A DNA stretch of 64,000 nt from a bacterium SCSIO 12741. Its GTDB lineage: Bacteria; Bacteroidota; Bacteroidia; Flavobacteriales_G; Salibacteraceae. Positions 1 to 64,000 of this stretch are shown here, in pieces; the first letter of the stretch is position 1; each line of letters begins with the position of its first letter. The DNA is taken from NCBI GenBank assembly GCA_024398055.1, contig CP073749.1:3968594-4032593 (forward strand), written 5' to 3'. The position numbers and the translations under genes were made by a program. The notes below the pieces were generated by a model. It had not been told where the DNA came from. It was given only the letters and a program-made list of their open reading frames with translations, and ran no database searches.

Positions 1-492
1 GTTCATTATGGAAAAAGCAACGACTTAATCTGGTCGGCAGGAATATTTTATTCAGATCAACCTTTCGGACCCTGGGTTTTTCCCATTCTCGGAGTAGACT
101 GGAAGTTTTCCAAACGAGGGTACCTCTCCTTTTTTCCCATGTATCGTATCTACCTGGAGTACGGTTTAAAGCTCGATCATCTGTACATTGGCCTGGAGAG
201 CTTGGCCGAAGGAATGAGTTTTAACCTGTCTGAATTTCAAGGGCAAACCGATTCTTATCTAACCACTTTCTCCGACCAATTTCCCTATTATCCTTATAAC
301 AACACCCTCTTTATAGATTGGTATATCAAGAAGAATTACGTTCTGTTTCTCAAAGGAGGATGGACTCTGGGCCGCGAATTCCGGCACTACACCTCAAATC
401 ATGATGAACTGACCACCAGCGTGTACAACAGTAGCATTTCCAACGCCCTGATTCTTCAGGCCGGATTTGCCATCCGATTCCGCAAGTTTTAG
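1..492 (+). CDS. outer-membrane beta-barrel-like protein, 5' truncated
   Basis: The reading frame is open from the first base of the window, so the gene starts outside it; 163 residues are visible. Alternating hydrophobic and polar stretches rich in Tyr, Trp and Phe, with short polar turns, look like beta strands of an outer-membrane barrel. The protein ends 'GFAIRFRKF', an aromatic C-terminus normal for such barrels. It resembles the DUF6268-type barrels of Bacteroidota, but I recognise this only by overall look. The stop overlaps the stop of the convergent cytochrome-domain gene by 4 bases. A start at 139 is possible in the raw sequence but would cut off clear upstream coding sequence, so I do not choose it. 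Confidence 0.75.
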   Translation, partial: VHYGKSNDLIWSAGIFYSDQPFGPWVFPILGVDWKFSKRGYLSFFPMYRIYLEYGLKLDHLYIGLESLAEGMSFNLSEFQGQTDSYLTTFSDQFPYYPYNNTLFIDWYIKKNYVLFLKGGWTLGREFRHYTSNHDELTTSVYNSSISNALILQAGFAIRFRKF

Positions 493-1940
493 TTCTGGTG
501 CTCAATACCCGTTACCCGTAAGCTCTTTTGCTCTTTAGCACCAATACTCACTTTTTGACTAATGCTGGATATATCGCCCTTGGAGGCATACATATCCTTG
601 TTTACGTCGGCAATCACCGTTAGGTAGTAATCCCCTGGATGTAAGTAGGTGATCTCAAAAGAAGAAGTGCCTGGTTCCAGTTCTGGAAACAACAGTAAAC
701 CATTGTAGAGGTCTTCTTTGATGTAGCCGTGCTCCATGATGAATTCGCCTTGATCATTGGTCAATGGTTTTTGGGTCAGGTAGACTTCCAGCTTATGGCC
801 TTTGATTTTTTCATTTTGTTCAATTTCCAGGTTCAATCGACCGAGGTAGGGGATGTCGTCAATGGTTACGGGATCTCCTGCTTCATGAGCCAGTGTAATG
901 ATCTCTTTTCCTTGACCTTCAGACATGTACGTAAAGGATGAAATGACAGGATATTCTTCGCCCCAATCCGGTGTTGGTAATCCATTGGGAAAACTAAAGG
1001 CAGCTTCGTTTTTAGGATAACCTACTTTTTCGGCAGCTTGTTGAGCCAATTCCGGATGCATTTTTTTAGCTTCAAATTCCATGTGCAGTTTAGGAGGAGA
1101 TTGCAATCCCAATCGACTGGTGTAGGACTTAAATACCAATTCGTTATCCGTAAACGTTAGTTCCATCCACATGATGTCTGTACTACCATAGGCATCTACC
1201 AATCGATAGTAATGGCCATTTCCACGTTTTTCGGCTTTATCCATGACGAAGTAGCTGGTTCGGTAAATACCTTGCAGAATACCCCCATTACGAGCCATAA
1301 TCCGCTTTTCTCCTTGATAGTCGGCAATGAAAAAGGAGGTAAATAGATTTCCCATAGAACCCCCTTCGAAAATTCCATGAACGTGGGAGGGTGAAATGGG
1401 GCGGTAGTCGAAGCAAAACCATGGGTATTTGATGCCCATGATGTTCATTTTACCTACCCAATGTCCTGGCATGTGGTCAAAAAAGGCGAGGGCCGATTCA
1501 TCCATTCCAGCGGGTGCAATCGTTGGAGGAGTCCAATCGTAGGTAGAAGAAGATTCTTTTTCAGTAGCCGCAGCACTTGTAGCAGAGGGAGAATTTTCTG
1601 GAAAGCCGTTTTTGGCCCATAGCAAGATTTTTTTGCGTTCTTCCCGAGGCATTAGTCCCGATTGTGGCATGGGATTTTCAGCGTCCATAATGCGTTTTAG
1701 CAAGGGGCCGTGTTCTGCTGCTTTTCTCACCGCCGAATATTCCGTTAAATCCAGGCCGGCACTGGCATTTTCGCCACGGTGGCAAGTGGTGCAGTAATCT
1801 CGAATAATAGGACGAACATCCGATTGGTAAGCGATCTCTTGATCAGGTTTGCTTTCTGGCGTGCGTTCGCCGTTTTTACAAGCTCCGGCAACCAGAGCCA
1901 TAAGCAACAAAGTATTGGAAGAAAAGGTGACTATTTTCAT
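489..1940 (-). CDS. lipoprotein with c-type cytochrome heme motif
   Basis: A 483-residue exported protein. I choose the ATG at 1940 rather than the one at 1961, because it opens directly on a lipoprotein signal (hydrophobic run, then 'VAGAC', lipid on Cys21). A single heme-binding motif, C50-T-T-C53-H54, lies in a stretch like the planctomycete-type cytochrome c domain (PF07635 style) that covers roughly residues 35-110. The remaining 370 residues contain no domain I recognise; the end is beta-rich and could be an immunoglobulin-like fold. The likely site is the periplasmic face of a membrane, with a redox or heme-sensing role inferred from the single heme. The gene is monocistronic, convergent with the barrel gene at the left edge. 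Confidence 0.85.
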   Translation of the reverse strand: MKIVTFSSNTLLLMALVAGACKNGERTPESKPDQEIAYQSDVRPIIRDYCTTCHRGENASAGLDLTEYSAVRKAAEHGPLLKRIMDAENPMPQSGLMPREERKKILLWAKNGFPENSPSATSAAATEKESSSTYDWTPPTIAPAGMDESALAFFDHMPGHWVGKMNIMGIKYPWFCFDYRPISPSHVHGIFEGGSMGNLFTSFFIADYQGEKRIMARNGGILQGIYRTSYFVMDKAEKRGNGHYYRLVDAYGSTDIMWMELTFTDNELVFKSYTSRLGLQSPPKLHMEFEAKKMHPELAQQAAEKVGYPKNEAAFSFPNGLPTPDWGEEYPVISSFTYMSEGQGKEIITLAHEAGDPVTIDDIPYLGRLNLEIEQNEKIKGHKLEVYLTQKPLTNDQGEFIMEHGYIKEDLYNGLLLFPELEPGTSSFEITYLHPGDYYLTVIADVNKDMYASKGDISSISQKVSIGAKEQKSLRVTGIEHQN

Positions 1941-2195
1941 ACAAATGGGGTCTTTCGACATTTACAAAATACAAAGGACTATCTAATCCCATCCATATGT
2001 TTTGATCCAAGTCAAAAAAATGCCGTAATTCCGGCACTCTACCTTTCGTTTATCGTTAATTCATGTAAGCTGGCTGTCATTTTTTCCTTTCCCTTGACTT
2101 TGCGTGCAACATTTCCCATTTTTCAATCGTACATGGTTTTTCTTGTTGATCAGGAAGCCAATTTATTAGGAATTACAGGGAAGTCTAAGAACTGA

Positions 2196-3308
2196 ATGGA
2201 GAGAGCAGTTTTATTCTTGTGCGGGATACTATTATGGGGAGTGCTGAGTGCTCAAACGACGGTTACCAAAAGTTGGACCGGATCATTGATCATTGATAAT
2301 GGATCGGGTAACCCACCATCGGTTACGTTTACCAGTGGAGTTGATTTTCCTGCCAATTTTGTCATTACATCGGTGAGTGCCAGTGTGAGTTTTTCCAAGG
2401 TGGACAATACATGCGCTAGTCCTGGAGCGGGGAACCCTTACAACGAAGAGATTCGATTTATACTAAGAGGACCATCCAGTTTACCCACCGCCAATCGCCG
2501 GTTGATCAACTTCGATGAATTTACCAGTACAACCAATGGGGGAGCGGTAACCATGAGTTTCTCGAACTCCACGCCTTTACCCACTTTCCCGACTACAGGT
2601 ACCTATGCATCCTCTCAGGCTTTAACGGTATATGCCGGGGAAAGTCCTTTTGGAAGTTGGTTTATACGGGGACGTGACAATTTTGCCGATGATCCTCTTT
2701 GCTATACTGGTTACAGCATCTCCATCACAGCAAGCTCGCCCTTACCGGTAAATTTGGTAGAGTGGAAGGTGGAAAAGGACAATCGCGGAAATCGATTACT
2801 ATCCTGGGCTACTTCCAGCGAAATCAACAATGATCGATTTTTAATAGAGCGTAGCTTAGATGGAAGAAATTGGCTGCCCATCCATTCGCAAAAGGGATCT
2901 GGAACGGTAAATACCCGCAAGGAGTACGAGTTCTTGGATCAAACCCCCTTGAGTGAATCGCATTACTATCGCCTTACCCAGATCGATTTTGATGGAACGT
3001 TGGAGCGCTTCAAAATTCTGTATGTAGAGCAGGAAGAAGAATCCTACGAAGGGGCAACGCCTAAGTTGAAAGTAAATCGACAGCCTGGCAATCCGGATGA
3101 GCGCCTGGTTGAATTGAGTTATGCCCGTCAATTTGAAAACCTCATGTTGGTGGACATTATGGGCCACATAGTCCGTGAAATGCCTATTTCAGAATCGGAA
3201 AAGGAGGCGGAAATTGTCTTGGATCTCGCTGGACTTCCTAAGGGCATGTATCTACTTTCGGGAACCGTTTCTGAAGGTAGAGTAGTACCACAGCGGATTC
3301 TGTATTGA
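2196..3308 (+). CDS. T9SS-secreted protein with proprotein convertase P-domain
   Basis: A 370-residue secreted protein. Residues 1-19 are a signal peptide ending 'LSAQ'. Residues about 25-180 form a jelly-roll P-domain of the kind seen in proprotein convertases: a 'ITSVSASVSF' strand, 'EIRFILRGPSS', and the late 'SPFGSWFIRGRDNFADD' segment. A beta-sandwich linker with 'SEINNDRFLIERSLDGRNW' (about 205-225) follows, then a T9SS type A sorting tail of about 80 residues ending 'RILY'. No protease domain is present, so this is probably an adhesive or accessory surface protein. It stands alone, 235 bases from the divergent cytochrome gene. Confidence 0.88.
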   Translation: MERAVLFLCGILLWGVLSAQTTVTKSWTGSLIIDNGSGNPPSVTFTSGVDFPANFVITSVSASVSFSKVDNTCASPGAGNPYNEEIRFILRGPSSLPTANRRLINFDEFTSTTNGGAVTMSFSNSTPLPTFPTTGTYASSQALTVYAGESPFGSWFIRGRDNFADDPLCYTGYSISITASSPLPVNLVEWKVEKDNRGNRLLSWATSSEINNDRFLIERSLDGRNWLPIHSQKGSGTVNTRKEYEFLDQTPLSESHYYRLTQIDFDGTLERFKILYVEQEEESYEGATPKLKVNRQPGNPDERLVELSYARQFENLMLVDIMGHIVREMPISESEKEAEIVLDLAGLPKGMYLLSGTVSEGRVVPQRILY

Positions 3309-3343
3309 TTCTCGAAAATTTCCTTAAAATTCTACCCTTTACG

Positions 3344-3374
3344 TTCAGCTGAAAGATCCTACCATCTATCTTTG
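3344..3374 (+). promoter_or_regulatory. Bacteroidota-type promoter for the cyclase gene
   Basis: TATCTTTG at 3367-3374 fits the Bacteroidota -7 consensus TAnnTTTG exactly and lies 20 bases before the ATG at 3394. A weak TTC at 3344-3346, 20 bases further upstream, may serve as the -33 box. Assigned by motif only. Confidence 0.4.
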
Positions 3375-3393
3375 ACCCCACCTGAATCAAACC

Positions 3394-4497
3394 ATGCGTT
3401 ATTCCAAAAGACGACGGGTTCAATATGCCGGCATTATCCTTTATTGGATATTGAGTATCAATCTATTTTCCTACATTTCCATAGGTTCCATCGGGAGTTT
3501 TATTTCCTTGGCGGATTTGTCCCTTGAGGATATGGATCCCGTCGCCGCCTATTGGGTTTCTCCTTTTCAATATGTGGAATCCACTCTTTTTGGGCTCTTG
3601 TTCAGCATCTTGTTCATCTGGGCCAATCGATGGTTGTTTCGACGCTGGAAGCTCGACCGATACGGATTTGGAATGAGTCTGTTGATCAGTTCGGGAGTCT
3701 ATTTGGTGGGTTTTCTGATTATAGTGGCCTTGATCTACATGATTATCGGAAACCTCGGATATTACCAGAATTTCGATTTTTTCTCCTTGACCTTAAATCC
3801 AAGAATCTTAGGCTTGGTTTCGGTGGTCATGCTGGTTCTGGTTTTTCAAATCTTCATGCTCAATTTCGTACTCAAATCCATGGAGATCATGGGAGATTAC
3901 AACCTCCTTCGATTTCTTACAGGTAAATACCGGGTTCCTCACCCTGAGTACAGAGCCTTTATGTTTTTGGATTTGCGCTCATCTACCCGGCATGCGGAAC
4001 GGTTGGGAGCATTGCTGTACAGCGAGATGATCCGCGATTGTTTTCGGGATCTCAATTTTCTTCTCACCGAGTATGAGGCCGAAGTGTATCAATATGTGGG
4101 GGATGAAGTGGTACTCACCTGGCCAGCTAATATGGCTAAGGACGATCAGTACATGTTTGCTTTCTTTTTCGCTTTTCAGGACGTTCTTAAAAAGCGCTCG
4201 AAGCATTATCAACAGAAATACGGACAGGTTCCTGAATTTAAGGCGGGATGTAACACCGGTTTAATTACTGCTTCAGAAATCGGGGTGTATAAACGCGACA
4301 TTGCCTTTCATGGAGATGTAATCAATACGGCCTCCCGGGTTCAGGGAATGTGCAATAGCCTTGGGGCAGATCTACTGACCACGGAAATATTGGTCAACGA
4401 AACCGGGCGATTTACATTTACTCCAATGGGAGAACATCATTTACGAGGAAAGGAGGAAGCTATAGCCTTGTACGCCGTTTCTCGGCCGACGGACTAA
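3394..4497 (+). CDS. membrane-bound class III adenylate/guanylate cyclase
   Basis: A 367-residue protein. Residues about 10-165 contain four to five hydrophobic membrane segments. From about residue 185 a class III nucleotide cyclase domain begins: the first metal Asp is D193 in 'FLDLRSST', the second is D237 in 'YVGDEVVLTW', and the late 'INTASRVQG' segment is the usual transition-state region. This is the layout of a cytoplasmic cyclase anchored by a short membrane domain, making cAMP (or cGMP) from ATP (or GTP). Both metal-binding acids are present, so activity is expected. The stop overlaps the stop of the convergent 1042-residue gene by 4 bases. A second cyclase of different layout lies at 17467. 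Confidence 0.9.
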   Translation: MRYSKRRRVQYAGIILYWILSINLFSYISIGSIGSFISLADLSLEDMDPVAAYWVSPFQYVESTLFGLLFSILFIWANRWLFRRWKLDRYGFGMSLLISSGVYLVGFLIIVALIYMIIGNLGYYQNFDFFSLTLNPRILGLVSVVMLVLVFQIFMLNFVLKSMEIMGDYNLLRFLTGKYRVPHPEYRAFMFLDLRSSTRHAERLGALLYSEMIRDCFRDLNFLLTEYEAEVYQYVGDEVVLTWPANMAKDDQYMFAFFFAFQDVLKKRSKHYQQKYGQVPEFKAGCNTGLITASEIGVYKRDIAFHGDVINTASRVQGMCNSLGADLLTTEILVNETGRFTFTPMGEHHLRGKEEAIALYAVSRPTD

Positions 4498-7400
4498 TGG
4501 CGAATGAGCAATTCATTTTGGTAGATAGTTTGCCCGTTTTTCCGAACCCACAGGAAGTACAAACCATCCGGTATGGATTGGGTATCCAGTATCCATCGAT
4601 CACCATCCCGAGTCCAATTTGGCGCAAATACCTTACCCAAAGTACTGATCAAACGAATTTCAGGATTTTCGAGATACTCCGTCATTCCAGCGCTCGATAG
4701 GTAGACCCGATTAGAAGCGGGATTGGGGTAGAGGACCGGAGTTTCATTTACTCCAATCTCAACAGCCACCATGGGATAGATTTTCGAACTACCATCTTCA
4801 TCGAATTGCACCAGCCTATAGTAAGTCGTGCCTGGTAAAGGGTATGAATCAAAGGATTGGTAGGTATGACTTTCTGAGCTCGTTCCATGACCTTCGACTT
4901 GGGTAACGGATGTCCAGAATTTACCATCCTGACTTCGTTCTACCACAAAGAAATCATTGTTGATCTCCGATGCAGTGACCCAATTCAGCTCGACCAATTC
5001 AGCATGAATAACGTGGGCCGTAAATGCCGTTAGTTCTACTGGAAGAGGAGCATTGGTATAGTCCACTGAACCCAGGGTGAAATAAAAACCAGATGCCACG
5101 GTAAAATCGACATCAAAGTTAACGAGGTCCGTACTGTTGTCAAATGAAGTAGGGCTAATAAGCGTAGCACCAGTGCCAAAAATGCCATCTGCATCTACGA
5201 GGAGTCTTACGTCATTTAAATCGTTGGTTCCATTACCTGAAGGGCCTAAAATTCCGCTGGCATCCATCCGAATACGAACGGTTCCTACGGTACCGCTTTC
5301 CGAAGCCAACCATACTCGAGCCAATCTGGATTCAATGGTAGCCGGCAAATCAACGATCGCATCTGAAGCTAGGGCTTCGTTGTTGTTTCCCCAAATCAGG
5401 AAGGACTCATCTGCTGAAAAAGTATTGGCGTTGGAGGCATTATCACTGGCCACGGCACCCAGGGCCACGGTCACAATGGCATCTGAATTCTGAGAAATGG
5501 ATTGTTTTTGATTAAGATTGGAGTTATCATCTCGGCCTATTCCTGCCACGTCATTGTGGAACTCCGAATTTGTAGTCGCATTCCAAATCGTGGTTGCCGA
5601 TGAGCTTAGGTAGTCATGATTTTGGGTAAGGCCATATTTGATGCCAAAGTAGGATTCAATTTGTCTGAGTTCATTGGTCGTAGGGGTGGATGTAAATACT
5701 ACAAATTCAGGCACCTGCCCGTCATGTGATCCTGAAGTATTGCTTCCACCCAGGTAAAAAGTGGAGGAATTACCGGTGCCCGTTTCGTTGTTGTTGTTGG
5801 AAGCAATCAGGGTTCCATCGCGGTAGATGGACTTTCTGGCACCAGATGGAGTGGAGCTACCGGTGGAGGTTCCCATGCTCCATACATGGTAATTGCCTGT
5901 AGAACTTCCCCAATTGGTATAAATGCGAGAAACGCCGCAACAGGTTCCAAAGTCGTAATAAATATGGCTATCTCCCCAAACGAGGTGTGATCCGTATCGA
6001 TCACTGCCACCCATGTCTTCGTAAAACAAGGTGCGATTGGCCACATTATCCGTTTGATTGACCACATAGGTCCATAAGTCGGTGTAAGTGGAAGTTCCAA
6101 TTAATCCGCCGGCCAATGAAAAAACATCGGATCCATCGAAATCGAGAGCTGGATTAAAATTGATGCTATTGGATTGAAGTGCAGGGCCGTTAGTAGCGGA
6201 AAGGTCGCGGCCATTGCCGCTCATGTCGCTCCAGGCAGTTACTGGGCTACTACCTGTTAATCCGACATCGGCTTTCCACCAGGCCAGAATTCCGGAAATA
6301 ACACCTCCAGGTCCCGTACCTCCTAAATCGACACCGAGGGTGAAGAAATCACCGTCGGTAAAGCTTACTCCTGTAAAGGTGATAGTGTCTCCGCTAAGGC
6401 TTGCTCCTGTAGTATGCGCTGTGGCTCCTGAACTAAAATCGGTATCGGTGCCATCCAAAAGCAGGGCGTAATCGGAGGCATTTCCTGTATTGATAATTCC
6501 GGATCCTAACAGAAAGCGAACACTCACATTTCCTGGACTCCCGGTAAGGTCTGCTCGCCATACCCGGGTTACGCGGCGGGCAAAAGAGGGATGAGTCTGA
6601 CTGGTGGTTAAGGCTGTGCTTCCATTATCGTTGCCCCAAAGAATAAAGTCTTCATCGTTGGAAAAAGCTCCTCCTTTGTCCATAATGATCAAAGCATCGC
6701 TATTGATGCTCATCGATTTACGCTGATCCAAGGCGCTGTTATCATCTCTACCAATTCCTGTGATGTCGTTGTCGTAGCCATCGTGACTTCCTCCGGAACC
6801 TGAAGCGTAAATAGTGGTATTGCTTGAGCTTACATAGGTTTGAGCGGTGGATTGATCCAGGGTAATCCCATATTTGACAGCCAGGTAGCTATGAATTTGA
6901 TGTTGCTCGGTACTGGAAGGAACGCCATTGTAGATAATGCATTCGGCTACGTCTCCGTGGTGAAAAGAGGAAGAGGCACTGCTTGCTCCCAAAAAGAAGC
7001 TACTGTTGTTACCCGTTCCACCGTCATTGTTATCGTTGGTCAAAATGGAAAGTCCGTCGCGGTAAATGGCTTTGCGGGTTCCGGAAGGAGTGGAGGTTCC
7101 GGTGCTGGATGTTAAGGTCCAGAGATGGTAGACTCCCGTACTGGTGCCCCAGGCAGTATTGATACGAGAACTTCCACAGCAGGTGCCGTGATCGTAATAC
7201 ACGTTGGCGTTGCTCCAGGGTAAGTGGGAGCCAAACCGATCACCACCACTTAGGCCTTCGCGAAAAACAGAGCTGGATTTTACGGTGTTCGTTTTGTTTA
7301 TGATGTATATAAACATGTGGTTGTAGGTGCTTGTACCGTACAGACCAGTAGCATCCTGAAGATATTCACTCGATCCATTGAAAGATACAGCGTCGTTGAA

Positions 7401-7622
7401 GTTGATATCGTCGGTCAACAGGTCAGGACCAGAGCCGGAACTCAGGTGATTTCCATTACCACTTTGATCATTCCAATTGGTGACGGGGGCGGATCCGGTA
7501 ATTCCGGCATCAGCCTTCCACCAACCCAATAAGTTGCTACTCACATTGCCCGGTGCTTGGGCTATGGCTGTGGTTGTGATGGTTAAACTAAAAAGGCCCA
7601 CAAGGCCAATAAATCTAATCAT
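4494..7622 (-). CDS. T9SS-secreted protein with two concanavalin-like/DUF8202 repeats
   Basis: A 1042-residue secreted protein. A signal peptide of about 21 residues ends 'AIAQA'. Two long homologous units follow (about 25-430 and 440-830). Each starts with 'WWKAD.G.TGS.PVT.W.D.SGNG', runs through a LamG-like beta-sandwich with 'GTCCG.SRI', and continues into a 'VKYG(I/L)T' and 'ND(I/V)(T/A)GIGRDD' segment typical of DUF8202. A linker with 'SEINNDFFVVERSQDGKFW' and a T9SS type A sorting domain end the protein. The internal duplication is visible in DNA as well. It is likely a large cell-surface or released adhesin or glycan-binding protein; no catalytic residues are evident. Confidence 0.88.
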   Translation of the reverse strand: MIRFIGLVGLFSLTITTTAIAQAPGNVSSNLLGWWKADAGITGSAPVTNWNDQSGNGNHLSSGSGPDLLTDDINFNDAVSFNGSSEYLQDATGLYGTSTYNHMFIYIINKTNTVKSSSVFREGLSGGDRFGSHLPWSNANVYYDHGTCCGSSRINTAWGTSTGVYHLWTLTSSTGTSTPSGTRKAIYRDGLSILTNDNNDGGTGNNSSFFLGASSASSSFHHGDVAECIIYNGVPSSTEQHQIHSYLAVKYGITLDQSTAQTYVSSSNTTIYASGSGGSHDGYDNDITGIGRDDNSALDQRKSMSINSDALIIMDKGGAFSNDEDFILWGNDNGSTALTTSQTHPSFARRVTRVWRADLTGSPGNVSVRFLLGSGIINTGNASDYALLLDGTDTDFSSGATAHTTGASLSGDTITFTGVSFTDGDFFTLGVDLGGTGPGGVISGILAWWKADVGLTGSSPVTAWSDMSGNGRDLSATNGPALQSNSINFNPALDFDGSDVFSLAGGLIGTSTYTDLWTYVVNQTDNVANRTLFYEDMGGSDRYGSHLVWGDSHIYYDFGTCCGVSRIYTNWGSSTGNYHVWSMGTSTGSSTPSGARKSIYRDGTLIASNNNNETGTGNSSTFYLGGSNTSGSHDGQVPEFVVFTSTPTTNELRQIESYFGIKYGLTQNHDYLSSSATTIWNATTNSEFHNDVAGIGRDDNSNLNQKQSISQNSDAIVTVALGAVASDNASNANTFSADESFLIWGNNNEALASDAIVDLPATIESRLARVWLASESGTVGTVRIRMDASGILGPSGNGTNDLNDVRLLVDADGIFGTGATLISPTSFDNSTDLVNFDVDFTVASGFYFTLGSVDYTNAPLPVELTAFTAHVIHAELVELNWVTASEINNDFFVVERSQDGKFWTSVTQVEGHGTSSESHTYQSFDSYPLPGTTYYRLVQFDEDGSSKIYPMVAVEIGVNETPVLYPNPASNRVYLSSAGMTEYLENPEIRLISTLGKVFAPNWTRDGDRWILDTQSIPDGLYFLWVRKNGQTIYQNELLIRH

Positions 7623-7882
7623 ACTTGAATCGCTGTATAGCTTAGAGGCAAACTCAGTGTTATGCCGGCTGTAGGATGAATTCTACGGGAATGAATAGAA
7701 AATGATTCAATTCAGCCGAGTTAGAATGGGGGACAGAGCAGGCTGGAAGAAGGTTTGTAGAACTAAATGGAATGCGAATGCCTCCTGGTAAATAGTATGC
7801 GTGTAAGGGTTAAGTGGTTGGTGGCAAGTCAATTAATAAGGGGCCAATGTTTTTCGTGTCCAGGGAACAATTGTTCTAATGA

Positions 7883-9238
7883 TTACTCTTTAACCCAGGG
7901 GAAATATTTTCCATTAATTACCAATCCATAGGTTCCCGGTTGAAGTGATGACACATCCAACTGCGATTCCAAGGTGCCCTCCATAAGGACTTGTCCGCTC
8001 AAACCAATTACTTGATAAGGCTGTCCCAATTGATCGGGTTGAACCCTTAAAGTGTTTCGTGTTGGGTTGGGAAAGATGGGGGAGTTGATGGTGCTCAATT
8101 CTTCCAAAAATAGGGCCGGTTCTACTTGTGGATACCAGGTTGCTTTGCGGTCTTCCCACCAGGAAACCACTACGTCGTTTTTTCCATCTCCGTTCAAATC
8201 TCCATATTGGATGCCATTCGCTCCCTGGCCGGATTGGTGAATCACGTGCTGGTGAAAGGCCATGGCATTTTGTTGTTCATACCAGGCAATTAATCCCTCA
8301 TTGGCCGAGGCTGAAAGCAAATCCAAATCCCCGTCACCATCTACATCGGCAATGGTAAGTCCTCGGACATATTCTCCAGCATTTCCATGGAGCAGTTGCT
8401 TACTTCCAAAACTGCCGTTGCCGTCATTGATCAGCCAAACCAGTGATTTTTCCTGGGCGTCTGCAAATACGATGTCAGGGTCACCGTCGGCATCCAGATC
8501 TTCGGCATGTAATACGGTTATTTCTTTACCACTGTAGATTTCTGTTTTGTTGGCAAAAGTCAGGTTCCCATGATTTTCATAACTGTAAATGCGGTGGGTT
8601 CCGGAACGAATGGTCGTGGCAATCACATCGAGGTCATTATCTCCGTCGATATCGGCGGTGGCGATAAATCGCGGCTGATGGGGAAAGACGCTATCTATTC
8701 GATTTTCACTCGAAAACTGCCCTTGACCCTGATTGATGTACAAAGCAATTTTCCGGTCCAGAATGGAGGAGGCCATAACGTCCAAATCCATGTCCTGATC
8801 AATGTCGGTTAAGTAGACAAATTGAATAGAGCGTTGTCCTCTCGTTATCGTTTTCTTAGAGCCGAAGTTTCCCGAACCATCATTGGCAAACCAAACCAAC
8901 TCATCGCTGATAGAACTACCCGTGAGCAAGTCCAGATCCTGATCTCCATCTATGTCGCCTACCGCCAGTGAATAGGGGCGGTTGATTCCCGAAAAGGCCG
9001 TTTGTGCAGAATCAAAATTTCCCTGGCCGTCATTTTTAAACCAAACTACTCGGGAGTTGGAAAAGGTATTTAGTGCAACAATGACGTCCAAATCACTATC
9101 TCCGTCCAAATCCGCAACCTGGATATTATTTCCATTGGGAGTGAGGTCACTGATCAGTTCTTCCGGTCCAAAACTCTGTGCCAGTGCGGCAAACGAAAAA
9201 GAAAACAGGGCGAGTAAAACAACAAGGCGTAGATACAT
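7883..9238 (-). CDS. T9SS-secreted FG-GAP/VCBS repeat protein
   Basis: A 451-residue secreted protein with a signal peptide ending 'AALAQ'. Residues about 25-370 carry seven to eight blades with the calcium-binding loop 'D(I/L)DGD.DLD' repeated at about 45-50 residue spacing, interleaved with 'WF.NDG.G.F' strands. This is the integrin-like FG-GAP/VCBS propeller. A T9SS type A sorting tail of about 80 residues ends the protein. Such proteins are surface adhesion or matrix proteins stabilised by calcium. The gene follows the 1042-residue T9SS gene on the same strand, but 260 bases separate them, so co-transcription is uncertain. Confidence 0.9.
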   Translation of the reverse strand: MYLRLVVLLALFSFSFAALAQSFGPEELISDLTPNGNNIQVADLDGDSDLDVIVALNTFSNSRVVWFKNDGQGNFDSAQTAFSGINRPYSLAVGDIDGDQDLDLLTGSSISDELVWFANDGSGNFGSKKTITRGQRSIQFVYLTDIDQDMDLDVMASSILDRKIALYINQGQGQFSSENRIDSVFPHQPRFIATADIDGDNDLDVIATTIRSGTHRIYSYENHGNLTFANKTEIYSGKEITVLHAEDLDADGDPDIVFADAQEKSLVWLINDGNGSFGSKQLLHGNAGEYVRGLTIADVDGDGDLDLLSASANEGLIAWYEQQNAMAFHQHVIHQSGQGANGIQYGDLNGDGKNDVVVSWWEDRKATWYPQVEPALFLEELSTINSPIFPNPTRNTLRVQPDQLGQPYQVIGLSGQVLMEGTLESQLDVSSLQPGTYGLVINGKYFPWVKE

Positions 9239-9373
9239 GGCAATGATTTGGTAACAATGTAGACAAAATCATCCAATGCCTGGTTAAATCTCATTTTAGA
9301 ATCCGTGGATTTTGCCAGATGGGCTATGGGTCTTAGGAGAATTCCCGACTTTTGTTAGACAACCCTCGTTACC

Positions 9374-10024
9374 ATGGCCACAAAACCAATTCTCTATGTG
9401 CTCTTTATTGCCCTCTTCCTTGGGACGGTCCTAAAAGTTGGGGCTCAGCGAAAAAACTATGCGCCCATTTGGAGTTTTCATCAAGAGAGCGCTAATATTC
9501 ACGGCCTTTCGGTAGGGTTATTCAGTTGGATGACCGATGAACGGAAGGTGAGGACCAATGGCGTTCGGGTTGAAATCATTGGAGGAGGGTTGTTTCTCCT
9601 GTTTATTCCAGATGTTCCCACCCTAAAATCCGATTCGGCCTATCAAGCTGAATTGGCCATGCCGCTTTCTGAGCGAATTAATGGTGTAAATATTTCCGGG
9701 CTGGGTTCCCTTTGCGATTGCCAGGTGAATGGAGTCACGCTGGGTTTAATAGGGCATTACAATCGAAGTGTACGTGGAGTTTCATTGGCCTTAGCAGTCA
9801 ACATTCACCAGCAGGTAAGGGGAGTGCAGGCAGCTCTGTGGAATTATTCTTATCAAACCGATGGCCTTCAATTGGGCATGCTCAATTCGGCGGAGCGGGT
9901 TAATGGACTTCAGCTGGGCGCTTTTAACTTTACGGAAGATCTTAATGGGTTTCAGATTGGACTTTGGAACCGAAATGAGCGACGAAGTTTGCCTTTTATC
10001 AATTGGAGCTTTGGCAAAAATTAG
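9374..10024 (+). CDS. LA_2272-type surface repeat protein
   Basis: A 216-residue exported protein with a signal peptide ending 'VGAQ'. From about residue 95 it contains repeats of 14-20 residues with the pattern 'VNG(V/L)xLGxxxxxxxVRG', for example 'VNGVTLGLIGHYNRSVRG', 'TDGLQLGMLNSAERVNG' and 'LNGFQIGLWN'. This fits the LA_2272 surface-repeat family, which probably forms a beta-solenoid or barrel at the cell surface. The function is unknown. No operon partner: 114 bases separate it from the response regulator gene downstream. Confidence 0.82.
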   Translation: MATKPILYVLFIALFLGTVLKVGAQRKNYAPIWSFHQESANIHGLSVGLFSWMTDERKVRTNGVRVEIIGGGLFLLFIPDVPTLKSDSAYQAELAMPLSERINGVNISGLGSLCDCQVNGVTLGLIGHYNRSVRGVSLALAVNIHQQVRGVQAALWNYSYQTDGLQLGMLNSAERVNGLQLGAFNFTEDLNGFQIGLWNRNERRSLPFINWSFGKN

Positions 10025-10138
10025 GCATGATAATGGGAGATACTTTTAGTCCGAATTAATCGTTAAACAGCTAATTAGTTAAACCTGAAAGGTTTATTAC
10101 CAAATAAATCAAACAATCCTAAAAGCCCTCCTTGATTC

Positions 10139-10906
10139 ATGAAATTGAATGCCGTGTTGGTTGATGACGAAAAAAGTGCCCGAATCAACCTGAGAAACCT
10201 CCTGAATAATTACTGTCCTGAAGTACAAGTTTTAGGTGACTTTGAAAAGCCCCATGAAGCCATATCTTTTCTTCAGGATCATCCGGTTGATTGCCTTTTT
10301 TTGGATGTTCAAATGCCCAGTATCAGCGGCTTTGAGTTTTTAGATCGATTGGGAGATTCGTCTTTGCCCATCATTTTTGTAACCGGTCATTCGGAATATG
10401 CTATTCAAGCCTTAAGGGCCAATGCATTGGACTACCTGCTCAAGCCCATTAACATTGACGAATTGGAGCAAGCCGTGGAAAAAGTGGCTTCCAGCATTCA
10501 GGAAAAAAAATCGTCACAAATCAATCTACAGGAACTGGCCTCAGCATTTCTTGCAGGCGGTGCAAATTCTGCTAAATCTTGCCTTAAAATTCCCCAGGCT
10601 CATGGGTTTAAAATGGTGGAAACGGCTGACCTGATCCGAATCTCTGCGGATGGAGGATACAGCCGTTTGTTCTATCAAAATGGCGATACAGAGTTGGTTT
10701 CCAAAAACCTGGGCTACTTTGAATCCCTTCTGCCCAAATATAATTTCTACCGGGTTCATCATTCTCATTTGATCAACCTCGACTTCTTTCAAGAGTATAC
10801 CCAAAAGGATGGCAGTCAGGCCATTTTGAAAGATGGTACACGAATTCTCATTTCACAGCGAAAGAACAAGGAATTCAAACGGAAGATTGGTGAGTACTTT
10901 GCTTAA
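10139..10906 (+). CDS. LytTR-family response regulator
   Basis: A 255-residue two-component regulator. The receiver domain (1-120) has the acidic pair D9-D10, phospho-acceptor D56 in 'CLFLDVQMP', the conserved Thr in 'IIFVTGHSEY', and the late Lys in 'YLLKPI'. Residues about 150-250 form a LytTR DNA-binding domain with 'YRVHHSHLINL' and a terminal 'ISQRKNKEFK'. The kinase gene that follows overlaps its end by 17 bases, so the two form an operon and the kinase is its natural partner. A pair of 11-bp direct repeats at 17358-17389 has the spacing expected for LytTR sites, but the link is only a suggestion. Confidence 0.93.
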   Translation: MKLNAVLVDDEKSARINLRNLLNNYCPEVQVLGDFEKPHEAISFLQDHPVDCLFLDVQMPSISGFEFLDRLGDSSLPIIFVTGHSEYAIQALRANALDYLLKPINIDELEQAVEKVASSIQEKKSSQINLQELASAFLAGGANSAKSCLKIPQAHGFKMVETADLIRISADGGYSRLFYQNGDTELVSKNLGYFESLLPKYNFYRVHHSHLINLDFFQEYTQKDGSQAILKDGTRILISQRKNKEFKRKIGEYFA

Positions 10907-13790
10907 GCACTTCCTTTTCGTTCTGTTCCTGGGGATTTCTTCGTGGGCGTCGGCGCAGTATACCCGAACGTTTTCTTTTATGCATTTCGATCAGGAGCAA
11001 GGACTGCAGGGAAGCAGTGTTTACGGTTTATCGCAGGATGATCACGGCTATATCTGGGTAGGAACAGACAAAGGTGTTTCCCGATTCGACGGTACGGTAT
11101 TCGAATACTACCCGCTACAGCGTCCTCAAGGATATGATGCTGCAGAACGGATATTTAAATGGACCAATGACTGGCAAATGGTTGTGGGGAGTCACGATTC
11201 CTTGCTCTATTTGATTCAAAAAGATAAACCGCTCCGAGCGCTTTTACATCGGCATGGTGCTAAGCCGGTCACCTTTGTTCAATCTCCGGAAGATCAGTCT
11301 ATTGCTTTCTACAATCGGGAGGTGATAACGGTGGTGGATACCCAGCTTAATCGGCGTGAGATCAACCTGAATAAACAAAAATTTCAATGGTTGTTTGCCT
11401 ATCCCTTTAGCAGCGATTCACTTTTTGTGTCCAACAATAAGGAGACTTATTTAATCGGTCAGGACTCAATACTTCTTCCGGGAGTTAATTTCATAACCGC
11501 TCTTCTTCCTTTGGAGGATAGTACCCTTCTTTTTGGAAAGGATAAAATCTATGCGCTAAAGAATGGTAAGGTTCAAACGGTCAGGCACCTCGATGAGGTA
11601 AAAGAATACGTGCAATACGCCGTACGCGATCCAAATGGAAACATTTGGCTTTCGGGCTACAACGAAGGATTATATCTCCTTCAGGGAGACCGAATTACAG
11701 AGGTGTCTTCCAGTTTGGGTTTTTCAGGAGATCAGGTGACTTACCTGTTTATAGACCGATCAGGAAATTTGTGGATTTCAACCCAGTCTTCCGGCCTTTT
11801 TTGTTTGGTCAACAATCCCTTTACCAGCTACAGCACAGTGGATGGATTGAGTTCAGGACATATACTTTGTATGGAATGGACTCAAAGTGGCCTTTTGGTA
11901 GGAACGAGTAAGGGCATCAATCGAGTCAATAAAACGGGAATAGTAGGGCCTTGGAATTTAGCTCAGGAGTATGACCTAAATGCTTCAGAACGAGAGGCCC
12001 TCAGTGGATATGTCTCCGAGATTCAAGATCAGGGCGAGCGCATTTTTTACGCTACCCACGTGTTCAATTCCAATCCTCGCTGGGACAAGACTAAAGGGTT
12101 GGTTGATAATGTATTTAGTGCCTCAATTCATTACGGTGATACCGTGTTCTCCGGTCGTTGGGGCCTGCTGATTCTAAAAGATCGAAACAATCTTCGTCGA
12201 AATCTGAAGCGTATTCCAGGTAACCATGAAAGGTTTAGCAAGGAATACTTCATTCGTTGGTTGGATAGGGGCCAGCATCTTTTGCTCCTGGGCACTTCCA
12301 ATGGGCTGTTTACGGTAAAATCGGATCTGGAGGAACTTCAGCGTCTACAAGTACCAGAGGAATATGCCTATGTCAAATTTTTTGATGCTTTGCGAAGACC
12401 CGGGGAGTGGTGGTTTGCCACTTCGGTGGGAGTTTTAGTTTGGGATGGAGGCGATACATGGAATCGGTATGGGACAGAACACGGTTTGCTTTCCAATACG
12501 GTCAGGTGCCTGATAGAGGATGATCAGCATCGTATGTGGGTAGGAACGGATCAGGGACTCAATTTGTATTACGATGATTTGATTACCGGATACACAGAAG
12601 GAAATGGCCTGATTTCAAAAGTGGTACAGGCCTTGGCTTATGATTCGGTCCAGCAACAACTCTGGGTGGGAACCAACAAAGGACTGACTCGGATAGATTT
12701 GGACCGAATAGAAGTTTCCAACCGGGTTTCCTTTCCGGTTCGTATCGATGCCCTCGAGCTCATGGGAGATACCACTCTTTTTGATGCTTCTGTACCAGAA
12801 TTTACCTGGCAACAAAACAACCTAAGATTACACTATGGTTCTATCAACTATACCAATCCATCCGGAGTAAATTATGCCTACCGCTTAATGCCAGTGGATA
12901 CTCAATGGCACCATACCCAGCAGAATGTGGCAGAATATGTGGGGCTTGGGCCGGGCCAATACCGATTTGAAGTGCGGAGTAAAGTTCCCGGAACCGTTTG
13001 GGGTGAAGTGGCTCATCGATCTTTTATTGTTCATGCTCCTTTTTGGAAAACGGCGAAGTTTTTGGTTACCATCCTATTGCTGCTGTTACTGTTGTTTGGC
13101 TTCATTTTATGGAGCGTTTTACGAGCCGAAAAAAGGAGGGCCCTAAAGCGGCAAAAATTCATTCAAAAAATCAACGAACTCGAGCAGCAGGCACTCAACC
13201 TGTCTATGAATCCCCATTTTATCTTCAACTCACTCAATACCATTCAACATTACTACAGCCACATTAAGAACAGGGAAGCCAATCGTTTTATGGCCGATTT
13301 TGCCCAATTGATAAGGCTCAATCTGGACTCTTCGCGAAAAGGGTCCATTTCGCTGAGCGAAGAGGTTAGAAGATTGGAAATCTACATGCGACTGGAACAG
13401 GCGAGGATGGATCGACCTTTTGAAAAAGAGATTCATGTTGCAGGTGATCTCAAAACTGTTAACCTTCAGTTACCTAACATGATTATTCAACCCTTGGTAG
13501 AAAATGCCATTTGGCATGGAGTGCAACCTTTGGATGGACCTGGAAAAATAGAAATCAGAATTTACCGTCAAACCAATATGTTGATCATTCAGGTTAAAGA
13601 TAATGGAGTAGGGCTACAAGCTGCCCAATCCAAGTCCCGAAAGGGGCATCAATCTCATGGGTTGTCCATTACCCGCGAACGCTTGAAAATGGGATCTGAA
13701 AACAATTACTTGCTTCTTAGGGAAAGAACGGAAAACGGAGATCCAATAGGAGGGACCCTGGCTGAAATTGGGATTGAGCTTAATTTCTAA
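10890..13790 (+). CDS. two-component propeller sensor histidine kinase (LytS-like)
   Basis: A 966-residue membrane sensor. I choose the GTG at 10890 over the ATG at 10833, because it gives a clean signal peptide ending 'ASAQ' and only a 17-base overlap with the regulator gene; TTG at 10887 is equally possible. The N-terminal two thirds are regulator-propeller repeats ('G.IWVGT..G', 'GNLWIST', 'MWVGTDQGL'), followed by a Y_Y_Y domain (about 625-700), one membrane segment (about 730), and a His_kinase domain with phospho-accepting H776 in 'NPHFIFNSLN'. An ATPase module with 'PLVENAIWHG' and 'DNGVGL' ends it. It probably senses a periplasmic polymer or surface signal and phosphorylates the LytTR regulator. 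Confidence 0.93.
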   Translation: MSTLLKHFLFVLFLGISSWASAQYTRTFSFMHFDQEQGLQGSSVYGLSQDDHGYIWVGTDKGVSRFDGTVFEYYPLQRPQGYDAAERIFKWTNDWQMVVGSHDSLLYLIQKDKPLRALLHRHGAKPVTFVQSPEDQSIAFYNREVITVVDTQLNRREINLNKQKFQWLFAYPFSSDSLFVSNNKETYLIGQDSILLPGVNFITALLPLEDSTLLFGKDKIYALKNGKVQTVRHLDEVKEYVQYAVRDPNGNIWLSGYNEGLYLLQGDRITEVSSSLGFSGDQVTYLFIDRSGNLWISTQSSGLFCLVNNPFTSYSTVDGLSSGHILCMEWTQSGLLVGTSKGINRVNKTGIVGPWNLAQEYDLNASEREALSGYVSEIQDQGERIFYATHVFNSNPRWDKTKGLVDNVFSASIHYGDTVFSGRWGLLILKDRNNLRRNLKRIPGNHERFSKEYFIRWLDRGQHLLLLGTSNGLFTVKSDLEELQRLQVPEEYAYVKFFDALRRPGEWWFATSVGVLVWDGGDTWNRYGTEHGLLSNTVRCLIEDDQHRMWVGTDQGLNLYYDDLITGYTEGNGLISKVVQALAYDSVQQQLWVGTNKGLTRIDLDRIEVSNRVSFPVRIDALELMGDTTLFDASVPEFTWQQNNLRLHYGSINYTNPSGVNYAYRLMPVDTQWHHTQQNVAEYVGLGPGQYRFEVRSKVPGTVWGEVAHRSFIVHAPFWKTAKFLVTILLLLLLLFGFILWSVLRAEKRRALKRQKFIQKINELEQQALNLSMNPHFIFNSLNTIQHYYSHIKNREANRFMADFAQLIRLNLDSSRKGSISLSEEVRRLEIYMRLEQARMDRPFEKEIHVAGDLKTVNLQLPNMIIQPLVENAIWHGVQPLDGPGKIEIRIYRQTNMLIIQVKDNGVGLQAAQSKSRKGHQSHGLSITRERLKMGSENNYLLLRERTENGDPIGGTLAEIGIELNF

Positions 13791-13953
13791 GATTCAGTTA
13801 TACACTGTTCATCATCAGTGGTTCGCCCACTTTCATCACTTATTCATCGCTTGTTGGAGTAGCTGAGGTTTTGCCAGAATATTACGATGTAAAACGCTCT
13901 TTTTCAGTTTGGGAAAGGGCCATTGTTAAATTCCATAATTAATCTCTTAAACA

Positions 13954-14367
13954 ATGAAACAGCTCAGTTTCCTTATTCTGGCCATTGGACTAAGTTTAGC
14001 GTCCTATGCCCAACCCATTCAGATTATGAATAGTGCAGCATGCACTGTTCAAGTTACTTTATTAACCTCACCACCGGGTGCCACTTGCTCGGGGTTTATT
14101 CCAAGCCACCAAACCTATGTCGTTCCTCCAGGTGGATCGGTGAGTGTACCTGATCCAGCTCCCAACTATTGGTTTTCGGCCCAGGTTATTTTTTCCAATG
14201 CGCCCGGATCTTTTTGTGGTCCAACGGTCACTGTTAGCAAGGGATGCACCGGCGGATGCAATTTAGGTTCGCCACCCACAGCCAGTGCTTCTGCAGCGGC
14301 TTGTGGTAGTTGCGGGCCCAATTTGAGTGTAGATTGGGCAACGTGTAACACCCTGTTTATTTTTTAG
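13954..14367 (+). CDS. small secreted cysteine-rich protein of unknown function
   Basis: A 137-residue exported protein. Residues 1-19 form a signal peptide ending 'SYAQ'. The mature chain is Gly/Pro/Ser/Thr-rich and holds eight cysteines, including 'GCTGGC' and 'CGSCG', so disulphides outside the cytoplasm are likely. No T9SS tail and no domain I recognise. A strong hairpin terminator lies 25 bases after the stop. It follows the kinase gene by 163 bases and is probably a separate transcript. Confidence 0.8.
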   Translation: MKQLSFLILAIGLSLASYAQPIQIMNSAACTVQVTLLTSPPGATCSGFIPSHQTYVVPPGGSVSVPDPAPNYWFSAQVIFSNAPGSFCGPTVTVSKGCTGGCNLGSPPTASASAAACGSCGPNLSVDWATCNTLFIF

Positions 14368-14392
14368 TTACACTCCATTTTACTTAACACTT

Positions 14393-14426
14393 AGGCCAGT
14401 GGTTTACTTCCCACTGGCCTTTTTTG
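14393..14426 (+). terminator. rho-independent terminator
   Basis: A perfect 10-bp stem (14393-14402 with 14411-14420), an 8-base loop and a T run on the plus strand. It ends the small Cys-rich gene. On the minus strand no T run follows, so it does not serve the convergent gene well. Confidence 0.85.
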
Positions 14427-14431
14427 TGGAC

Positions 14432-17281
14432 TTACCTTTTGACCAATCGAAAATGGGTGCTTCTACCAGATTGTTCAGTCACCTGAAGGTGATACACCCC
14501 TTTGGGATAAGGGGCCAAATCAATCGGGAACTGACTGTCTTTTATAGAGTCTTCCCGAAGCAAAACTTGTCCTTTGCTGTTGTACAAAGTGAGGGAGTAA
14601 CGGATCGATTCGTCCTTATGGCTCAGTAGCGTATGGCGTTCAGTTGGATTGGGGTATACCCTAAATTGATTTTGAACACCTGATCCGTTTTGAATTCCAA
14701 CGGTTTCCATGGCAAAACATGCCGTATCCGAGCAGTTGTCTCGGCTTATAATTACCCCATAATATCCATTTTGGGTGGGTGTGAATGTTCGTTGTTGCTC
14801 ACCCACCAGGTGCTTACCGGTATGACATTCGATCCATTGGTAGCTACTGGCCAGGGAATCTCGGGCGACAAGTACTCCGTTGATCTCAGTTACAACGGTG
14901 TCCAGCGTTTTTACTTCAAGTACGGTGATAATGGTGCTGTCGCATCCCATTTGGGTGCTGAGTAAGGCCGTGTCGGTAGTAGCCATTGTTCCAATATTGC
15001 CACCTGGGAATAGGTATTGATCACCAGGACATATAACGGCTGAATCCAAGCGCTCATAGTGTGGGTTTAACGTCAATTGGGTTTCTACTAAACTATCACA
15101 TCCGGTATGAGAACTCAAATGGCTAATATGAGTGCCGGCCATGGATGAAGTATCACCATCTGGAAACATGTAGACCTGGCCCTTACATACAGAAGCGTTT
15201 TCCGTGATATGGAAGCCCGGACTAATGGTTAAATGAGTAATAATAGTGCTCTGGCAACCCGCTTGACTCACCATCACGCTTGTATCCACCGTGGCTATAC
15301 TCGAGGTGTCTCCATCCGGAAAGGTGTAGAAGTTGCCTTGGCAAACGCTGGCCTGAACGCTGAATTTATTCTGATTAACCACCTGCAGTTGAGTGATAAT
15401 CATACTATCGCAAGCGTAAGGTGAACTTACATAGCTCGTATCAATAGTTGCGATGGATGAAGTGTCCCCATCCGGGAAATAGTAGAGCTGTCCTACGCAA
15501 GTGCTGGCATTTTTATAAATGGGTTTAAAGCAAGGAGGTGAACTCACTACATGCGTTATAAATGTAGTATCACAAGCTCCGGGAAAAGAGAGGGTACATT
15601 CATGTTTTGTGGGAAGGTGAGTGGTGTCTCCATTTCGAAAAGTATAGACTTTGCCGGGGCACAACGCAATAATTTCCTCTTTAACCTGGGATTGCGCCGC
15701 TGCAACTGTGGTAAGAGTATGGCAGTTGCAATTGGGTACATTAGTAGGTTCCGAATAATTGCCGATTGTTTTACGGTAAGCTCCGGCCACCCAAACGCTG
15801 TCACCAGGGCAAATGAATACCGTGTCCGTAGGAATCAAAACGGTACAGAACTTATAACGGGCTACTACTAAATCAAAATAGCCAATACCATTGGAATGAG
15901 TCACCGTTTGCTGTGGATCAGGATCAAGGTCTAAACTTCGGGTGACGGAAAAATTGACGAATAGATTATTCGTATTTGGATCTCCCGCCAAATGCCAGAT
16001 GGATTCATTTTGTGAACTTGCAAACGTCGTTTTTCCTAAGTATTCACCATTGGCACTGTGGGTTACGATGAATGCGTCTCTACCTCCCTGGGTGCGGGTT
16101 ACTGCCGTATCGTATTCATCAAATTGGGCTTGTAGGTCAAAGTATCCGGCGGTTAAAAGATCACCTGATTTACCCATCATCATGGGGTAATGCGACCAGT
16201 TCGGCTGAAATTTCATGGCCCGGCTCCATTGGTAAATACCTTCGGCGCTCATTTTGGCCAGGTACAATCCCATGGTAGAAGCGGGGAGGTGAGGTTTTAG
16301 ATCCACACCAGGGCCGGGATCAAAATCATTGTGGTTTTGGTAGCTCCCGTTGTAGTACAAGTTTCCCATCGAATCGGGGAGGATGGAGTAGACCACCCGC
16401 TCCATATCTCGAGCCCAGTGAAACTGGCGGCTGGTATCCCATTTGGCAATATAGAAAGTTTTGGTTCCCCGTCTTTCGCAGGGGCCGGGGTCTAGATCGG
16501 GGCTGGAAAAACAGGCACCCGTTAAGTACAAACCACCCTGTGGATCAATTTGAACATCGCGGATAAAAAGATTACCACCTCCCCAGTCACTTTCTACCCA
16601 AATGCGCTGGCCGTTGGGGTTCAATTTCATCAGGAAGGAATTTTGGGACCCATTACCCGGATTCAAGTCTACGCCTGGACCAGGGTCAAGATCGATCGTA
16701 TCTTGAAACCCACCAGCTACATAAACGTCACCAGCTCCATCTAAGGTGATAGACAGGTAACCAGGTATCCGGCTGTTTTGAGGCAGTTGACGAGCCCAAA
16801 CAAAGTTGCCACGGGAATCCAGTTTTAATATAAACTGAGCATGGGCTCTTTCACTGGTCATTAGAAAGGTTCCAGGGCCGGGGTCAAAATCCACAGGTAT
16901 TTGCAAGCCAAAATAACCGGTGATGTACAAGTTTCCCTGATCGTCTACCGCAATATCGTCAGGAGTCGCTATTCCTGGATTGCCAAAACTCTTGGCCCAA
17001 ATTAGATTTCCGGCCGAATCAGATTTTGTGACAAACCCCGCGATAAGGGTTCCCGATTGCATGGCATGGACCGTGGTATCCTGATTGATAAAGGCCAATT
17101 TATTGAAATAGCCTACCGTATAAAGGTGATTATCCTTGTACACCATTTCGGTAATGGACTTGTTGTCCGCTCCGGTAACGGATAGATGATCCTGATAATC
17201 AAAAAAAGTAAGGGTTTGGGCTGAAAGATGAGCTAAGGCAATTGAGAATAGAACCAATAGCAGGGCAGTCAGTTTTTTCAT
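14432..17281 (-). CDS. T9SS-secreted SBBP-propeller and Cys-repeat protein
   Basis: A 949-residue secreted protein. The ATG at 17281 gives 'MKKLTALLLVLFSIALAHLSAQ', a normal signal peptide; the ATG 30 bases upstream adds a non-hydrophobic lead and is less likely. Residues about 30-480 carry SBBP-type propeller repeats ('GN.YITGYF', 'DFDPGPG', 'FILKLDSRGNFVWA'). From about 500 to 800 there are five or six Cys-pair repeats of about 42 residues, typified by 'CxGxxYxFPDGDTSSIA' and 'CDSxIITxLxx'. A T9SS type A sorting domain closes the protein. Likely a large surface protein; the repeats may be disulphide-linked spacers. Confidence 0.88.
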   Translation of the reverse strand: MKKLTALLLVLFSIALAHLSAQTLTFFDYQDHLSVTGADNKSITEMVYKDNHLYTVGYFNKLAFINQDTTVHAMQSGTLIAGFVTKSDSAGNLIWAKSFGNPGIATPDDIAVDDQGNLYITGYFGLQIPVDFDPGPGTFLMTSERAHAQFILKLDSRGNFVWARQLPQNSRIPGYLSITLDGAGDVYVAGGFQDTIDLDPGPGVDLNPGNGSQNSFLMKLNPNGQRIWVESDWGGGNLFIRDVQIDPQGGLYLTGACFSSPDLDPGPCERRGTKTFYIAKWDTSRQFHWARDMERVVYSILPDSMGNLYYNGSYQNHNDFDPGPGVDLKPHLPASTMGLYLAKMSAEGIYQWSRAMKFQPNWSHYPMMMGKSGDLLTAGYFDLQAQFDEYDTAVTRTQGGRDAFIVTHSANGEYLGKTTFASSQNESIWHLAGDPNTNNLFVNFSVTRSLDLDPDPQQTVTHSNGIGYFDLVVARYKFCTVLIPTDTVFICPGDSVWVAGAYRKTIGNYSEPTNVPNCNCHTLTTVAAAQSQVKEEIIALCPGKVYTFRNGDTTHLPTKHECTLSFPGACDTTFITHVVSSPPCFKPIYKNASTCVGQLYYFPDGDTSSIATIDTSYVSSPYACDSMIITQLQVVNQNKFSVQASVCQGNFYTFPDGDTSSIATVDTSVMVSQAGCQSTIITHLTISPGFHITENASVCKGQVYMFPDGDTSSMAGTHISHLSSHTGCDSLVETQLTLNPHYERLDSAVICPGDQYLFPGGNIGTMATTDTALLSTQMGCDSTIITVLEVKTLDTVVTEINGVLVARDSLASSYQWIECHTGKHLVGEQQRTFTPTQNGYYGVIISRDNCSDTACFAMETVGIQNGSGVQNQFRVYPNPTERHTLLSHKDESIRYSLTLYNSKGQVLLREDSIKDSQFPIDLAPYPKGVYHLQVTEQSGRSTHFRLVKR

Positions 17282-17357
17282 GGGTGTAGCATTTAAAGAA
17301 ATAGGGTACATCTATTTTAAATAAAATGAGCCACTTAGCCCAAATTTTCAGGTAAAC

Positions 17358-17410
17358 GGATTAGAATTTGGTCGTTTTGGATTAGAATTCTGATTCGAAA
17401 AAGTCTAATC
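17358..17410. promoter_or_regulatory. direct-repeat operator-like site (GGATTAGAATT x2)
   Basis: GGATTAGAATT occurs at 17358-17368 and again at 17379-17389, 21 bases apart start to start, i.e. two helical turns. A third part-copy in inverted form, TCTAATC, is at 17404-17410. The site lies between the divergent 949-residue gene and the cyclase gene at 17467. Two direct repeats at about 21-bp spacing are the usual arrangement for LytTR-family regulators; this assignment is inference. Confidence 0.45.
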
Positions 17411-17466
17411 AATTCCCGGAATGGGGGGAACAGCTTCTAGGAGGGAGTTGTATTTTAGTATCCGAT

Positions 17467-18681
17467 ATGAGCGAATCTCCGGAAGAAGAACTATCCTTAA
17501 ATCGTCGGTTTATCAATATTACCAATGCAGCTTACTGGATTGGTTTAATTGCCCATTTTTCGGCGGTGTTCATGTTCTTTGTCCTGGACATCAAAGAACT
17601 GGCTTGGTTCAATTTGCTCTACAGCGTCCCAGCCTTTGCCAGTGCGCTTATTCTAAATAGGAGAGGGGCGATAAACCTGGCTTTTTTTCTGGCCTTCACG
17701 GAATTGTGGTTGCATCAGATCGTTACATCCTACTTTCTGGGTTGGGACTCAGGGGCTCACTATTGGTTAATCTACCTGGCTGGGCTTTGCTTTTTCAATC
17801 CCAAATGGAAGAGCATCTTCCAATTTGGAATGCTTGGGGTGGTGAGCCTAACCTACGCGATTTTATTTTTAACCACCCAAGAAGCTCAATATGTTATTGA
17901 TTCAGAGCCAAGTAATGTTGTTTTAGTAATCAACTCGGTTTCGGTTATCGTAGTGATTTCGCTCTTGATCAACTATTACTCCAAATCGGCCAGCAGAGCT
18001 GAAATGCGATTATTGGAGGAGAAAGAAGTGACCAAACAAATGTCGGATAAGGTGGAGGCCTTGCTCAATCAACAGGTATCTCTGGAAATAGCCAAGGAGA
18101 TGATTTTTAGCAACCAGGAACTGCCCACCAAAAGTTATGATGCAACAGTCATGTTTCTCGATATTCGAGATTTTACGGTCTTCGCCGATTCCAGAACACC
18201 CTCAGAAGTAGCTCATTTTCAAAACCTGGTATTCGGAGAACTGATTCGAATCGTGGAAGGGAACAATGGGGTGGTTCTTCAACTCTTGGGAGATGGATTG
18301 ATGGCGGTTTTTGGAGCTCCCCGGGAAGACTCGGATCATGCTAAAAAGGCGGTGCGATCAGGCTATGACATATTGGACAAAGTGAAAGAGTTAGGGGAGA
18401 ATGGAAAAATACCGAATATCCGCCTGGGAATAGGTTTGAATTCGGGAAATCTTGTGGCCGGAAATATTGGTAATGAGCAGCGCCGGTCTTATTCCTTAAC
18501 CGGTAAAAACGTGATTATCGCAGCACGAATAGAGCCCTTGAACAAAAAAGTGGGCAGTCAATTTCTCATTTCCGAAAGTGTTTTTCTGGCGGCCAACGAT
18601 AGGGTCCAGTCCCATGAAGATTTAGGTCTGATGCATCTGAAAGGAATTGAAAAGCCCGTTCGTGTGTTTAAGCTCGTTTAG
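17467..18681 (+). CDS. membrane-bound class III nucleotide cyclase
   Basis: A 404-residue protein. Residues about 20-175 contain five to six hydrophobic membrane helices. A short coiled linker (about 180-215, 'MRLLEEKEVTKQMSDKVEALL') leads into a class III cyclase domain. The metal-binding acids are D232 in 'MFLDIRDFT' and D276 in 'LLGDGLMAVFG'; 'LTGKNVIIAARIE' is the late catalytic segment. A cytoplasmic cyclase regulated through the membrane part is the likely job. The 11-bp repeats directly upstream suggest specific transcriptional control. It shares the membrane-plus-cyclase plan with the gene at 3394 but the sequences look only distantly related. Confidence 0.9.
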   Translation: MSESPEEELSLNRRFINITNAAYWIGLIAHFSAVFMFFVLDIKELAWFNLLYSVPAFASALILNRRGAINLAFFLAFTELWLHQIVTSYFLGWDSGAHYWLIYLAGLCFFNPKWKSIFQFGMLGVVSLTYAILFLTTQEAQYVIDSEPSNVVLVINSVSVIVVISLLINYYSKSASRAEMRLLEEKEVTKQMSDKVEALLNQQVSLEIAKEMIFSNQELPTKSYDATVMFLDIRDFTVFADSRTPSEVAHFQNLVFGELIRIVEGNNGVVLQLLGDGLMAVFGAPREDSDHAKKAVRSGYDILDKVKELGENGKIPNIRLGIGLNSGNLVAGNIGNEQRRSYSLTGKNVIIAARIEPLNKKVGSQFLISESVFLAANDRVQSHEDLGLMHLKGIEKPVRVFKLV

Positions 18682-18692
18682 GCATTGCCTAT

Positions 18693-18700
18693 TACCTTTG
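18693..18700 (+). promoter_or_regulatory. -7 box before the thioredoxin-like gene
   Basis: TACCTTTG fits TAnnTTTG and lies 16 bases before the ATG at 18717. No convincing -33 box could be fixed; the region is the end of the cyclase gene and the gap after it. Confidence 0.35.
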
Positions 18701-18716
18701 ATACAAATCGAATGAT

Positions 18717-19268
18717 ATGGCCTTGGTAGAATCCAATATGATGGAATTGGGAACCCCAGCTCCCATTTTTCAATTGCCCGACACCGTTTCCGGTAAGTTG
18801 CTTTCCCTGCAGGATTTGCGCTCAGAAAAAGCAACGGTGGTTATGTTCATCTGCAACCATTGTCCTTACGTGATTCACGTAAATGAAGCGTTAGTCAAAG
18901 TTGCTCGTAAATACCAGGAAAAGGGGATTCAGTTTATCGCTATTAGTAGCAACAACGTGGAAACGCATCCCCAGGATGGCCCCGAGTATATGACTCGAGT
19001 GGCTCAGCAGTTAGGTTATCCTTTTCCTTATCTCTACGATGAAACCCAGGATGTAGCTAAGGCCTATGGAGCTGAATGTACACCCGATTTCTTTGTTTTT
19101 GACCAGGATTTGAAATGCGCTTATCGAGGTCGTTTCGATGATTCGAGACCGGGAATGGGGCAGGCGAGTGGAACCGATCTCTGTACGGCCCTGGATGCTA
19201 TTCTGGCGGAAGAACCTGTGGATACTGAACAATACCCAAGTATGGGGTGCAGTATTAAATGGAAGTAG
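18717..19268 (+). CDS. thioredoxin-like (AhpC/TSA-type redoxin) protein
   Basis: A 183-residue cytoplasmic protein. It has the redoxin fold: 'LGTPAPIFQLPD' near the start, then strand 'ATVVMFICNHCPY' with the active-site pair C46-N-H-C49, a helix ('VIHVNEALVKVARKY'), 'GIQFIAISSNN', the conserved 'YDETQDVAKAYGAECTPDFFVFD' with the cis-Pro after Thr, and a 'YRGRFDDSRPG' segment typical of the thioredoxin-like clade seen in many bacteria. A thiol-disulphide or peroxide-reducing role is expected. It starts 35 bases after the cyclase gene but has its own -7 box. Confidence 0.9.
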   Translation: MALVESNMMELGTPAPIFQLPDTVSGKLLSLQDLRSEKATVVMFICNHCPYVIHVNEALVKVARKYQEKGIQFIAISSNNVETHPQDGPEYMTRVAQQLGYPFPYLYDETQDVAKAYGAECTPDFFVFDQDLKCAYRGRFDDSRPGMGQASGTDLCTALDAILAEEPVDTEQYPSMGCSIKWK

Positions 19269-19328
19269 CCTTAAATTCCAGTATTTCTAAAGGATTGTTG
19301 ATACCCGTTTAAAAAAAGAAGTGGTGAA

Positions 19329-19361
19329 TTGTTCATCGTCTTTGTTCTGCACCTATATTTG
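19329..19361 (+). promoter_or_regulatory. promoter of the small Cys-rich gene
   Basis: TTG at 19329-19331 and TATATTTG at 19354-19361 with a 22-base spacer match the Bacteroidota promoter pattern; the -7 box is 22 bases before the ATG at 19384. It supports the small gene being real. Confidence 0.45.
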
Positions 19362-19383
19362 CTGTTTAGAACGAATCTAAATA

Positions 19384-19548
19384 ATGAACAGCGTTATTTC
19401 TCCCATTCACGAGCCGCAGCCTTCAGTTAATGATTCTTGTATTTTGATGATTCTTGCCAAAAACAAGAAGATGAAAAACAAATGCTGTGGCAGTTTTAAA
19501 AAGAAGAAGGGAAAATTCTGTAAACGTTGTCCCAAGGCATTCGCCTGA
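19384..19548 (+). CDS. small Lys/Cys-rich protein of unknown function
   Basis: A 54-residue protein too short for routine gene callers. The N-terminal 30 residues look ordinary, but the last 24 carry 'KNKCCGSFKKKKGKFCKRCP', four cysteines in a very basic stretch. This tail resembles the short 'CCxxxKKKGKxCKxCP' proteins I know from other Bacteroidota genomes; the function is not known to me. The four Cys could bind zinc and the charge could bind nucleic acid. A Bacteroidota-type promoter lies upstream. An internal start at the Met ten codons before this tail is possible. Confidence 0.6.
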   Translation: MNSVISPIHEPQPSVNDSCILMILAKNKKMKNKCCGSFKKKKGKFCKRCPKAFA

Positions 19549-19588
19549 CAAATCCCAATCATTTCCGCACTTCATTAGGAATCCTTAC

Positions 19589-19596
19589 TATATTTG
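19589..19596 (+). promoter_or_regulatory. -7 box before the MOSC gene
   Basis: TATATTTG fits TAnnTTTG exactly, 22 bases before the ATG at 19619. No clear -33 partner. Confidence 0.4.
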
Positions 19597-19618
19597 AATT
19601 CCTAAAAATTTGGACTCC

Positions 19619-20257
19619 ATGAAAGTGATTTCCACCAACATTGGCCAACGGAAAACCGTTATTTGGCAAGGACAAGAAGTAGAAACCGGAATTTTTAAGG
19701 ATCCTGTAAATCATCCTTTGACTTTGGAAGCAACGGACGTAAAAGGCGATCACGTTATTGACCGTCGTTACCACGGCGGGGTAGATAAAGCCTGCTACCT
19801 CTACTCGGTGGATCACTACGCCTTTTGGAAAGAAAAGTACCCCGATCTCGATTGGAGTTATGGCATGTTTGGAGAAAACCTCAGTTTGAGTGATTGCGAC
19901 GAACGCCAGGTTTTCATTGGTGATACCTACCAAGCAGGAAGTGCCGTGATTCAGGTTTCTCAACCCCGGCAACCTTGTTTTAAGTTGGGAGTTCGATTTG
20001 GAGATCAGGGCGTGTTAAAGGAATTTATCAATCAGTCGTATTCCGGTATTTATGTACGGGTGTTGAAACCGGGTGAAGTATCTACCGGCGATGAGCTTCA
20101 ACTTATCGAACGTGCGGAAAACAGTGTTACCGTGGCAGATGTGTTTCGAATGCTCTATCACGGAGCCCAAGATTCTGAAACCTTAGAAAAGGTACTGGCG
20201 AATTCCTGGCTTTCGGCAACGAATAAAGAATACCTCAGTAAAAAGTACTCCCAATAG
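19619..20257 (+). CDS. MOSC-domain protein, YiiM-like
   Basis: A 212-residue cytoplasmic protein. The ATG at 19619 is chosen; a TTG nine bases upstream would add three residues only. MOSC features: 'DRRYHGGVDKACYLYSVDHYAFW', 'WSYGMFGENL', and 'QPRQPCFKLG' with the conserved Cys that handles the molybdenum cofactor or sulphur. The layout matches YiiM, which acts with a molybdenum cofactor in reducing N-hydroxylated bases. The substrate is not shown by the sequence. Monocistronic, with its own -7 box. Confidence 0.9.
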   Translation: MKVISTNIGQRKTVIWQGQEVETGIFKDPVNHPLTLEATDVKGDHVIDRRYHGGVDKACYLYSVDHYAFWKEKYPDLDWSYGMFGENLSLSDCDERQVFIGDTYQAGSAVIQVSQPRQPCFKLGVRFGDQGVLKEFINQSYSGIYVRVLKPGEVSTGDELQLIERAENSVTVADVFRMLYHGAQDSETLEKVLANSWLSATNKEYLSKKYSQ

Positions 20258-20314
20258 CTGGTACCTGACCAAAACGGCACTCCCTGTTCTCAAATTAATC
20301 CCGTTCTTTGCAGC

Positions 20315-21517
20315 ATGATTGGAAGAAGCGCTGGATTAGTATTGATATTGCTTTGGTCTGTTTGGGGTCAGGCACAATCCCTTAAAGACCTTGATTGGGG
20401 TACAGATTCAACCTTAGAAGTAGCAAGCTGGAACATTGAGCGGTTTCCTAAACGCGGTAATGCGACCATCGATTCGGTGGGCAAGATCATCGCAGCTATG
20501 GACATTGATGTATGGGCTTTGCAAGAAATTGATGATACCAACGATCTAAAGCGTTCATTGCGTTCTTTACCCGATTACAAGGCCGTTTTTGGAAAAGTGT
20601 ATTTCCGGGGATTGGCCTATGTGTACAATACCAAAACGGTGAAAAACGCCAAAGTTTCCCAGTTGTTTACCCAGAGTCAATACCGTAATCCATTGCCCCG
20701 AGCTCCTTTGGTTCTTGAGTTTGAGTACCAGGATTCTACCATTCGGGTGATTAACAACCATTACAAGTGTTGCGGAAATGGGTCGTGGGACAGAAACGAT
20801 CCGGGGGATGAAGAGTCCAGACGCTATGCCGGACACCGTTTGATCATGGACTATGTTAACCTGAACTGGTTCAACGAGCGTGTGATGGTGGTTGGTGATT
20901 TGAATGATCTGATCACCGATCCTCAGGTGCATAACATCTTCCAACAGGAAATAGATGATACCAACTACTATTTTGTAGACATGCCCATTGCTCAGTCTTC
21001 ATCGGCCAATTGGTCCTATCCATCCTGGCCATCGCACCTCGATCACATTTTGATTAACAAGCCCTTGCTGAGCACCTTTAGCAGTCCTAATCAACAGGTG
21101 AGTTGCGTCAAGGTAGACGATTACCTCAATGGTGGCTGGAACGATTACGACTACTACATTTCGGATCACCGTCCGGTAGCCTATCGGTTTGCTCTGGGTG
21201 TGGCCCAAGATCAGGATACCACCAAGCAGGATACTGCACTTGGAATCAACCTGGATAACTTAGCGAAAGAATCAGCATTTCGCATTTTCCCGAACCCAAG
21301 CACTTCGAATAGCCGGCTGGAGTGGCAAAAGGATGTGGAAGTATCCCGAATTGTAGTTAAAGAAATGTCTGGGAAAACCATTCAGGATATTTCGATAAAC
21401 CCTCGAGCTGCTGACCGCTCCATTCCTTTACAATTACCTCGTGCTGGTTGGTATTGGGTTCAATGTTTTCATGAGGGGGAGGTACTCGATGTTCTCCCTG
21501 CCATTGTGCTCGAATGA
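20315..21517 (+). CDS. T9SS-secreted endonuclease/exonuclease/phosphatase family protein
   Basis: A 400-residue secreted enzyme. Residues 1-21 are a signal peptide ending 'GQAQ'. The EEP catalytic fold spans about 30-290: 'ASWNIERFP' (metal-binding Asn), 'DVWALQEIDD' (Glu), 'NNHYKC', 'MVVGDLNDL' (catalytic Asp-Asn), 'SHLDHILI' and the closing 'ISDHRPVAYRF' with the catalytic His. A T9SS type A sorting tail of about 80 residues follows. It is likely a secreted nuclease or phosphatase for extracellular DNA or phosphate esters; the exact substrate cannot be read from sequence. Confidence 0.92.
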   Translation: MIGRSAGLVLILLWSVWGQAQSLKDLDWGTDSTLEVASWNIERFPKRGNATIDSVGKIIAAMDIDVWALQEIDDTNDLKRSLRSLPDYKAVFGKVYFRGLAYVYNTKTVKNAKVSQLFTQSQYRNPLPRAPLVLEFEYQDSTIRVINNHYKCCGNGSWDRNDPGDEESRRYAGHRLIMDYVNLNWFNERVMVVGDLNDLITDPQVHNIFQQEIDDTNYYFVDMPIAQSSSANWSYPSWPSHLDHILINKPLLSTFSSPNQQVSCVKVDDYLNGGWNDYDYYISDHRPVAYRFALGVAQDQDTTKQDTALGINLDNLAKESAFRIFPNPSTSNSRLEWQKDVEVSRIVVKEMSGKTIQDISINPRAADRSIPLQLPRAGWYWVQCFHEGEVLDVLPAIVLE

Positions 21518-21634
21518 TTCCGAGGGGGAATGAATTCGCTTTCCAAACTTTTGGCTACCTAAATTCCATTTGATAGGATCAGGTAACTCTAAATCAGTGA
21601 TTTGAGTTGATTGTATTCAGCGATCTGTCTGTAC

Positions 21635-21726
21635 CTAAGCAGGCCTCGATATTGGTGCATTGAATATGACCAATATCAGAAATGAAAGGAACGGTCGACA
21701 GGATACGGTCAGTGATGCTTGCTTAG
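21635..21726. other. nested inverted repeats, possible structured leader
   Basis: A perfect 9-bp inverted repeat (GATATTGGT at 21648-21656 with ACCAATATC at 21669-21677) sits inside a second, wider one (CTAAGCA at 21635-21641 with TGCTTAG at 21720-21726). No T run follows, so it is not a simple terminator. It lies 40-130 bases before the start of the 608-residue gene and could be an operator or RNA leader for it. Confidence 0.35.
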
Positions 21727-21764
21727 TTTTAACGAATTTCTATTTATAGAATTAAGCAAAAGCT

Positions 21765-23591
21765 ATGGCATTCACTCACTCCTTCCATATCCCGGTTATG
21801 GGCATTGGATATACTATAGATACGCCCCTAAAAGTATCACCCTTCGGAATTGACTCAGTTATTTCCCTCGTAGATGATATCCTGATTGAGAAATTACGGA
21901 AAATGTACTGCCGGGATTTCAAATTACCGTACGAGGAAATTTCTTCCAGCATGGATGATTTTCGTGCTAAACGCATTACTGCCTACTTAAATATGATCCA
22001 TCAATTGGTGGAAGAAAAATTTGAAAAGCTAAAGAAATCGTCCCTGGAGCCGGGTAGTGGACTTTGGACCTATTTGAATTTATTACCCGAAGATTCTGTC
22101 GTTAAGCAGGAATATAGGCGCCTTTCAAGTCGATCTTACAGCCTCAAGGATTTGGAAAATTGGCTACGCGATCACCTGACACCAGGCAGTATCGACGTCA
22201 ACATCATGACCAAGGTGGACAAGGACAATTACGTGAAGAAGGAAAAACTGCCGGTAGAATACAATGATGCCCACGCCGCCTTACGGGGTTATGCTCAAAG
22301 CAATCTTTCATCTTCTTTGGTCTTGTCAGCAGGTATGAATCCTCGACTGTACAGCTATTTAGAAGGCTTCGCTGACTTTTACCCGGATAAAAATGGGCAG
22401 ATTAAGAAGAAGATAATTCTCAAGGTAAGTGACTACCGATCGGCCTTGGTACAAGGCAAAATGCTGGCCAAACGGGGAATTTGGGTGTCCGAATACCGTA
22501 TTGAGTCTGGATTGAATTGCGGTGGCCATGCCTTTGCTACCGAAGGTTATCTGCTAGGGCCCATTTTGGCTGAATTCAAGGAAAAAAGGAAGGAACTTAA
22601 ATCGGAAATTGGAGACGTTTTGGTTCGGGCCTTACTGGATAAAAAACTGGAGATTCCTGCTCAGGAACTTTCCCTAAAAATAAGTGCCCAAGGGGGCGTA
22701 GGTACCGCAGAAGAACATCATTTTTTGTTGAATCATTACGAAGTTGATTCAGTAGGCTGGGGTTCGCCATTCCTGCTGGTACCTGAGGTAACCAACGTGG
22801 ACTCAACCACTTTAAAACAACTGAAAAGGGCCAAAGAAGAAGATCTCTACCTAAGCCATATTTCCCCCTTGGGAGTACCCTTTAACAACCTCCGGGGAAA
22901 TACCAAAGACCTGGAAAAAAAGAAACGTATTCTCAAGCATAAACCAGGTAGCTCCTGTCCGAAGCGTTACGTCGCCTTGAATCAGGAATTCACCGAACAA
23001 GGACTCTGCACAGCTTCTCGGCAATATCAATACCTGAAATTGAAGGAGTTGGATCAGCTCGAGTTGTCAGACGAGGAACGTTACAAAAGAGAGGAAAAGA
23101 TCATGGAGAAATCCTGCATTTGTGTGGGGTTGGGAACATCAGCTCTTTTGGTAAATAACCTCGAAACCAAAACCGAAGGGGATGGAGTATCCATTTGTCC
23201 AGGACCTAATTTGGCCTATTTCTCCAAAACTTTGGGAATGAAAGAAATGGTGGACCACATTTGTGGACGAGCGAATATCATGGAGAGGAAAGACCGCCCT
23301 AACATGATGATTAAAGAGCTTTCTATGTACATAGAATACCTCAAGGATAAAATAGAGGAGACCCTTCCTTCTTCATCGAGGAAACAGCAAAACTACCTTG
23401 TGAAGTTTGCCGGCAATCTCTTGGGAGGAGTGGACTATTACATCGACCTGTTCAAAGGTTGCCTGGATCACTTTGAAGAAGCTAAGGTTAAGGTATTAAG
23501 TCAGTTGGAAGAGCAAAGAGAGCGAGTTGTTTATCTGTCTCAGAACATCAATCAACTTACCGATTCTGAAAAACCTGTAGCTAAAGGTTGA
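21765..23591 (+). CDS. protein of unknown function, possible flavin TIM-barrel
   Basis: A 608-residue cytoplasmic protein; I do not recognise the family with confidence. The middle part has features of FMN-dependent TIM barrels of the glutamate-synthase or nitronate-monooxygenase type: 'SAQGGVGTAEEHHFLL', then 'DSVGWGSPFLLVPEVTNVD', and 'ESGLNCGGHAFATEGYLLGP'. The later part has Cys in 'GSSCPKRY', 'GLCTASRQYQ', 'SCICVGLG' and 'SICPGPN', which could bind metal or iron-sulphur. No signal peptide or membrane segment. The last 40 bases overlap the end of the convergent acyltransferase gene. Nested inverted repeats lie upstream. Confidence 0.85.
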   Translation: MAFTHSFHIPVMGIGYTIDTPLKVSPFGIDSVISLVDDILIEKLRKMYCRDFKLPYEEISSSMDDFRAKRITAYLNMIHQLVEEKFEKLKKSSLEPGSGLWTYLNLLPEDSVVKQEYRRLSSRSYSLKDLENWLRDHLTPGSIDVNIMTKVDKDNYVKKEKLPVEYNDAHAALRGYAQSNLSSSLVLSAGMNPRLYSYLEGFADFYPDKNGQIKKKIILKVSDYRSALVQGKMLAKRGIWVSEYRIESGLNCGGHAFATEGYLLGPILAEFKEKRKELKSEIGDVLVRALLDKKLEIPAQELSLKISAQGGVGTAEEHHFLLNHYEVDSVGWGSPFLLVPEVTNVDSTTLKQLKRAKEEDLYLSHISPLGVPFNNLRGNTKDLEKKKRILKHKPGSSCPKRYVALNQEFTEQGLCTASRQYQYLKLKELDQLELSDEERYKREEKIMEKSCICVGLGTSALLVNNLETKTEGDGVSICPGPNLAYFSKTLGMKEMVDHICGRANIMERKDRPNMMIKELSMYIEYLKDKIEETLPSSSRKQQNYLVKFAGNLLGGVDYYIDLFKGCLDHFEEAKVKVLSQLEEQRERVVYLSQNINQLTDSEKPVAKG

Positions 23592-24313
23592 TTCAATTGT
23601 TTGCGAATCGCCCTTTCAACTTGGTCCACAATTTCTTCCGGGCTTTTGGCATTTCTATCGATTGGAGGCAGAGCAGTAAAAGTTAGTCTTTTGCCAATAC
23701 CCAAGGGAAATCCGGAACCTTGAAGGGCATAGGTTCCTTCAATGACAAAGGGTATGACCAGTGCAGAAGGGGCTGTTCGGAGTAGGGTAGTTAACCCACC
23801 CGATTTAAAGGGCTTGAGTTGACCATCTTTACTTCTCGTGCCTTCCGGATAAATGCATACCGAATAGTTGTTTTGCTCAACATGCCTGCCCAGTTTGATG
23901 ATTTCTTTAATGGCCTGAGAACGGTTTTTCCGATCGATCAGCGCCGAGCCTCCCTTGCGGAGATTGTACGATATACTTGGAATTCCTTTGCCCAGCTCTT
24001 TCTTGGAAATGAACTTGGGAAAATGCTTTCGAAAACCCCATACAACTGGGGGAATGTCATATTGACTCTGGTGGTTGGAAACAATGATCAAGGGTTTTCC
24101 GACCGGGATATCGTTTAAACCATTGAAGGTTACCCGAGAACCCAAAATTGCCCAGCTTTTGATTAAACAATAATTCAGCAGATCCACAGCTCGTTTTTGG
24201 CCTTGGTATCCTCTTATCTTCCAACTCAACACCTGAATCGGATGAAATACTAACAGTAAACCAAAGAATACGAGGTAGTAAAAGGAAGAAAGGGTATAAG
24301 CCAACCATTTCAT
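23552..24313 (-). CDS. plsC: 1-acyl-sn-glycerol-3-phosphate acyltransferase
   Basis: A 253-residue membrane-associated PlsC-type acyltransferase. The N-terminal hydrophobic run (about 5-25) anchors it. The catalytic block I is 'NHQSQYD' (HX4D), block III is 'YPEGTRSKDG', and 'SALVIPFVIEGTY' fits block IV. It would transfer an acyl chain to lysophosphatidate in phospholipid synthesis; related enzymes also act on other lipid acceptors, so the exact acceptor is open. The stop lies 40 bases inside the end of the convergent 608-residue gene. Confidence 0.9.
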   Translation of the reverse strand: MKWLAYTLSSFYYLVFFGLLLVFHPIQVLSWKIRGYQGQKRAVDLLNYCLIKSWAILGSRVTFNGLNDIPVGKPLIIVSNHQSQYDIPPVVWGFRKHFPKFISKKELGKGIPSISYNLRKGGSALIDRKNRSQAIKEIIKLGRHVEQNNYSVCIYPEGTRSKDGQLKPFKSGGLTTLLRTAPSALVIPFVIEGTYALQGSGFPLGIGKRLTFTALPPIDRNAKSPEEIVDQVERAIRKQLNQPLATGFSESVS

Positions 24314-24566
24314 AGGCTACAAAGTAGGGATAATCTAAAATTTAAAAATGGCCTTGGATTAGGCGAACTTTGAGGAGGTAAAAGTATTCCGATCCCTGGA
24401 GAATAAATATGATTCAAATCATGGCCTACCCATCATTGTATTGGATACACATCAGATGGTTTGTTGAATCATGCCATTACCAAATCAATGCTTAAAGTGC
24501 AGGAACTGTAGCCACTTTAAGTGTGGGTAGCAGTTCCATGAACGAGCGGCTCCTATTGGGCTCGCA

Positions 24567-25451
24567 TTATTGGGACGCATTTTCCTTGATCAGAGCCCGT
24601 TCAGCTCTTTTGTTGGCAATGTTTACTTTGGTTTTATACCAGGCTTCTCCCGATACCTTTCGGAATAGATCATCGAGATGGGTGAGTAATCCAACGTAAT
24701 ACAATCCTTCCATTTTTTGCTTGACGGTTCCTAAGGAACGCATAGCCATACCAATGGAAGGCTCCAGGTAATGAATATCGTGCCACCAACCAGAAGGCAT
24801 GAAAATGGTGTCTCTGGGTCCCAGTGTCGTGGAATATCCTTTTACTTTTTCCAGACCAGGAAAGCGTTCATAATCAGGGTTTAATATGTCTACAGAACTG
24901 TGTACTCCAAAAGGCAGGCGATAGAGCAGGTCGGAATATTGGGGATCAAAAACAATAACTTTTTTTCGCCCTTGAAGTTCGGTGAGAAATACGTTGCTCA
25001 TATCCATGTCCTGATGAATGCGGGTATGGGCACCCGTTCCACCAAAGAATACCAGAGGAAGGCTTCTAACCACACCTGGAGTGATTTTCGGAAACCGAAA
25101 GTCTTTTTTCAAAGCAGGCATGTGCTTGAATATGTTGAACAAAAACAACCGCTTGCTGGTAGGTCCGGCTTCCAACAACTCCAGGTAATCACCAAATCGC
25201 ATGAAGTCTGAAGTTTTCTTGTAGGAGCGATCGTCTTTTCGAGTCGATTCTTCTGAGTCGTATACTCCCACTTGTATGTCACCCAATACTTCCTTAAAAT
25301 AGGGGATCGTCCATTGGGTATAGAATACCGCATCTTCTCCATAGAAGTTAGGAATCACACAGGGGCGCTGCGGACGCATGTAGTCGCGTTGAAATTCTTC
25401 TCGTGAAATGCCTTCAACGCGGTCAATAGGATTATTGATATCGAGGGCCAT
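24567..25451 (-). CDS. cupin-8/JmjC-like oxygenase
   Basis: A 294-residue cytoplasmic protein of the cupin_8 (JmjC-like) 2-oxoglutarate/iron oxygenase type. The iron site is 'RIHQDMD' (H-x-D) and the distal His lies in 'PSGWWHDIHYL'; 'FLTELQGRKKVIVFDP' and 'LGPRDTIFMPSGWWH' are the typical strands. Members hydroxylate proteins or small molecules. The substrate is unknown. A -7 box with TAGCTTTG lies 17 bases before the ATG. Confidence 0.88.
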   Translation of the reverse strand: MALDINNPIDRVEGISREEFQRDYMRPQRPCVIPNFYGEDAVFYTQWTIPYFKEVLGDIQVGVYDSEESTRKDDRSYKKTSDFMRFGDYLELLEAGPTSKRLFLFNIFKHMPALKKDFRFPKITPGVVRSLPLVFFGGTGAHTRIHQDMDMSNVFLTELQGRKKVIVFDPQYSDLLYRLPFGVHSSVDILNPDYERFPGLEKVKGYSTTLGPRDTIFMPSGWWHDIHYLEPSIGMAMRSLGTVKQKMEGLYYVGLLTHLDDLFRKVSGEAWYKTKVNIANKRAERALIKENASQ

Positions 25452-25467
25452 CGAAAATAGTTTAGCA

Positions 25468-25475
25468 CAAAGCTA
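25468..25475 (-). promoter_or_regulatory. -7 box for the cupin gene
   Basis: On the minus strand TAGCTTTG fits TAnnTTTG, 17 bases before the ATG at 25451. No clear -33 box. Confidence 0.35.
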
Positions 25476-25669
25476 TAGAGGAGGCTACTGTAAAAGACTG
25501 ACTGGAATCATGCCGCTGGAAGATGTTGCTCAATGTTTGAAAGGGGAAGATTAATGAGTATGGAGTGGAGTGAAACGTCCAACTATTCTATAGAGAAGAT
25601 CAAAGGGGGGCAATTAAATGGACTCATAATTAAGGATTTATACCCGTTCTAACCCGTATAAATACTCGG

Positions 25670-25698
25670 TTGTTGGGGTTAAGGATCCTCTAATTTTG
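25670..25698 (+). promoter_or_regulatory. promoter for the BNR-like gene
   Basis: TTG at 25670-25672 and TAATTTTG at 25691-25698 with an 18-base spacer fit the Bacteroidota -33/-7 pattern; the -7 box lies 25 bases before the ATG. Confidence 0.5.
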
Positions 25699-25723
25699 AG
25701 GAACAAAATCCTTAAATAACGCT

Positions 25724-27196
25724 ATGCTCATCAACGATAAAATCAAAAAGGGGAGTTTTCCTGCTCCAACACCTAAACAAATTCCTTTTAAACCTTTCAT
25801 TCCGACTGATGATCTCCAGGAGACTTCTGCCGATAACCAAGGGCCATCTAAGCATAAGGGCAGCCTTTTGTTTCCAGAAAATAAGGGTGAGTGGCAAACC
25901 AATACCGATCCGCAAACCTCGATCAATCACAGCCCTGAAACCTTTCATATATTCATGAACAATAAGCTTGGCCATGCTCAGTTTGGTGGTTATCTCCCAA
26001 GAACGGTTGTGGAACCAAGCGTGGCAATGGCTAAAGAATGGGGAATGCTTTCAGCCAACTCTTATTCCACTGGAATTGGTGCTCAATCTTTGAATGGCGG
26101 AAAAACTTGGGAGCCCCTAAACATAAAACAAATATTTCCGGAAACCTGGTGCGACCAGCATGTACTGTACGTTCCCTCAATCGAATGCATGATTTGGGTG
26201 AACTTAAATACTGGTAAAGTGTCCGGTCAGTCCGTAGAAATAGCCGTGTTCAATGAACCCTATCAAGAGGGAAGTTCCGTCTATCGATACGATATTCGGG
26301 CTCAGGATATTTATACTCAGTCAGGCGATGAATATGCTTTCGATTATCCCCAGTTGGCCTGCAGTAGCGACCATCTGTATATTACACTTTGTGTTAATAA
26401 AAACTGGGTGGACCAGGATTCCATTGCTATTCGCTTGCCCTTGGAAAAACTCAAGACTCATGAGCCTCTGGGCCATTTGGATTATATTAAACTGCAACCT
26501 GGAATCTATGTGAGTCCTTCCTATGGCTTGGATAGGCAATACTTTGTTCAAATTGGAGGAATAGATCAAAGTGGCGATGTTTATTGTTGGTATGAGTCGG
26601 GTGCATTGGAGCATTTCCCGCTTTATTTTGGAAATGTTGGATTTGGAAACTTTTCAGCCCAGTGTCCTTCGGGCAGCCCCACCGAATGGCTGGCTCGATT
26701 AGGAACAAACCCCGTTCAGGCTGCCTGGATGGAAGGGGATATTTTATGTTTTGCGTTTTGTTCGGAAGTCAATCTGAAATTGAATCGTCCTTATCCTTAT
26801 GTCGTTATCATTCGAGTAGATACCGTAGCGAAAAAGGTTATTGGCCAATATGATATTTGGAATTCAGAATATGCTTATGTCTGGCCGAGTATCACTGTGA
26901 ATGATAATGGAACGTTAGGTATATCCGTGCAATATGGTGGTGGTGAATACTATCCCAGTCCAGCGGTAGGCGTAGGCTTTTTTTCTGGGGAACGTTATGA
27001 ATGGGAGCTCACTTCGATTTCAGAGGGTCGCACGGTAGGCGGGCAATACGGAGACTTTTTATGTTGTCAGCCTAAATTTACGGACAAGGTTCAATTCGTT
27101 GCTTCGAATTTCGCCTGGCAAGATACCGGCAGTAAAAACGAAAATGGTCATGATCCTGAGGTTAGAGTGAATTTCGTAAGCTTTGAAATGATTTGA
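25724..27196 (+). CDS. BNR/sialidase-like beta-propeller protein of unknown function
   Basis: A 490-residue protein without a signal peptide or T9SS tail. The chain is beta-rich and contains one clear BNR-style Asp-box-like segment, 'SLNGGKTWEPL' (about residue 125), followed by 'WCDQHVLYVPSIECMIWV'. The repeated strand-turn pattern suggests a six-bladed propeller as in sialidases. No catalytic Arg triad could be fixed by eye, so I do not call it a sialidase. It has its own promoter and no operon partner; the next gene is convergent. Confidence 0.75.
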   Translation: MLINDKIKKGSFPAPTPKQIPFKPFIPTDDLQETSADNQGPSKHKGSLLFPENKGEWQTNTDPQTSINHSPETFHIFMNNKLGHAQFGGYLPRTVVEPSVAMAKEWGMLSANSYSTGIGAQSLNGGKTWEPLNIKQIFPETWCDQHVLYVPSIECMIWVNLNTGKVSGQSVEIAVFNEPYQEGSSVYRYDIRAQDIYTQSGDEYAFDYPQLACSSDHLYITLCVNKNWVDQDSIAIRLPLEKLKTHEPLGHLDYIKLQPGIYVSPSYGLDRQYFVQIGGIDQSGDVYCWYESGALEHFPLYFGNVGFGNFSAQCPSGSPTEWLARLGTNPVQAAWMEGDILCFAFCSEVNLKLNRPYPYVVIIRVDTVAKKVIGQYDIWNSEYAYVWPSITVNDNGTLGISVQYGGGEYYPSPAVGVGFFSGERYEWELTSISEGRTVGGQYGDFLCCQPKFTDKVQFVASNFAWQDTGSKNENGHDPEVRVNFVSFEMI

Positions 27197-27264
27197 CACA
27201 GCCATCGGGGTACAAAAGGGCTTTGTGACCTCCCATTGGTTAGGGGGGCACTTGCCTGATGGCC

Positions 27265-27948
27265 TTATGATTTCACAATTTGATCGGAGAACAGGGCCAC
27301 TTCCTTTTCCAGCAGATCTATTAAATCAAGGAGAACCTCACCGACCTGTTTGATATCGTTTAAGGACAGGAGATCAAGGGATTTGTACTCCAAAGGATTT
27401 CTTCCTAATGTCCTTTCGGCTTTTTCCAATTTGCTATTTGATCTTCCGTTTCCGTGGACAATAGTATTCCGGACTTCTTTCCAAAAACTAAGTTCGTTTG
27501 ATACCAGGAATTTTGTTTCAGGAAAATGTTGTTTGAACCTCTTTCTAAAATCTTTTAGACCAACTAAGTTGTTATTGCCTTTTTCTTCGGTCTTTCCTGT
27601 TGTCTCAAAAAGTTCTCTTCGGCCTTCCACATGTAATAGGATCATACCCAATAGCCCTTCAAATGTTGCAAATTGATAGACAAACAAGGCTTGATGTTGG
27701 ACCGATGAGCGCTCGAAAATATCCCTGAATTTGGCCTGCCAATCCCACATCGATTCTCGGCCTATTTGTTTTCGTTTATTTAATCTGCCAAATTTTGGTG
27801 ACAATTTTGGATAGCGGCTTCTGAACGATAAATCGGTGCTCACCACTTTTTGATAGTCTTCCGCCAGCTTGTTAATGGCTGCAATCTTGGATTTGGCATT
27901 AATAAAATCCACATCCATTAGCAGTTTGCTTTCTTCGGATACTTGCAT
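27265..27948 (-). CDS. HEPN-like protein
   Basis: A 227-residue helical cytoplasmic protein. 'EVRNTIVHGNG' (R160-N-x3-H165) is the RNxxxH signature of HEPN-fold RNases, set between helices as usual; the N-terminal half has a long basic helical stretch. HEPN proteins are often toxins or defence effectors that cut RNA, but many are solitary with no known target. No obvious antitoxin partner: the gene upstream encodes an exported protein 24 bases away on the same strand, and the downstream gene is convergent. Confidence 0.7.
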   Translation of the reverse strand: MQVSEESKLLMDVDFINAKSKIAAINKLAEDYQKVVSTDLSFRSRYPKLSPKFGRLNKRKQIGRESMWDWQAKFRDIFERSSVQHQALFVYQFATFEGLLGMILLHVEGRRELFETTGKTEEKGNNNLVGLKDFRKRFKQHFPETKFLVSNELSFWKEVRNTIVHGNGRSNSKLEKAERTLGRNPLEYKSLDLLSLNDIKQVGEVLLDLIDLLEKEVALFSDQIVKS

Positions 27949-27972
27949 GATAGTTTAAAGTAAGGTCGTATT

Positions 27973-28695
27973 TCATGGCTTATAGTCCACAATGCCATTT
28001 AATAAGATTCTTCGATTGGTTTTGGATTTAATGGATTCGGATAAAGAAGATAATACAAAGTACAGTTTTGCATCCTTGCTGCTTAGATCTTGCTCAGCCC
28101 GAAAAGACGAGTTGACAAAGAGCATTTCTATTTTAATTCGTTGTGGATATCGGTTGAACATCATGGGAAAAAGCACTTCAGGATAGTCATTAATACCACC
28201 ATCCACTTTGATGACCGCTTCAGTTGGTAGGTCTTCTGAATCATAGATCCAAACTGGGAGCGCATTGTGATCAATTAACTTGAGTCCTGTTAAGGTATCC
28301 TCTCCATCAATGAATGGATTTTCCAAGGGTTCAAACTTTACGGAGTCTAATCCTGGATTCTCGCTTTCCTTTCGAAGGGAATTATCAGGAAGCAGAACGT
28401 AAACGGACCTATCCTTTACCGAGTGAATTTTGATGGACATAAGCTCACTATTTGATTTCCAAAACACTTGATAAAAAAGACTGTCTACCTGGTATTGATC
28501 GCACCAATAGGGCATACGTTCAGGCATCTTTGACATAATTCCGGCAGCAATTTCAGGATTGTCTTGAGCCCATTTCTCGATGGCTGAATAAGAAATGGAG
28601 TAGCGCATTCCCTTCACTTCTTGGGCAGTGATGGATGATTGAAAGAACAATAGCAGAAAAAGGAGGGAAATTAGGGAGGATAGGGGGCGAGTCAT
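27973..28695 (-). CDS. exported protein of unknown function
   Basis: A 240-residue exported protein. The ATG at 28695 gives a signal peptide ('MTRPLSSLISLLFLLLFF' to 'SITAQ'); a start 144 bases further upstream adds a lead that is not signal-like. The mature part is beta-rich and acidic, with no domain I recognise. It lies 24 bases before the HEPN gene on the same strand, so the two may share a transcript. Confidence 0.75.
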   Translation of the reverse strand: MTRPLSSLISLLFLLLFFQSSITAQEVKGMRYSISYSAIEKWAQDNPEIAAGIMSKMPERMPYWCDQYQVDSLFYQVFWKSNSELMSIKIHSVKDRSVYVLLPDNSLRKESENPGLDSVKFEPLENPFIDGEDTLTGLKLIDHNALPVWIYDSEDLPTEAVIKVDGGINDYPEVLFPMMFNRYPQRIKIEMLFVNSSFRAEQDLSSKDAKLYFVLSSLSESIKSKTNRRILLNGIVDYKP

Positions 28696-28854
28696 GATTA
28701 GTTTTAAAATTTGCGCCGAAAGTAGGACTTTCTCATGTACCACTTGGTTCAGCACAATGCAGTAAGGTCCAAATGACGCTCTGTAAGGAGAGGGATCTTT
28801 TACCGGTAGTACGCCTAATTTATTACTTTGGTCTTCCAACTAAATCAACAAAAT

Positions 28855-29376
28855 ATGTCTCGATTATTTCTGCTTACCGCCTTTGCCTCTCTTTTTTTGA
28901 TTCTGAACGCCTGTCAGAAGAAAGGTTGCACCGATCCGGTGGCTAAGAATTATGACGACCAAGCCAAAGAGGACGATCAGTCTTGCGAATACATTTATGG
29001 ATGCCAGATGGCTGCGGCAGATAATTATTGTGCTGAATGTACCCGAAGTGATAACAGTTGTACCTATTCGGGCTCGGTGGTTTTTTACCTGCGCGAACAG
29101 GATGTTTCTACCTTTAACTTCTACAATATTATGGACTTAACGGTTTACTTGGATGGAGAGAAAAGGGGAGTGATAGACGTTCTTGGGAGGGCTTATCGTT
29201 CCAATGGATTACCGAGTTGTTATTCGGACAATACCGTGACGGCTGATTTTAAGTATGACAACGGAGAATTTAAGGAGAAGCATACGCTGGAAGTGAAATA
29301 CGATAACCGGGTTTTGTATACCATTCAATTGGAAACCCGAACGGATAAGTGCCTTCCATTTTACCTTTCTTATTGA
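28855..29376 (+). CDS. small lipoprotein with 'TDPxAxNYD' calcium-like repeat
   Basis: A 173-residue lipoprotein. The ATG at 28855 starts a lipoprotein signal ('LFLILNAC', Cys in lipobox). Right after comes 'CTDPVAKNYDDQAKEDDQSC', the short Cys-bounded motif often repeated in Bacteroidota surface proteins, where Asp and Asn could bind calcium. Then 'CQMAAADNYCAEC' with further Cys. The second half is beta-rich. The function is unknown; it is likely anchored in the outer membrane. Confidence 0.82.
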   Translation: MSRLFLLTAFASLFLILNACQKKGCTDPVAKNYDDQAKEDDQSCEYIYGCQMAAADNYCAECTRSDNSCTYSGSVVFYLREQDVSTFNFYNIMDLTVYLDGEKRGVIDVLGRAYRSNGLPSCYSDNTVTADFKYDNGEFKEKHTLEVKYDNRVLYTIQLETRTDKCLPFYLSY

Positions 29377-29557
29377 TCAAGTTGAACCAGATGACTGGCC
29401 CATTGGTTTTGTTCCCGCAGTCTTGTATCAATCCGGCTTTTTGATATCTTCGTTCGGGCTGTTGCAGGCCTATCAATTCATTTAAACGACGGCTGTAGAG
29501 CAGGGATATTTTGATAATAGATAGATTCTTTTGTAAAGCGCTTTTATTTTTGGTTTA

Positions 29558-31372
29558 ATGCCTTCCTCGGAACCTCATTTTATAGCTGATAAATCGATTG
29601 CTGTTCTTCCGTTCGTCAATATGAGTTCGGATCCGGATAACGAGTATTTCAGCGATGGAATTACCGAAGAGATTATAAATGCGCTCACCAAGATTAAGAG
29701 CCTCAAAGTAATTGCCCGTACTTCTTCTTTTGCTTTCAAGAACCAGCACATGGACGTGAGGGAGATTGGCAAGCAGCTTGGTGTACAATCGGTTTTGGAA
29801 GGTAGTGTTAGGAAGGCACAGAATCAATTGCGTATTACAGCCCAGCTCATTGATGTTTCGGATGGGACGCATATTTGGTCACAGATCTTTGATCGGGAAA
29901 TGACCAATATTTTTGCCCTCCAAGATGAGATAAGTCTCCTCATCGCTGATCAGCTCCGGGAAAATTTCGGGCATTTTGATGTACAGGATCATTTGGTCAC
30001 TGCACCTACGCTGAGCCTTGAGGCCTACAATTTTTACTTAAAAGGTCGTTACCATCACCTCAAGTGGAATCGAGCTGATTTGCTTTTGGGTATTGAGTAT
30101 TACAAGGAAAGCATTCAGCTGGACCCGACTTTTTCCCTCCCTTATTTTGGAGCAGGATTGTGTTCTGGTATTTGTGCCTCCTGGGGATTTATTCCTTACG
30201 AGCAAGGTATGCAAGATGCCCAAGAATACCTGGAAAAGGTGATGCAGTTGGACGAAGACTCTTACCTGGGCTATTTTGCTTTGGCAACCATTAGCCTATG
30301 GGGAAATTGGAATTTTGAGCAAGCCTATCGGGAGGTGAATAAGTCCATTCAGTTGAATCCCGCTTTTACCGATGCACTTGAGGCCTTAGCCGAGTTACAC
30401 TTGGCTTTGGGACAATTTGAACAAGCTCAGGAAAACTGCCAAAAAGCCATTGAGTTGAATCCCTTATCGGCCAATCATTATTATACCCAGGGGATGATCC
30501 ATTACCTCATGGGACATTTTGATAAAGCCATTGCCAGCATGGAGGCTTCGCTAAAGGTAGATTCTGAATTTGCCTTGGCTATTGAGGTTATCGTAGCTTG
30601 TAACATACAATTGGGCGATTACCAGGCGCTCAACCGTTTTCTCTTAAGTCGGCCACAAGTGGAGGAACCTACCAAATGCCGAGCCTTGTTTCAACTCATC
30701 CATCCCAACGAGCCGGTGGATGTGAACCTGGAAGAGGTGAGGGATCAAGTCAATGCAAGTGCAGCCAGTTTGATCAATTGGGATTTGTACCTACAGGTGC
30801 ACATGGGCAACCACGAGTTGGCCCTGGAAATTTTGGAAAAGGCCATTGCCGTAAGATCCGGGCAGTTGATCAATTTCAACAATGATCCTTTTTTGACGCC
30901 GTTGCACAAGCTGGATAAGTTTCAGCAACTCTTAACGCAGGTGTATCCCGGTTCCTTTGACTGGCAAAACGAAGCACTAAAACCAGTGGTGGAGGTTTCG
31001 ACCAAGGCATCGGTGCTCTCCAAGGATGAATTGGAAAAACACTTAGCTTCGATCCAACAGGCGTTGGTGGAGGAGAAGTTGTATTTGGATCCGTCTCTCA
31101 ATTTGAAGCAATTGGCCCAGGAAATAAACCTTCACCCTAATAAGCTTTCCTGGTTGATCAACGAGAAGTTTGGCAAAAACTTTAATGAATACATCAACGA
31201 GTATCGTCTCCATGCTTTTAAGGAGATGGCCCTTGATGCAAGCAACAACCACCTGACCTTATTAGGAATGGCTTACGAAAGTGGTTTTAATTCCAAATCG
31301 GTTTTCAACTCCTTCTTTAAGAAGAGGGAAGGTACTACTCCTAAAAACTGGCTAAAGGAACAGGCTGATTAA
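29558..31372 (+). CDS. TolB-like/TPR/AraC transcription factor
   Basis: A 604-residue regulator with three parts. Residues about 10-125 form the TolB-like/FlgO-type domain ('SIAVLPFVNMSSDPDNEYFSDG', 'LEGSVRK...LRITAQL') that is common before TPRs in cyclase-linked proteins. About 150-440 is a run of TPR helices ('AIELNPLSANHYYTQGMIHYLMG'). The last 100 residues are an AraC-type double helix-turn-helix ('LKQLAQEINLHPNKLSWLINEKFG', 'MAYESGFNSKSVFNSFFKK'). No membrane segment is visible. It is likely a cytoplasmic regulator whose TPRs sense a partner. Confidence 0.92.
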   Translation: MPSSEPHFIADKSIAVLPFVNMSSDPDNEYFSDGITEEIINALTKIKSLKVIARTSSFAFKNQHMDVREIGKQLGVQSVLEGSVRKAQNQLRITAQLIDVSDGTHIWSQIFDREMTNIFALQDEISLLIADQLRENFGHFDVQDHLVTAPTLSLEAYNFYLKGRYHHLKWNRADLLLGIEYYKESIQLDPTFSLPYFGAGLCSGICASWGFIPYEQGMQDAQEYLEKVMQLDEDSYLGYFALATISLWGNWNFEQAYREVNKSIQLNPAFTDALEALAELHLALGQFEQAQENCQKAIELNPLSANHYYTQGMIHYLMGHFDKAIASMEASLKVDSEFALAIEVIVACNIQLGDYQALNRFLLSRPQVEEPTKCRALFQLIHPNEPVDVNLEEVRDQVNASAASLINWDLYLQVHMGNHELALEILEKAIAVRSGQLINFNNDPFLTPLHKLDKFQQLLTQVYPGSFDWQNEALKPVVEVSTKASVLSKDELEKHLASIQQALVEEKLYLDPSLNLKQLAQEINLHPNKLSWLINEKFGKNFNEYINEYRLHAFKEMALDASNNHLTLLGMAYESGFNSKSVFNSFFKKREGTTPKNWLKEQAD

Positions 31373-31592
31373 TCCTCGGCATTCGATAGAATCCTTCCTT
31401 TCTCTCTTCGCCACTGACCTTTCATGGGATTGGATGGGCGTTGGCACCAAAAGTGCGAAATCTCACCTCCGATCCAAAAAGTGTTGATTTTCATCAAGAG
31501 GTCCGCAATTACATTTTGGAACGCGGATGCCTTTTGATCACCCCTTCTTTGCCTCAGGAATTTTTTCAAAAACATCATTAAAACTCCTGAAA

Positions 31593-32807
31593 ATGAAATC
31601 TATACTACTTTCTAATCTTTTGATTGCCGGGCTGATTCTTTTGGCCCCGTCCTGTAAGAAAAAGGACCAAAACATTACTACAACCGATGAGTTGAGTGAA
31701 GCCTTAACTGAAATCCATGATTTTTCGCAGGTCCCCGGATTTGCTGTTTCCGTGGTGAAGGATAACCAATTGGTTTACCAGCAGTCTTTTGGAAGCGCCA
31801 ATTTGGAACAGCGATCAGCCTTTACCAACCAGACCTCTTTACCCATTGGATCAATAAGCAAAACCTTTATTGGAATTGCAGTAATCAGAGCCATTGAAGA
31901 GGGCTACTTTACCTTGGAGACGGATATAAACTCCATTCTACCCTTTACAGTTAGAAACCCTAAAAATCCGGAGGCGATTATTCGGGTAAAGCATTTGGTG
32001 ACCCATACATCAGGACTGATGGATAATCAGCAGATGTATTTGAAGGCTTATTACCAATTGCCCGATGATAAAGGAAATGGGGCCGGAGCTGAAGCCTTGA
32101 AATCGGCCATGGGTATGCAAATGCGCGATGGAGTTTCTCTGGAGGAATACCTCAGGAGCTATTACCTCCCCAATGGGAAGTACTATAGCTTGGATAATTT
32201 CAGCTCGGAGCAACCCGGGAGTAAGTGGAGATATTCTAATGTGGCCAGTTCGTTGTGTGCCTTTTTGGTGGAGTCCGCTACGGAAATGCCCTTTAAGGAG
32301 TATGTGAAAACCAAGGTATTGGCGCCTTTGTCCATGTCTTCCAGTTCATACTATATCGAGAATCAGAATCCCAATCAATTGGCTACCCTTTATTGGGATA
32401 GGAAAACACCTTTACCTCCTTATGCAAACGATTCATATCCGGATGGAAGCTTGTATACCACCAACGACGACTTAGCCAAATACCTGCTTGAAATGGTTAA
32501 TCAAGGCTCTAAGGTACTTCAGTCTAACGAGTCTTATAATCAACTTTTTAAACCTCAATTGGCTTCTGGAGTGGTCCCGGCATCGATGGCACAAAACCAA
32601 GGCACGTTCTGGTTTATTAACGATCAGCAGCTCACTCACGACGGGGGAGACCCAGGTATTTCCTGTCACCTTGAGTTTAACCAACGCACCGGATTTGGGT
32701 ATCTCATTCTTACCAATATGGACGCGTCAACGCCAGATCATAAATCGGAGTTCCACCAATTTCTTCGTCAGGTTCGGTTTTCTCTGGATCAATTTTCAAG
32801 AAACTAA
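31593..32807 (+). CDS. serine hydrolase lipoprotein (beta-lactamase/PBP4-type fold)
   Basis: A 404-residue lipoprotein. The ATG at 31593 gives a lipobox ('LLAPSC'); an upstream start adds a non-signal lead. The serine hydrolase fold has 'GSISKTF' (S-x-x-K), the 'WRYSN' tyrosine motif (Y-x-N), and 'HDGGDPG' in place of the KTG-type box. Such class C-like hydrolases include peptidases and esterases; a resistance role is not implied. It follows the TolB/TPR/AraC gene by 220 bases on the same strand. Confidence 0.88.
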   Translation: MKSILLSNLLIAGLILLAPSCKKKDQNITTTDELSEALTEIHDFSQVPGFAVSVVKDNQLVYQQSFGSANLEQRSAFTNQTSLPIGSISKTFIGIAVIRAIEEGYFTLETDINSILPFTVRNPKNPEAIIRVKHLVTHTSGLMDNQQMYLKAYYQLPDDKGNGAGAEALKSAMGMQMRDGVSLEEYLRSYYLPNGKYYSLDNFSSEQPGSKWRYSNVASSLCAFLVESATEMPFKEYVKTKVLAPLSMSSSSYYIENQNPNQLATLYWDRKTPLPPYANDSYPDGSLYTTNDDLAKYLLEMVNQGSKVLQSNESYNQLFKPQLASGVVPASMAQNQGTFWFINDQQLTHDGGDPGISCHLEFNQRTGFGYLILTNMDASTPDHKSEFHQFLRQVRFSLDQFSRN

Positions 32808-32840
32808 TTCATTCCCTAGCAAACATTAATACTTACTACC

Positions 32841-33536
32841 ATGAAACGTTTACCCTTTTACTTTCTCTTCGTTCTTCTAATTGCCCTGATATCTTCAGGA
32901 GAGCTTCAAGCTCAAAAACTTACGGTTGGTCTAAGAGCTGGAACCAGTGTGTTTAAAGTTCACAACGAAGACATTAACTCCAAGACTAAGTTTACTTCTG
33001 GGCTGGCCTTTGCCGTTCCTATTGACATTCAATTGAACAAACGATTCTCGCTTCAGCCCGAAATAGCCTTTGTTCAAAAAGGCGTTCGATTTGAGAATCA
33101 CTGGGAAACCGACGTGCGAACCACGGACGTGAAAACCAATTACCTGGAAATACCGGTTTTGTTCAAAGCCAACTTCGGCAAGAACAGGCTGAAAGGTCAC
33201 GTATTTTTGGGTCCAAGCTTCGGATACGCCACCAATCGCTACACGGTGAAGCAAATAGGAGACGCAGATAAAAAGATCAATGGCGTTTCTTTCATCGATG
33301 GGCCTGGAGCCAAGAGTAAGCGGTTTGAAATGAACGTTGTGGGTGGAGTTGGAGCTTCTTTTCAATGCGGCCCAGGATCGATTCTGTTAGATGCCCGATA
33401 CAGCCTTGGCCTCACCGACAACACCAAATTCAAAGGGGAAAAACCCGGTGTTTGGAGCAAAACGACCAATCGAGGAATGACCTTTTCTTTAGGATACTCC
33501 GTGCCGCTTTCCTTTATGCCCTGGGCTCATCGATAA
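32841..33536 (+). CDS. outer-membrane beta-barrel (PorT-like)
   Basis: A 231-residue outer-membrane protein. A signal peptide ends 'ELQAQ'. The mature part has the outer_membrane_beta-barrel_2 pattern: 'KLTVGLRAGTSVFKVHN', 'RFSLQPEIAFVQKG', 'TNYLEIPVLFKANFG', 'HVFLGPSFGYATNR' and a late 'FSLGYSVPLSF'. These small barrels are often linked to T9SS or transport. It starts 33 bases after the serine hydrolase gene and may share its transcript. Confidence 0.88.
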   Translation: MKRLPFYFLFVLLIALISSGELQAQKLTVGLRAGTSVFKVHNEDINSKTKFTSGLAFAVPIDIQLNKRFSLQPEIAFVQKGVRFENHWETDVRTTDVKTNYLEIPVLFKANFGKNRLKGHVFLGPSFGYATNRYTVKQIGDADKKINGVSFIDGPGAKSKRFEMNVVGGVGASFQCGPGSILLDARYSLGLTDNTKFKGEKPGVWSKTTNRGMTFSLGYSVPLSFMPWAHR

Positions 33537-33720
33537 TATCAATGATTTCTAATCCCCCAAACTTCGATGATGAAACCTCTACGATCGACACCCAAAACAG
33601 GAATAGCCTTTTGGGCTATTGCCGAACCCATTTTAGCCGGTAACTGGCCAGATGGAACTCAAAATCCAACCACCAACCGACCAAAAGTTGGAAAACAGAA
33701 TTACCTAAATCAAAAAGAAA

Positions 33721-34518
33721 ATGACTAAAAAAAATGTTCTCGTAGCTGGTGCTACGGGTTACCTGGGGCAGTTCGTAGTGAAGGAACTCCTCAGTAGAAA
33801 CTACAACGTAAAGGTTTTAATCCGAAAAAAGAGTCAGCAGGAAATGTTTGACGGAGTACACCAGTTTTTTCTGGGGGATATTACGCAGCCAGAGACTTTA
33901 CAAGGTATTTGCGATGACGTAGATTGGGTCTTTACCTCCGTTGGAATCACTCGTCAGAAAGACGGATTGACCTACATGGATGTAGATTATCAAGGCAATA
34001 AAAACTTGCTGGATGAAGCCGTAAAGGCAGAGGTTAAGTCCTTTTTGTATGTGTCTGCCATTGGTGGAAATCAGCTTCGGCATTTAAAGATTTTTGAAGC
34101 CAAGGAACGTTTTGTTGACGATTTGCGCTTATCCGGATTGCCTTACACCGTTATGCGTCCAAATGGTTTCTTTTCAGATATGAAGGATTTTCTGGAAATG
34201 ACCAAAAAAGGAAAGGCCTACTTCTTTGGACATGGGGAGAATAAGCTCAATCCCATACACGGTAAGGATTTAGCAGTGGTATGTGCCAATCACCTGGCAT
34301 TGCCCTTGGGTATGGAAATTACGGCCGGCGGACCTGATATTTTAACCCAGAATGAAATCGCTCAGCTTGCTTTCGATGCCTGGAATCAGAAAGGGAAATT
34401 CGTCCATTTACCCGATTGGATGCGGCGATTGACCCTGTTTATTCTTCGAAGCTTTACTTCTCCTAAAACTTATGGCCCCTTGAATTCTTTCTCACGTTGG
34501 CATCTTTCGACAACATAG
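33721..34518 (+). CDS. NAD(P)-binding SDR/epimerase protein, frameshifted near 3' end
   Basis: The frame as read gives 265 residues. The N-terminus is a Rossmann fold, 'VAGATGYLGQFVVKELLSRNY', with 'FLYVSAIGG', the later 'RPNGFFSDM' and 'NPIHGKDLA', as in atypical SDR/NmrA-like proteins. After residue 253 ('YGP') the frame turns into unlike residues and stops. If one base is added at the C run at 34476-34479, the protein continues 'LEFFLTLASFDNIAPKYG' and 'HRLKDFFEAEV' to a TAG at 34584-34586 and has 288 residues, which is the usual C-terminus of this family. So the true gene is 33721-34586. Confidence 0.85.
   Translation: MTKKNVLVAGATGYLGQFVVKELLSRNYNVKVLIRKKSQQEMFDGVHQFFLGDITQPETLQGICDDVDWVFTSVGITRQKDGLTYMDVDYQGNKNLLDEAVKAEVKSFLYVSAIGGNQLRHLKIFEAKERFVDDLRLSGLPYTVMRPNGFFSDMKDFLEMTKKGKAYFFGHGENKLNPIHGKDLAVVCANHLALPLGMEITAGGPDILTQNEIAQLAFDAWNQKGKFVHLPDWMRRLTLFILRSFTSPKTYGPLNSFSRWHLSTT
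34476..34479 (+). other. probable 1-base deletion in C run (frameshift site)
   Basis: Four C residues within the SDR-type gene. A fifth would restore 'GPLEFFLT' and the family-like C-terminus ending at 34586. It is either a consensus error or a true disabling indel. Confidence 0.7.
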
Positions 34519-34671
34519 CTCCAAAATACGGGGTGCATCGGTTGAAGGATTTCTTTGAAGCCGAGGTTGCGAAGAAGACTAAATAGGTGCTGAATCTCAT
34601 GCAAAGTAGAATCCCGGACGTTTCCTGTCCGCTTATCGGCAAGATTTGTACAGACATTAATTCTATCTGAA

Positions 34672-35817
34672 ATGAAAAAGCTCGGTTTATTATTCATCGG
34701 TATAGCAAGCACATGCTTACTTATGGGACAAAGCAATCAAGACAAGGTACTTCAACGAATCGATCGTCTTCTTGAACGGGAACTCAAGAAGAAAGACGTA
34801 CATAATGTGTATTTGAGCCTTTATTCGCCCTCCAAAGATTTTGAATGGCACTCCGCCAAGGGAACCTTCAAAGATGGGAGTGAGGTGACCTTGAAGAACC
34901 CGTTTTATACGGCAAGCATTGGTAAAACTTTTACGGCAACGGCCATAGGTCTGCTCGTGGATCAGGGAAAGATTCGATTTGAGGATCCGATTTCGAAGTA
35001 CTTGACCCGTGAAACGACGGATGGCCTACACGTATGGAATGGAGTAGACTATAGTGATTCCATCCAGGTTTCGCATTTGTTGCAGCATACTTCTGGTTTA
35101 CCCGACTACTTTGATACCCAAACCCTGGATGGTACACCCAGCCTTTTCGAATTGCTGGTCACAGATCCCAATCGGTTCTGGACACCCGAGGAGTTGATTT
35201 CCTTTTCCAAGGCTCATTTCAAACCTTCCTTTTCTCCAGGCAGGGGGTACCGGTACACCGACACAGAATATGTGTTGCTCGGTATGATCATCGAAAAGGT
35301 GAGTGGCATGGCCTTACACGACTTTTTGGCTACACATATTTTCGATCCACTTACGATGAATCAGACCTACCTCAATCAACGATCTCAGCCGAGCTCATCT
35401 GTTCAAACTATGGCTGAAATGTACCTGGGCAGCCAGGAGATCAGCACATTTAAGAGTTTGAGTGCAGACTGGGCAGGGGGAGCTATTGTTTCAACAGGAA
35501 AGGATTTGATCACCTTTCAGAAGGCATTGATGAAAGGGGAGTTGGTGTCTGAGCAAACCTTGGCCCTCATGCAGCAATGGACGCCGGAAACCAAGGGCAT
35601 GACCTATGGCTTTGGCTTGCGTAAGATTGAATTTAAGGAACTGGCCCCGATCTTACCCAGGTGGCATGTGGTTGGTCATTCCGGATTGAATGGTACTTCG
35701 ATGTATTACTGCCCTGAATTGGATATGTACCTGGTGAGTACCTTGAATCAATTGGAAACGTCAAAAGAAGCCGTAATGCTGATGGTGAAAGTGCTGATGC
35801 AGTGTGAGAAGATTTGA
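34672..35817 (+). CDS. exported serine hydrolase (beta-lactamase class C fold)
   Basis: A 381-residue exported protein. The N-terminal run ('GLLFIGIASTCLLMGQS') is a signal peptide. The catalytic motifs are 'TASIGKTF' (S-x-x-K), 'YRYTDTEY' in the place of the Y-x-N motif (here Y-T-D), and 'HSGLNGT' near the end. It is a D-alanyl-D-alanine carboxypeptidase or esterase type rather than a proven beta-lactamase. It differs from the serine hydrolase at 31593 in the tyrosine motif and in having no lipobox. Confidence 0.87.
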   Translation: MKKLGLLFIGIASTCLLMGQSNQDKVLQRIDRLLERELKKKDVHNVYLSLYSPSKDFEWHSAKGTFKDGSEVTLKNPFYTASIGKTFTATAIGLLVDQGKIRFEDPISKYLTRETTDGLHVWNGVDYSDSIQVSHLLQHTSGLPDYFDTQTLDGTPSLFELLVTDPNRFWTPEELISFSKAHFKPSFSPGRGYRYTDTEYVLLGMIIEKVSGMALHDFLATHIFDPLTMNQTYLNQRSQPSSSVQTMAEMYLGSQEISTFKSLSADWAGGAIVSTGKDLITFQKALMKGELVSEQTLALMQQWTPETKGMTYGFGLRKIEFKELAPILPRWHVVGHSGLNGTSMYYCPELDMYLVSTLNQLETSKEAVMLMVKVLMQCEKI

Positions 35818-35850
35818 AATTTGAATTCTGAATTCTGAATTTTGAATTGA
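35812..35850. repeat. short AT-rich tandem motif (TGAATTC/T)
   Basis: Directly after the serine hydrolase stop, a degenerate array of TTGAA and TGAATTC units, four to five copies over about 39 bases. Such intergenic 'GAATTCTGAATTTTGAATT' strings are frequent in Bacteroidota. The rest of the 289-base gap to 36107 holds nothing else I can name. Confidence 0.5.
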
Positions 35851-36106
35851 CTCATGCCTAATTGAGTGTTTTTAAACTCGCTAATTCTTGTTGGTCGCAT
35901 TTTGAGGCCCTTTGAATCATAGCCCATTAAGTCCAAAGCCACACTTTCCTATCAGGATGAAATCCCTTTAAATCCGCCGGAAACTTGCACTGTTGAATCG
36001 TTGGAGTGGGTTCATCCTATGGCCATCTGATTCAGAATTAAAGCCTCCTATGTAGGGGGTGAATTCATCAAATAACAAAAACATCTGAAACGAAAAACAA
36101 TTGATT

Positions 36107-36757
36107 ATGAAAAAGTTAATGATTACCCTTTTGCTTGCAAGCAGCTTCACCGCATTTGCCCAAAACGACCTTAAACTGACCAAGGAACTCTCGGTGATGC
36201 ACAAATACCGGGTGAGCGTGCCCCTGATTATTGTTCCTCAGTTATTTACCAAATCCTGGGATGATAAAACGAATACCCGGCACATTGAATTTCACGTTAA
36301 ACGCAACCTGGATAACAAGAACATTGTTGGGGTGAAATTTGCCACCTGGAGATTGTTTCAACCCATGGGCATCCAATGGTCTGATGGACTTACCGATAAA
36401 ATCGATACCGAAACAGAGTTCTACCCAGGTCACGTTCGGGAAACCGGAATTGGGGTGTCCTACCAACGTATGATTTGGAAAGGCTTATTCACCAGTATTG
36501 AGGTTTTGCCCCAGTTTAAAATGTACTTAGATGAAAGCGGCACCAAAGTCGGCACGGGATTCAAGCTGTACAACTCCGTGCACCTTGGTTATCATTGGGC
36601 CATAGGCAAGAAGAAACGCTTCTTCTTCGAGCCTCAAGTTCATTGCAACTTCTGGGTAATCGATACCGGTACACCAGCCGAGTTTAAAGCCCTGGATGAC
36701 AAATGGAAGAACTACTTTCTGTTTGAGCCCAATCTTTACTTTGGGGTGAATTTTTAG
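36107..36757 (+). CDS. outer-membrane beta-barrel-like protein
   Basis: A 216-residue exported protein. The ATG at 36107 gives the signal peptide ('MKKLMITLLLASSFTAFAQ'); a TTG six bases upstream is unnecessary. The mature chain has eight or so amphipathic strands with Tyr, Trp and Phe ('YHWAIGKKKRFFFEPQVHCNFWV') and ends 'FEPNLYFGVNF', the aromatic terminal residue of barrels. No family assigned. A strong terminator follows 14 bases after the stop. Confidence 0.8.
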   Translation: MKKLMITLLLASSFTAFAQNDLKLTKELSVMHKYRVSVPLIIVPQLFTKSWDDKTNTRHIEFHVKRNLDNKNIVGVKFATWRLFQPMGIQWSDGLTDKIDTETEFYPGHVRETGIGVSYQRMIWKGLFTSIEVLPQFKMYLDESGTKVGTGFKLYNSVHLGYHWAIGKKKRFFFEPQVHCNFWVIDTGTPAEFKALDDKWKNYFLFEPNLYFGVNF

Positions 36758-36771
36758 GGGAGAGATATTTG

Positions 36772-36810
36772 CCGCAGCCTATTCCGTGTTTTTGGGGAGG
36801 CTGCGGTTTT
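36772..36810 (+). terminator. rho-independent terminator
   Basis: A perfect 9-bp stem (36772-36780 with 36798-36806) followed by TTTT on the plus strand, just after the barrel gene. The minus-strand side has no T run. Confidence 0.8.
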
Positions 36811-36819
36811 GCGTTAATC

Positions 36820-37773
36820 TCAAAGGCTGTTGCTCAAATTGCTTTCATTTTTTCTAAAATCTATACTTATTAAGAACCGTGGATTAAACTTCTCGTATTT
36901 CTCTTTTTGCTCCTCAGGGGTTTCCTTTGGTGTGGGTAAAGCATCAAAATCTCCTGGAGAAATGAAACCAAGTTGATTTTTATCAGAGGTTAGTTCACTT
37001 TCAAATTCTAATGGTTTCCACTTAGCGTCAATCGGAGGATGAATTTTGACAAACTTGATGCCTCTCTTGGCTCCCACTAATTTATCGTGAATTTTGAGGT
37101 TTAAGTAACTAAGAAATGAATCCAAATCTGTAGCTTCCGAATGGCATACTAAGTTATTCCAAGGAGCTGCATGATAGGGATGTAAGTCAAAAAACGATGG
37201 GATTTTCCATTTAGGTTTCCCTTCTTTATCAAAAGATTTGTTGCAATAGTTTTCTTTCAAAAAGTGAGCACTGATGAAGGAAATGCCGAATTGCTTTATT
37301 TCTAAAGGACTAAAACGGGCAAAATCCGGATAACGCAAGAAGTTGATTGAATCCTGGGAGTTGTAGAGCAGGTATAAAGGTATTCCATCTATACCTTTGG
37401 CATAATCAATTAAAGAGTCAATCTGTCCTACATGGTCCATTCTTGGATATTTGCTACCGCTGTACATGATTTTGGCCTGCATGGGTAATCTCAATTGGTT
37501 ACCGTCCTGAAGGGTAATCCAGAATTCAATGTCGTTTCCATTGGCACGTTCGTTCCGTGCTTCGTACATATTGATCGGGGCACCGTATTTCATCTTGTAG
37601 ATCGCAAAAGAGAAAAGTAGATTTTGGGTTATTGTAGTTTCAAACATTTTGAGCCCTTCATGATCTCGTGCAAACCGAATTCGGTCCCATGTTTGATGGG
37701 CAATTAACCTAAACCAATGGCATAGGGTAGGGAAAGATTCAAATTCATTTAATAGTCTGATATAGTCTTTCAT
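36820..37773 (-). CDS. DUF6615-like protein with PD-(D/E)XK-type motif
   Basis: A 317-residue cytoplasmic protein. I recognise the overall look of the DUF6615 group. It has 'ERANGNDIEFWI' (D81, E83), then 'LRLPMQAKIMY' (Q99-A-K101), which fits the nuclease core with D and a Q-x-K version of the (D/E)-x-K step; 'YPRMDHVGQIDSLIDYAKG' follows, and 'PLYLLYN' is the next strand. A DNA-cleaving role is inferred. It lies after the defence operon and after a strong terminator, so it is probably transcribed separately, yet it is part of the same island. Confidence 0.8.
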   Translation of the reverse strand: MKDYIRLLNEFESFPTLCHWFRLIAHQTWDRIRFARDHEGLKMFETTITQNLLFSFAIYKMKYGAPINMYEARNERANGNDIEFWITLQDGNQLRLPMQAKIMYSGSKYPRMDHVGQIDSLIDYAKGIDGIPLYLLYNSQDSINFLRYPDFARFSPLEIKQFGISFISAHFLKENYCNKSFDKEGKPKWKIPSFFDLHPYHAAPWNNLVCHSEATDLDSFLSYLNLKIHDKLVGAKRGIKFVKIHPPIDAKWKPLEFESELTSDKNQLGFISPGDFDALPTPKETPEEQKEKYEKFNPRFLISIDFRKNESNLSNSL

Positions 37774-37800
37774 ATTTATTGTTTAAGGGAGTTATTAAGT

Positions 37801-37843
37801 AATTGTAAAAATGGTTCACGACCATTCATAGTCGTGAACCATT
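37801..37843 (-). terminator. strong minus-strand terminator ending the defence operon
   Basis: A perfect 13-bp stem (37810-37822 with 37831-37843) with an 8-base loop, followed on the minus strand by TTTT. It lies 10 bases after the stop of the 70-residue gene. Confidence 0.8.
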
Positions 37844-37852
37844 GAAGTTTTC

Positions 37853-38065
37853 CTAACCATTGTGACAAGGCTCAGAGCAGTGTTTGCATCCATCTGGATT
37901 CAGCAAGGGGTGCTGTCTTTTAGCTTCAGCAATAGCAGCTTGGCAATTTGAAAATTCTCCGATATAGTATCGGTTTTCTGGATTGGGTAACCAAATACAA
38001 GTCTCTTTGTGTACTTCATTGTATCCGCGACTATCTTGACGGACATTCATGTAATATCTGTGCAT
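37853..38065 (-). CDS. small Cys/His protein, probable zinc binder
   Basis: A 70-residue protein with five Cys and several His: H19, C23, C41, C60, C63, C67, H68. It has 'NEVHKETCIWLP', 'YYIGEFSNCQAAIAEAK' and a closing 'GCKHCSEPCH'. I know this as a small family near defence and mobile genes ('VHxExCxxLPxxENRxYLGEF'), with no proven function. Zinc binding is inferred from the Cys/His set. It lies 64 bases after the methyltransferase gene on the same strand and before a strong terminator, so it may be the last gene of the operon. Confidence 0.75.
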   Translation of the reverse strand: MHRYYMNVRQDSRGYNEVHKETCIWLPNPENRYYIGEFSNCQAAIAEAKRQHPLLNPDGCKHCSEPCHNG

Positions 38066-38129
38066 AACAGTATAATTTGAGCTACTATGGCCATGTAAAT
38101 GCAGAGCCAGGTAGCTGGATTTATAAAAA

Positions 38130-41100
38130 TTATTTTTCTACTTTTTTTCCTTTTCCGTTGGGCTCAAGCTCATGCTCCTGCAACCACTGTAGGGCCTGTC
38201 CAACCTCATTCAGCGTAAACTTTTCCCGTTTGGTCGGACTCCAGTTGTGGGATTGGCGGATGATTTTTTCATCTGTGATGGAGTAGGGATCGTCCATGAG
38301 CAGATTGTTCCAGGTGGCGTAGACAGTGGCTATTAGTTCGGTTTGTCGTCGATTGAGGGGGACAGTTAACTCCAAAAGATGGTCTATGGTAGGGCGGTGA
38401 TCCTGAAATTGGATTTCAAATTCCTTGAGCCCTTCTTTAAACTTAACGGTTTTGTAGTAGTGCGTTCGAAATTGCCCCTCTTTTCGATTTTCCATCGGTT
38501 CTTCAATGGCTTTGAAATAGCCCAAATCGGAAGCTTTTTGTTCGCACTGAGTTAAGAGCCGAAAGTCTGCCGGACCGTACTCGTCTTGAATGGGTTGCCG
38601 ACCCAGATCCACGGCGGCGAAGGACTCGATCAAATGCAGTGTTTTTTCCATTTTTACTCGTCCCAGTTTTTTGGCATGGGCTGGATGTCTTTGGTGACGG
38701 TAGATGATGTAGGTCATCAGTGGTGGAATCTTTCGGGCCTCTTGCTGATTTCTCATAGGAGTGGGTCGAACCGATCGTTTCACCGAGTTGCTTTCGTTTT
38801 CCCAGGGTTTTTGATGCCAGGCTTTCATCACCCGAATGGCTGTTCGGTATTCACCGTGTTTTTTAATTTCCTTTTGTTTTAACACCCGGAAAGTCTCTCC
38901 TGGAAAAGAATCTCTTTCTTCCTGAGTTTTACCGGTTAATTGAGAAAGAGTGGGATCCAGAACGTATTTCATTTCCTCCTCATTCAAGCCGTATTTCATA
39001 CCGAAATAGGCATCCAATTCGCATTGAATTTCGTGCCGGTAGTTTTCATCCCACCGAAAGGGTGGGAAGGGGAATTCTTCTGGTTTCGAGGTAACCCAGT
39101 CCGGTCGATCCGTTTCTTCCCGGTAAATGGCAGCTTCATTATCCTTCCAGCGCTTGGTGATTAGTTTTCGCATAGCAGGATCAGCTTCTTCCCATACATC
39201 GTCGGCAAAGGCTTTGAGGTCCCAGGCTGTGTAGGTGAGTTCTAATACTCTGGGGACGATGAATTGGAGGTCTTCCGGGCTAAATTGCTCGGGAGGAATT
39301 ATGGGAAGTTGTTTGAGAATGAAAATGGAGACTGAATTGCTACCAACTTTTTGTCTTGCTACATAATCAAATGGTATGGATGATACCATTCCCAGAAAAC
39401 ACAGTTTTAATAATAAAGGTTGATCTAGAAAGATTAGAGGCATTTTCCCACTTACAGCTGAATACGGGAAAATGGAACAAACAAATGTTCTTTGGTTGGT
39501 ACTACAACTTACGTCCCTAAACCCCAGAAGCCAATCATGTACAATTCTATTCTTAGATTCAGAGTTTAATATGTTTCCTAATCTCTTTTTAACTGCTGAG
39601 GAATGAACAAAGTATCTGGGAATAATAGATATATTGGGACTTGATTGTTCTTGACCCTCAAGAAGTCTGTGCTCAGGTTTTTTGCCTTTGATCAGTTTGT
39701 AGGTCGAATGTCTATGGTTGTATAACCAGATATGTTTTGCCTCATATAAAGGCAAGTCCTCTTGGTCAAGTTGAAGGTCTATTTGGTATTGTTCAGAATC
39801 GAATTTGAAGTAAGATGAATGATTTGACATGTTGAACATTGCAAATACATGAGACCTCCATTCATTGGTTGATAAGGTGTTTTGCTTAAAAGCTTTAGAA
39901 TCTGCCGACATATCAAACATTCTATGAGTTATGGCCGTAAAAGGATTCTTTTGGCCCGCTTCTCGAATCAAAATTGGAAGTCGATCATAGATGCCTTGGA
40001 TGATTTCATGATCAATAATACTTCTGAAAAGAGGGCAAGTGTGGGTATTAGGATTAAAATCAAGTAATTCTTGGCTAGGCGTTTCGATTATCCTTAACTG
40101 ATCAATAAGCTCCTTAGGTTGAGAAAGGTAAAACCCGAATTTTGGCTTCAATTCCATATTACTCGAAGAACCATTTACTGTGAGAAGGCAAATTTTTAGA
40201 CTCCAATGAATGTCTGGAAAAAGCCCTGCGTTGTTGATAAAATCGAAAAGGCTAATTAGCCGATTCCCGGAAATTAGAAATCTGAAAAAATGACGATTGG
40301 TGTAATCAGTTGCAATTCCGGTTGGAATAAGAGTTCCGGCCCTTCCCAAATTGGATATAAGGTTTATGATTCGCTCAGAAAAAATGGAGTAGGTATTTAT
40401 GTCTCCGCCGGATGTTAGGTTGTATTGACTGGAATTTCTTAAATAGCGCCCTAATCCTTTTGATCGGTACAGAGTCCATTTAAACTCTTGCAATATTGGG
40501 TTCTCTGATGATAACTCCTCAATCATTCTTTTCCGAATAGCCGCATTCCTGGCGTTGGCTATCTCGGGTATCCGACTGGCAAAAAATTCCTTCTCCTGAA
40601 TCTTGATCCGCTCCCAAGGAGGATTCCCCAACACAACATCAAATCCTCGCTGATCTTGCTCTCGGCCAAACACATCCGGAAACTCCAACGGCCAATGAAA
40701 AAAGGCCATTTTCCGAGCTTCAGAGCGCACTCGTTGAAGCAGGGGATGATTGGGATCTATACGATCTTCATTAATCTGCTGTAAACGAGCTTGAGTTACC
40801 CATAGGCTTTGATCCAGGGTATAAGGTTGAAAGAAGGCGTAGGTCCAGGCATCGTAGAGCAGGCGTTGCTTTTGGAGTTGAGGCTCGTTTTCCCATTGCT
40901 GGTAGCTTCGTTCTTTTTCCCAAACTTCTTGAAGGGATCGGGTAGGAAGCTGATCTAACTGTTGATAGCTATGGGTAAGGAAGCGCGATCCGGATTCCAT
41001 CGAATTGGGGGCAAAGTCAAGCCGAAGCATTCCTTCTCGCTCTTCCTTGTTTTGTTGTCTTAAACTTTTGGCTACCGTCTTATCATCACCCGTCACTGGC

Positions 41101-42965
41101 TTAAAAGCCCCATCAGGAATAACAGGAAGCAATACCTCGTCCTCCTGCCCGGATGACTCAGTCAGACGGGCGTTCTCGCTCTCACACTGTAAATGCCCAA
41201 CAAGGCTGTTCCCACATTTTATCTTGTGATTCAAAAAGGTGAGGGGCCGCCCTGCCTGATGGGCCTCCAGCCAGAGCACCAGCCGGCACAATTCCACTGC
41301 ATCGGGATTGAGATCCACTCCGTAAATGCAGTGTTCAATTACATCGCGCATGGCCTGACCTTCATACAGAGCCGTAGATTCGCCCTCATCCGCTCGGATC
41401 AGGGCCAATTCTACAGCTAATGCCCGGGCTGCTCCTAACAGAAAGTGCCCGGAACCACAAGCAGGATCACATACCTTGATTCCAAGGACGGCCTCTGCCA
41501 GTTTAGTTTTCCGAAGTTGGATGGGATGGTTTTCATTTTCAGCGTTTTTTAGCCGCTTTTCGAGCACTGGGCGTAGCGCCGTTTTAAGCAATTGTTTGAC
41601 CAGGTCGTCGTGGGTATAGTAGGAGCCGGTTGTTTTTCGCGAATCTCCACCCCGATAGGAAAAGGGCATAGAGGGAGCGTCCCAGTTGATTACGGGAATT
41701 TGATCGAGTAGGGATTCGTACACCGCTCCGAACTCCTCAACATTGATTCGGGTGTAGTTAATTCGAATTTTCTGCTTCTGGTCTTTTTCAAAACGACTCA
41801 GGTGTTCAATGGCCTCCAACAAACAGCGGTTGCTCAACCGGCAATTTTGCAAGCAGGCTAAGGAATCGGGACGAAACAAATCCCCTCCCAAAGGGGCCAA
41901 GCCAAGCACTTTACCCAGACCTTCCTGCTCAAAAAAGGAAAAGGTAAATTTCAATTGCTCCCAAAGGTCATAATGACGATCGCTGCTGGCGTAATACCGT
42001 TCGGCCATCAATCGAAGTCGGGCTAGGCTATAATGGTCTCGGTACAATTTCCGTTGATCCTCATCACTGTCTTCGAAAAAGAGCAGTTGACGTTCTTCGG
42101 TAACGAATAGAAACAGTAAGCGATAGATCAGCTTTCTTAAACTATGCCCGTAGGTATGAGCGGTTAATTCATTTCGATTCAGACTTTCCCGTAAATCGCT
42201 GTTTTCCTTTTGGATCAAGAAACCGTTGCCCAGGCATTCAAGGGCATTTTGAACGGCTTTTTTGAGTTCGTTTCTAATACGATGCCCTTCTTCCACCGAT
42301 TCAAGGTGGTAATGCTCCAGCAGACAGTCGGCGGTGGGTTTGGCCGGAAAACGACTGCTGTGTAACAGGCGAAACAGGGCGGTAAAGGTGACCAGGTCAT
42401 TATCTTCCAGTATGCGCTGCAGGTCAAATTCCAGGTATTGAATACCGGTTAATCGATGGTGGTTGCGGAGCAGTCGTAATTGATGTCCGTTGCTGATCAA
42501 CCCATACAGGTGCTCGGTATGGTTTAGGTATTCCTGCATTTGCACATGGGGCGACTGACGGTTACCTCTTTCTCGTCCTGGATTTTGATCCAGGTGGTGC
42601 TTAAATCCGGTAATATGCACGGGAAGTCCGCCTAATTTGTTGTCGCGATGGCTGATGGTATAGGATTGTCCGTCAACCATTTCTGAAGAGATGTGACTTA
42701 AATCAAACCCCAGTTGACCCAAAAAGGGTATCATCCATTGATTTCGGGTTTCACTTACTCCTGTTTTATGGTCGGGAATAAGTGATTTGGCCCGTTGAAA
42801 ATTGGTCCAAAGGTTACGTGCTGATGAGAAAGCAGTGGAGATGTGATCGGAGACACGCATTCCATCGGAAATACCAAAGTCCGCTGCTGATTGTCCACCT
42901 TTTGTCGAAATGTTCTCCACCAATTGGGAGGAAAACAAGTTTGATTTAATGTCGTAGTGCTGCAT
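38130..42965 (-). CDS. drmMI: N6-adenine DNA methyltransferase, DISARM DrmMI-type
   Basis: A 1611-residue cytoplasmic enzyme. The N-terminal 450 residues hold the segment 'QEYLNHTEHLYGLISNGHQLRLLRN' and 'EFDLQRILEDNDLVTF', typical of large Eco57I/DrmMI methylases. The SAM motif is 'DPACGSGHFLL' (500-506 core); 'GVDLNPDAVELCRLVLWLE' follows. The catalytic NPPW (781-784) sits in 'VVLGNPPWERIK'. The rest is a long target-recognition and C-terminal region. I see no clear nuclease motif. It would transfer methyl from SAM to adenine in DNA. The ATG is two bases after the stop of the SNF2 gene, so they are translated together. Confidence 0.9.
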   Translation of the reverse strand: MQHYDIKSNLFSSQLVENISTKGGQSAADFGISDGMRVSDHISTAFSSARNLWTNFQRAKSLIPDHKTGVSETRNQWMIPFLGQLGFDLSHISSEMVDGQSYTISHRDNKLGGLPVHITGFKHHLDQNPGRERGNRQSPHVQMQEYLNHTEHLYGLISNGHQLRLLRNHHRLTGIQYLEFDLQRILEDNDLVTFTALFRLLHSSRFPAKPTADCLLEHYHLESVEEGHRIRNELKKAVQNALECLGNGFLIQKENSDLRESLNRNELTAHTYGHSLRKLIYRLLFLFVTEERQLLFFEDSDEDQRKLYRDHYSLARLRLMAERYYASSDRHYDLWEQLKFTFSFFEQEGLGKVLGLAPLGGDLFRPDSLACLQNCRLSNRCLLEAIEHLSRFEKDQKQKIRINYTRINVEEFGAVYESLLDQIPVINWDAPSMPFSYRGGDSRKTTGSYYTHDDLVKQLLKTALRPVLEKRLKNAENENHPIQLRKTKLAEAVLGIKVCDPACGSGHFLLGAARALAVELALIRADEGESTALYEGQAMRDVIEHCIYGVDLNPDAVELCRLVLWLEAHQAGRPLTFLNHKIKCGNSLVGHLQCESENARLTESSGQEDEVLLPVIPDGAFKPVTGDDKTVAKSLRQQNKEEREGMLRLDFAPNSMESGSRFLTHSYQQLDQLPTRSLQEVWEKERSYQQWENEPQLQKQRLLYDAWTYAFFQPYTLDQSLWVTQARLQQINEDRIDPNHPLLQRVRSEARKMAFFHWPLEFPDVFGREQDQRGFDVVLGNPPWERIKIQEKEFFASRIPEIANARNAAIRKRMIEELSSENPILQEFKWTLYRSKGLGRYLRNSSQYNLTSGGDINTYSIFSERIINLISNLGRAGTLIPTGIATDYTNRHFFRFLISGNRLISLFDFINNAGLFPDIHWSLKICLLTVNGSSSNMELKPKFGFYLSQPKELIDQLRIIETPSQELLDFNPNTHTCPLFRSIIDHEIIQGIYDRLPILIREAGQKNPFTAITHRMFDMSADSKAFKQNTLSTNEWRSHVFAMFNMSNHSSYFKFDSEQYQIDLQLDQEDLPLYEAKHIWLYNHRHSTYKLIKGKKPEHRLLEGQEQSSPNISIIPRYFVHSSAVKKRLGNILNSESKNRIVHDWLLGFRDVSCSTNQRTFVCSIFPYSAVSGKMPLIFLDQPLLLKLCFLGMVSSIPFDYVARQKVGSNSVSIFILKQLPIIPPEQFSPEDLQFIVPRVLELTYTAWDLKAFADDVWEEADPAMRKLITKRWKDNEAAIYREETDRPDWVTSKPEEFPFPPFRWDENYRHEIQCELDAYFGMKYGLNEEEMKYVLDPTLSQLTGKTQEERDSFPGETFRVLKQKEIKKHGEYRTAIRVMKAWHQKPWENESNSVKRSVRPTPMRNQQEARKIPPLMTYIIYRHQRHPAHAKKLGRVKMEKTLHLIESFAAVDLGRQPIQDEYGPADFRLLTQCEQKASDLGYFKAIEEPMENRKEGQFRTHYYKTVKFKEGLKEFEIQFQDHRPTIDHLLELTVPLNRRQTELIATVYATWNNLLMDDPYSITDEKIIRQSHNWSPTKREKFTLNEVGQALQWLQEHELEPNGKGKKVEK

Positions 42966-42967
42966 GA

Positions 42968-45835
42968 TTAAGGGGTGATTTCGGGTAAAATGATATAGAC
43001 ACCCAGTACATCAGGGGGAAGTACAGGGATCACCGATTGGTATTGGTGGCCGGTCACTGCTTTTCTAAATTGTTCGTGGCCCGTTACCATGTGTTGGGCA
43101 CGTTCGCGGGCCAGTTTGTCCAGGGTATTCTTCAATTGTTGGTAATCCCGGAGCGCGATATTAAGTTGTTGTTTCCGAATGTTATCCGGCACATTTTGAG
43201 AGGGTTGAATGTTTTGTAGTAGTTCAAGTGCCTTCAGTTGCTGATCGGGGTCAAATTGATGGGGAAGGCCTTCGTAGCCCCACAGTTTCATTTCTTCAGC
43301 CACCAGTTCGTTTTTGCCCTTTTTGTTGGCAATTACGTTTCGGATGCGTAGCAAAAACAAGGTGGTGCGTTGTTCTACTTGTTTGCTTCTAAACACGGAA
43401 GCTCGTGCAACCAAGGGGTTTTCAGAATCATTTAAGGCGCCATCCAGCAGTTTGAGGCACAGTTGCTCTACAAAGGGATGGTTTCGGCCGATATAGGTGT
43501 ATGAATTTGGAGTGGGTGAGGCAAACGAAAGCCGACAATTGGATGGATGGGGAAGGCTTTCCTTTAAGTCAACCGGAAGGTTTTGCGAGTTAAGCTCAAA
43601 TCCTTTCTCCAATGGTTTTAGCGAACAGCCAAACAAGGGCATGGCTGCTTTAACCAATTGTTCCACGGTACCAGCATCACCCAAGGCCTCTTTGCTTTCC
43701 CATAAGTAGGGAGCCAGTTCGTTGGGTTTGATACTGTTTTGAGCGAATATGGAGGTGATCTGTTTTTCTTGTTCCTCCATCCGCTCGAAGGATTCACTGA
43801 CCTGGTGTTTAATCTTTTGAACCTCATCATCCTGACCAAAGTTCAATTGAGTTTGTACACTTTCATCAGCGTTCTTTTGAGGTTTCAACAGAACTGCTGT
43901 TAACACAGCATCCATGATGCTTTTACTATCATCTGGAAAAGGGACAGAAATGCCAATGGCTTGACGGATTTTACGTGCCTTTCGTAGGAGCACCTCAAGT
44001 ACGGTTCCATCCATAGGATTGTCTTGGCCATAAAGGAGGAGGGCTTTTACTTCATCTTTGGATTGCCCAAACCGATCCACCCGGCCTTCCCGTTGCTCCA
44101 GTCGGTTGGGGTTCCAGGGAAGGTCGTAGTGAATCACGGCTGAGAAATGTTCTTGTAAATTGATTCCCTCACTCATGCAGTCGGTAGCTACGATAACCTT
44201 GCGGGTATCAGGGTTTTGGCTGAGTTGGTGGACTCTTTCCTTACGTTCTTCGTCGCTGAGTTCGGAGGTGATGATGGCCACTTCTACCTTTTTACCACCG
44301 ATTCTTTTCCATTCCTTTTGAAGTAATTCCCCCAGGTAGTTGGCTGTCTGAATGTAGCGGCAGAAAACGATGGTATTATCGGTTCTTAGCCATTTCTTTA
44401 AAACATCCCTTGCGGCAGTCGCTTTTTGATCGTGTTCCCATCCTTTCAATAGGGATACGGCCTTACCCAATTGCAGTACCGCTTTTTGTTCACTGGAGGT
44501 AAACCCGGTTCGCTGTGTCCATTCTGCGGGTGCTTGATCTTCGCTGTGGTCGAAGTCGCCATCGAGAATGGAGTGATCGGATAAAGCACTGATGTCTTCG
44601 TCGCCCAGGTTTTCTAATTGTTCTTGAGACAGACTTTTAAGCAATCGATTTTGAAGCATCGTTTCACCTGTCGCTGGACTGGACATAACACCACGTATCA
44701 GCCCGATAGCCAGGAAATAGCGCATTCTTTTTTGCCCTTCGGTGGTGTTTTTTTGCGGTTTGGTGAGCATTCTGGCCAATTGAAGAACCTGCCGGAAAAC
44801 CGCTCGATAGGCAGGTGATAGGATATAGGCCTGTTCGAGCGGAAGTCGAGTGGGAAAGGGGGTTTTCTCATCCATCCATTTTTCCACGTTTTTTCGCCTC
44901 CGCTGTACAAAGTGCTGTGCTATTTCTTTCTTAAAGGAAGGCTTGGCTTGGGTAATGTCTACGGGCTCAAAACTGGGATCAAGTAAGCCGAGCAAACTTT
45001 GAAATTCCTCTTGTTTCCCGCTATGTGGGGTCGCGGTAAGCAAGAGCAAGTGCTGTTTTTCCTTTTGGCTAATAGCTTTTAGGAGGCGATGCCGTTGCTG
45101 CTGATTCGAAGTAGCCCCCGAAGGTTGCGCGCAGGTATGCGCCTCATCCACAACCACCATTTCAGGAACATGATTGAGAAATACTTCCCGCTTTCGTTCG
45201 CCTTTGATGTAGTCGATAGAAATGACTTGAAAAGGATAGTGTTCAAAAAGAGATTCGTTGGGACCTAATTCCCGTTCCAGTTTCTTCACCGTTCCCGAGC
45301 GAATTAGAGTAGCATCAATTCCAAACTTATCCTTGAGCTCCTGGTGCCATTGGTCACACAAATGGGGTAGACAGATAATGGCAAATCGTTGAATTTCACC
45401 GCGATCCAGCTTTTCACGAACGATCATCAAGGCTTCGATGGTTTTACCAATTCCCACATCGTCGGCAATCAGAAGGCGGATCGTCTGTTGGCGAAGCGCC
45501 ATAATCAGCGGTACGAGCTGGTAGGAGCGAGGTTCAAAGGAGAGTCTACCCATGGAACGAAAGGGTCCAGCTCCGCTTCGAAAAGAGAGACGGGCGGCAT
45601 CACAGAGGAGTCGGGCAGACGCAAAGCTTCCGATGGAATGCTCTTGGGGTAAAGAAAGGCTGGCCCGTTTTACCAGGCTCCATTCATCGAATAGGTTTTT
45701 ATAGATTCCCTTGATCTCCTTTTCTGAGCCTCCAAGAGGTTTTAGTAGTAATACATCATCATTTTGGGAGGGTTGAACAACCCATTCTCGCTCATAAAAA
45801 CTCACGAGCGTCCCAGGTTTAAATTGCGTGTCCAT
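42968..45835 (-). CDS. drmD: SNF2-family helicase, DISARM DrmD-type
   Basis: A 955-residue Superfamily 2 ATPase. The ATG at 45835 fits the 'MDTQFKPGTLVSFYEREWVV' start seen in DrmD; nine extra codons upstream would overlap the helicase gene. Walker A lies in 'ADDVGIGKTIEAL' (K131), the Walker B box is DEAH (230-233) in 'VVVDEAHTCAQ'. 'RSGAGPFRSMGRLSFEPRSYQLVPL' is a family hallmark. The helicase C domain has 'ATDCMSEGINLQ' and 'REGRVDRFGQ'. The C-terminal 300 residues are helical. In class 1 DISARM such a helicase works beside DrmMI. The start is two bases after the DUF1998 helicase stop; the stop is two bases before the methylase start. Confidence 0.92.
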   Translation of the reverse strand: MDTQFKPGTLVSFYEREWVVQPSQNDDVLLLKPLGGSEKEIKGIYKNLFDEWSLVKRASLSLPQEHSIGSFASARLLCDAARLSFRSGAGPFRSMGRLSFEPRSYQLVPLIMALRQQTIRLLIADDVGIGKTIEALMIVREKLDRGEIQRFAIICLPHLCDQWHQELKDKFGIDATLIRSGTVKKLERELGPNESLFEHYPFQVISIDYIKGERKREVFLNHVPEMVVVDEAHTCAQPSGATSNQQQRHRLLKAISQKEKQHLLLLTATPHSGKQEEFQSLLGLLDPSFEPVDITQAKPSFKKEIAQHFVQRRRKNVEKWMDEKTPFPTRLPLEQAYILSPAYRAVFRQVLQLARMLTKPQKNTTEGQKRMRYFLAIGLIRGVMSSPATGETMLQNRLLKSLSQEQLENLGDEDISALSDHSILDGDFDHSEDQAPAEWTQRTGFTSSEQKAVLQLGKAVSLLKGWEHDQKATAARDVLKKWLRTDNTIVFCRYIQTANYLGELLQKEWKRIGGKKVEVAIITSELSDEERKERVHQLSQNPDTRKVIVATDCMSEGINLQEHFSAVIHYDLPWNPNRLEQREGRVDRFGQSKDEVKALLLYGQDNPMDGTVLEVLLRKARKIRQAIGISVPFPDDSKSIMDAVLTAVLLKPQKNADESVQTQLNFGQDDEVQKIKHQVSESFERMEEQEKQITSIFAQNSIKPNELAPYLWESKEALGDAGTVEQLVKAAMPLFGCSLKPLEKGFELNSQNLPVDLKESLPHPSNCRLSFASPTPNSYTYIGRNHPFVEQLCLKLLDGALNDSENPLVARASVFRSKQVEQRTTLFLLRIRNVIANKKGKNELVAEEMKLWGYEGLPHQFDPDQQLKALELLQNIQPSQNVPDNIRKQQLNIALRDYQQLKNTLDKLARERAQHMVTGHEQFRKAVTGHQYQSVIPVLPPDVLGVYIILPEITP

Positions 45836-45837
45836 GT

Positions 45838-48800
45838 TTAGTTTGTTTGAAGGGGGAAACAATGAAGGTGCTTGCGAATGAAGTCCTGTGGTGAATCATT
45901 CGGCTTCAGGGTAAGGGCTTCAATTCCTAAATTTTCAGGGGATTGAAGACTTTGATCGAGAGGGTCGTCCTCCCATTTCAAGCTGACTGGATTATGAAGT
46001 TGGATGCCCACTTGATTGGAGAAGTAACAGGCAAAAGATTGACTGCAATTACCCGGTCGAAAATGCAAGTGTTGAGGCAGCTTTCGTCGCTGGGTATGCA
46101 ATTCATCGACCAAGTTCTCAAGATCGGGGTCCATTTCTACCAATTGCTTTTTCAGCTTGAGGTAATGAGACTCGTAAGGAGAGTGCCCGTTCTCCGTTAA
46201 GCTTTGGTAGTTGGCTTTTTGAAACAGTTCCAATATGTTTTTGATGCTAAAGCGATCTATCTGGGAATGATGTCTTTGGTTGTAATAACTTAAAAGATCA
46301 TCGTAGGAAGCTTGGTGTTTGTTTCCTTCAGGATGAACGTCTTTCCCTTCTCTAAAATGGCAGATGCCATAAGCCTCTTCAGTAATCGTTTTGAAAGTTT
46401 CGGGTGAGGCCAGAAGTTGGGAGAGAATACCCAAACTGCCTTCGGTAGCTTCATAAAAGAGAATGTTGGGCATTTCAGCGTCACCCATAAGGGTACACGC
46501 CAATTCCCTGGATTCCACCTGAAAATGACGCTCCAAGGCCAATTTAAGCGCATACATTAGCGTGATTACGCCGTTACGATCCAGGTTGAGTTGGCGAACC
46601 GGTTCCAGGTAGAGGCAGTCTGCTGTGATTTGGGTATAGAGTTTAACCTCTTTAATCAATTCCAGTACCTTGGGATCTTCATCTTTCAATTGATTCACCG
46701 ATTTCCAATGGCCGCTCTTGGTCTGTAGTAAAAAGCCATTTCCTCCTTTGTTCTTTCTCCAACCACAATTCACCTGAATCAATTCAGCAGCCGGTAGTAG
46801 GTGAACGGTAATCAAGTGATCAGTTCCGTCGTGTATGTTCAGTTTTTGGCTGTATTCTTGAGACTTGTGGTAAGAGAAATAGGTCTCTATTTGATATCCC
46901 TTGCGCATCCGTTCGTTTTCCTGGCAGGAAATTCTTTGCTGTTGCCTGGCCGTCATGTCCTGCATGTTAAGGAGGTTGCCGTATTCTTCAAAATCGGTGG
47001 ATAGCAGCGTTTTACCTGAGAATTGAGAGACGTCCTTTTTTAGATCCCTATCCGGATGAAAGTAGCCCAGGTTTTTGTTGATCAAAGCCGTTTCGATCAG
47101 TTTGTTCTCCTTTTTGGAGGGGACATGAATTTGGCGGATTTTCCATTTCTGACCCTTTTGGTAAACAAAATTTTCAGGCCCAAATTCCCTAAGAGCAAGT
47201 AATCGGGGACGTTGAATGTATTCTCCTTCCGATTCACCTCCGTAAAGGAATACACGGTAGGGCAATCTCGTAAAATCGTAGCCTGGCAAAAAGCCTTCGG
47301 CAGCGAGATAGCGATATGGGTAAAACTCTGAATAGTCCTGATGTCCACCTCCTTTATTAATGAGCAGGTCCATTTTACGCTGATCGCGGTGTACTTCATA
47401 ATCAGCGTCTTTCCATTCCTGGTGGCTTTTGGTCAGCCGCGTTTGTTGCATTCGCGTAGATGCCAATTCTTTGGAATGCCTGGCTTCTTCGTATAATTCT
47501 CTCCAGCGGTTAAAAGCCTGGTTGAAACTCGTTGGTGTGTTTTTAAGTTGATCCCATATCCAGGATGGGGTGTACCAGGAGGTTTGCTCGAGTTGGTGTT
47601 CTATTCCTGAAAAAACGCGTTTAAAGTAAACTTCCAACTCCCGAATGGTTTGATCATCCAGTTTTAAACCCTCTTGAATGTTTTCGTACAAAGGCAAGCT
47701 GTGGTCATTTAAGTCCATTACCTCAGCCAGCGAACTTCTGAGTTCCTTGAGGTTGCATCGGGCCAGGTACACCGATTGAATGTGGGATTTGAGCAATTCA
47801 GGGTTGATCAAATCCAGCTTTTGGGGAATAACGGTACCTGAAACCATATCCTCTCGATGTTCGAAGTAGTGCCGGTCATGGGCAGAGTTGTTGCTGCAAT
47901 AGGTGAGAATGAGGGCGCCTTGGCCATTTCTTCCAGCTCGTCCACTCCGCTGGGCGTAGTTGGATGGGTTTGGTGGAACGTTGCGCATGTGTACCACACA
48001 GAGGTCATGAATGTCTATCCCTAATTCCATGGTGGGTGAACAAAACAGTGCTTTGACTGAGGCTTCTCTAAATTGGTCTTCAACATCTTTGCGTTCGTCT
48101 GCTTTGATTTGTCCCGAATGCTCCCGAGAAACTTTCTGCTTGTATCCCTTTGGATTGCGCTGATATTCTGCTTGATAGTAGGTGTTTGGCTCTGTATTTT
48201 GACGTCGTTTGCTTCGAATTCTAATTTCGTCCGGAACCACTGTTTTTCCATCTCCTTTAAACCACTGGATATTCTCAACGCTCAAACGATATAAGGGCAC
48301 ATCACTAAAACGGAAGACTCTGAGGTAGCCGGCCTTTTCAAGGGATTCAAGAATCGATTCTATTTCCTGATCCAGTTCCTCTTTTACGAGGGGTTTTCCG
48401 ATGAAATCAACTAATTTTTCCTTCACATAAGAACCGAATAGACTTCTATACCCAACACTTTTTGTATAAGCTTTCTTGGTTTTTGCAGGTTTGATTCTTA
48501 GATAGCTGGGATCATTTATTTTAACTTTTGGATTATATAGTGAGTCTTTTCGTAAACGGGCCTTAAAGTCTTTTTCATTTCTCCGAATTTGTTCAGCACT
48601 TAACGTGTAGTATTCAATCGCACCAGAGTGTCGGAAGTAGTTTAATACCTGAGTTAGAAAATTCAGACGCTGCACTTCATTCATTTGGCTTAATAACCGT
48701 GAGGTAGACCAGCGTTCTTCTTCTTTACACACTTCATCCAGACAGTTGTAGTGAATTCGGAGAAGGGCACATTGTTCCAGTCCTGGCATCCAGTAGGATT

Positions 48801-49191
48801 GCGACCAGCACAAGTCCTCAAATAGTTGATACTCCAGCCAGGTTTCAAAGCATTCCTCATTCTTCTGGATGTACTTGTGGTGTTTGTTAGGGTCCTTGGC
48901 AAAATCTTCCTCCTTCAATTCCATAGTTTCAAATACACGAGAAGCGATGGTGGCGTGGTCCAGGTATCCATCTTCTTGTTCGGCTGCTATTAAAGCTTGA
49001 TTGAGGCAAGACCGAATGAAGATTTGCTGCATGTAATCGTTAAAATGCCCCGATTGTAAAGCTGCGTCCTGACGGTTATCGGTAAAACTCAATACCTTTT
49101 GAATGGATCGTGAATTAGCTTCATTTTCAAGCTGTTCCAACACGCTTAAGGAGAGGAGTGTGGTTGCTTGCGTTCGATGAACACCTCCCAA
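45838..49191 (-). CDS. DEAD-type/DUF1998 helicase, C-terminal part
   Basis: The 3' part of one helicase gene, 1117 residues, read from a TTG at 49191, which is not a true start: in this frame coding continues upstream as 'GILYPSTLRDYNKLTQ' to the frameshift near 49301. It has the helicase C domain ('ALFCSPTMELGIDIHDLCVVHMRNVPPNPSNYAQRSGRAG'), a long middle part, and a DUF1998/MZB-like end ('LACTLMGDAEMPNILFYEATEGSLG', 'ASYDDLLSYYNQRHHSQIDR'). In relatives two Cys of a zinc site lie in that last segment; here they are Ser and Asp. With the 5' part it forms a protein of about 1701 residues like DruE or a DrmA/DrmB fusion. The SNF2 gene starts two bases after its stop. Confidence 0.85.
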   Translation of the reverse strand: MGGVHRTQATTLLSLSVLEQLENEANSRSIQKVLSFTDNRQDAALQSGHFNDYMQQIFIRSCLNQALIAAEQEDGYLDHATIASRVFETMELKEEDFAKDPNKHHKYIQKNEECFETWLEYQLFEDLCWSQSYWMPGLEQCALLRIHYNCLDEVCKEEERWSTSRLLSQMNEVQRLNFLTQVLNYFRHSGAIEYYTLSAEQIRRNEKDFKARLRKDSLYNPKVKINDPSYLRIKPAKTKKAYTKSVGYRSLFGSYVKEKLVDFIGKPLVKEELDQEIESILESLEKAGYLRVFRFSDVPLYRLSVENIQWFKGDGKTVVPDEIRIRSKRRQNTEPNTYYQAEYQRNPKGYKQKVSREHSGQIKADERKDVEDQFREASVKALFCSPTMELGIDIHDLCVVHMRNVPPNPSNYAQRSGRAGRNGQGALILTYCSNNSAHDRHYFEHREDMVSGTVIPQKLDLINPELLKSHIQSVYLARCNLKELRSSLAEVMDLNDHSLPLYENIQEGLKLDDQTIRELEVYFKRVFSGIEHQLEQTSWYTPSWIWDQLKNTPTSFNQAFNRWRELYEEARHSKELASTRMQQTRLTKSHQEWKDADYEVHRDQRKMDLLINKGGGHQDYSEFYPYRYLAAEGFLPGYDFTRLPYRVFLYGGESEGEYIQRPRLLALREFGPENFVYQKGQKWKIRQIHVPSKKENKLIETALINKNLGYFHPDRDLKKDVSQFSGKTLLSTDFEEYGNLLNMQDMTARQQQRISCQENERMRKGYQIETYFSYHKSQEYSQKLNIHDGTDHLITVHLLPAAELIQVNCGWRKNKGGNGFLLQTKSGHWKSVNQLKDEDPKVLELIKEVKLYTQITADCLYLEPVRQLNLDRNGVITLMYALKLALERHFQVESRELACTLMGDAEMPNILFYEATEGSLGILSQLLASPETFKTITEEAYGICHFREGKDVHPEGNKHQASYDDLLSYYNQRHHSQIDRFSIKNILELFQKANYQSLTENGHSPYESHYLKLKKQLVEMDPDLENLVDELHTQRRKLPQHLHFRPGNCSQSFACYFSNQVGIQLHNPVSLKWEDDPLDQSLQSPENLGIEALTLKPNDSPQDFIRKHLHCFPLQTN

Positions 49192-49256
49192 TTGAGTAAG
49201 CTTGTTGTAATCGCGCAGGGTAGATGGGTATAGAATACCTGAAACCGGATCGATTT

Positions 49257-50942
49257 TTAGTGGTGCCGCCAGAAACCAGGCTTGTAGGGGGAACTTTCCA
49301 TTTTTTGCCTGGTTCCGGATGAATTAAGATGAATCTTTTGTGGCAGGTAAATCGCTTTTTCTTTTTTGATGGATGTACCTGATTTTTTGGTTTCCATCCA
49401 ACTATCCGGAAGTAGTTCTTTTTCTCTTTCTGCACTCCAAAGGGGATCCTGTGGATTCTCTTCCAGGATCAAATAGCCGTTTTTTCCAGGAAAGTCTTCA
49501 CTCGGGTCAGACTCACCATCCCAGGGAATAACTCCTTTGTCACCAAGGGTTACCGGTAAATAAGGAGTTCCTGATTGACGATTAAACCAGACGGTAAACA
49601 GAGGTAATCGTTTCCCGTCTTTGTACTCAAAGGGTTTGTCGTCCTGAACTATGCTTCGTTTGCCCCGGGATTCGAGTGTTACCTTGATTTGTCCGGTCTG
49701 CTGAATAAATTGGTGAATCCGAAAGGGTAGGAAATGCCTGTGCTCAGGCAAACTTTCATTAATACGTTGAAGAACCTGGAGGTAAACATCGAGTTGCTCT
49801 TCACAAAAATCCTTGGCATGTCCAGAGTCCTGGCTAAGCAAATCAGCGATTTGCTTCACCGTTTGGGGTTTACCACGTAACCACTGATGGGTTTCTCCAA
49901 AATATTGTAAGGCTATTCGCTGCTCCATCCAGCAGCTCAGCGGGTGATCCAAAAGAGCTTTTTCATCTTTGATAGTAGATAAATCTTCGCTGACAGATCG
50001 ATGCAATTCCTCCTGCTCTGGTAGAGGTCGTCGTATTCTTTTTTGTAAGGTTTCACCGATAATTTGTTCTGGAGTATAGACTTCATCAAACAATTGTTGA
50101 CCCAGTTTGGCTACTTCCTTTTTCTGATCCTGAGGTTTGCCTGAGGAAAGGGTAGCAGACGTACCAATGCAAACCACCTTTTGTTTAGAGTGAGCTTTTA
50201 TGCGCCGAATGAGCAAGGCGACATCAGCCCCTTGTCGTCCTCGATAAGTGTGCAGTTCATCAAATACCAGAAACCTCAGTTGATCGGTAATAGCTTGGCT
50301 CAAACCGGATTCTTTGGCTCGTGTAAGCAACAGTTCCAGCATCATGTAATTGGTTAAAAGGACATGGGGAGGATTTCTGATCACTTCCTTCTTTTCCTGA
50401 TCGTCTTCTTGTCCCGTATATTTTTTAATGTTGATGGGAAAGGAATGCTTACCGTACTGATCTTCATATTCTCTTTTTAAATCCTCTGTTGAGTCGAACT
50501 GGCTGTTGATCAAGGCATTCATAGGATATACGATAATGGCTTGAACACCCTTTCTCTCTGTTTCCGGTCTTTGCAGCACTGAATTAAAAATGGTACCTAA
50601 GTACGTCAAAGACTTACCCGATCCGGTCCCAGAAGTCACGATAAACCCTTTGTTCTGTGCACCTAACTGAATAGCTTCGGATTGGTGTTTGCGGAGAATA
50701 TACTTGGCGAATATTTTGTCCATTTCCGGGTGAAGCAAGTCCTGATCAACAAGTTCTGCGATTGATTCGCCATTCTTAAATCCGGGATTACATTGGAGTA
50801 AAGGGTCTGGCCAAAGTTTTTGACTGTCAATGATATGCTGTGCCTTGGCCCGCAATTCGTCATCGCGGATGTCCATTAGGCTTTCTACGTAGCTCTGGTA
50901 TTTATCAATAATGGCCTTGCGAAGTTTAAGTACGTTGATCAT
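49257..50942 (-). CDS. DEAD-type/DUF1998 helicase, N-terminal part (frameshifted)
   Basis: The 5' part of the helicase, 561 residues. The ATG at 50942 lies 10 bases after the CD-NTase B stop; an earlier start would overlap that gene. It has the Q-motif-like 'LRKHQSEAIQLG', Walker A in 'SGTGSGKSLTY' (K110), 'VYPMNALINSQ', the DELH box (228-231) in 'FDELHTYRGRQGAD', and motif III 'GTSATLSSG'. The end 'GTRQKMESSPYKPGFWRHH' is out of frame: if one base is added at the T run (minus-strand A run) at 49301-49306 it reads 'QKNGKFPLQAWFLAAPLKI' and joins the 3' part. So this and the next are one gene, 45838-50942. Confidence 0.85.
   Translation of the reverse strand: MINVLKLRKAIIDKYQSYVESLMDIRDDELRAKAQHIIDSQKLWPDPLLQCNPGFKNGESIAELVDQDLLHPEMDKIFAKYILRKHQSEAIQLGAQNKGFIVTSGTGSGKSLTYLGTIFNSVLQRPETERKGVQAIIVYPMNALINSQFDSTEDLKREYEDQYGKHSFPINIKKYTGQEDDQEKKEVIRNPPHVLLTNYMMLELLLTRAKESGLSQAITDQLRFLVFDELHTYRGRQGADVALLIRRIKAHSKQKVVCIGTSATLSSGKPQDQKKEVAKLGQQLFDEVYTPEQIIGETLQKRIRRPLPEQEELHRSVSEDLSTIKDEKALLDHPLSCWMEQRIALQYFGETHQWLRGKPQTVKQIADLLSQDSGHAKDFCEEQLDVYLQVLQRINESLPEHRHFLPFRIHQFIQQTGQIKVTLESRGKRSIVQDDKPFEYKDGKRLPLFTVWFNRQSGTPYLPVTLGDKGVIPWDGESDPSEDFPGKNGYLILEENPQDPLWSAEREKELLPDSWMETKKSGTSIKKEKAIYLPQKIHLNSSGTRQKMESSPYKPGFWRHH
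49301..49306 (-). other. probable 1-base deletion in A6 run (frameshift site)
   Basis: A6 on the minus strand (T6 on plus) in the helicase gene. One more A gives an open frame of 1701 residues through both halves with the SNF2 and CD-NTase genes tightly packed on each side. Confidence 0.75.
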
Positions 50943-50952
50943 GAGGTAAGAT

Positions 50953-51993
50953 TTAAGCTTGTTTGCAATAAGTTTTGATGGAGGGGCCAAAGAGCTTGAC
51001 CAGTAGTTTTAGGCTTTCATCGTATTCGCCCTTTCTGTCGAGAAGGATGGCTTTCTTTAGTGGGGGTAGGGATTCCTTAAACCATCGGCCCAGTTCGTCT
51101 ATCTTGGATATATTCCATTTCATAACCACATTGTTGGATTTATCCAAGGGGTCCATTACATGCCAGTGCTGGTTAGGGGATAGGTCATAATTTTTGACAT
51201 GCTTTGTGAATAAAACAGGTTTACGGTGTTCAATTTCGGCCTGAATGAATTCGAACCATTTGTACAAGGTTTCAGGATAAGTCTGAGCTACCTTTACCCG
51301 GTCAAAGGCCTTGGCGCAGAGTAGGTCGAGTAGAAAACTGGGAACTTTCGTATCGTTTTTTCCATTGCCAAATAGGCCTTTCTCACTTTGCCGTTGATAA
51401 CGCCACCATTTTACCAAACGAAGGCAGTTGTTAAAGTGAACAGCTTCATTCATTCCTTGGCTACATGCGGTTCGTGCTTGGATGAAGCGGGTATGCTCCT
51501 TTACCGACGATCGCCTGGATTGGTGGTCCGTGCGGTTCAGTTGAAACACGCCGGGTTTTTCCGTTGTGATCAAGGGAACGACGTCAAACGAGAGGCGATC
51601 CGCCTTAAAACTGATTGTGGCAGAGCTTTTTGTATGACCTACAGCGCTATCAGGATAGTGGTCGCGTAGGTATTCTTCCAGTACCAGAATGATCGAAGTA
51701 AGGGATTTTCCTTTAAGGTCTTCGTTCTTCAAAATAAAGACCAGGTCAATATCCAATCCTTCCACTTCGTTTGGGCCTTCCAGATGTCTTCGGAGTCCGG
51801 TTTTTTTGGCAAATGATCCCGCCAATGTAGATCCTGAAAGCGTATAACTATCAGAGGCTAACCGCTTCTCGATATACCCGATAATTTCCTTCGCTCTATG
51901 TTCGTACTTTCTTCGCCGTTTGGGATCCGGGGAGATAAATTGCACGAAGCAGTTGAATCGATTTTGGATGGGGGAGTTTTTGGGAGTTTTCAT
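50953..51993 (-). CDS. CD-NTase B (CBASS-type nucleotidyltransferase)
   Basis: A 346-residue cytoplasmic nucleotidyltransferase of the OAS/cGAS-like (CD-NTase) class. G59-S60 in 'LAGSFAKKTGLRR', D81-I-D83 in 'GLDIDLVFI', and D137 in 'SFDVVPLI' form the metal site; 'DPLDKSNNVV' later is the usual nucleotide-binding turn. All are intact. It makes a cyclic or linear oligonucleotide second messenger; the product cannot be read from sequence. Over the first 140 residues I count 67 identities (about 48%) and no gap against CD-NTase A at 53769, so the two arose by duplication. It lies 23 bases after the SAVED gene and 10 before the helicase. Confidence 0.9.
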   Translation of the reverse strand: MKTPKNSPIQNRFNCFVQFISPDPKRRRKYEHRAKEIIGYIEKRLASDSYTLSGSTLAGSFAKKTGLRRHLEGPNEVEGLDIDLVFILKNEDLKGKSLTSIILVLEEYLRDHYPDSAVGHTKSSATISFKADRLSFDVVPLITTEKPGVFQLNRTDHQSRRSSVKEHTRFIQARTACSQGMNEAVHFNNCLRLVKWWRYQRQSEKGLFGNGKNDTKVPSFLLDLLCAKAFDRVKVAQTYPETLYKWFEFIQAEIEHRKPVLFTKHVKNYDLSPNQHWHVMDPLDKSNNVVMKWNISKIDELGRWFKESLPPLKKAILLDRKGEYDESLKLLVKLFGPSIKTYCKQA

Positions 51994-52016
51994 GTGCTTA
52001 AGGATTGATGTTGAGC

Positions 52017-53714
52017 TTATTGAAGCTTACTTTCTACCAGAGATTGTATGACCTCTTTGATCTGATTGGCCTCTTGATTCTGAAATCCATCTATCAGGTT
52101 CTGCAGAGGAAAGAACCCTTCTTCATGAGCAAAAGATCGAGCGATTCCGTTATGTAAAATGGATAGCCCGATGTCTTTCTGTTGCGCGGTGAAATCGTAG
52201 ACAACCTTATTTCGGGTATCGGTTTTGGCATTCATCCGCAATTCCAGAATGGGCTTTTGAGCAAGCAAGTCGAGAAACTGGTTTAGGTTTATAGAACGGT
52301 CTGCCTGGACTCGTTCACGTAAATAGTACCAAATCAGGTATCGGTTTACACGGTGGACCTCCATTTTTTGAATCCGGCCATTGGCTCGGTCAAAAGCCCA
52401 AAGGGTTGAGAGTAAAACATCAATCGAACGAATTAGCTGCTCGGCAGGTGAATCAACCAGGATGCGGTCAAAGAATATCCAGTGAATTAACGCGTATACA
52501 TCAGATTGATAAACAGCTTCTTCCAGTACTTTGGGATACAGATTCCAATAGCGTAATTTCTCGGATTGAATTTTATGAAAATGACGTAATGCAGATTCAC
52601 CTAGACTAAAGAGTCTGATGGCCAATCTACGGTTGTCTTCCTGAGGCAATTCTTCCCTAAGGGCCTTCATAAAAGCGTCCGTAAAGAAGTAGTAGTTTTC
52701 TTCTGACTTTGAAGAGTGATTTTGGTCCAAATAACTAAAATCCAGATTCAACTCCTGAATGGGTTTTAGCGAGTTCCAATACGCGGCTTGAAAGGATTGG
52801 AAATTGGATTTGTTATCGGGAGCTATATCCTTGAACCAGTGTTTGGCCTGTTGACCATGCTTTTCTACAATCTCATTTTTATACGATTCTACATCCTCCC
52901 GCAGGGCTAATCTCAGAGATTTAAAATGCTCCTTTTCCTTTGGAGCTATTTCCAGCAGCTTAGCATTAAGCTCTTGATTGACCGTAAAGGCCAATTGATA
53001 GTGAGGAGATTTGTCTCGAGCGAATTCATAAACATGCACAAAGGGATGTGCTGTTGGGCTTATTTCCTGCCCCAATTTAAAGGACATGCCCACTGGAATG
53101 GCGGCAAATAGATGAATGTCTTTTACCCTGGGCAGGTTTGAGACTATTTTGTCCAATAGGTCCCTAAAGGCCCCGGCATACTTCGACAAATGCTCTGACG
53201 AAACAAACACATCACCGCCTCGATTGGGAGGGGCAATTTCGAGATCTTTGTTAGATTGACTCACTGCAGCCTCAATGTCTTCCAGGTGAATCTCGAATCG
53301 GGTCCCAAAGCGAATGGTTACGGGCCCTTCAGCCTTGTTTCGTTCTTCTGGAACTTCCTTGAGGATAGGTTCGTCGAGTTGACCCTCTGACCATCGCCAA
53401 TCTTTGGCATCATGATGTTTTTGGAAAACTTCTACGGGACGGTAGGATTGCACCCGAGTTCCTAAATGAATGGCCAAAGGGATTGGGGCTAATCCGAAGT
53501 AACAAATCTGATAGTTGGGATAATCCTCCAACACGGGGAGCACTCTTTCATCAAACAGTTTGTTTTGTTGAACCAATAAAGTTGGCCAATGAATGTCCTT
53601 AGCCTCACCAAGTTCCAATTTGATCGGTTCAATTTTAACCGGTTGCCACGGCAAGGCTTTCCAGGTATCGGGTAAAGCTTCTTTGATTTCTTGATCTGTT
53701 ATTTCGCCAATCAC
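52017..53714 (-). CDS. SAVED-domain protein with orphan helical C-terminal domain
   Basis: A 565-residue cytoplasmic protein. The start is GTG at 53714, as no in-frame ATG exists between it and the upstream stop. Residues about 40-247 form the SAVED fold that binds cyclic nucleotides: 'YQICYFGLAPIPLAIHLGTRV' and 'IHLFAAIPVGMSFKLGQEI' with 'HPFVHVYEF'. In known CBASS and CRISPR receptors an effector lies N-terminal to SAVED; here SAVED is first and about 318 helical residues follow, without a nuclease or protease motif that I can find. That part may bind the caspase. Placed between the two CD-NTase genes (54 bases from A, 23 from B). Confidence 0.85.
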   Translation of the reverse strand: MIGEITDQEIKEALPDTWKALPWQPVKIEPIKLELGEAKDIHWPTLLVQQNKLFDERVLPVLEDYPNYQICYFGLAPIPLAIHLGTRVQSYRPVEVFQKHHDAKDWRWSEGQLDEPILKEVPEERNKAEGPVTIRFGTRFEIHLEDIEAAVSQSNKDLEIAPPNRGGDVFVSSEHLSKYAGAFRDLLDKIVSNLPRVKDIHLFAAIPVGMSFKLGQEISPTAHPFVHVYEFARDKSPHYQLAFTVNQELNAKLLEIAPKEKEHFKSLRLALREDVESYKNEIVEKHGQQAKHWFKDIAPDNKSNFQSFQAAYWNSLKPIQELNLDFSYLDQNHSSKSEENYYFFTDAFMKALREELPQEDNRRLAIRLFSLGESALRHFHKIQSEKLRYWNLYPKVLEEAVYQSDVYALIHWIFFDRILVDSPAEQLIRSIDVLLSTLWAFDRANGRIQKMEVHRVNRYLIWYYLRERVQADRSINLNQFLDLLAQKPILELRMNAKTDTRNKVVYDFTAQQKDIGLSILHNGIARSFAHEEGFFPLQNLIDGFQNQEANQIKEVIQSLVESKLQ

Positions 53715-53768
53715 GGAGTGTTTTAGGATTATTAGTCCAGGGGGAGAGTGGTGTTCATTTTAATTGAT

Positions 53769-54797
53769 TTACACGTTTTTGCATTGATTTTTAATGGAAT
53801 CTCCAAAAAGGAAGGTCAGGTATAACAGGCTTTCAGAGTCATTCTTGAGGGAATCGCTTGCGATGGCATTAGAAATTTGATTGGCTGAATCATTAAGCCA
53901 GTATGTTAACTCGTCAATTTCACATATGCACCAGTCCTCGGCAATGTTGTTTGAACGATCCATGGGATCTATAACTTCCCAGTTCCAGGTATCCGAAGGT
54001 TGATGATTACCAAATACAACGGGAAGGCCATCGCGGACTACCTCAGTTAGATAATCAAACCACTCGAAAAGAGTCTCGGCATAAGTTGCTTTAACTCCTA
54101 ATTTGTCATAAGCTTTGGCACAAAGTAGATCCAGCAAAAAACTAGGTACCTTTTTATCTCCTTCATGGTTTCCAAAGACATCCGATTCACTCTGCATATG
54201 ATACCGCCACCACTTCACCAGCCGCAGGCAGTCATTAAAACGTACCACGCCTTCGACTTCATTGCTCGACCGGTTGCGCTTTCTGATGAATTCTACCTGT
54301 TTTTGGGCCGATGATTGTCTATCTGTTCCCTCGGTTCGGATTAGTTTTTGAATATTCTCTCGATTCGTTTTGATTAGCGGAACAGCATCAAAATTTTGTT
54401 TGGAACCGGTAAAATGAATGGTGGCGGAGCTCTTGGTGTTACTTATTTCTGAGTCTGGGTAGCATTTTTTGAGGTAGCCTTTAAATCGATGAATCATGCA
54501 GTCTAAAGCGTTCCCATCTTTGTCCTTATCTTCTAATAAAAATACAATATCAATGTCCTGACCTTCTACTTCATCCTTGCCGAGTAAGTACCGACGCAAC
54601 CCGGTTTTCTTGGCAAATGATCCTGAATAGGCAGAGGAAGCGATGGTATAACCGTCCTCCTTGGCATGTTTTTCAATGCAGGCTCGGATTTCAGCCGATT
54701 GTTGTTTGATTTTGTCCCGTTTTTCTTTTTCTGGGGCAATGAAATCCACAAAGCATTTCATGCGTTTGTGGATGGTGGAATGGGTGGATACTTTCAT
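53769..54797 (-). CDS. CD-NTase A (CBASS-type nucleotidyltransferase)
   Basis: A 342-residue CD-NTase. G59-S60 in 'SGSFAKKTGLRR', D81-I-D83 in 'GQDIDIVFL', D137 in 'NFDAVPLI' and the late 'DPMDRSNNIAEDW' mirror those of CD-NTase B at the same residue numbers. All metal-site acids are intact, so both paralogues should be active. The ATG lies four bases after the caspase gene stop, so the two are coupled. It makes a second messenger from NTPs, presumably sensed by the SAVED protein next to it. Confidence 0.9.
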   Translation of the reverse strand: MKVSTHSTIHKRMKCFVDFIAPEKEKRDKIKQQSAEIRACIEKHAKEDGYTIASSAYSGSFAKKTGLRRYLLGKDEVEGQDIDIVFLLEDKDKDGNALDCMIHRFKGYLKKCYPDSEISNTKSSATIHFTGSKQNFDAVPLIKTNRENIQKLIRTEGTDRQSSAQKQVEFIRKRNRSSNEVEGVVRFNDCLRLVKWWRYHMQSESDVFGNHEGDKKVPSFLLDLLCAKAYDKLGVKATYAETLFEWFDYLTEVVRDGLPVVFGNHQPSDTWNWEVIDPMDRSNNIAEDWCICEIDELTYWLNDSANQISNAIASDSLKNDSESLLYLTFLFGDSIKNQCKNV

Positions 54798-54801
54798 GTG
54801 G

Positions 54802-55785
54802 TTAAATTTTTTCGTGATTATGTAGTTCTAAGTAAAAATTGCCCAATGCACTGAGTTGGTAGGGGCGTTTTAATAAGGCTGATAAGTAGATGGAATTGTT
54901 ATTTGGACATTCAATCAATCCAGCCCGTTGGTATTGAATAAGCTGTTCAAATCGCTGAATTTTATCGGTCTTTTTGAGATCTATACATACTTCATGAGGA
55001 TATAGTTGTACGGGATCCTTTCGTTCCAGATGAAAACGCTTGTTCTTCAATTCTCTAATACTTTGATGATCCAGAATGGCATGTCCCAAGCGAAGGGTAT
55101 TTAAGTTGGTAGAATTGGATTTGAATAAAGGGCGCTGCTGACCGGCTGTAAAATAACTATCCGCCAAAGCGTATAATGAGGCAGGCGTAATTTGTCCAAA
55201 GAGGTCTGCTGCCGCTCCTTGCAAACCATAAAGTAGCGCTTTAGTGAATAGCCCATGGATTCGATCCTCTCCAGCAACATCAGGCCCAGTGGTAGCAGCT
55301 AGTAGGGTAACGTTTTCGCGAATACATGAAACAGGAAATGACCCATTCATTGGGTTGGAGTTTTTCTCGGTATCTCCTATAAATCCGGCATGACAACAGT
55401 CCAGAATTACCGTTATAGAAGGAATTGAGGATTTATTTATTCGATTCATCAATTGAACCAGGCTAATACCCGGATCTTCCAATGAACTGTCTCTGCAAAC
55501 CAGATAGACGTCATTTTCAGTTCTGTATCCATGACCTGAAAAGAAAAAGAGTACATGATTGCAACCCCGAACATCAGAGAAAAGATTATCCAAGGCATAT
55601 TCAACCTTTTCCTTCCTTGAATTTTTCTTAAGGACAACATCGTCAAAGTTTACATCTCCATTTGCATGCCGCTTAAGCAGGTGTGCTACTTCTGTAGCAT
55701 CATTAACACAGCAACTAAGCGAAGAGGTAAACTCGTACTTATTTATCCCTACGCTAAGCGTTTTTTGAGTGAAATTTTTGTGCAT
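54802..55785 (-). CDS. caspase-like (C14) cysteine protease
   Basis: A 327-residue protein, first gene of the operon. The caspase fold covers about 5-235: H85 in 'VLFFFSGHGY' and C131 in 'VILDCCHAG' are the catalytic pair, and 'GLFTKALLYGLQG' is the late strand and helix. The last 80 residues ('KTDKIQRFEQLIQYQRAGLIECP', then 'LSALGNFYLELH') are a small helical module, perhaps for docking. Caspase-like proteases are death effectors in bacterial immunity; a role as the output of the SAVED/CD-NTase set is inferred. A promoter with TAGATTTG lies about 30 bases upstream. Confidence 0.9.
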   Translation of the reverse strand: MHKNFTQKTLSVGINKYEFTSSLSCCVNDATEVAHLLKRHANGDVNFDDVVLKKNSRKEKVEYALDNLFSDVRGCNHVLFFFSGHGYRTENDVYLVCRDSSLEDPGISLVQLMNRINKSSIPSITVILDCCHAGFIGDTEKNSNPMNGSFPVSCIRENVTLLAATTGPDVAGEDRIHGLFTKALLYGLQGAAADLFGQITPASLYALADSYFTAGQQRPLFKSNSTNLNTLRLGHAILDHQSIRELKNKRFHLERKDPVQLYPHEVCIDLKKTDKIQRFEQLIQYQRAGLIECPNNNSIYLSALLKRPYQLSALGNFYLELHNHEKI

Positions 55786-55814
55786 TTATCAGCCGTTTTT
55801 GAGTGATTAAAACT

Positions 55815-55842
55815 CAAATCTACAACTGTAACTATCAGTAAA
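55815..55842 (-). promoter_or_regulatory. candidate promoter of the defence operon
   Basis: On the minus strand TAGATTTG at 55822-55815 fits TAnnTTTG, about 30 bases before the caspase ATG at 55785. TTTA about 17-20 bases upstream could be a weak -33 box. Confidence 0.45.
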
Positions 55843-55988
55843 GCAGCGGTGTGTGTTGATTTCAAGGTATTTTGGGATGGTTGAGAATTGATTCATCCAT
55901 GAATACCATTATCAGCTTAAATGGAGATGAATTCGAAGGAAAAGAGGTTGGTTAGGTAAACTTAAGCGGAGATGAGAATAAGAGTGGG

Positions 55989-56636
55989 TTAATCTTGATT
56001 ATAGTAACCATTGATTACACCAAATCGAACCAAATCTTGAACGTTTTTGGAACCCGTTTTTTTCATCAATTTGTTTCTATGTGTTTCAATCGTAGCGGGT
56101 GAGAGGTTTAACTCGTCTGCAATAAGTTTTGTAGGTAACCCTTTAGTAATGAGATAAAGTACCTCTTCTTCACGAGAAGAAAGTTTGATTTCTTTAATTC
56201 TATCCTCATCGTCAGGAAACTCGGTATCGAACCAGGTATCCCTTACCTCCCTTGAAAAATAGCGCTTTCCGGCTGCCAGTGTCTTGATGGCTTCAACAAC
56301 TTTCCTTCCACTTTGATTTTTAAGCAAATACCCTTTAGCGCCGTTTTGGATCATCATCATTATTCGCTCTCGATCAACATACATGGATAGAATTAAGACT
56401 TGAATATCTGGATGCTTTTCAGTTAACTCTTTGAGTGTAGACGCAGCTTCTCGCATGCCGGGCATACCTATATCGAGTACCATGACATCAACGTTTTGTG
56501 TTTTGGCTATTTCGAGTGCCTCCTCACCGTTAAGTGCTAATCCTGTGATTCGAATTTCTTCTTCAGAATCCTTTAGAATTCGAACGAGTCCATCCAAAAC
56601 CATTTGATGGTCGTCTGCAAGTGCTACGTGTATCAT
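55989..56636 (-). CDS. NarL/LuxR-type response regulator
   Basis: A 215-residue regulator. The receiver has D8-D9, phospho-acceptor D55 in 'MVLDIGMPG', and 'YLLKNQ' with the late Lys. The LuxR-type helix-turn-helix spans about 150-205 ('LSSREEEVLYLITKGLPTKLIADELNLSPATIETHRNKLMKKTG'-like segment, here read in parts). The ATG overlaps the corrected stop of the kinase by ATGA, the classic coupled arrangement. It is likely the partner of that kinase. It lies 203 bases upstream of the caspase operon on the same strand, so a role in its control is possible but not shown. Confidence 0.93.
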   Translation of the reverse strand: MIHVALADDHQMVLDGLVRILKDSEEEIRITGLALNGEEALEIAKTQNVDVMVLDIGMPGMREAASTLKELTEKHPDIQVLILSMYVDRERIMMMIQNGAKGYLLKNQSGRKVVEAIKTLAAGKRYFSREVRDTWFDTEFPDDEDRIKEIKLSSREEEVLYLITKGLPTKLIADELNLSPATIETHRNKLMKKTGSKNVQDLVRFGVINGYYNQD

Positions 56637-58677
56637 GATTTGTCAGTTGATAGGGGAATGATGATGCTAATTTGAGTGCCATTGCCAGGATGGGATAGCA
56701 GGTTGATTTGCCCCCAAGTTGTTCCACGCGGTTTTGGGCATTTTTTAAACCCCATCCCTGCGAGTTATTAGAATGTTTAAACCCTATTCCGTCGTCTTTT
56801 ATCTCAAGCAAAATTTGATTGTTTTCAAACTTTAAATGGATTTGGAGTGAAGCCGCCTGTGCATGACGGAAAACATTTTCTACGAATAATCGAGTTAGTG
56901 CAACCACATTTTGCTTTATCGCCTCATCAATTTGAGTGGGTATGTTACTGGATGAAAATGAAACATCCACGATATCCAGATCATTGATGATACGTATGTA
57001 ATTTTTTAATTCTGTTTCGAGTTCGCGGTCTTCAAGCTGTTGGTCCAGTAGATCATGAGCGATTAATCGTAGATCCTTACAAGATTCATCCAGTAATTGT
57101 TCAGCTTCGACAAATCGTTTATCCAATTCCCTGGGATCGTTGTTGAGTTTACGCATGCCCTCCAAGGAGAACTGAACAACGGCCAGTTTACTTCCTAATT
57201 TATCATGTAGGTCTCTTCCGATACGAGTTCCTGTGTCTTTGCTTGCTTTGAGATAAGACTCCAGTAATTTAACATCAACTTGATTCCTTAGTTTAAGAAA
57301 CTGTTGCTCGCTCTTTTTTTTCTCTCGTTCCGATTTCTGAATTCGCCATTGCATAATTATGTAACCAATGAATAATATGGATAGGAGCAGAGTAATTGAC
57401 AGCAGTAGGGAGTTCTTAAGTTCTGCAGTCTCTTTTTCGGCGATCGTTGTTTTCTTTTCTTGAAGATGTAATTTATGTTCACGTTCATAGATTTCGTTCC
57501 TAATCAGTGATTGCTGAGATTGGTCAATGACTAGTTCAAGGCTATCTCTAATTTTCTCATACTCAAGCTGGACTCTTAGAGCCTTTTCAAAATTCCCGTG
57601 CTCACTCAGTACCTGGGATTTTAGCGCCAGGAATTCGGGAAGAAAAGCGATATACTCTTTTTGACGTACTATTTTATCCAATTCTTCGACCAAGTTTGAA
57701 GCTCTTGTTACCTCGTCGAATTGTAAATACAATCGAATTAAATTGAAGCCAGTGCGTAATTGAGTTCTGTGGTTACCTGTGTTTATGGCCAAAAGATGAC
57801 CGTTCTCCAAAAATGGTTCTGCTTCAGAGAGATTCCCCAATTTTAGGTAGGCTAACCCTAAGTTATTATAAATGACAGCTCGATTATCTAATAATCCCAA
57901 TGAGTCGGATAAAAAAATGGCTTCGGTCAGTAGTGGTATGGCTTGTTCATTTTCATCTAAGTTCAAATAGACTCCGGCTTGATTAATTAGCACGTCAATC
58001 TGCCCTTGAAGATTTCCTTCAGCTTGGTAAATTTCTAAGGCCATCAAATAATACTCTTCGGCCCATTGAAACCGATTTATTACCAGATAGAGATTAGCTA
58101 GTGTATGATATCGTTGTGCTAAAACCGTTCTATCCTTATGTTCTTTGGCTATTCCTAAAGCAGATATAATTTTATCCTCAGCATCCTGATACTTGCCTTG
58201 ATCCATAAGGGTCATAGCCAGATCATTTTCGATAATACCATACATTCGACTATATCGGTTATTCTCAGAAGTGAGCAATAATCCCTTGTAATAATAGTAT
58301 TCAGATGAGTCGTATAGTCCCCATTGGCGGTACATAGAACCTAAATGCTTGTAAGCGCTTGCCATATCGTTGGTATCACCAATTTTTTGGCGAATGTTCA
58401 AGCTCTGAGTATAATACTCTCTTGCTAAAGGAAAGTCTTCTTGTAATCGGTAATAATTTCCGATGTCCGACAGGCTGTATGCTTGCAGCTGAAGCCAATT
58501 CCAACGATTGGATAATTCGAGGGTTAGTCGCGCATATCGTAGGGAGGAATCAGGGTCAATGTCCTGGTAATGAAAGGCTAGGTCAGAGTATTCTATAGCT
58601 TTTAGACTATCCCCTTGACGATTTGCATTAGCTATACCGATAGTGAATAGAAATAGGCATATTCCAATAAGTTTCAT
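56563..58677 (-). CDS. TPR sensor histidine kinase, frameshifted at 3' end
   Basis: Read as is, 704 residues. The ATG at 58677 gives a signal peptide ('MKLIGICLFLFTIGIANAN'); an earlier start does not. Residues about 30-400 are TPR repeats, a membrane helix follows at about 430, then a coiled coil and a HisKA_3 domain with H491 in 'GRDLHDKLGSKL', and an ATPase module with 'ENVFRHAQA' and 'DGIGFKHSN'. After 'LGG' near the end the frame turns wrong. One more base at the C run (minus-strand G5) at 56711-56715 gives '(Q)INLLSHPGNGTQISIIIPL' and a stop at 56633 overlapping the regulator's ATG. The true protein is 681 residues. Confidence 0.88.
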   Translation of the reverse strand: MKLIGICLFLFTIGIANANRQGDSLKAIEYSDLAFHYQDIDPDSSLRYARLTLELSNRWNWLQLQAYSLSDIGNYYRLQEDFPLAREYYTQSLNIRQKIGDTNDMASAYKHLGSMYRQWGLYDSSEYYYYKGLLLTSENNRYSRMYGIIENDLAMTLMDQGKYQDAEDKIISALGIAKEHKDRTVLAQRYHTLANLYLVINRFQWAEEYYLMALEIYQAEGNLQGQIDVLINQAGVYLNLDENEQAIPLLTEAIFLSDSLGLLDNRAVIYNNLGLAYLKLGNLSEAEPFLENGHLLAINTGNHRTQLRTGFNLIRLYLQFDEVTRASNLVEELDKIVRQKEYIAFLPEFLALKSQVLSEHGNFEKALRVQLEYEKIRDSLELVIDQSQQSLIRNEIYEREHKLHLQEKKTTIAEKETAELKNSLLLSITLLLSILFIGYIIMQWRIQKSEREKKKSEQQFLKLRNQVDVKLLESYLKASKDTGTRIGRDLHDKLGSKLAVVQFSLEGMRKLNNDPRELDKRFVEAEQLLDESCKDLRLIAHDLLDQQLEDRELETELKNYIRIINDLDIVDVSFSSSNIPTQIDEAIKQNVVALTRLFVENVFRHAQAASLQIHLKFENNQILLEIKDDGIGFKHSNNSQGWGLKNAQNRVEQLGGKSTCYPILAMALKLASSFPYQLTNHDTRSTCRRPSNGFGWTRSNSKGF
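56711..56715 (-). other. probable 1-base deletion in G5 run (frameshift site)
   Basis: G5 on the minus strand in the kinase gene. One extra base here restores the ATPase end and creates the ATGA overlap with the regulator gene. The nearby A3 run could equally carry the missing base. Confidence 0.75.
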
Positions 58678-58775
58678 TAGTTTAAGGTCTTTCAAGGAAG
58701 TAAAGGTAGTGTGGATTGAAGAAAAACAAAATCGACCCATCCTGATTGGTCATGAAGTGATGGGTCGATCATTGA

Positions 58776-59126
58776 TTAGGCAGGTGAAAATGCTCCCGGT
58801 CGGGTTTTTTGTGTAGCATGTTTTACATCTACACTACCTGATCCCACAGAATTATCGGTTTCGTCGAGTAAATCAATATTGATTACTCCGTCCTCTTCAT
58901 CAATTTCCAGTACCCCTAAATCAACAATAAAATCCTCGGGTGCCGATGGATTTTGGGTCATATCAACTTCTAAGTCAAGAATATCATTAGTGAAAGGGCC
59001 ACTTGAATGGCTTCTTTTCGCTTGATATTCATGTTCATGAGGACTACTCAACTCGATTTCCAACCAATAGTCGTTGGCCAAATTTTGATTCTCGCATAAA
59101 ACAATGCTCGCAATGATGTTACTCAT
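58776..59126 (-). CDS. small acidic protein of unknown function
   Basis: A 116-residue protein. The ATG at 59126 is chosen; an earlier in-frame start is possible but adds a hydrophobic lead with no clear signal site. The chain is rich in Asp and Glu ('ILDLEVDMTQNPSAPEDFIVDLGVLEIDEEDG'-like stretch, read in parts) and predicted beta-rich with no recognisable domain. It lies 98 bases upstream of the kinase gene on the same strand. I do not assign a function. Confidence 0.6.
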   Translation of the reverse strand: MSNIIASIVLCENQNLANDYWLEIELSSPHEHEYQAKRSHSSGPFTNDILDLEVDMTQNPSAPEDFIVDLGVLEIDEEDGVINIDLLDETDNSVGSGSVDVKHATQKTRPGAFSPA

Positions 59127-59424
59127 AATAGTAATTTTAAAAGTGAACACCAAAGTTCCGATCTCAATAGCCAATCGTCAATCCCAAAATACCTTGAATT
59201 TTTTGACATTTTAGTCAATGAATTCTTGAATCTAAAGACTCTGTTCTCGCAGTAGATTGACTTTTGGAAACCACAGAATAATTCGCATTATCAAAGAAAT
59301 AATTGTTCAGATAGTATCAACGGAGGATCGCGGTAATTTGAATTATTTAAGCCAGGAATTTGGAAATGGTAGTAATCAAATAACCAGATGGAATTGCTAA
59401 TTCAGAGGTTGAAAAGATTACTTC

Positions 59425-61866
59425 TCACCGAACCAAAACACCCACCACTTGAGGTATAGTCGATCCGGATGCTCCCTCCACCCGAATCCAATACTTCCCT
59501 TTAGGAACGGATCGAAGATCCAAATCCAACACTTGCTCACGAGCGTCAACCATTACTTCCTGTTGATGCACAATGGCGCCAATCATATTGTATATGGCCA
59601 GTGTATAAGATCCGGATGGCATATTGGCCATTTTCAGGTGTACTAAACCGGATGTTGGGTTAGGGTAGAGCTGAAGTGTTTTGTTGGAATGATTATGAGC
59701 TTCTCCGGTGCTATTGATGATGATGGTCAGGGCCAAGGTCACTACTGAATCACACCCGTGAATATCGGTTAGGGTGTCCATAGCTGTGTAATTGCTGCTT
59801 GAATAGGTTACGCCGTTCCAGGTATAGGTGTTAAAGGCCGTAATGGAATCGGTGGTTTGTTGGCTGTGGTGAAGGGTGAGCGCCAATTGAACCACAGAAT
59901 CACAACCCTGATGACTTGATAGGGTATGACTGGCAGTGTAGTTACTGGAGGTATAGGTGGTTCCATTCCAGGTGTAACTGTCGCAAGCACTGATGGAATC
60001 AACCGTATGTTTTGATTCAACAATGGTGAGGTTGAGGGTAACTACGGAATCGCAACCATATCGTCCAACCAGTGTGTCCTGGGCCGTATGGTTATCGCTG
60101 GTGTAGGTTACTCCATTCCAGGTGTAAGAACCGCAGGATTGAATGACATCTACCGTTGAATCCACTTGGTGAATGGTCAAGTTCAAGGTAATGATAGAGT
60201 CACAGCCATGGGAGGTTTGAAGCGTGTCTTGGTCGGTATAGTTGCTGCTGGTGTAGGTAGTGCCTTTCCACGTGTAAGATCCACAGGATTGAATGGTTTC
60301 TACTGATGAATCAGGCTGGTAAATGGTTAGGGAAAGGGTAACCACAGAATCGCAACCATTTTGATTGATCAAGGTGTCTTTGGCGCCAAAGTTGTCCTTG
60401 GTGTAGGTCACACCATTCCAGGTATAAGATCCACAGGATTGAATGACATCCACCGTGGAATCGGGTTGGTGAATGGTTAGATTAAGGGTGACAATGGAAT
60501 CGCATCCGGCGGCTGTACGAATGGTATCTTGATCGGTGAAATTGTTGGAGGTATAGGTTTGGCCATTCCAGATGTAGCTCTGGCAGGCATCAACGGTGTC
60601 TACGGTAGACTTAAAACAGCAAACCGCGGCAGTCAAATTCTCACAGACTGTTTCTTGATGGGGTAGTCCAAAATCCCGAAGAAGGGTGAGGGGCAGAGTT
60701 CCTGTTTGGGTGGTAACCAGATTTTTAGGCTCTTTTTTGCTTTGGTTAGCTATCGTTCCGGTGCAGGTGGTTACGTTGAGTCGATAAATGGAACTATTTC
60801 CCCAATCTGACAGAAAGAGGTAAAGGTTACCATTCTCGGTGTGCGGTATAAAAGAGGTGGGATGGTTAAACATGCCCCGGTTACCCAAATTTTTCGTGGC
60901 TGTAATGGTATCCAGGGTTGCGTTGAATTTCAATTCGGTAATGGCTCCACCGGATTCATTGGCTACATAGGCGTAAATGTTGCTACAGTCCTTCAAAAAC
61001 ACCAGGCTAAGCGGGTTTTTTAGTCGATTTCCCGGATTGCCAAAGTTGCTCGCCGTTGGTGTGTTGTTCAAAGAATTTCCAAAATCAAAACGGGATAGCG
61101 TGTTGTTGAGGTTGGTTACAAAAATGTACCAGTTTCCATTGTGCTTAATGGGGGTGAGGCCTCTACTTTGGCTCATTCCTGCACCTGAAGGTCTGTGGTC
61201 TGTTCGGGTTGGAGTATTGGTGATGCTTGTTCCAAAGTTCAATTGGGTTACTTTGGAGTTAAACCGGTTGATGACAAAGCCATACCAGGATCCATTTTCT
61301 TTTAGAATGACCATTTCATGAGGCCAGCTCATGCCCAAGCTTCCGAGTTGATTCACGGTAGGTGTGCTGGTTAGGTTGTTGCCAAAATCCAGTCGGGTAA
61401 GTCCACATCCGCGGCCTACGTAAAATAGGTAGTAATTCCCATTGTCTTTCACGATCTGTACACCGGCCAATCGATCGGATCCAGTAACCGGATTGCCAAT
61501 GTTGGTTGCTGTTGGAGTATTTAAGGCGCTGTTGCCAAAGTCCAATCGGATAATATTTCCATTGTAGTTGGTGATGAACAGGTAGTAATTCGTCCCATCA
61601 AAAATCAAGTCACCATTGTTGCAGGTGTTGAGCTGTGATCCGGGGTTACCAATGGATGTCTGGGTAAAGTTTTGGCTAAAATCAGGTTGGCAAAAGGTCC
61701 ATAGGTAGGACGCTTCTGGAGCATTGGAAGAAACAATGTCGAAGCTATCACTCACACATACCGTATCCGGAACAAGGAAACCCTGGCTTGAGAATTTCTG
61801 GGCCATGGCCTGATGGATAATAAACAGTTGAAGGAAGGTGAGTAGGGCTAACGAATTGATTTTCAT
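59425..61866 (-). CDS. T9SS-secreted protein with six Cys-pair repeats
   Basis: An 813-residue secreted protein with a signal peptide ending 'AMAQ'. Residues about 60-400 form a propeller-like part with a repeated 'F.FGNSLxNTPTAxN(F/I)GNPG' pattern. From about 415 to 715 there are six repeats of about 45 residues, each with 'CxSYxWNGxTYTSxNxTxxDTL' and 'GCDSxVxLxLTI'; in the last one the first Cys is gone ('AFNTYTW'). A T9SS type A sorting domain closes it. Likely a surface or released protein with disulphide-linked spacer repeats. Confidence 0.88.
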   Translation of the reverse strand: MKINSLALLTFLQLFIIHQAMAQKFSSQGFLVPDTVCVSDSFDIVSSNAPEASYLWTFCQPDFSQNFTQTSIGNPGSQLNTCNNGDLIFDGTNYYLFITNYNGNIIRLDFGNSALNTPTATNIGNPVTGSDRLAGVQIVKDNGNYYLFYVGRGCGLTRLDFGNNLTSTPTVNQLGSLGMSWPHEMVILKENGSWYGFVINRFNSKVTQLNFGTSITNTPTRTDHRPSGAGMSQSRGLTPIKHNGNWYIFVTNLNNTLSRFDFGNSLNNTPTASNFGNPGNRLKNPLSLVFLKDCSNIYAYVANESGGAITELKFNATLDTITATKNLGNRGMFNHPTSFIPHTENGNLYLFLSDWGNSSIYRLNVTTCTGTIANQSKKEPKNLVTTQTGTLPLTLLRDFGLPHQETVCENLTAAVCCFKSTVDTVDACQSYIWNGQTYTSNNFTDQDTIRTAAGCDSIVTLNLTIHQPDSTVDVIQSCGSYTWNGVTYTKDNFGAKDTLINQNGCDSVVTLSLTIYQPDSSVETIQSCGSYTWKGTTYTSSNYTDQDTLQTSHGCDSIITLNLTIHQVDSTVDVIQSCGSYTWNGVTYTSDNHTAQDTLVGRYGCDSVVTLNLTIVESKHTVDSISACDSYTWNGTTYTSSNYTASHTLSSHQGCDSVVQLALTLHHSQQTTDSITAFNTYTWNGVTYSSSNYTAMDTLTDIHGCDSVVTLALTIIINSTGEAHNHSNKTLQLYPNPTSGLVHLKMANMPSGSYTLAIYNMIGAIVHQQEVMVDAREQVLDLDLRSVPKGKYWIRVEGASGSTIPQVVGVLVR
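59720..60620 (-). repeat. six tandem ~135-bp coding repeats
   Basis: The DNA coding for the six Cys-pair units of the 813-residue T9SS protein. Units are about 132-135 bases long and clearly alike at DNA level, for example the repeated CCATTCCAGGTGTAA segment. Copy number may vary between strains and assemblies. Confidence 0.75.
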
Positions 61867-62206
61867 ACTACCATTTCGGGCAAAAATAATCGGCAGCCCC
61901 TTGTAATAGAGGTGTTTATCCTATGGGATGAGCCGTTTTTTTGTGAATGACATGAAATACTTTGTGAAATTCATAAAAAGGCTTCAGTTTCAATTGGAAT
62001 GAGGCGATCGTTGAGGTATTCAGAGGTTCGATTTAACCAGTGAAATCTACCCATTTTTCCAGGTATTTATACCCTTATTAGATCGATTAATTTGAATTTA
62101 ATTGGCTGATAGTTAGCGTTTTAATGATTTTTAGGTTGTATGGGCGGGTTGTGGCTAAAACCTGGCTTCAGTATTTTTACATCAAACTATTTTAAACTAA
62201 ACTATC
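61867..62206. other. 340-base intergenic region
   Basis: The only gap over 300 bases. Near the left end CAAAAATA (minus TATTTTTG) at 61881-61888 is a possible -7 box for the T9SS gene; the right end holds the promoter of the DUF1842 gene. The middle is AT-rich with no further feature that I can see. Confidence 0.5.
62149..62179 (+). promoter_or_regulatory. promoter for the DUF1842 gene
   Basis: TTG at 62149-62151 and TATTTTTA at 62172-62179 with a 20-base spacer fit the Bacteroidota -33/-7 pattern (last base off consensus); the -7 box is 27 bases before the ATG. Confidence 0.4.
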
Positions 62207-62695
62207 ATGTCAAACAATGAAAACGGGCAAGGATCATCTGTAGGGTTATTCCTGGTCAACTACCGAGTTGGTAACGGAATGCCAGGCGGGGTACAATTGA
62301 ACCTTTCTTTATTGGTGAATACACCGGATCAAAAAGTGACCGGAGTAGGACACTTAGGTCAATCCACCAATCCTCCACTAAGTGAATATTCCCAAATCAA
62401 AGGTGACTATTCTTACATGTGCACAATGAATTCCTGTAACATTTTGGTGGTAGCTACAGGTGAAGGGCCTTCTCCTATCTTAGTGCATGGAGTTCCGATG
62501 ATGGTGACTAACCTGAAGCTAAGAATGTCTTTGGAAGAAGATTGGCAATCGGGGACTGCTGTATTCGAATACCTCCGCAATGGTAAGTGGGAAAAGGTAG
62601 GTCCTGTACCAGTAAACGTCGCAGAAGATCAAGTTGGCAATTCCGCCCAGCTGGCCGATGCAGTGAAAAATGCAAACTCCGAGGCAGTATCCTGA
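62207..62695 (+). CDS. DUF1842-like protein
   Basis: A 162-residue protein without signal peptide. It matches the look of DUF1842: 'GLFLVNYRVGNGMPGG', 'LSLLVNTPDQKVTGVGHLGQSTNPPLSEYSQIKGDYSYM' (read in parts) and 'ILVVATGEG'. A beta-sandwich of unknown function. The C-terminal 40 residues are extra helices. A strong terminator follows the stop. Confidence 0.8.
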   Translation: MSNNENGQGSSVGLFLVNYRVGNGMPGGVQLNLSLLVNTPDQKVTGVGHLGQSTNPPLSEYSQIKGDYSYMCTMNSCNILVVATGEGPSPILVHGVPMMVTNLKLRMSLEEDWQSGTAVFEYLRNGKWEKVGPVPVNVAEDQVGNSAQLADAVKNANSEAVS

Positions 62696-62710
62696 TTCTC
62701 GGTAAAATCG

Positions 62711-62748
62711 ATCTACCCGGATTATCCTGGTCCGGGTAGATTTTTTTT
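62711..62748 (+). terminator. rho-independent terminator
   Basis: A perfect 10-bp stem (62711-62720 with 62732-62741), 11-base loop and a run of eight T on the plus strand, after the DUF1842 gene. Confidence 0.88.
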
Positions 62749-62761
62749 GATTTTCAACTAA

Positions 62762-63598
62762 CTACAAAGATTCCACCATTTTATAAAATCCGGATTCCCT
62801 AACCAGGGTAGCGGCTCTTTTCATGGCCTCGTCCTTATCATGATCCGATCCGCGGGAAATAACTTCAATCTCCGTTCCGTGAAAGTTCAAGCAGTAGTTG
62901 GTATACGTACGATCATTCCATTTTTCTTCCACGGTATAGATGCTATCAATCGCTTGATCCAATTGGGTTTTTAAGGAGGTGCGATCGTCTCGAACTTCAT
63001 AAAGCTTTTCCAATTCCTCCACGATGGGTTGAGTATTGGCGAATTCATTGATGACCTCAGGAAGTAAAACCGCTTCAGCCTGATCAAAGTCCTTCATTCG
63101 TTCATAGATTACCGCATAATTCACGGCGGTGTGCACGGAGGCTTGGGCATGGGCATTTCCGCAAAAGTGGTTGTAGGTGTGGACGGTATCTGCTACGGCT
63201 AAGTAATGCAGGGCGCTGTCGTATTCTTCCTGATCAAAATAAAGCTGGTAGAGCAGGCGAGAGGAGCGGTGTTTGTAGTTGGCGTAGGGTTCGTCCATCA
63301 GGCCGCCATTCAGCGGGTCTTTTTCATTAAAGCCCTGGTTGAGAATATCCCGAAAAATGACCTTGGCTTTGTCGTATTGCCGGTTCTCATAGTAACAATA
63401 CCCCAGGTTGTAGTAGGCTTTAGGGTAAATGTCGTTGCTTTTGTGATGATCAACGATATACTTAAAAGACTCGATGGCCTTTTGGGGATTGCCACCTTCC
63501 ATCATAACGGCTCCTTCCTGAAAATAGTCGGAAGGCATTTTTTGTGCCCATATCATTACGGATACACAGAGCATCGGCAGTAAGACTAATCGTTTCAT
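62762..63598 (-). CDS. exported TPR protein
   Basis: A 278-residue exported protein. The ATG at 63598 overlaps the stop of the upstream gene by ATGA and gives a signal peptide ('MKRLVLLPMLCVSVMIWAQ'). Residues about 30-120 have TPR helices ('YPKAYYNLGYCYYENRQYDKAKVIF'-type, read in parts), with 'YDSALHYLAVADT' further on. The last 90 residues are not TPR. It is translationally coupled to the partial gene upstream. Likely a periplasmic or outer-membrane scaffold; no exact role. Confidence 0.83.
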   Translation of the reverse strand: MKRLVLLPMLCVSVMIWAQKMPSDYFQEGAVMMEGGNPQKAIESFKYIVDHHKSNDIYPKAYYNLGYCYYENRQYDKAKVIFRDILNQGFNEKDPLNGGLMDEPYANYKHRSSRLLYQLYFDQEEYDSALHYLAVADTVHTYNHFCGNAHAQASVHTAVNYAVIYERMKDFDQAEAVLLPEVINEFANTQPIVEELEKLYEVRDDRTSLKTQLDQAIDSIYTVEEKWNDRTYTNYCLNFHGTEIEVISRGSDHDKDEAMKRAATLVRESGFYKMVESL

Positions 63599-64000
63599 AA
63601 TTTCCATTCAAATCGGTACAAAGACAATCCTCTAAAGCCGTAACAAACAAAGCGATCGGCTTCGAGGTAAAAATTATCCGCTGTGAGTTGATCTACTTTT
63701 TTCAGCTCCAGGTAGTGTTGGTTATTTAGGTTGATGATCCATTTACCTCGGCCTGTACGTTGAATGATGTAAAAGCCTTTCTCAGAGATCCCAGCGGCTT
63801 CAATTTCGCCCTTTTTGGGATTGGGGTCCCAGCTTTTTTGGAGAGCAGGAAGCATGGGACGAGAAAAGGTGTTGTTATTCAGCCAATATCCGGCTCCGTC
63901 GAGTTCTATATATCCAAGGTAGTTCACTTGATTGGGCCGGTCTTTATCTCCGTAGATACCTAGGATGTCACGACCGTTTTCAAATTTTACTTCCTGCTTC
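63595..64000 (-). CDS. partial protein of unknown function (runs off the window)
   Basis: The frame is open from the last base of the window; 134 residues are visible and the start lies outside. A GTG at 63927 is in frame but the coding sequence clearly continues upstream ('NGRDILGIYGDKDRPNQ'). The chain has repeated aromatic-Gly strands ('YLGYIELDGAGYWLNNN', 'GFYIIQRTGRGKWIINLNN'), possibly a repeat fold. The stop overlaps the next gene's ATG (ATGA). Confidence 0.7.
   Translation of the reverse strand, partial: KQEVKFENGRDILGIYGDKDRPNQVNYLGYIELDGAGYWLNNNTFSRPMLPALQKSWDPNPKKGEIEAAGISEKGFYIIQRTGRGKWIINLNNQHYLELKKVDQLTADNFYLEADRFVCYGFRGLSLYRFEWKL

What the first reader, a model, noticed from the sequence alone, without database searches (positions are those of the whole stretch)
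45838..50942. One large DUF1998 helicase split by a single indel
The 5' part ends in unlike sequence and the 3' part has no proper start. Adding one A at the A6 run (49301-49306) gives 1701 continuous residues, with 'KFPLQAWFLAAPLKIDPVSG' bridging the halves and 'LTQLGGVHRTQATTLLSLS' as in relatives. A7/A6 slippage could also be phase variation or transcriptional slippage.
Basis: partly seen in the sequence, partly recalled or inferred. Interest (0 to 1): 0.55.

Follow-up and report, generated by a model that had tools for sequence, protein, structure and literature searches.

The report
Broken-looking defence helicase, likely assembly error
A large anti-phage helicase gene looks cut in two, most likely because one DNA letter was lost while this genome was assembled; the more unusual point is that the gene sits inside an operon that also carries a cell-death signalling module.

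Summary
In detail: 45838-50942 (-) is one helicase gene read in two frames. The homologue is a single open frame in 80 of 80 named-genome loci. The best explanation is a consensus error in the assembly. The same genome shows 9 such frame breaks in 464 kb against 0 in 400 kb of two relatives. Of the 9, 8 lack one base and 8 lie near a homopolymer. Two are confirmed by domains. The A6 run is not proven to be the site: 13 crossing points over 49278-49314 score alike, and a C5 run also lies there. The split parts helicase motifs I/II from VI, and nothing supports phase variation or recoding.

The gene is the YprA/DruE-type helicase of an ARMADA Type I-like system. In this family, 4 of 4 such operons also hold a histidine kinase, response regulator, caspase and SAVED protein, and 3 of 4 hold CBASS cyclases. 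These four helicases form one clade and lack the C-terminal nuclease motif that 75 of 75 others have. I read this as a nuclease-less ARMADA joined to CBASS. That coupling is inferred, not shown.

The parts
49257..50942 (-). 5' part of the YprA/DruE-type helicase: N-terminal region, RecA1 with motif I GTGSGKS and motif II DELH
45838..49323 (-). 3' part of the same gene (frame open from 49323, first TTG 49191): RecA2 with motif VI RSGRAGR, weak MZB/DUF1998, C-terminal tail
49257..49323 (-). overlap of the two frames, in which the one-base change must lie; profile scores favour 49278-49314 without resolving it
49301..49306 (-).
49287..49291 (-). C5 run, equally possible site
45838..46296 (-). 152-residue C-terminal tail that matches the nuclease domain of other homologues in length, with conserved acidic residues (alignment columns 60, 94, 111, 116) missing or replaced
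42968..45835 (-). SNF2/RapA-like helicase (best PADLOC label DpdE, then DrmD); motifs intact
38130..42965 (-). Eco57I/PglX/DrmMI-like adenine methyltransferase; DPACGSG and NPPW present
50953..51993 (-). second CBASS oligonucleotide cyclase (CD-NTase), GS / DxD / D residues present
52017..53714 (-). SAVED protein with an unassigned C-terminal domain (PADLOC CBASS effector PDLC00754)
53769..54797 (-). first CBASS oligonucleotide cyclase (CD-NTase)
54802..55785 (-). caspase-like peptidase with SGHG and DCCHAG catalytic-dyad motifs
55989..56636 (-). LuxR-family response regulator
56563..58740 (-). TPR-containing histidine kinase

Best explanation
One intact gene in the living cell, shown broken in this assembly by a one-base consensus deletion in or near a short homopolymer. 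It encodes the YprA/DruE-type helicase of an ARMADA Type I-like anti-phage operon (helicase, SNF2 helicase, PglX-like methyltransferase), which in this bacterial family is joined to a CBASS-type module (cyclases, SAVED protein, caspase) behind a two-component regulator. Shown: the two frames, the intact homologues, the excess of like frame breaks in this genome, the operon and its conservation, and the loss of nuclease residues. Inferred: that the cell's own gene is whole; that the methyltransferase marks self DNA; that the two helicases act on unmarked phage DNA; and that this is passed to the cyclases, so that a cyclic nucleotide activates the SAVED protein and caspase.
For: The homologue is one open frame in 80 of 80 named-genome loci and in the 3 family relatives that have it (two of these three are also among the 80). 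Frame-break scan at the strict setting: 9 in 464 kb of this genome (8 in the 400 kb outside the window) against 0 in 200 kb of G001 and 0 in 200 kb of G030; 8 to 0 in equal lengths gives p 0.004. Of the 9, 8 lack one base, and 8 have a run (A/T of 5 or more, C/G of 4 or more) within 30 nt, against 38.6% of random places. Domain proof for two others: a sigma-54 activator whose AAA domain ends at 168/168 in one frame with its lid and HTH_8 in the next, and CarbopepD_reg_2 followed by Plug in a TonB-type receptor. The gene has no other stop or break over 5.1 kb. The operon from caspase to methyltransferase has gaps of at most 54 nt.
Against: No reads were seen. One of the 9 breaks has no run nearby (L125 6548), and one is a shift of the other kind (L113 6814). 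At the looser setting G030 also gives 2 events with long flanks and 4 in all, G001 gives 0 and 1, and this genome 11 and 18. Some loose events are probably false; one appears by eye to lie in an RNA gene. Homopolymer length spectra show no clear deficit of long runs. The two control genomes differ in G+C. The sensitivity of the scan was 21 of 36 and 29 of 42 simulated deletions at the loose setting and was not measured at the strict one. A real recent mutation in one gene is compatible with all of this. For the coupling of the two halves: G004 has no cyclase match and G028 keeps HORMA and TRIP13.
Confidence: 0.78

Rival explanations
1. A genuine recent inactivating mutation: the helicase is a young pseudogene in this strain and the defence system is off.
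For: A lone frame break with otherwise clean frames is what a very young pseudogene looks like. Defence genes are often lost (general knowledge).
Against: The same kind of break occurs in unrelated genes of this genome, including a sigma-54 activator and a TonB-type receptor. The core motifs of the other genes checked are intact.
Confidence: 0.15
2. Reversible switching: slippage of DNA or RNA polymerase at the A6 run makes a mixed population or a mixed pool of transcripts.
For: The break lies in a stretch that includes an A6 run.
Against: Six bases is short for such a tract (general knowledge). The site is not placed in the A run. None of 80 named-genome homologues is split there. Runs of six or more A or T are common in this window without breaks.
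Confidence: 0.04
3. Programmed -1 ribosomal frameshifting joins the two frames.
For: A lysine AAA codon within A6 could slip back by one base (inference).
Against: The in-frame codons CAA AAA ATG do not form an X_XXY_YYZ heptamer. The downstream fold is ordinary: z -1.57, 16 of 200 shuffles as good. No named-genome homologue is split.
Confidence: 0.02
4. A true two-subunit helicase made from two genes, as DISARM splits DrmA and DrmB.
For: YprA proteins are split into two genes in DISARM and sporadically elsewhere (PMC12458937, section 8).
Against: [quoted passage not shown] Here the break parts motifs I/II from motif VI. The 3' part has no start that keeps its homologous first residues.
Confidence: 0.01

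Closest known systems
ARMADA Type I (Bell et al. 2025, PMC12458937; abstract, passages and sections 7-8 read)
   Same: YprA-family helicase most like Druantia's, then a BrxHII/RapA-like helicase, then a PglX-like methyltransferase, in that order.
   Different: The helicase tail has lost the nuclease residues here, and three family relatives lack the tail altogether. CBASS genes, a caspase and a two-component pair lie upstream. The paper's main text has 0 occurrences of CBASS, SAVED, caspase, CD-NTase and two-component; its supplements were not read.
Type III CBASS with a SAVED effector (PADLOC PDLC00754 kind)
   Same: Cyclases above the curated cut-off for CBASS_cyclase_a, and a SAVED protein of the same effector family. 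Relative G028 also has HORMA and TRIP13. A stand-alone locus in G312 has cyclase, TRIP13 and SAVED effector.
   Different: No HORMA or TRIP13 gene in the window. A caspase and the ARMADA-like core share the operon. G004 has no cyclase match.
DISARM / Druantia
   Same: Shared helicase family, SNF2 and methyltransferase relatives.
   Different: No separate DrmB, DrmC or DruH gene seen among the operon genes scanned; the gene set is that of ARMADA.

Membership tests
ARMADA Type I | YprA/Druantia-like large helicase | tested here: met
   PADLOC DruE models are best for both halves (5.3e-43 and 4e-40); motifs I, II and VI present. MZB match 22.6 bits, just under the cut-off 24.2.
ARMADA Type I | BrxHII/RapA-like SNF2 helicase | tested here: met
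   DpdE 8.9e-177, DrmD 4.7e-94, BrxHI/HII 1.1e-57
ARMADA Type I | PglX-like methyltransferase | tested here: met
   DrmMI 2.5e-79, Eco57I 3.2e-20, weak PglX matches
ARMADA Type I | gene order helicase, SNF2, methyltransferase | tested here: met
   window, and most of the 80 loci where the contig reaches that far
ARMADA Type I | C-terminal predicted active Vsr-type nuclease on the YprA protein | tested here: not met
   Residues lost in the window, tail absent in L026, L027, L028; motif present in 75 of 75 other named loci with the tail in view, 3 more being cut by the contig end. That the domain is Vsr-like rests on the paper: a search of solved structures gave only 3hrl at E 0.19. Hence filed as ARMADA-like, not as a member.
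ARMADA Type I | BrxA-like insertion; place in the YprA family tree | not tested
   no fold and no tree with reference clades was made
CBASS | CD-NTase of a CBASS cyclase family | tested here: met
   247.1 and 236.6 bits against cut-off 200; catalytic residues present
CBASS | effector with a nucleotide-sensing domain | tested here: met
   SAVED 6.1e-42; PDLC00754 1.1e-101
Type III CBASS | HORMA and TRIP13 regulators | tested here: not met
   No such gene between caspase and methyltransferase in the window; present in relative G028
Programmed frameshift gene | conserved split at the same place in homologues | tested here: not met
   0 of 80 named-genome loci split
Phase-variable gene | mixed tract lengths in the population | not testable with these tools
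   needs reads
DISARM-type two-gene YprA | split between helicase core and DUF1998 part | tested here: not met
   break lies between motif II and motif VI

The most novel reading that the evidence does not exclude
A clade of ARMADA-like systems has swapped its weapon. The DNA-handling helicases no longer carry a working nuclease; they serve as the sensor that switches on a CBASS-type cyclase, whose signal activates a SAVED protein and a caspase, all under a dedicated two-component regulator. It would be a restriction-like recogniser wired to cyclic-nucleotide cell death.
Probability: 0.28. Interest if true: 0.75.

Novelty: new variant of a known kind. Interest (0 to 1): 0.4.

Why it matters
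For the finding as given, it matters as a caution: frame breaks in this assembly should not be read as biology without reads. For the operon, a joint ARMADA-CBASS unit with a lost nuclease would offer a direct way to ask what activates a CBASS cyclase, a question that is open for many CBASS types (general knowledge), because the neighbouring DNA-translocating proteins are the obvious candidates. The rating 'new variant' is for the operon; the split itself is probably not a real feature.

Tried and rejected
Placing the lost base by homologue profile: not possible within 49278-49314. Homopolymer length spectra as a sign of deletion bias: inconclusive. A first frame-break scan with a high penalty missed the known break, because a stop-then-start path was cheaper; it was replaced. 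Pfam check of other breaks: five were given; two gave domain proof, L114 8275 and L130 did not, and L125 13934 has domains only after the break. Fold of the SAVED protein: mean pLDDT 54.5, too poor to name the C-terminal domain; a Foldseek search found only weak Cap5 SAVED matches, none at E 0.001 or better. PADLOC's label 'Peptidase' for it was not confirmed. The first genome-contig scan with one protein found nothing; the alignment scan gave 418 relatives, of which the best 80 were kept. Viral contigs: 3 loci; L112 intact, L110 cut by the contig end, L111 broken at another place. Paper searches that showed no ARMADA-CBASS union: (0 papers; 0 papers), seen as listings only, apart from the papers named.

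Full report
What was checked. The two reading frames at 45838-50942 (-) are as described. Aligned with three family relatives (G004, G030, G028; loci L026, L027, L028), the 5' part is homologous up to 'LPQKIHLNSSGT' and the 3' part from 'AWFLAAPLKIDPVSG' to near its end. The relatives are single open frames of 1666, 1621 and 1606 residues. There is no second full copy in the genome: the other four matches of the 3' part are short helicase stretches.

Homologues. A scan of named genomes with an alignment of the three relatives gave 418 relatives, and the best 80 were kept. In 80 of 80 the helicase is one open frame, 1522 to 1867 residues, some cut by contig ends. Two of the 80 (L030, L031) are the same records as G030 and G028. 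Of 3 viral contigs, one is intact, one is cut by the contig end and one is broken elsewhere. So, in this material, the split at this place is private to this assembly.

Where the change lies. It must lie in the overlap 49257-49323. I scored read-through peptides at 22 crossing points against a profile of 81 homologues. Thirteen of them, 49278-49314, score 1936.0 to 1938.6 bits, the other nine 1923.7 to 1932.9. This stretch holds both an A6 run (49301-49306) and a C5 run (49287-49291).

Why an assembly error. A hidden-Markov scan for changes of coding frame, trained on each genome's own long frames, was run on 464 kb of this genome (the window and 20 spaced stretches of 20 kb), 200 kb of G001 and 200 kb of G030. 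At the strict setting it found 9, 0 and 0 events; at the loose setting 18, 1 and 4, of which 11, 0 and 2 had 150 bases or more on both sides. Of the 9 strict events, 8 are of the kind 'one base missing', and 8 have a homopolymer within 30 nt, against 38.6% of 5000 random places. I gave five of the other eight to Pfam. Two are confirmed by domains, a sigma-54 activator and a TonB-type receptor; three gave no clear proof either way. These genes are not expected to be switched or decayed together. The assembly is one contig of 5.1 Mb with 95.9% completeness, which would suit a long-read assembly; the method is not known to me. Insertion-deletion errors as a cause of shortened proteins in long-read metagenome assemblies are described in PMC13087279 (passages read).

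Why not recoding or switching. The in-frame codons CAA AAA ATG do not make the usual heptamer. RNA folding of the stretch is ordinary (z -1.57). Runs of six or more A or T are common in the window. The break parts motifs I and II (GTGSGKS, DELH) from motif VI (RSGRAGR), so neither product alone should be a helicase, and the place is not the DISARM place of splitting.

What the gene is. PADLOC's best models are DruE for both halves, DpdE then DrmD for the next gene and DrmMI for the third. The set and order match ARMADA Type I of Bell et al. 2025 (PMC12458937; abstract, passages and sections 7 and 8 read). That paper reports that an ARMADA Type II cluster protects E. coli from phages by a direct, non-abortive route.

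The larger operon. Upstream, in one direction, are a TPR histidine kinase, a LuxR-type response regulator, a caspase-like peptidase, a CBASS cyclase, a SAVED protein and a second CBASS cyclase. From caspase to methyltransferase the gaps are at most 54 nt. The relatives keep this: G030 has kinase, regulator, caspase, cyclase, SAVED and the core. G028 has the same with two cyclases plus HORMA and TRIP13. G004 has kinase, regulator, caspase, SAVED and the core, but no cyclase match in its genome. In the order sample of 42 genomes, the 4 with a strong helicase match are 4 of the 5 with a SAVED match; the fifth, G039, is weak. In the class sample of 395, 10 have the helicase and 3 of these the SAVED match, all three in this family. 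In the phylum sample of 395, 25 have the helicase and 1 of these, this genome, the SAVED match. Profiles of cyclase, SAVED and kinase found nothing in the other 78 named loci. The caspase profile found one weak match (L060, 1.3e-6) and the regulator profile two (L073, L058). Many of these loci are short on the upstream side.

The lost nuclease. Among the 78 named loci without this module, 75 show the motif DF..DG..HD in the tail; the other 3 are cut by the contig end before it. In the window the tail keeps its length (152 residues) but not the conserved acidic residues. In L026, L027 and L028 it is gone. On a tree of 82 rows the four helicases form one group (SH-aLRT 100), the window branching first (support 81, quick tree). 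This is one lineage, so it counts as one event, not four. Druantia I and II also carry inactivated tails of this kind (PMC12458937), so loss by itself is not proof of a new function.

How it most likely works. Shown: the parts, their order, their motifs, their conservation. Inferred: the methyltransferase marks self DNA, the two helicases engage unmarked phage DNA, and the cyclases, SAVED protein and caspase carry out a cell-level response, perhaps triggered by the helicases. Against the strong form: G004 lacks a cyclase match, G028 still has HORMA and TRIP13, and no contact between the two halves is shown. A simpler reading is that two defence systems share one promoter and regulator.

Verdict. 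The split is most likely an artefact. The operon is a variant of known kinds, worth an experiment.

Noticed in passing
window 50953-58740: CBASS-type genes (two cyclases, SAVED, caspase) and a two-component pair sit directly upstream of the ARMADA-like core, an arrangement kept in three relatives with gains and losses.
   Followed up: yes
window 45838-46296: Degenerate nuclease tail on the helicase; tail absent in L026, L027 and L028, motif present in 75 of 75 other named loci with the tail in view.
   Followed up: yes
L118 14887; L125 6548; L125 13934; L114 8275 and 2573; L128 11664; L130 19800; L113 6814: Other apparent frame breaks in the same genome, most near homopolymers.
   Followed up: partly
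L170 9256-10701: In G030 a 481-residue protein carries the C-terminal domain of the SAVED effector family (PDLC00754 positions 262-593) without a SAVED match, next to a 1590-residue protein with no Pfam or PADLOC match.
   Followed up: partly
L169 7729-11920: G312 has a stand-alone CBASS locus of the same effector family (cyclase, TRIP13, SAVED) with no ARMADA-like helicase match in that genome at E 1e-80 (class sample).
   Followed up: partly
window 36820-37773: Gene after the methyltransferase, 317 residues, no Pfam or PADLOC match.
   Followed up: no
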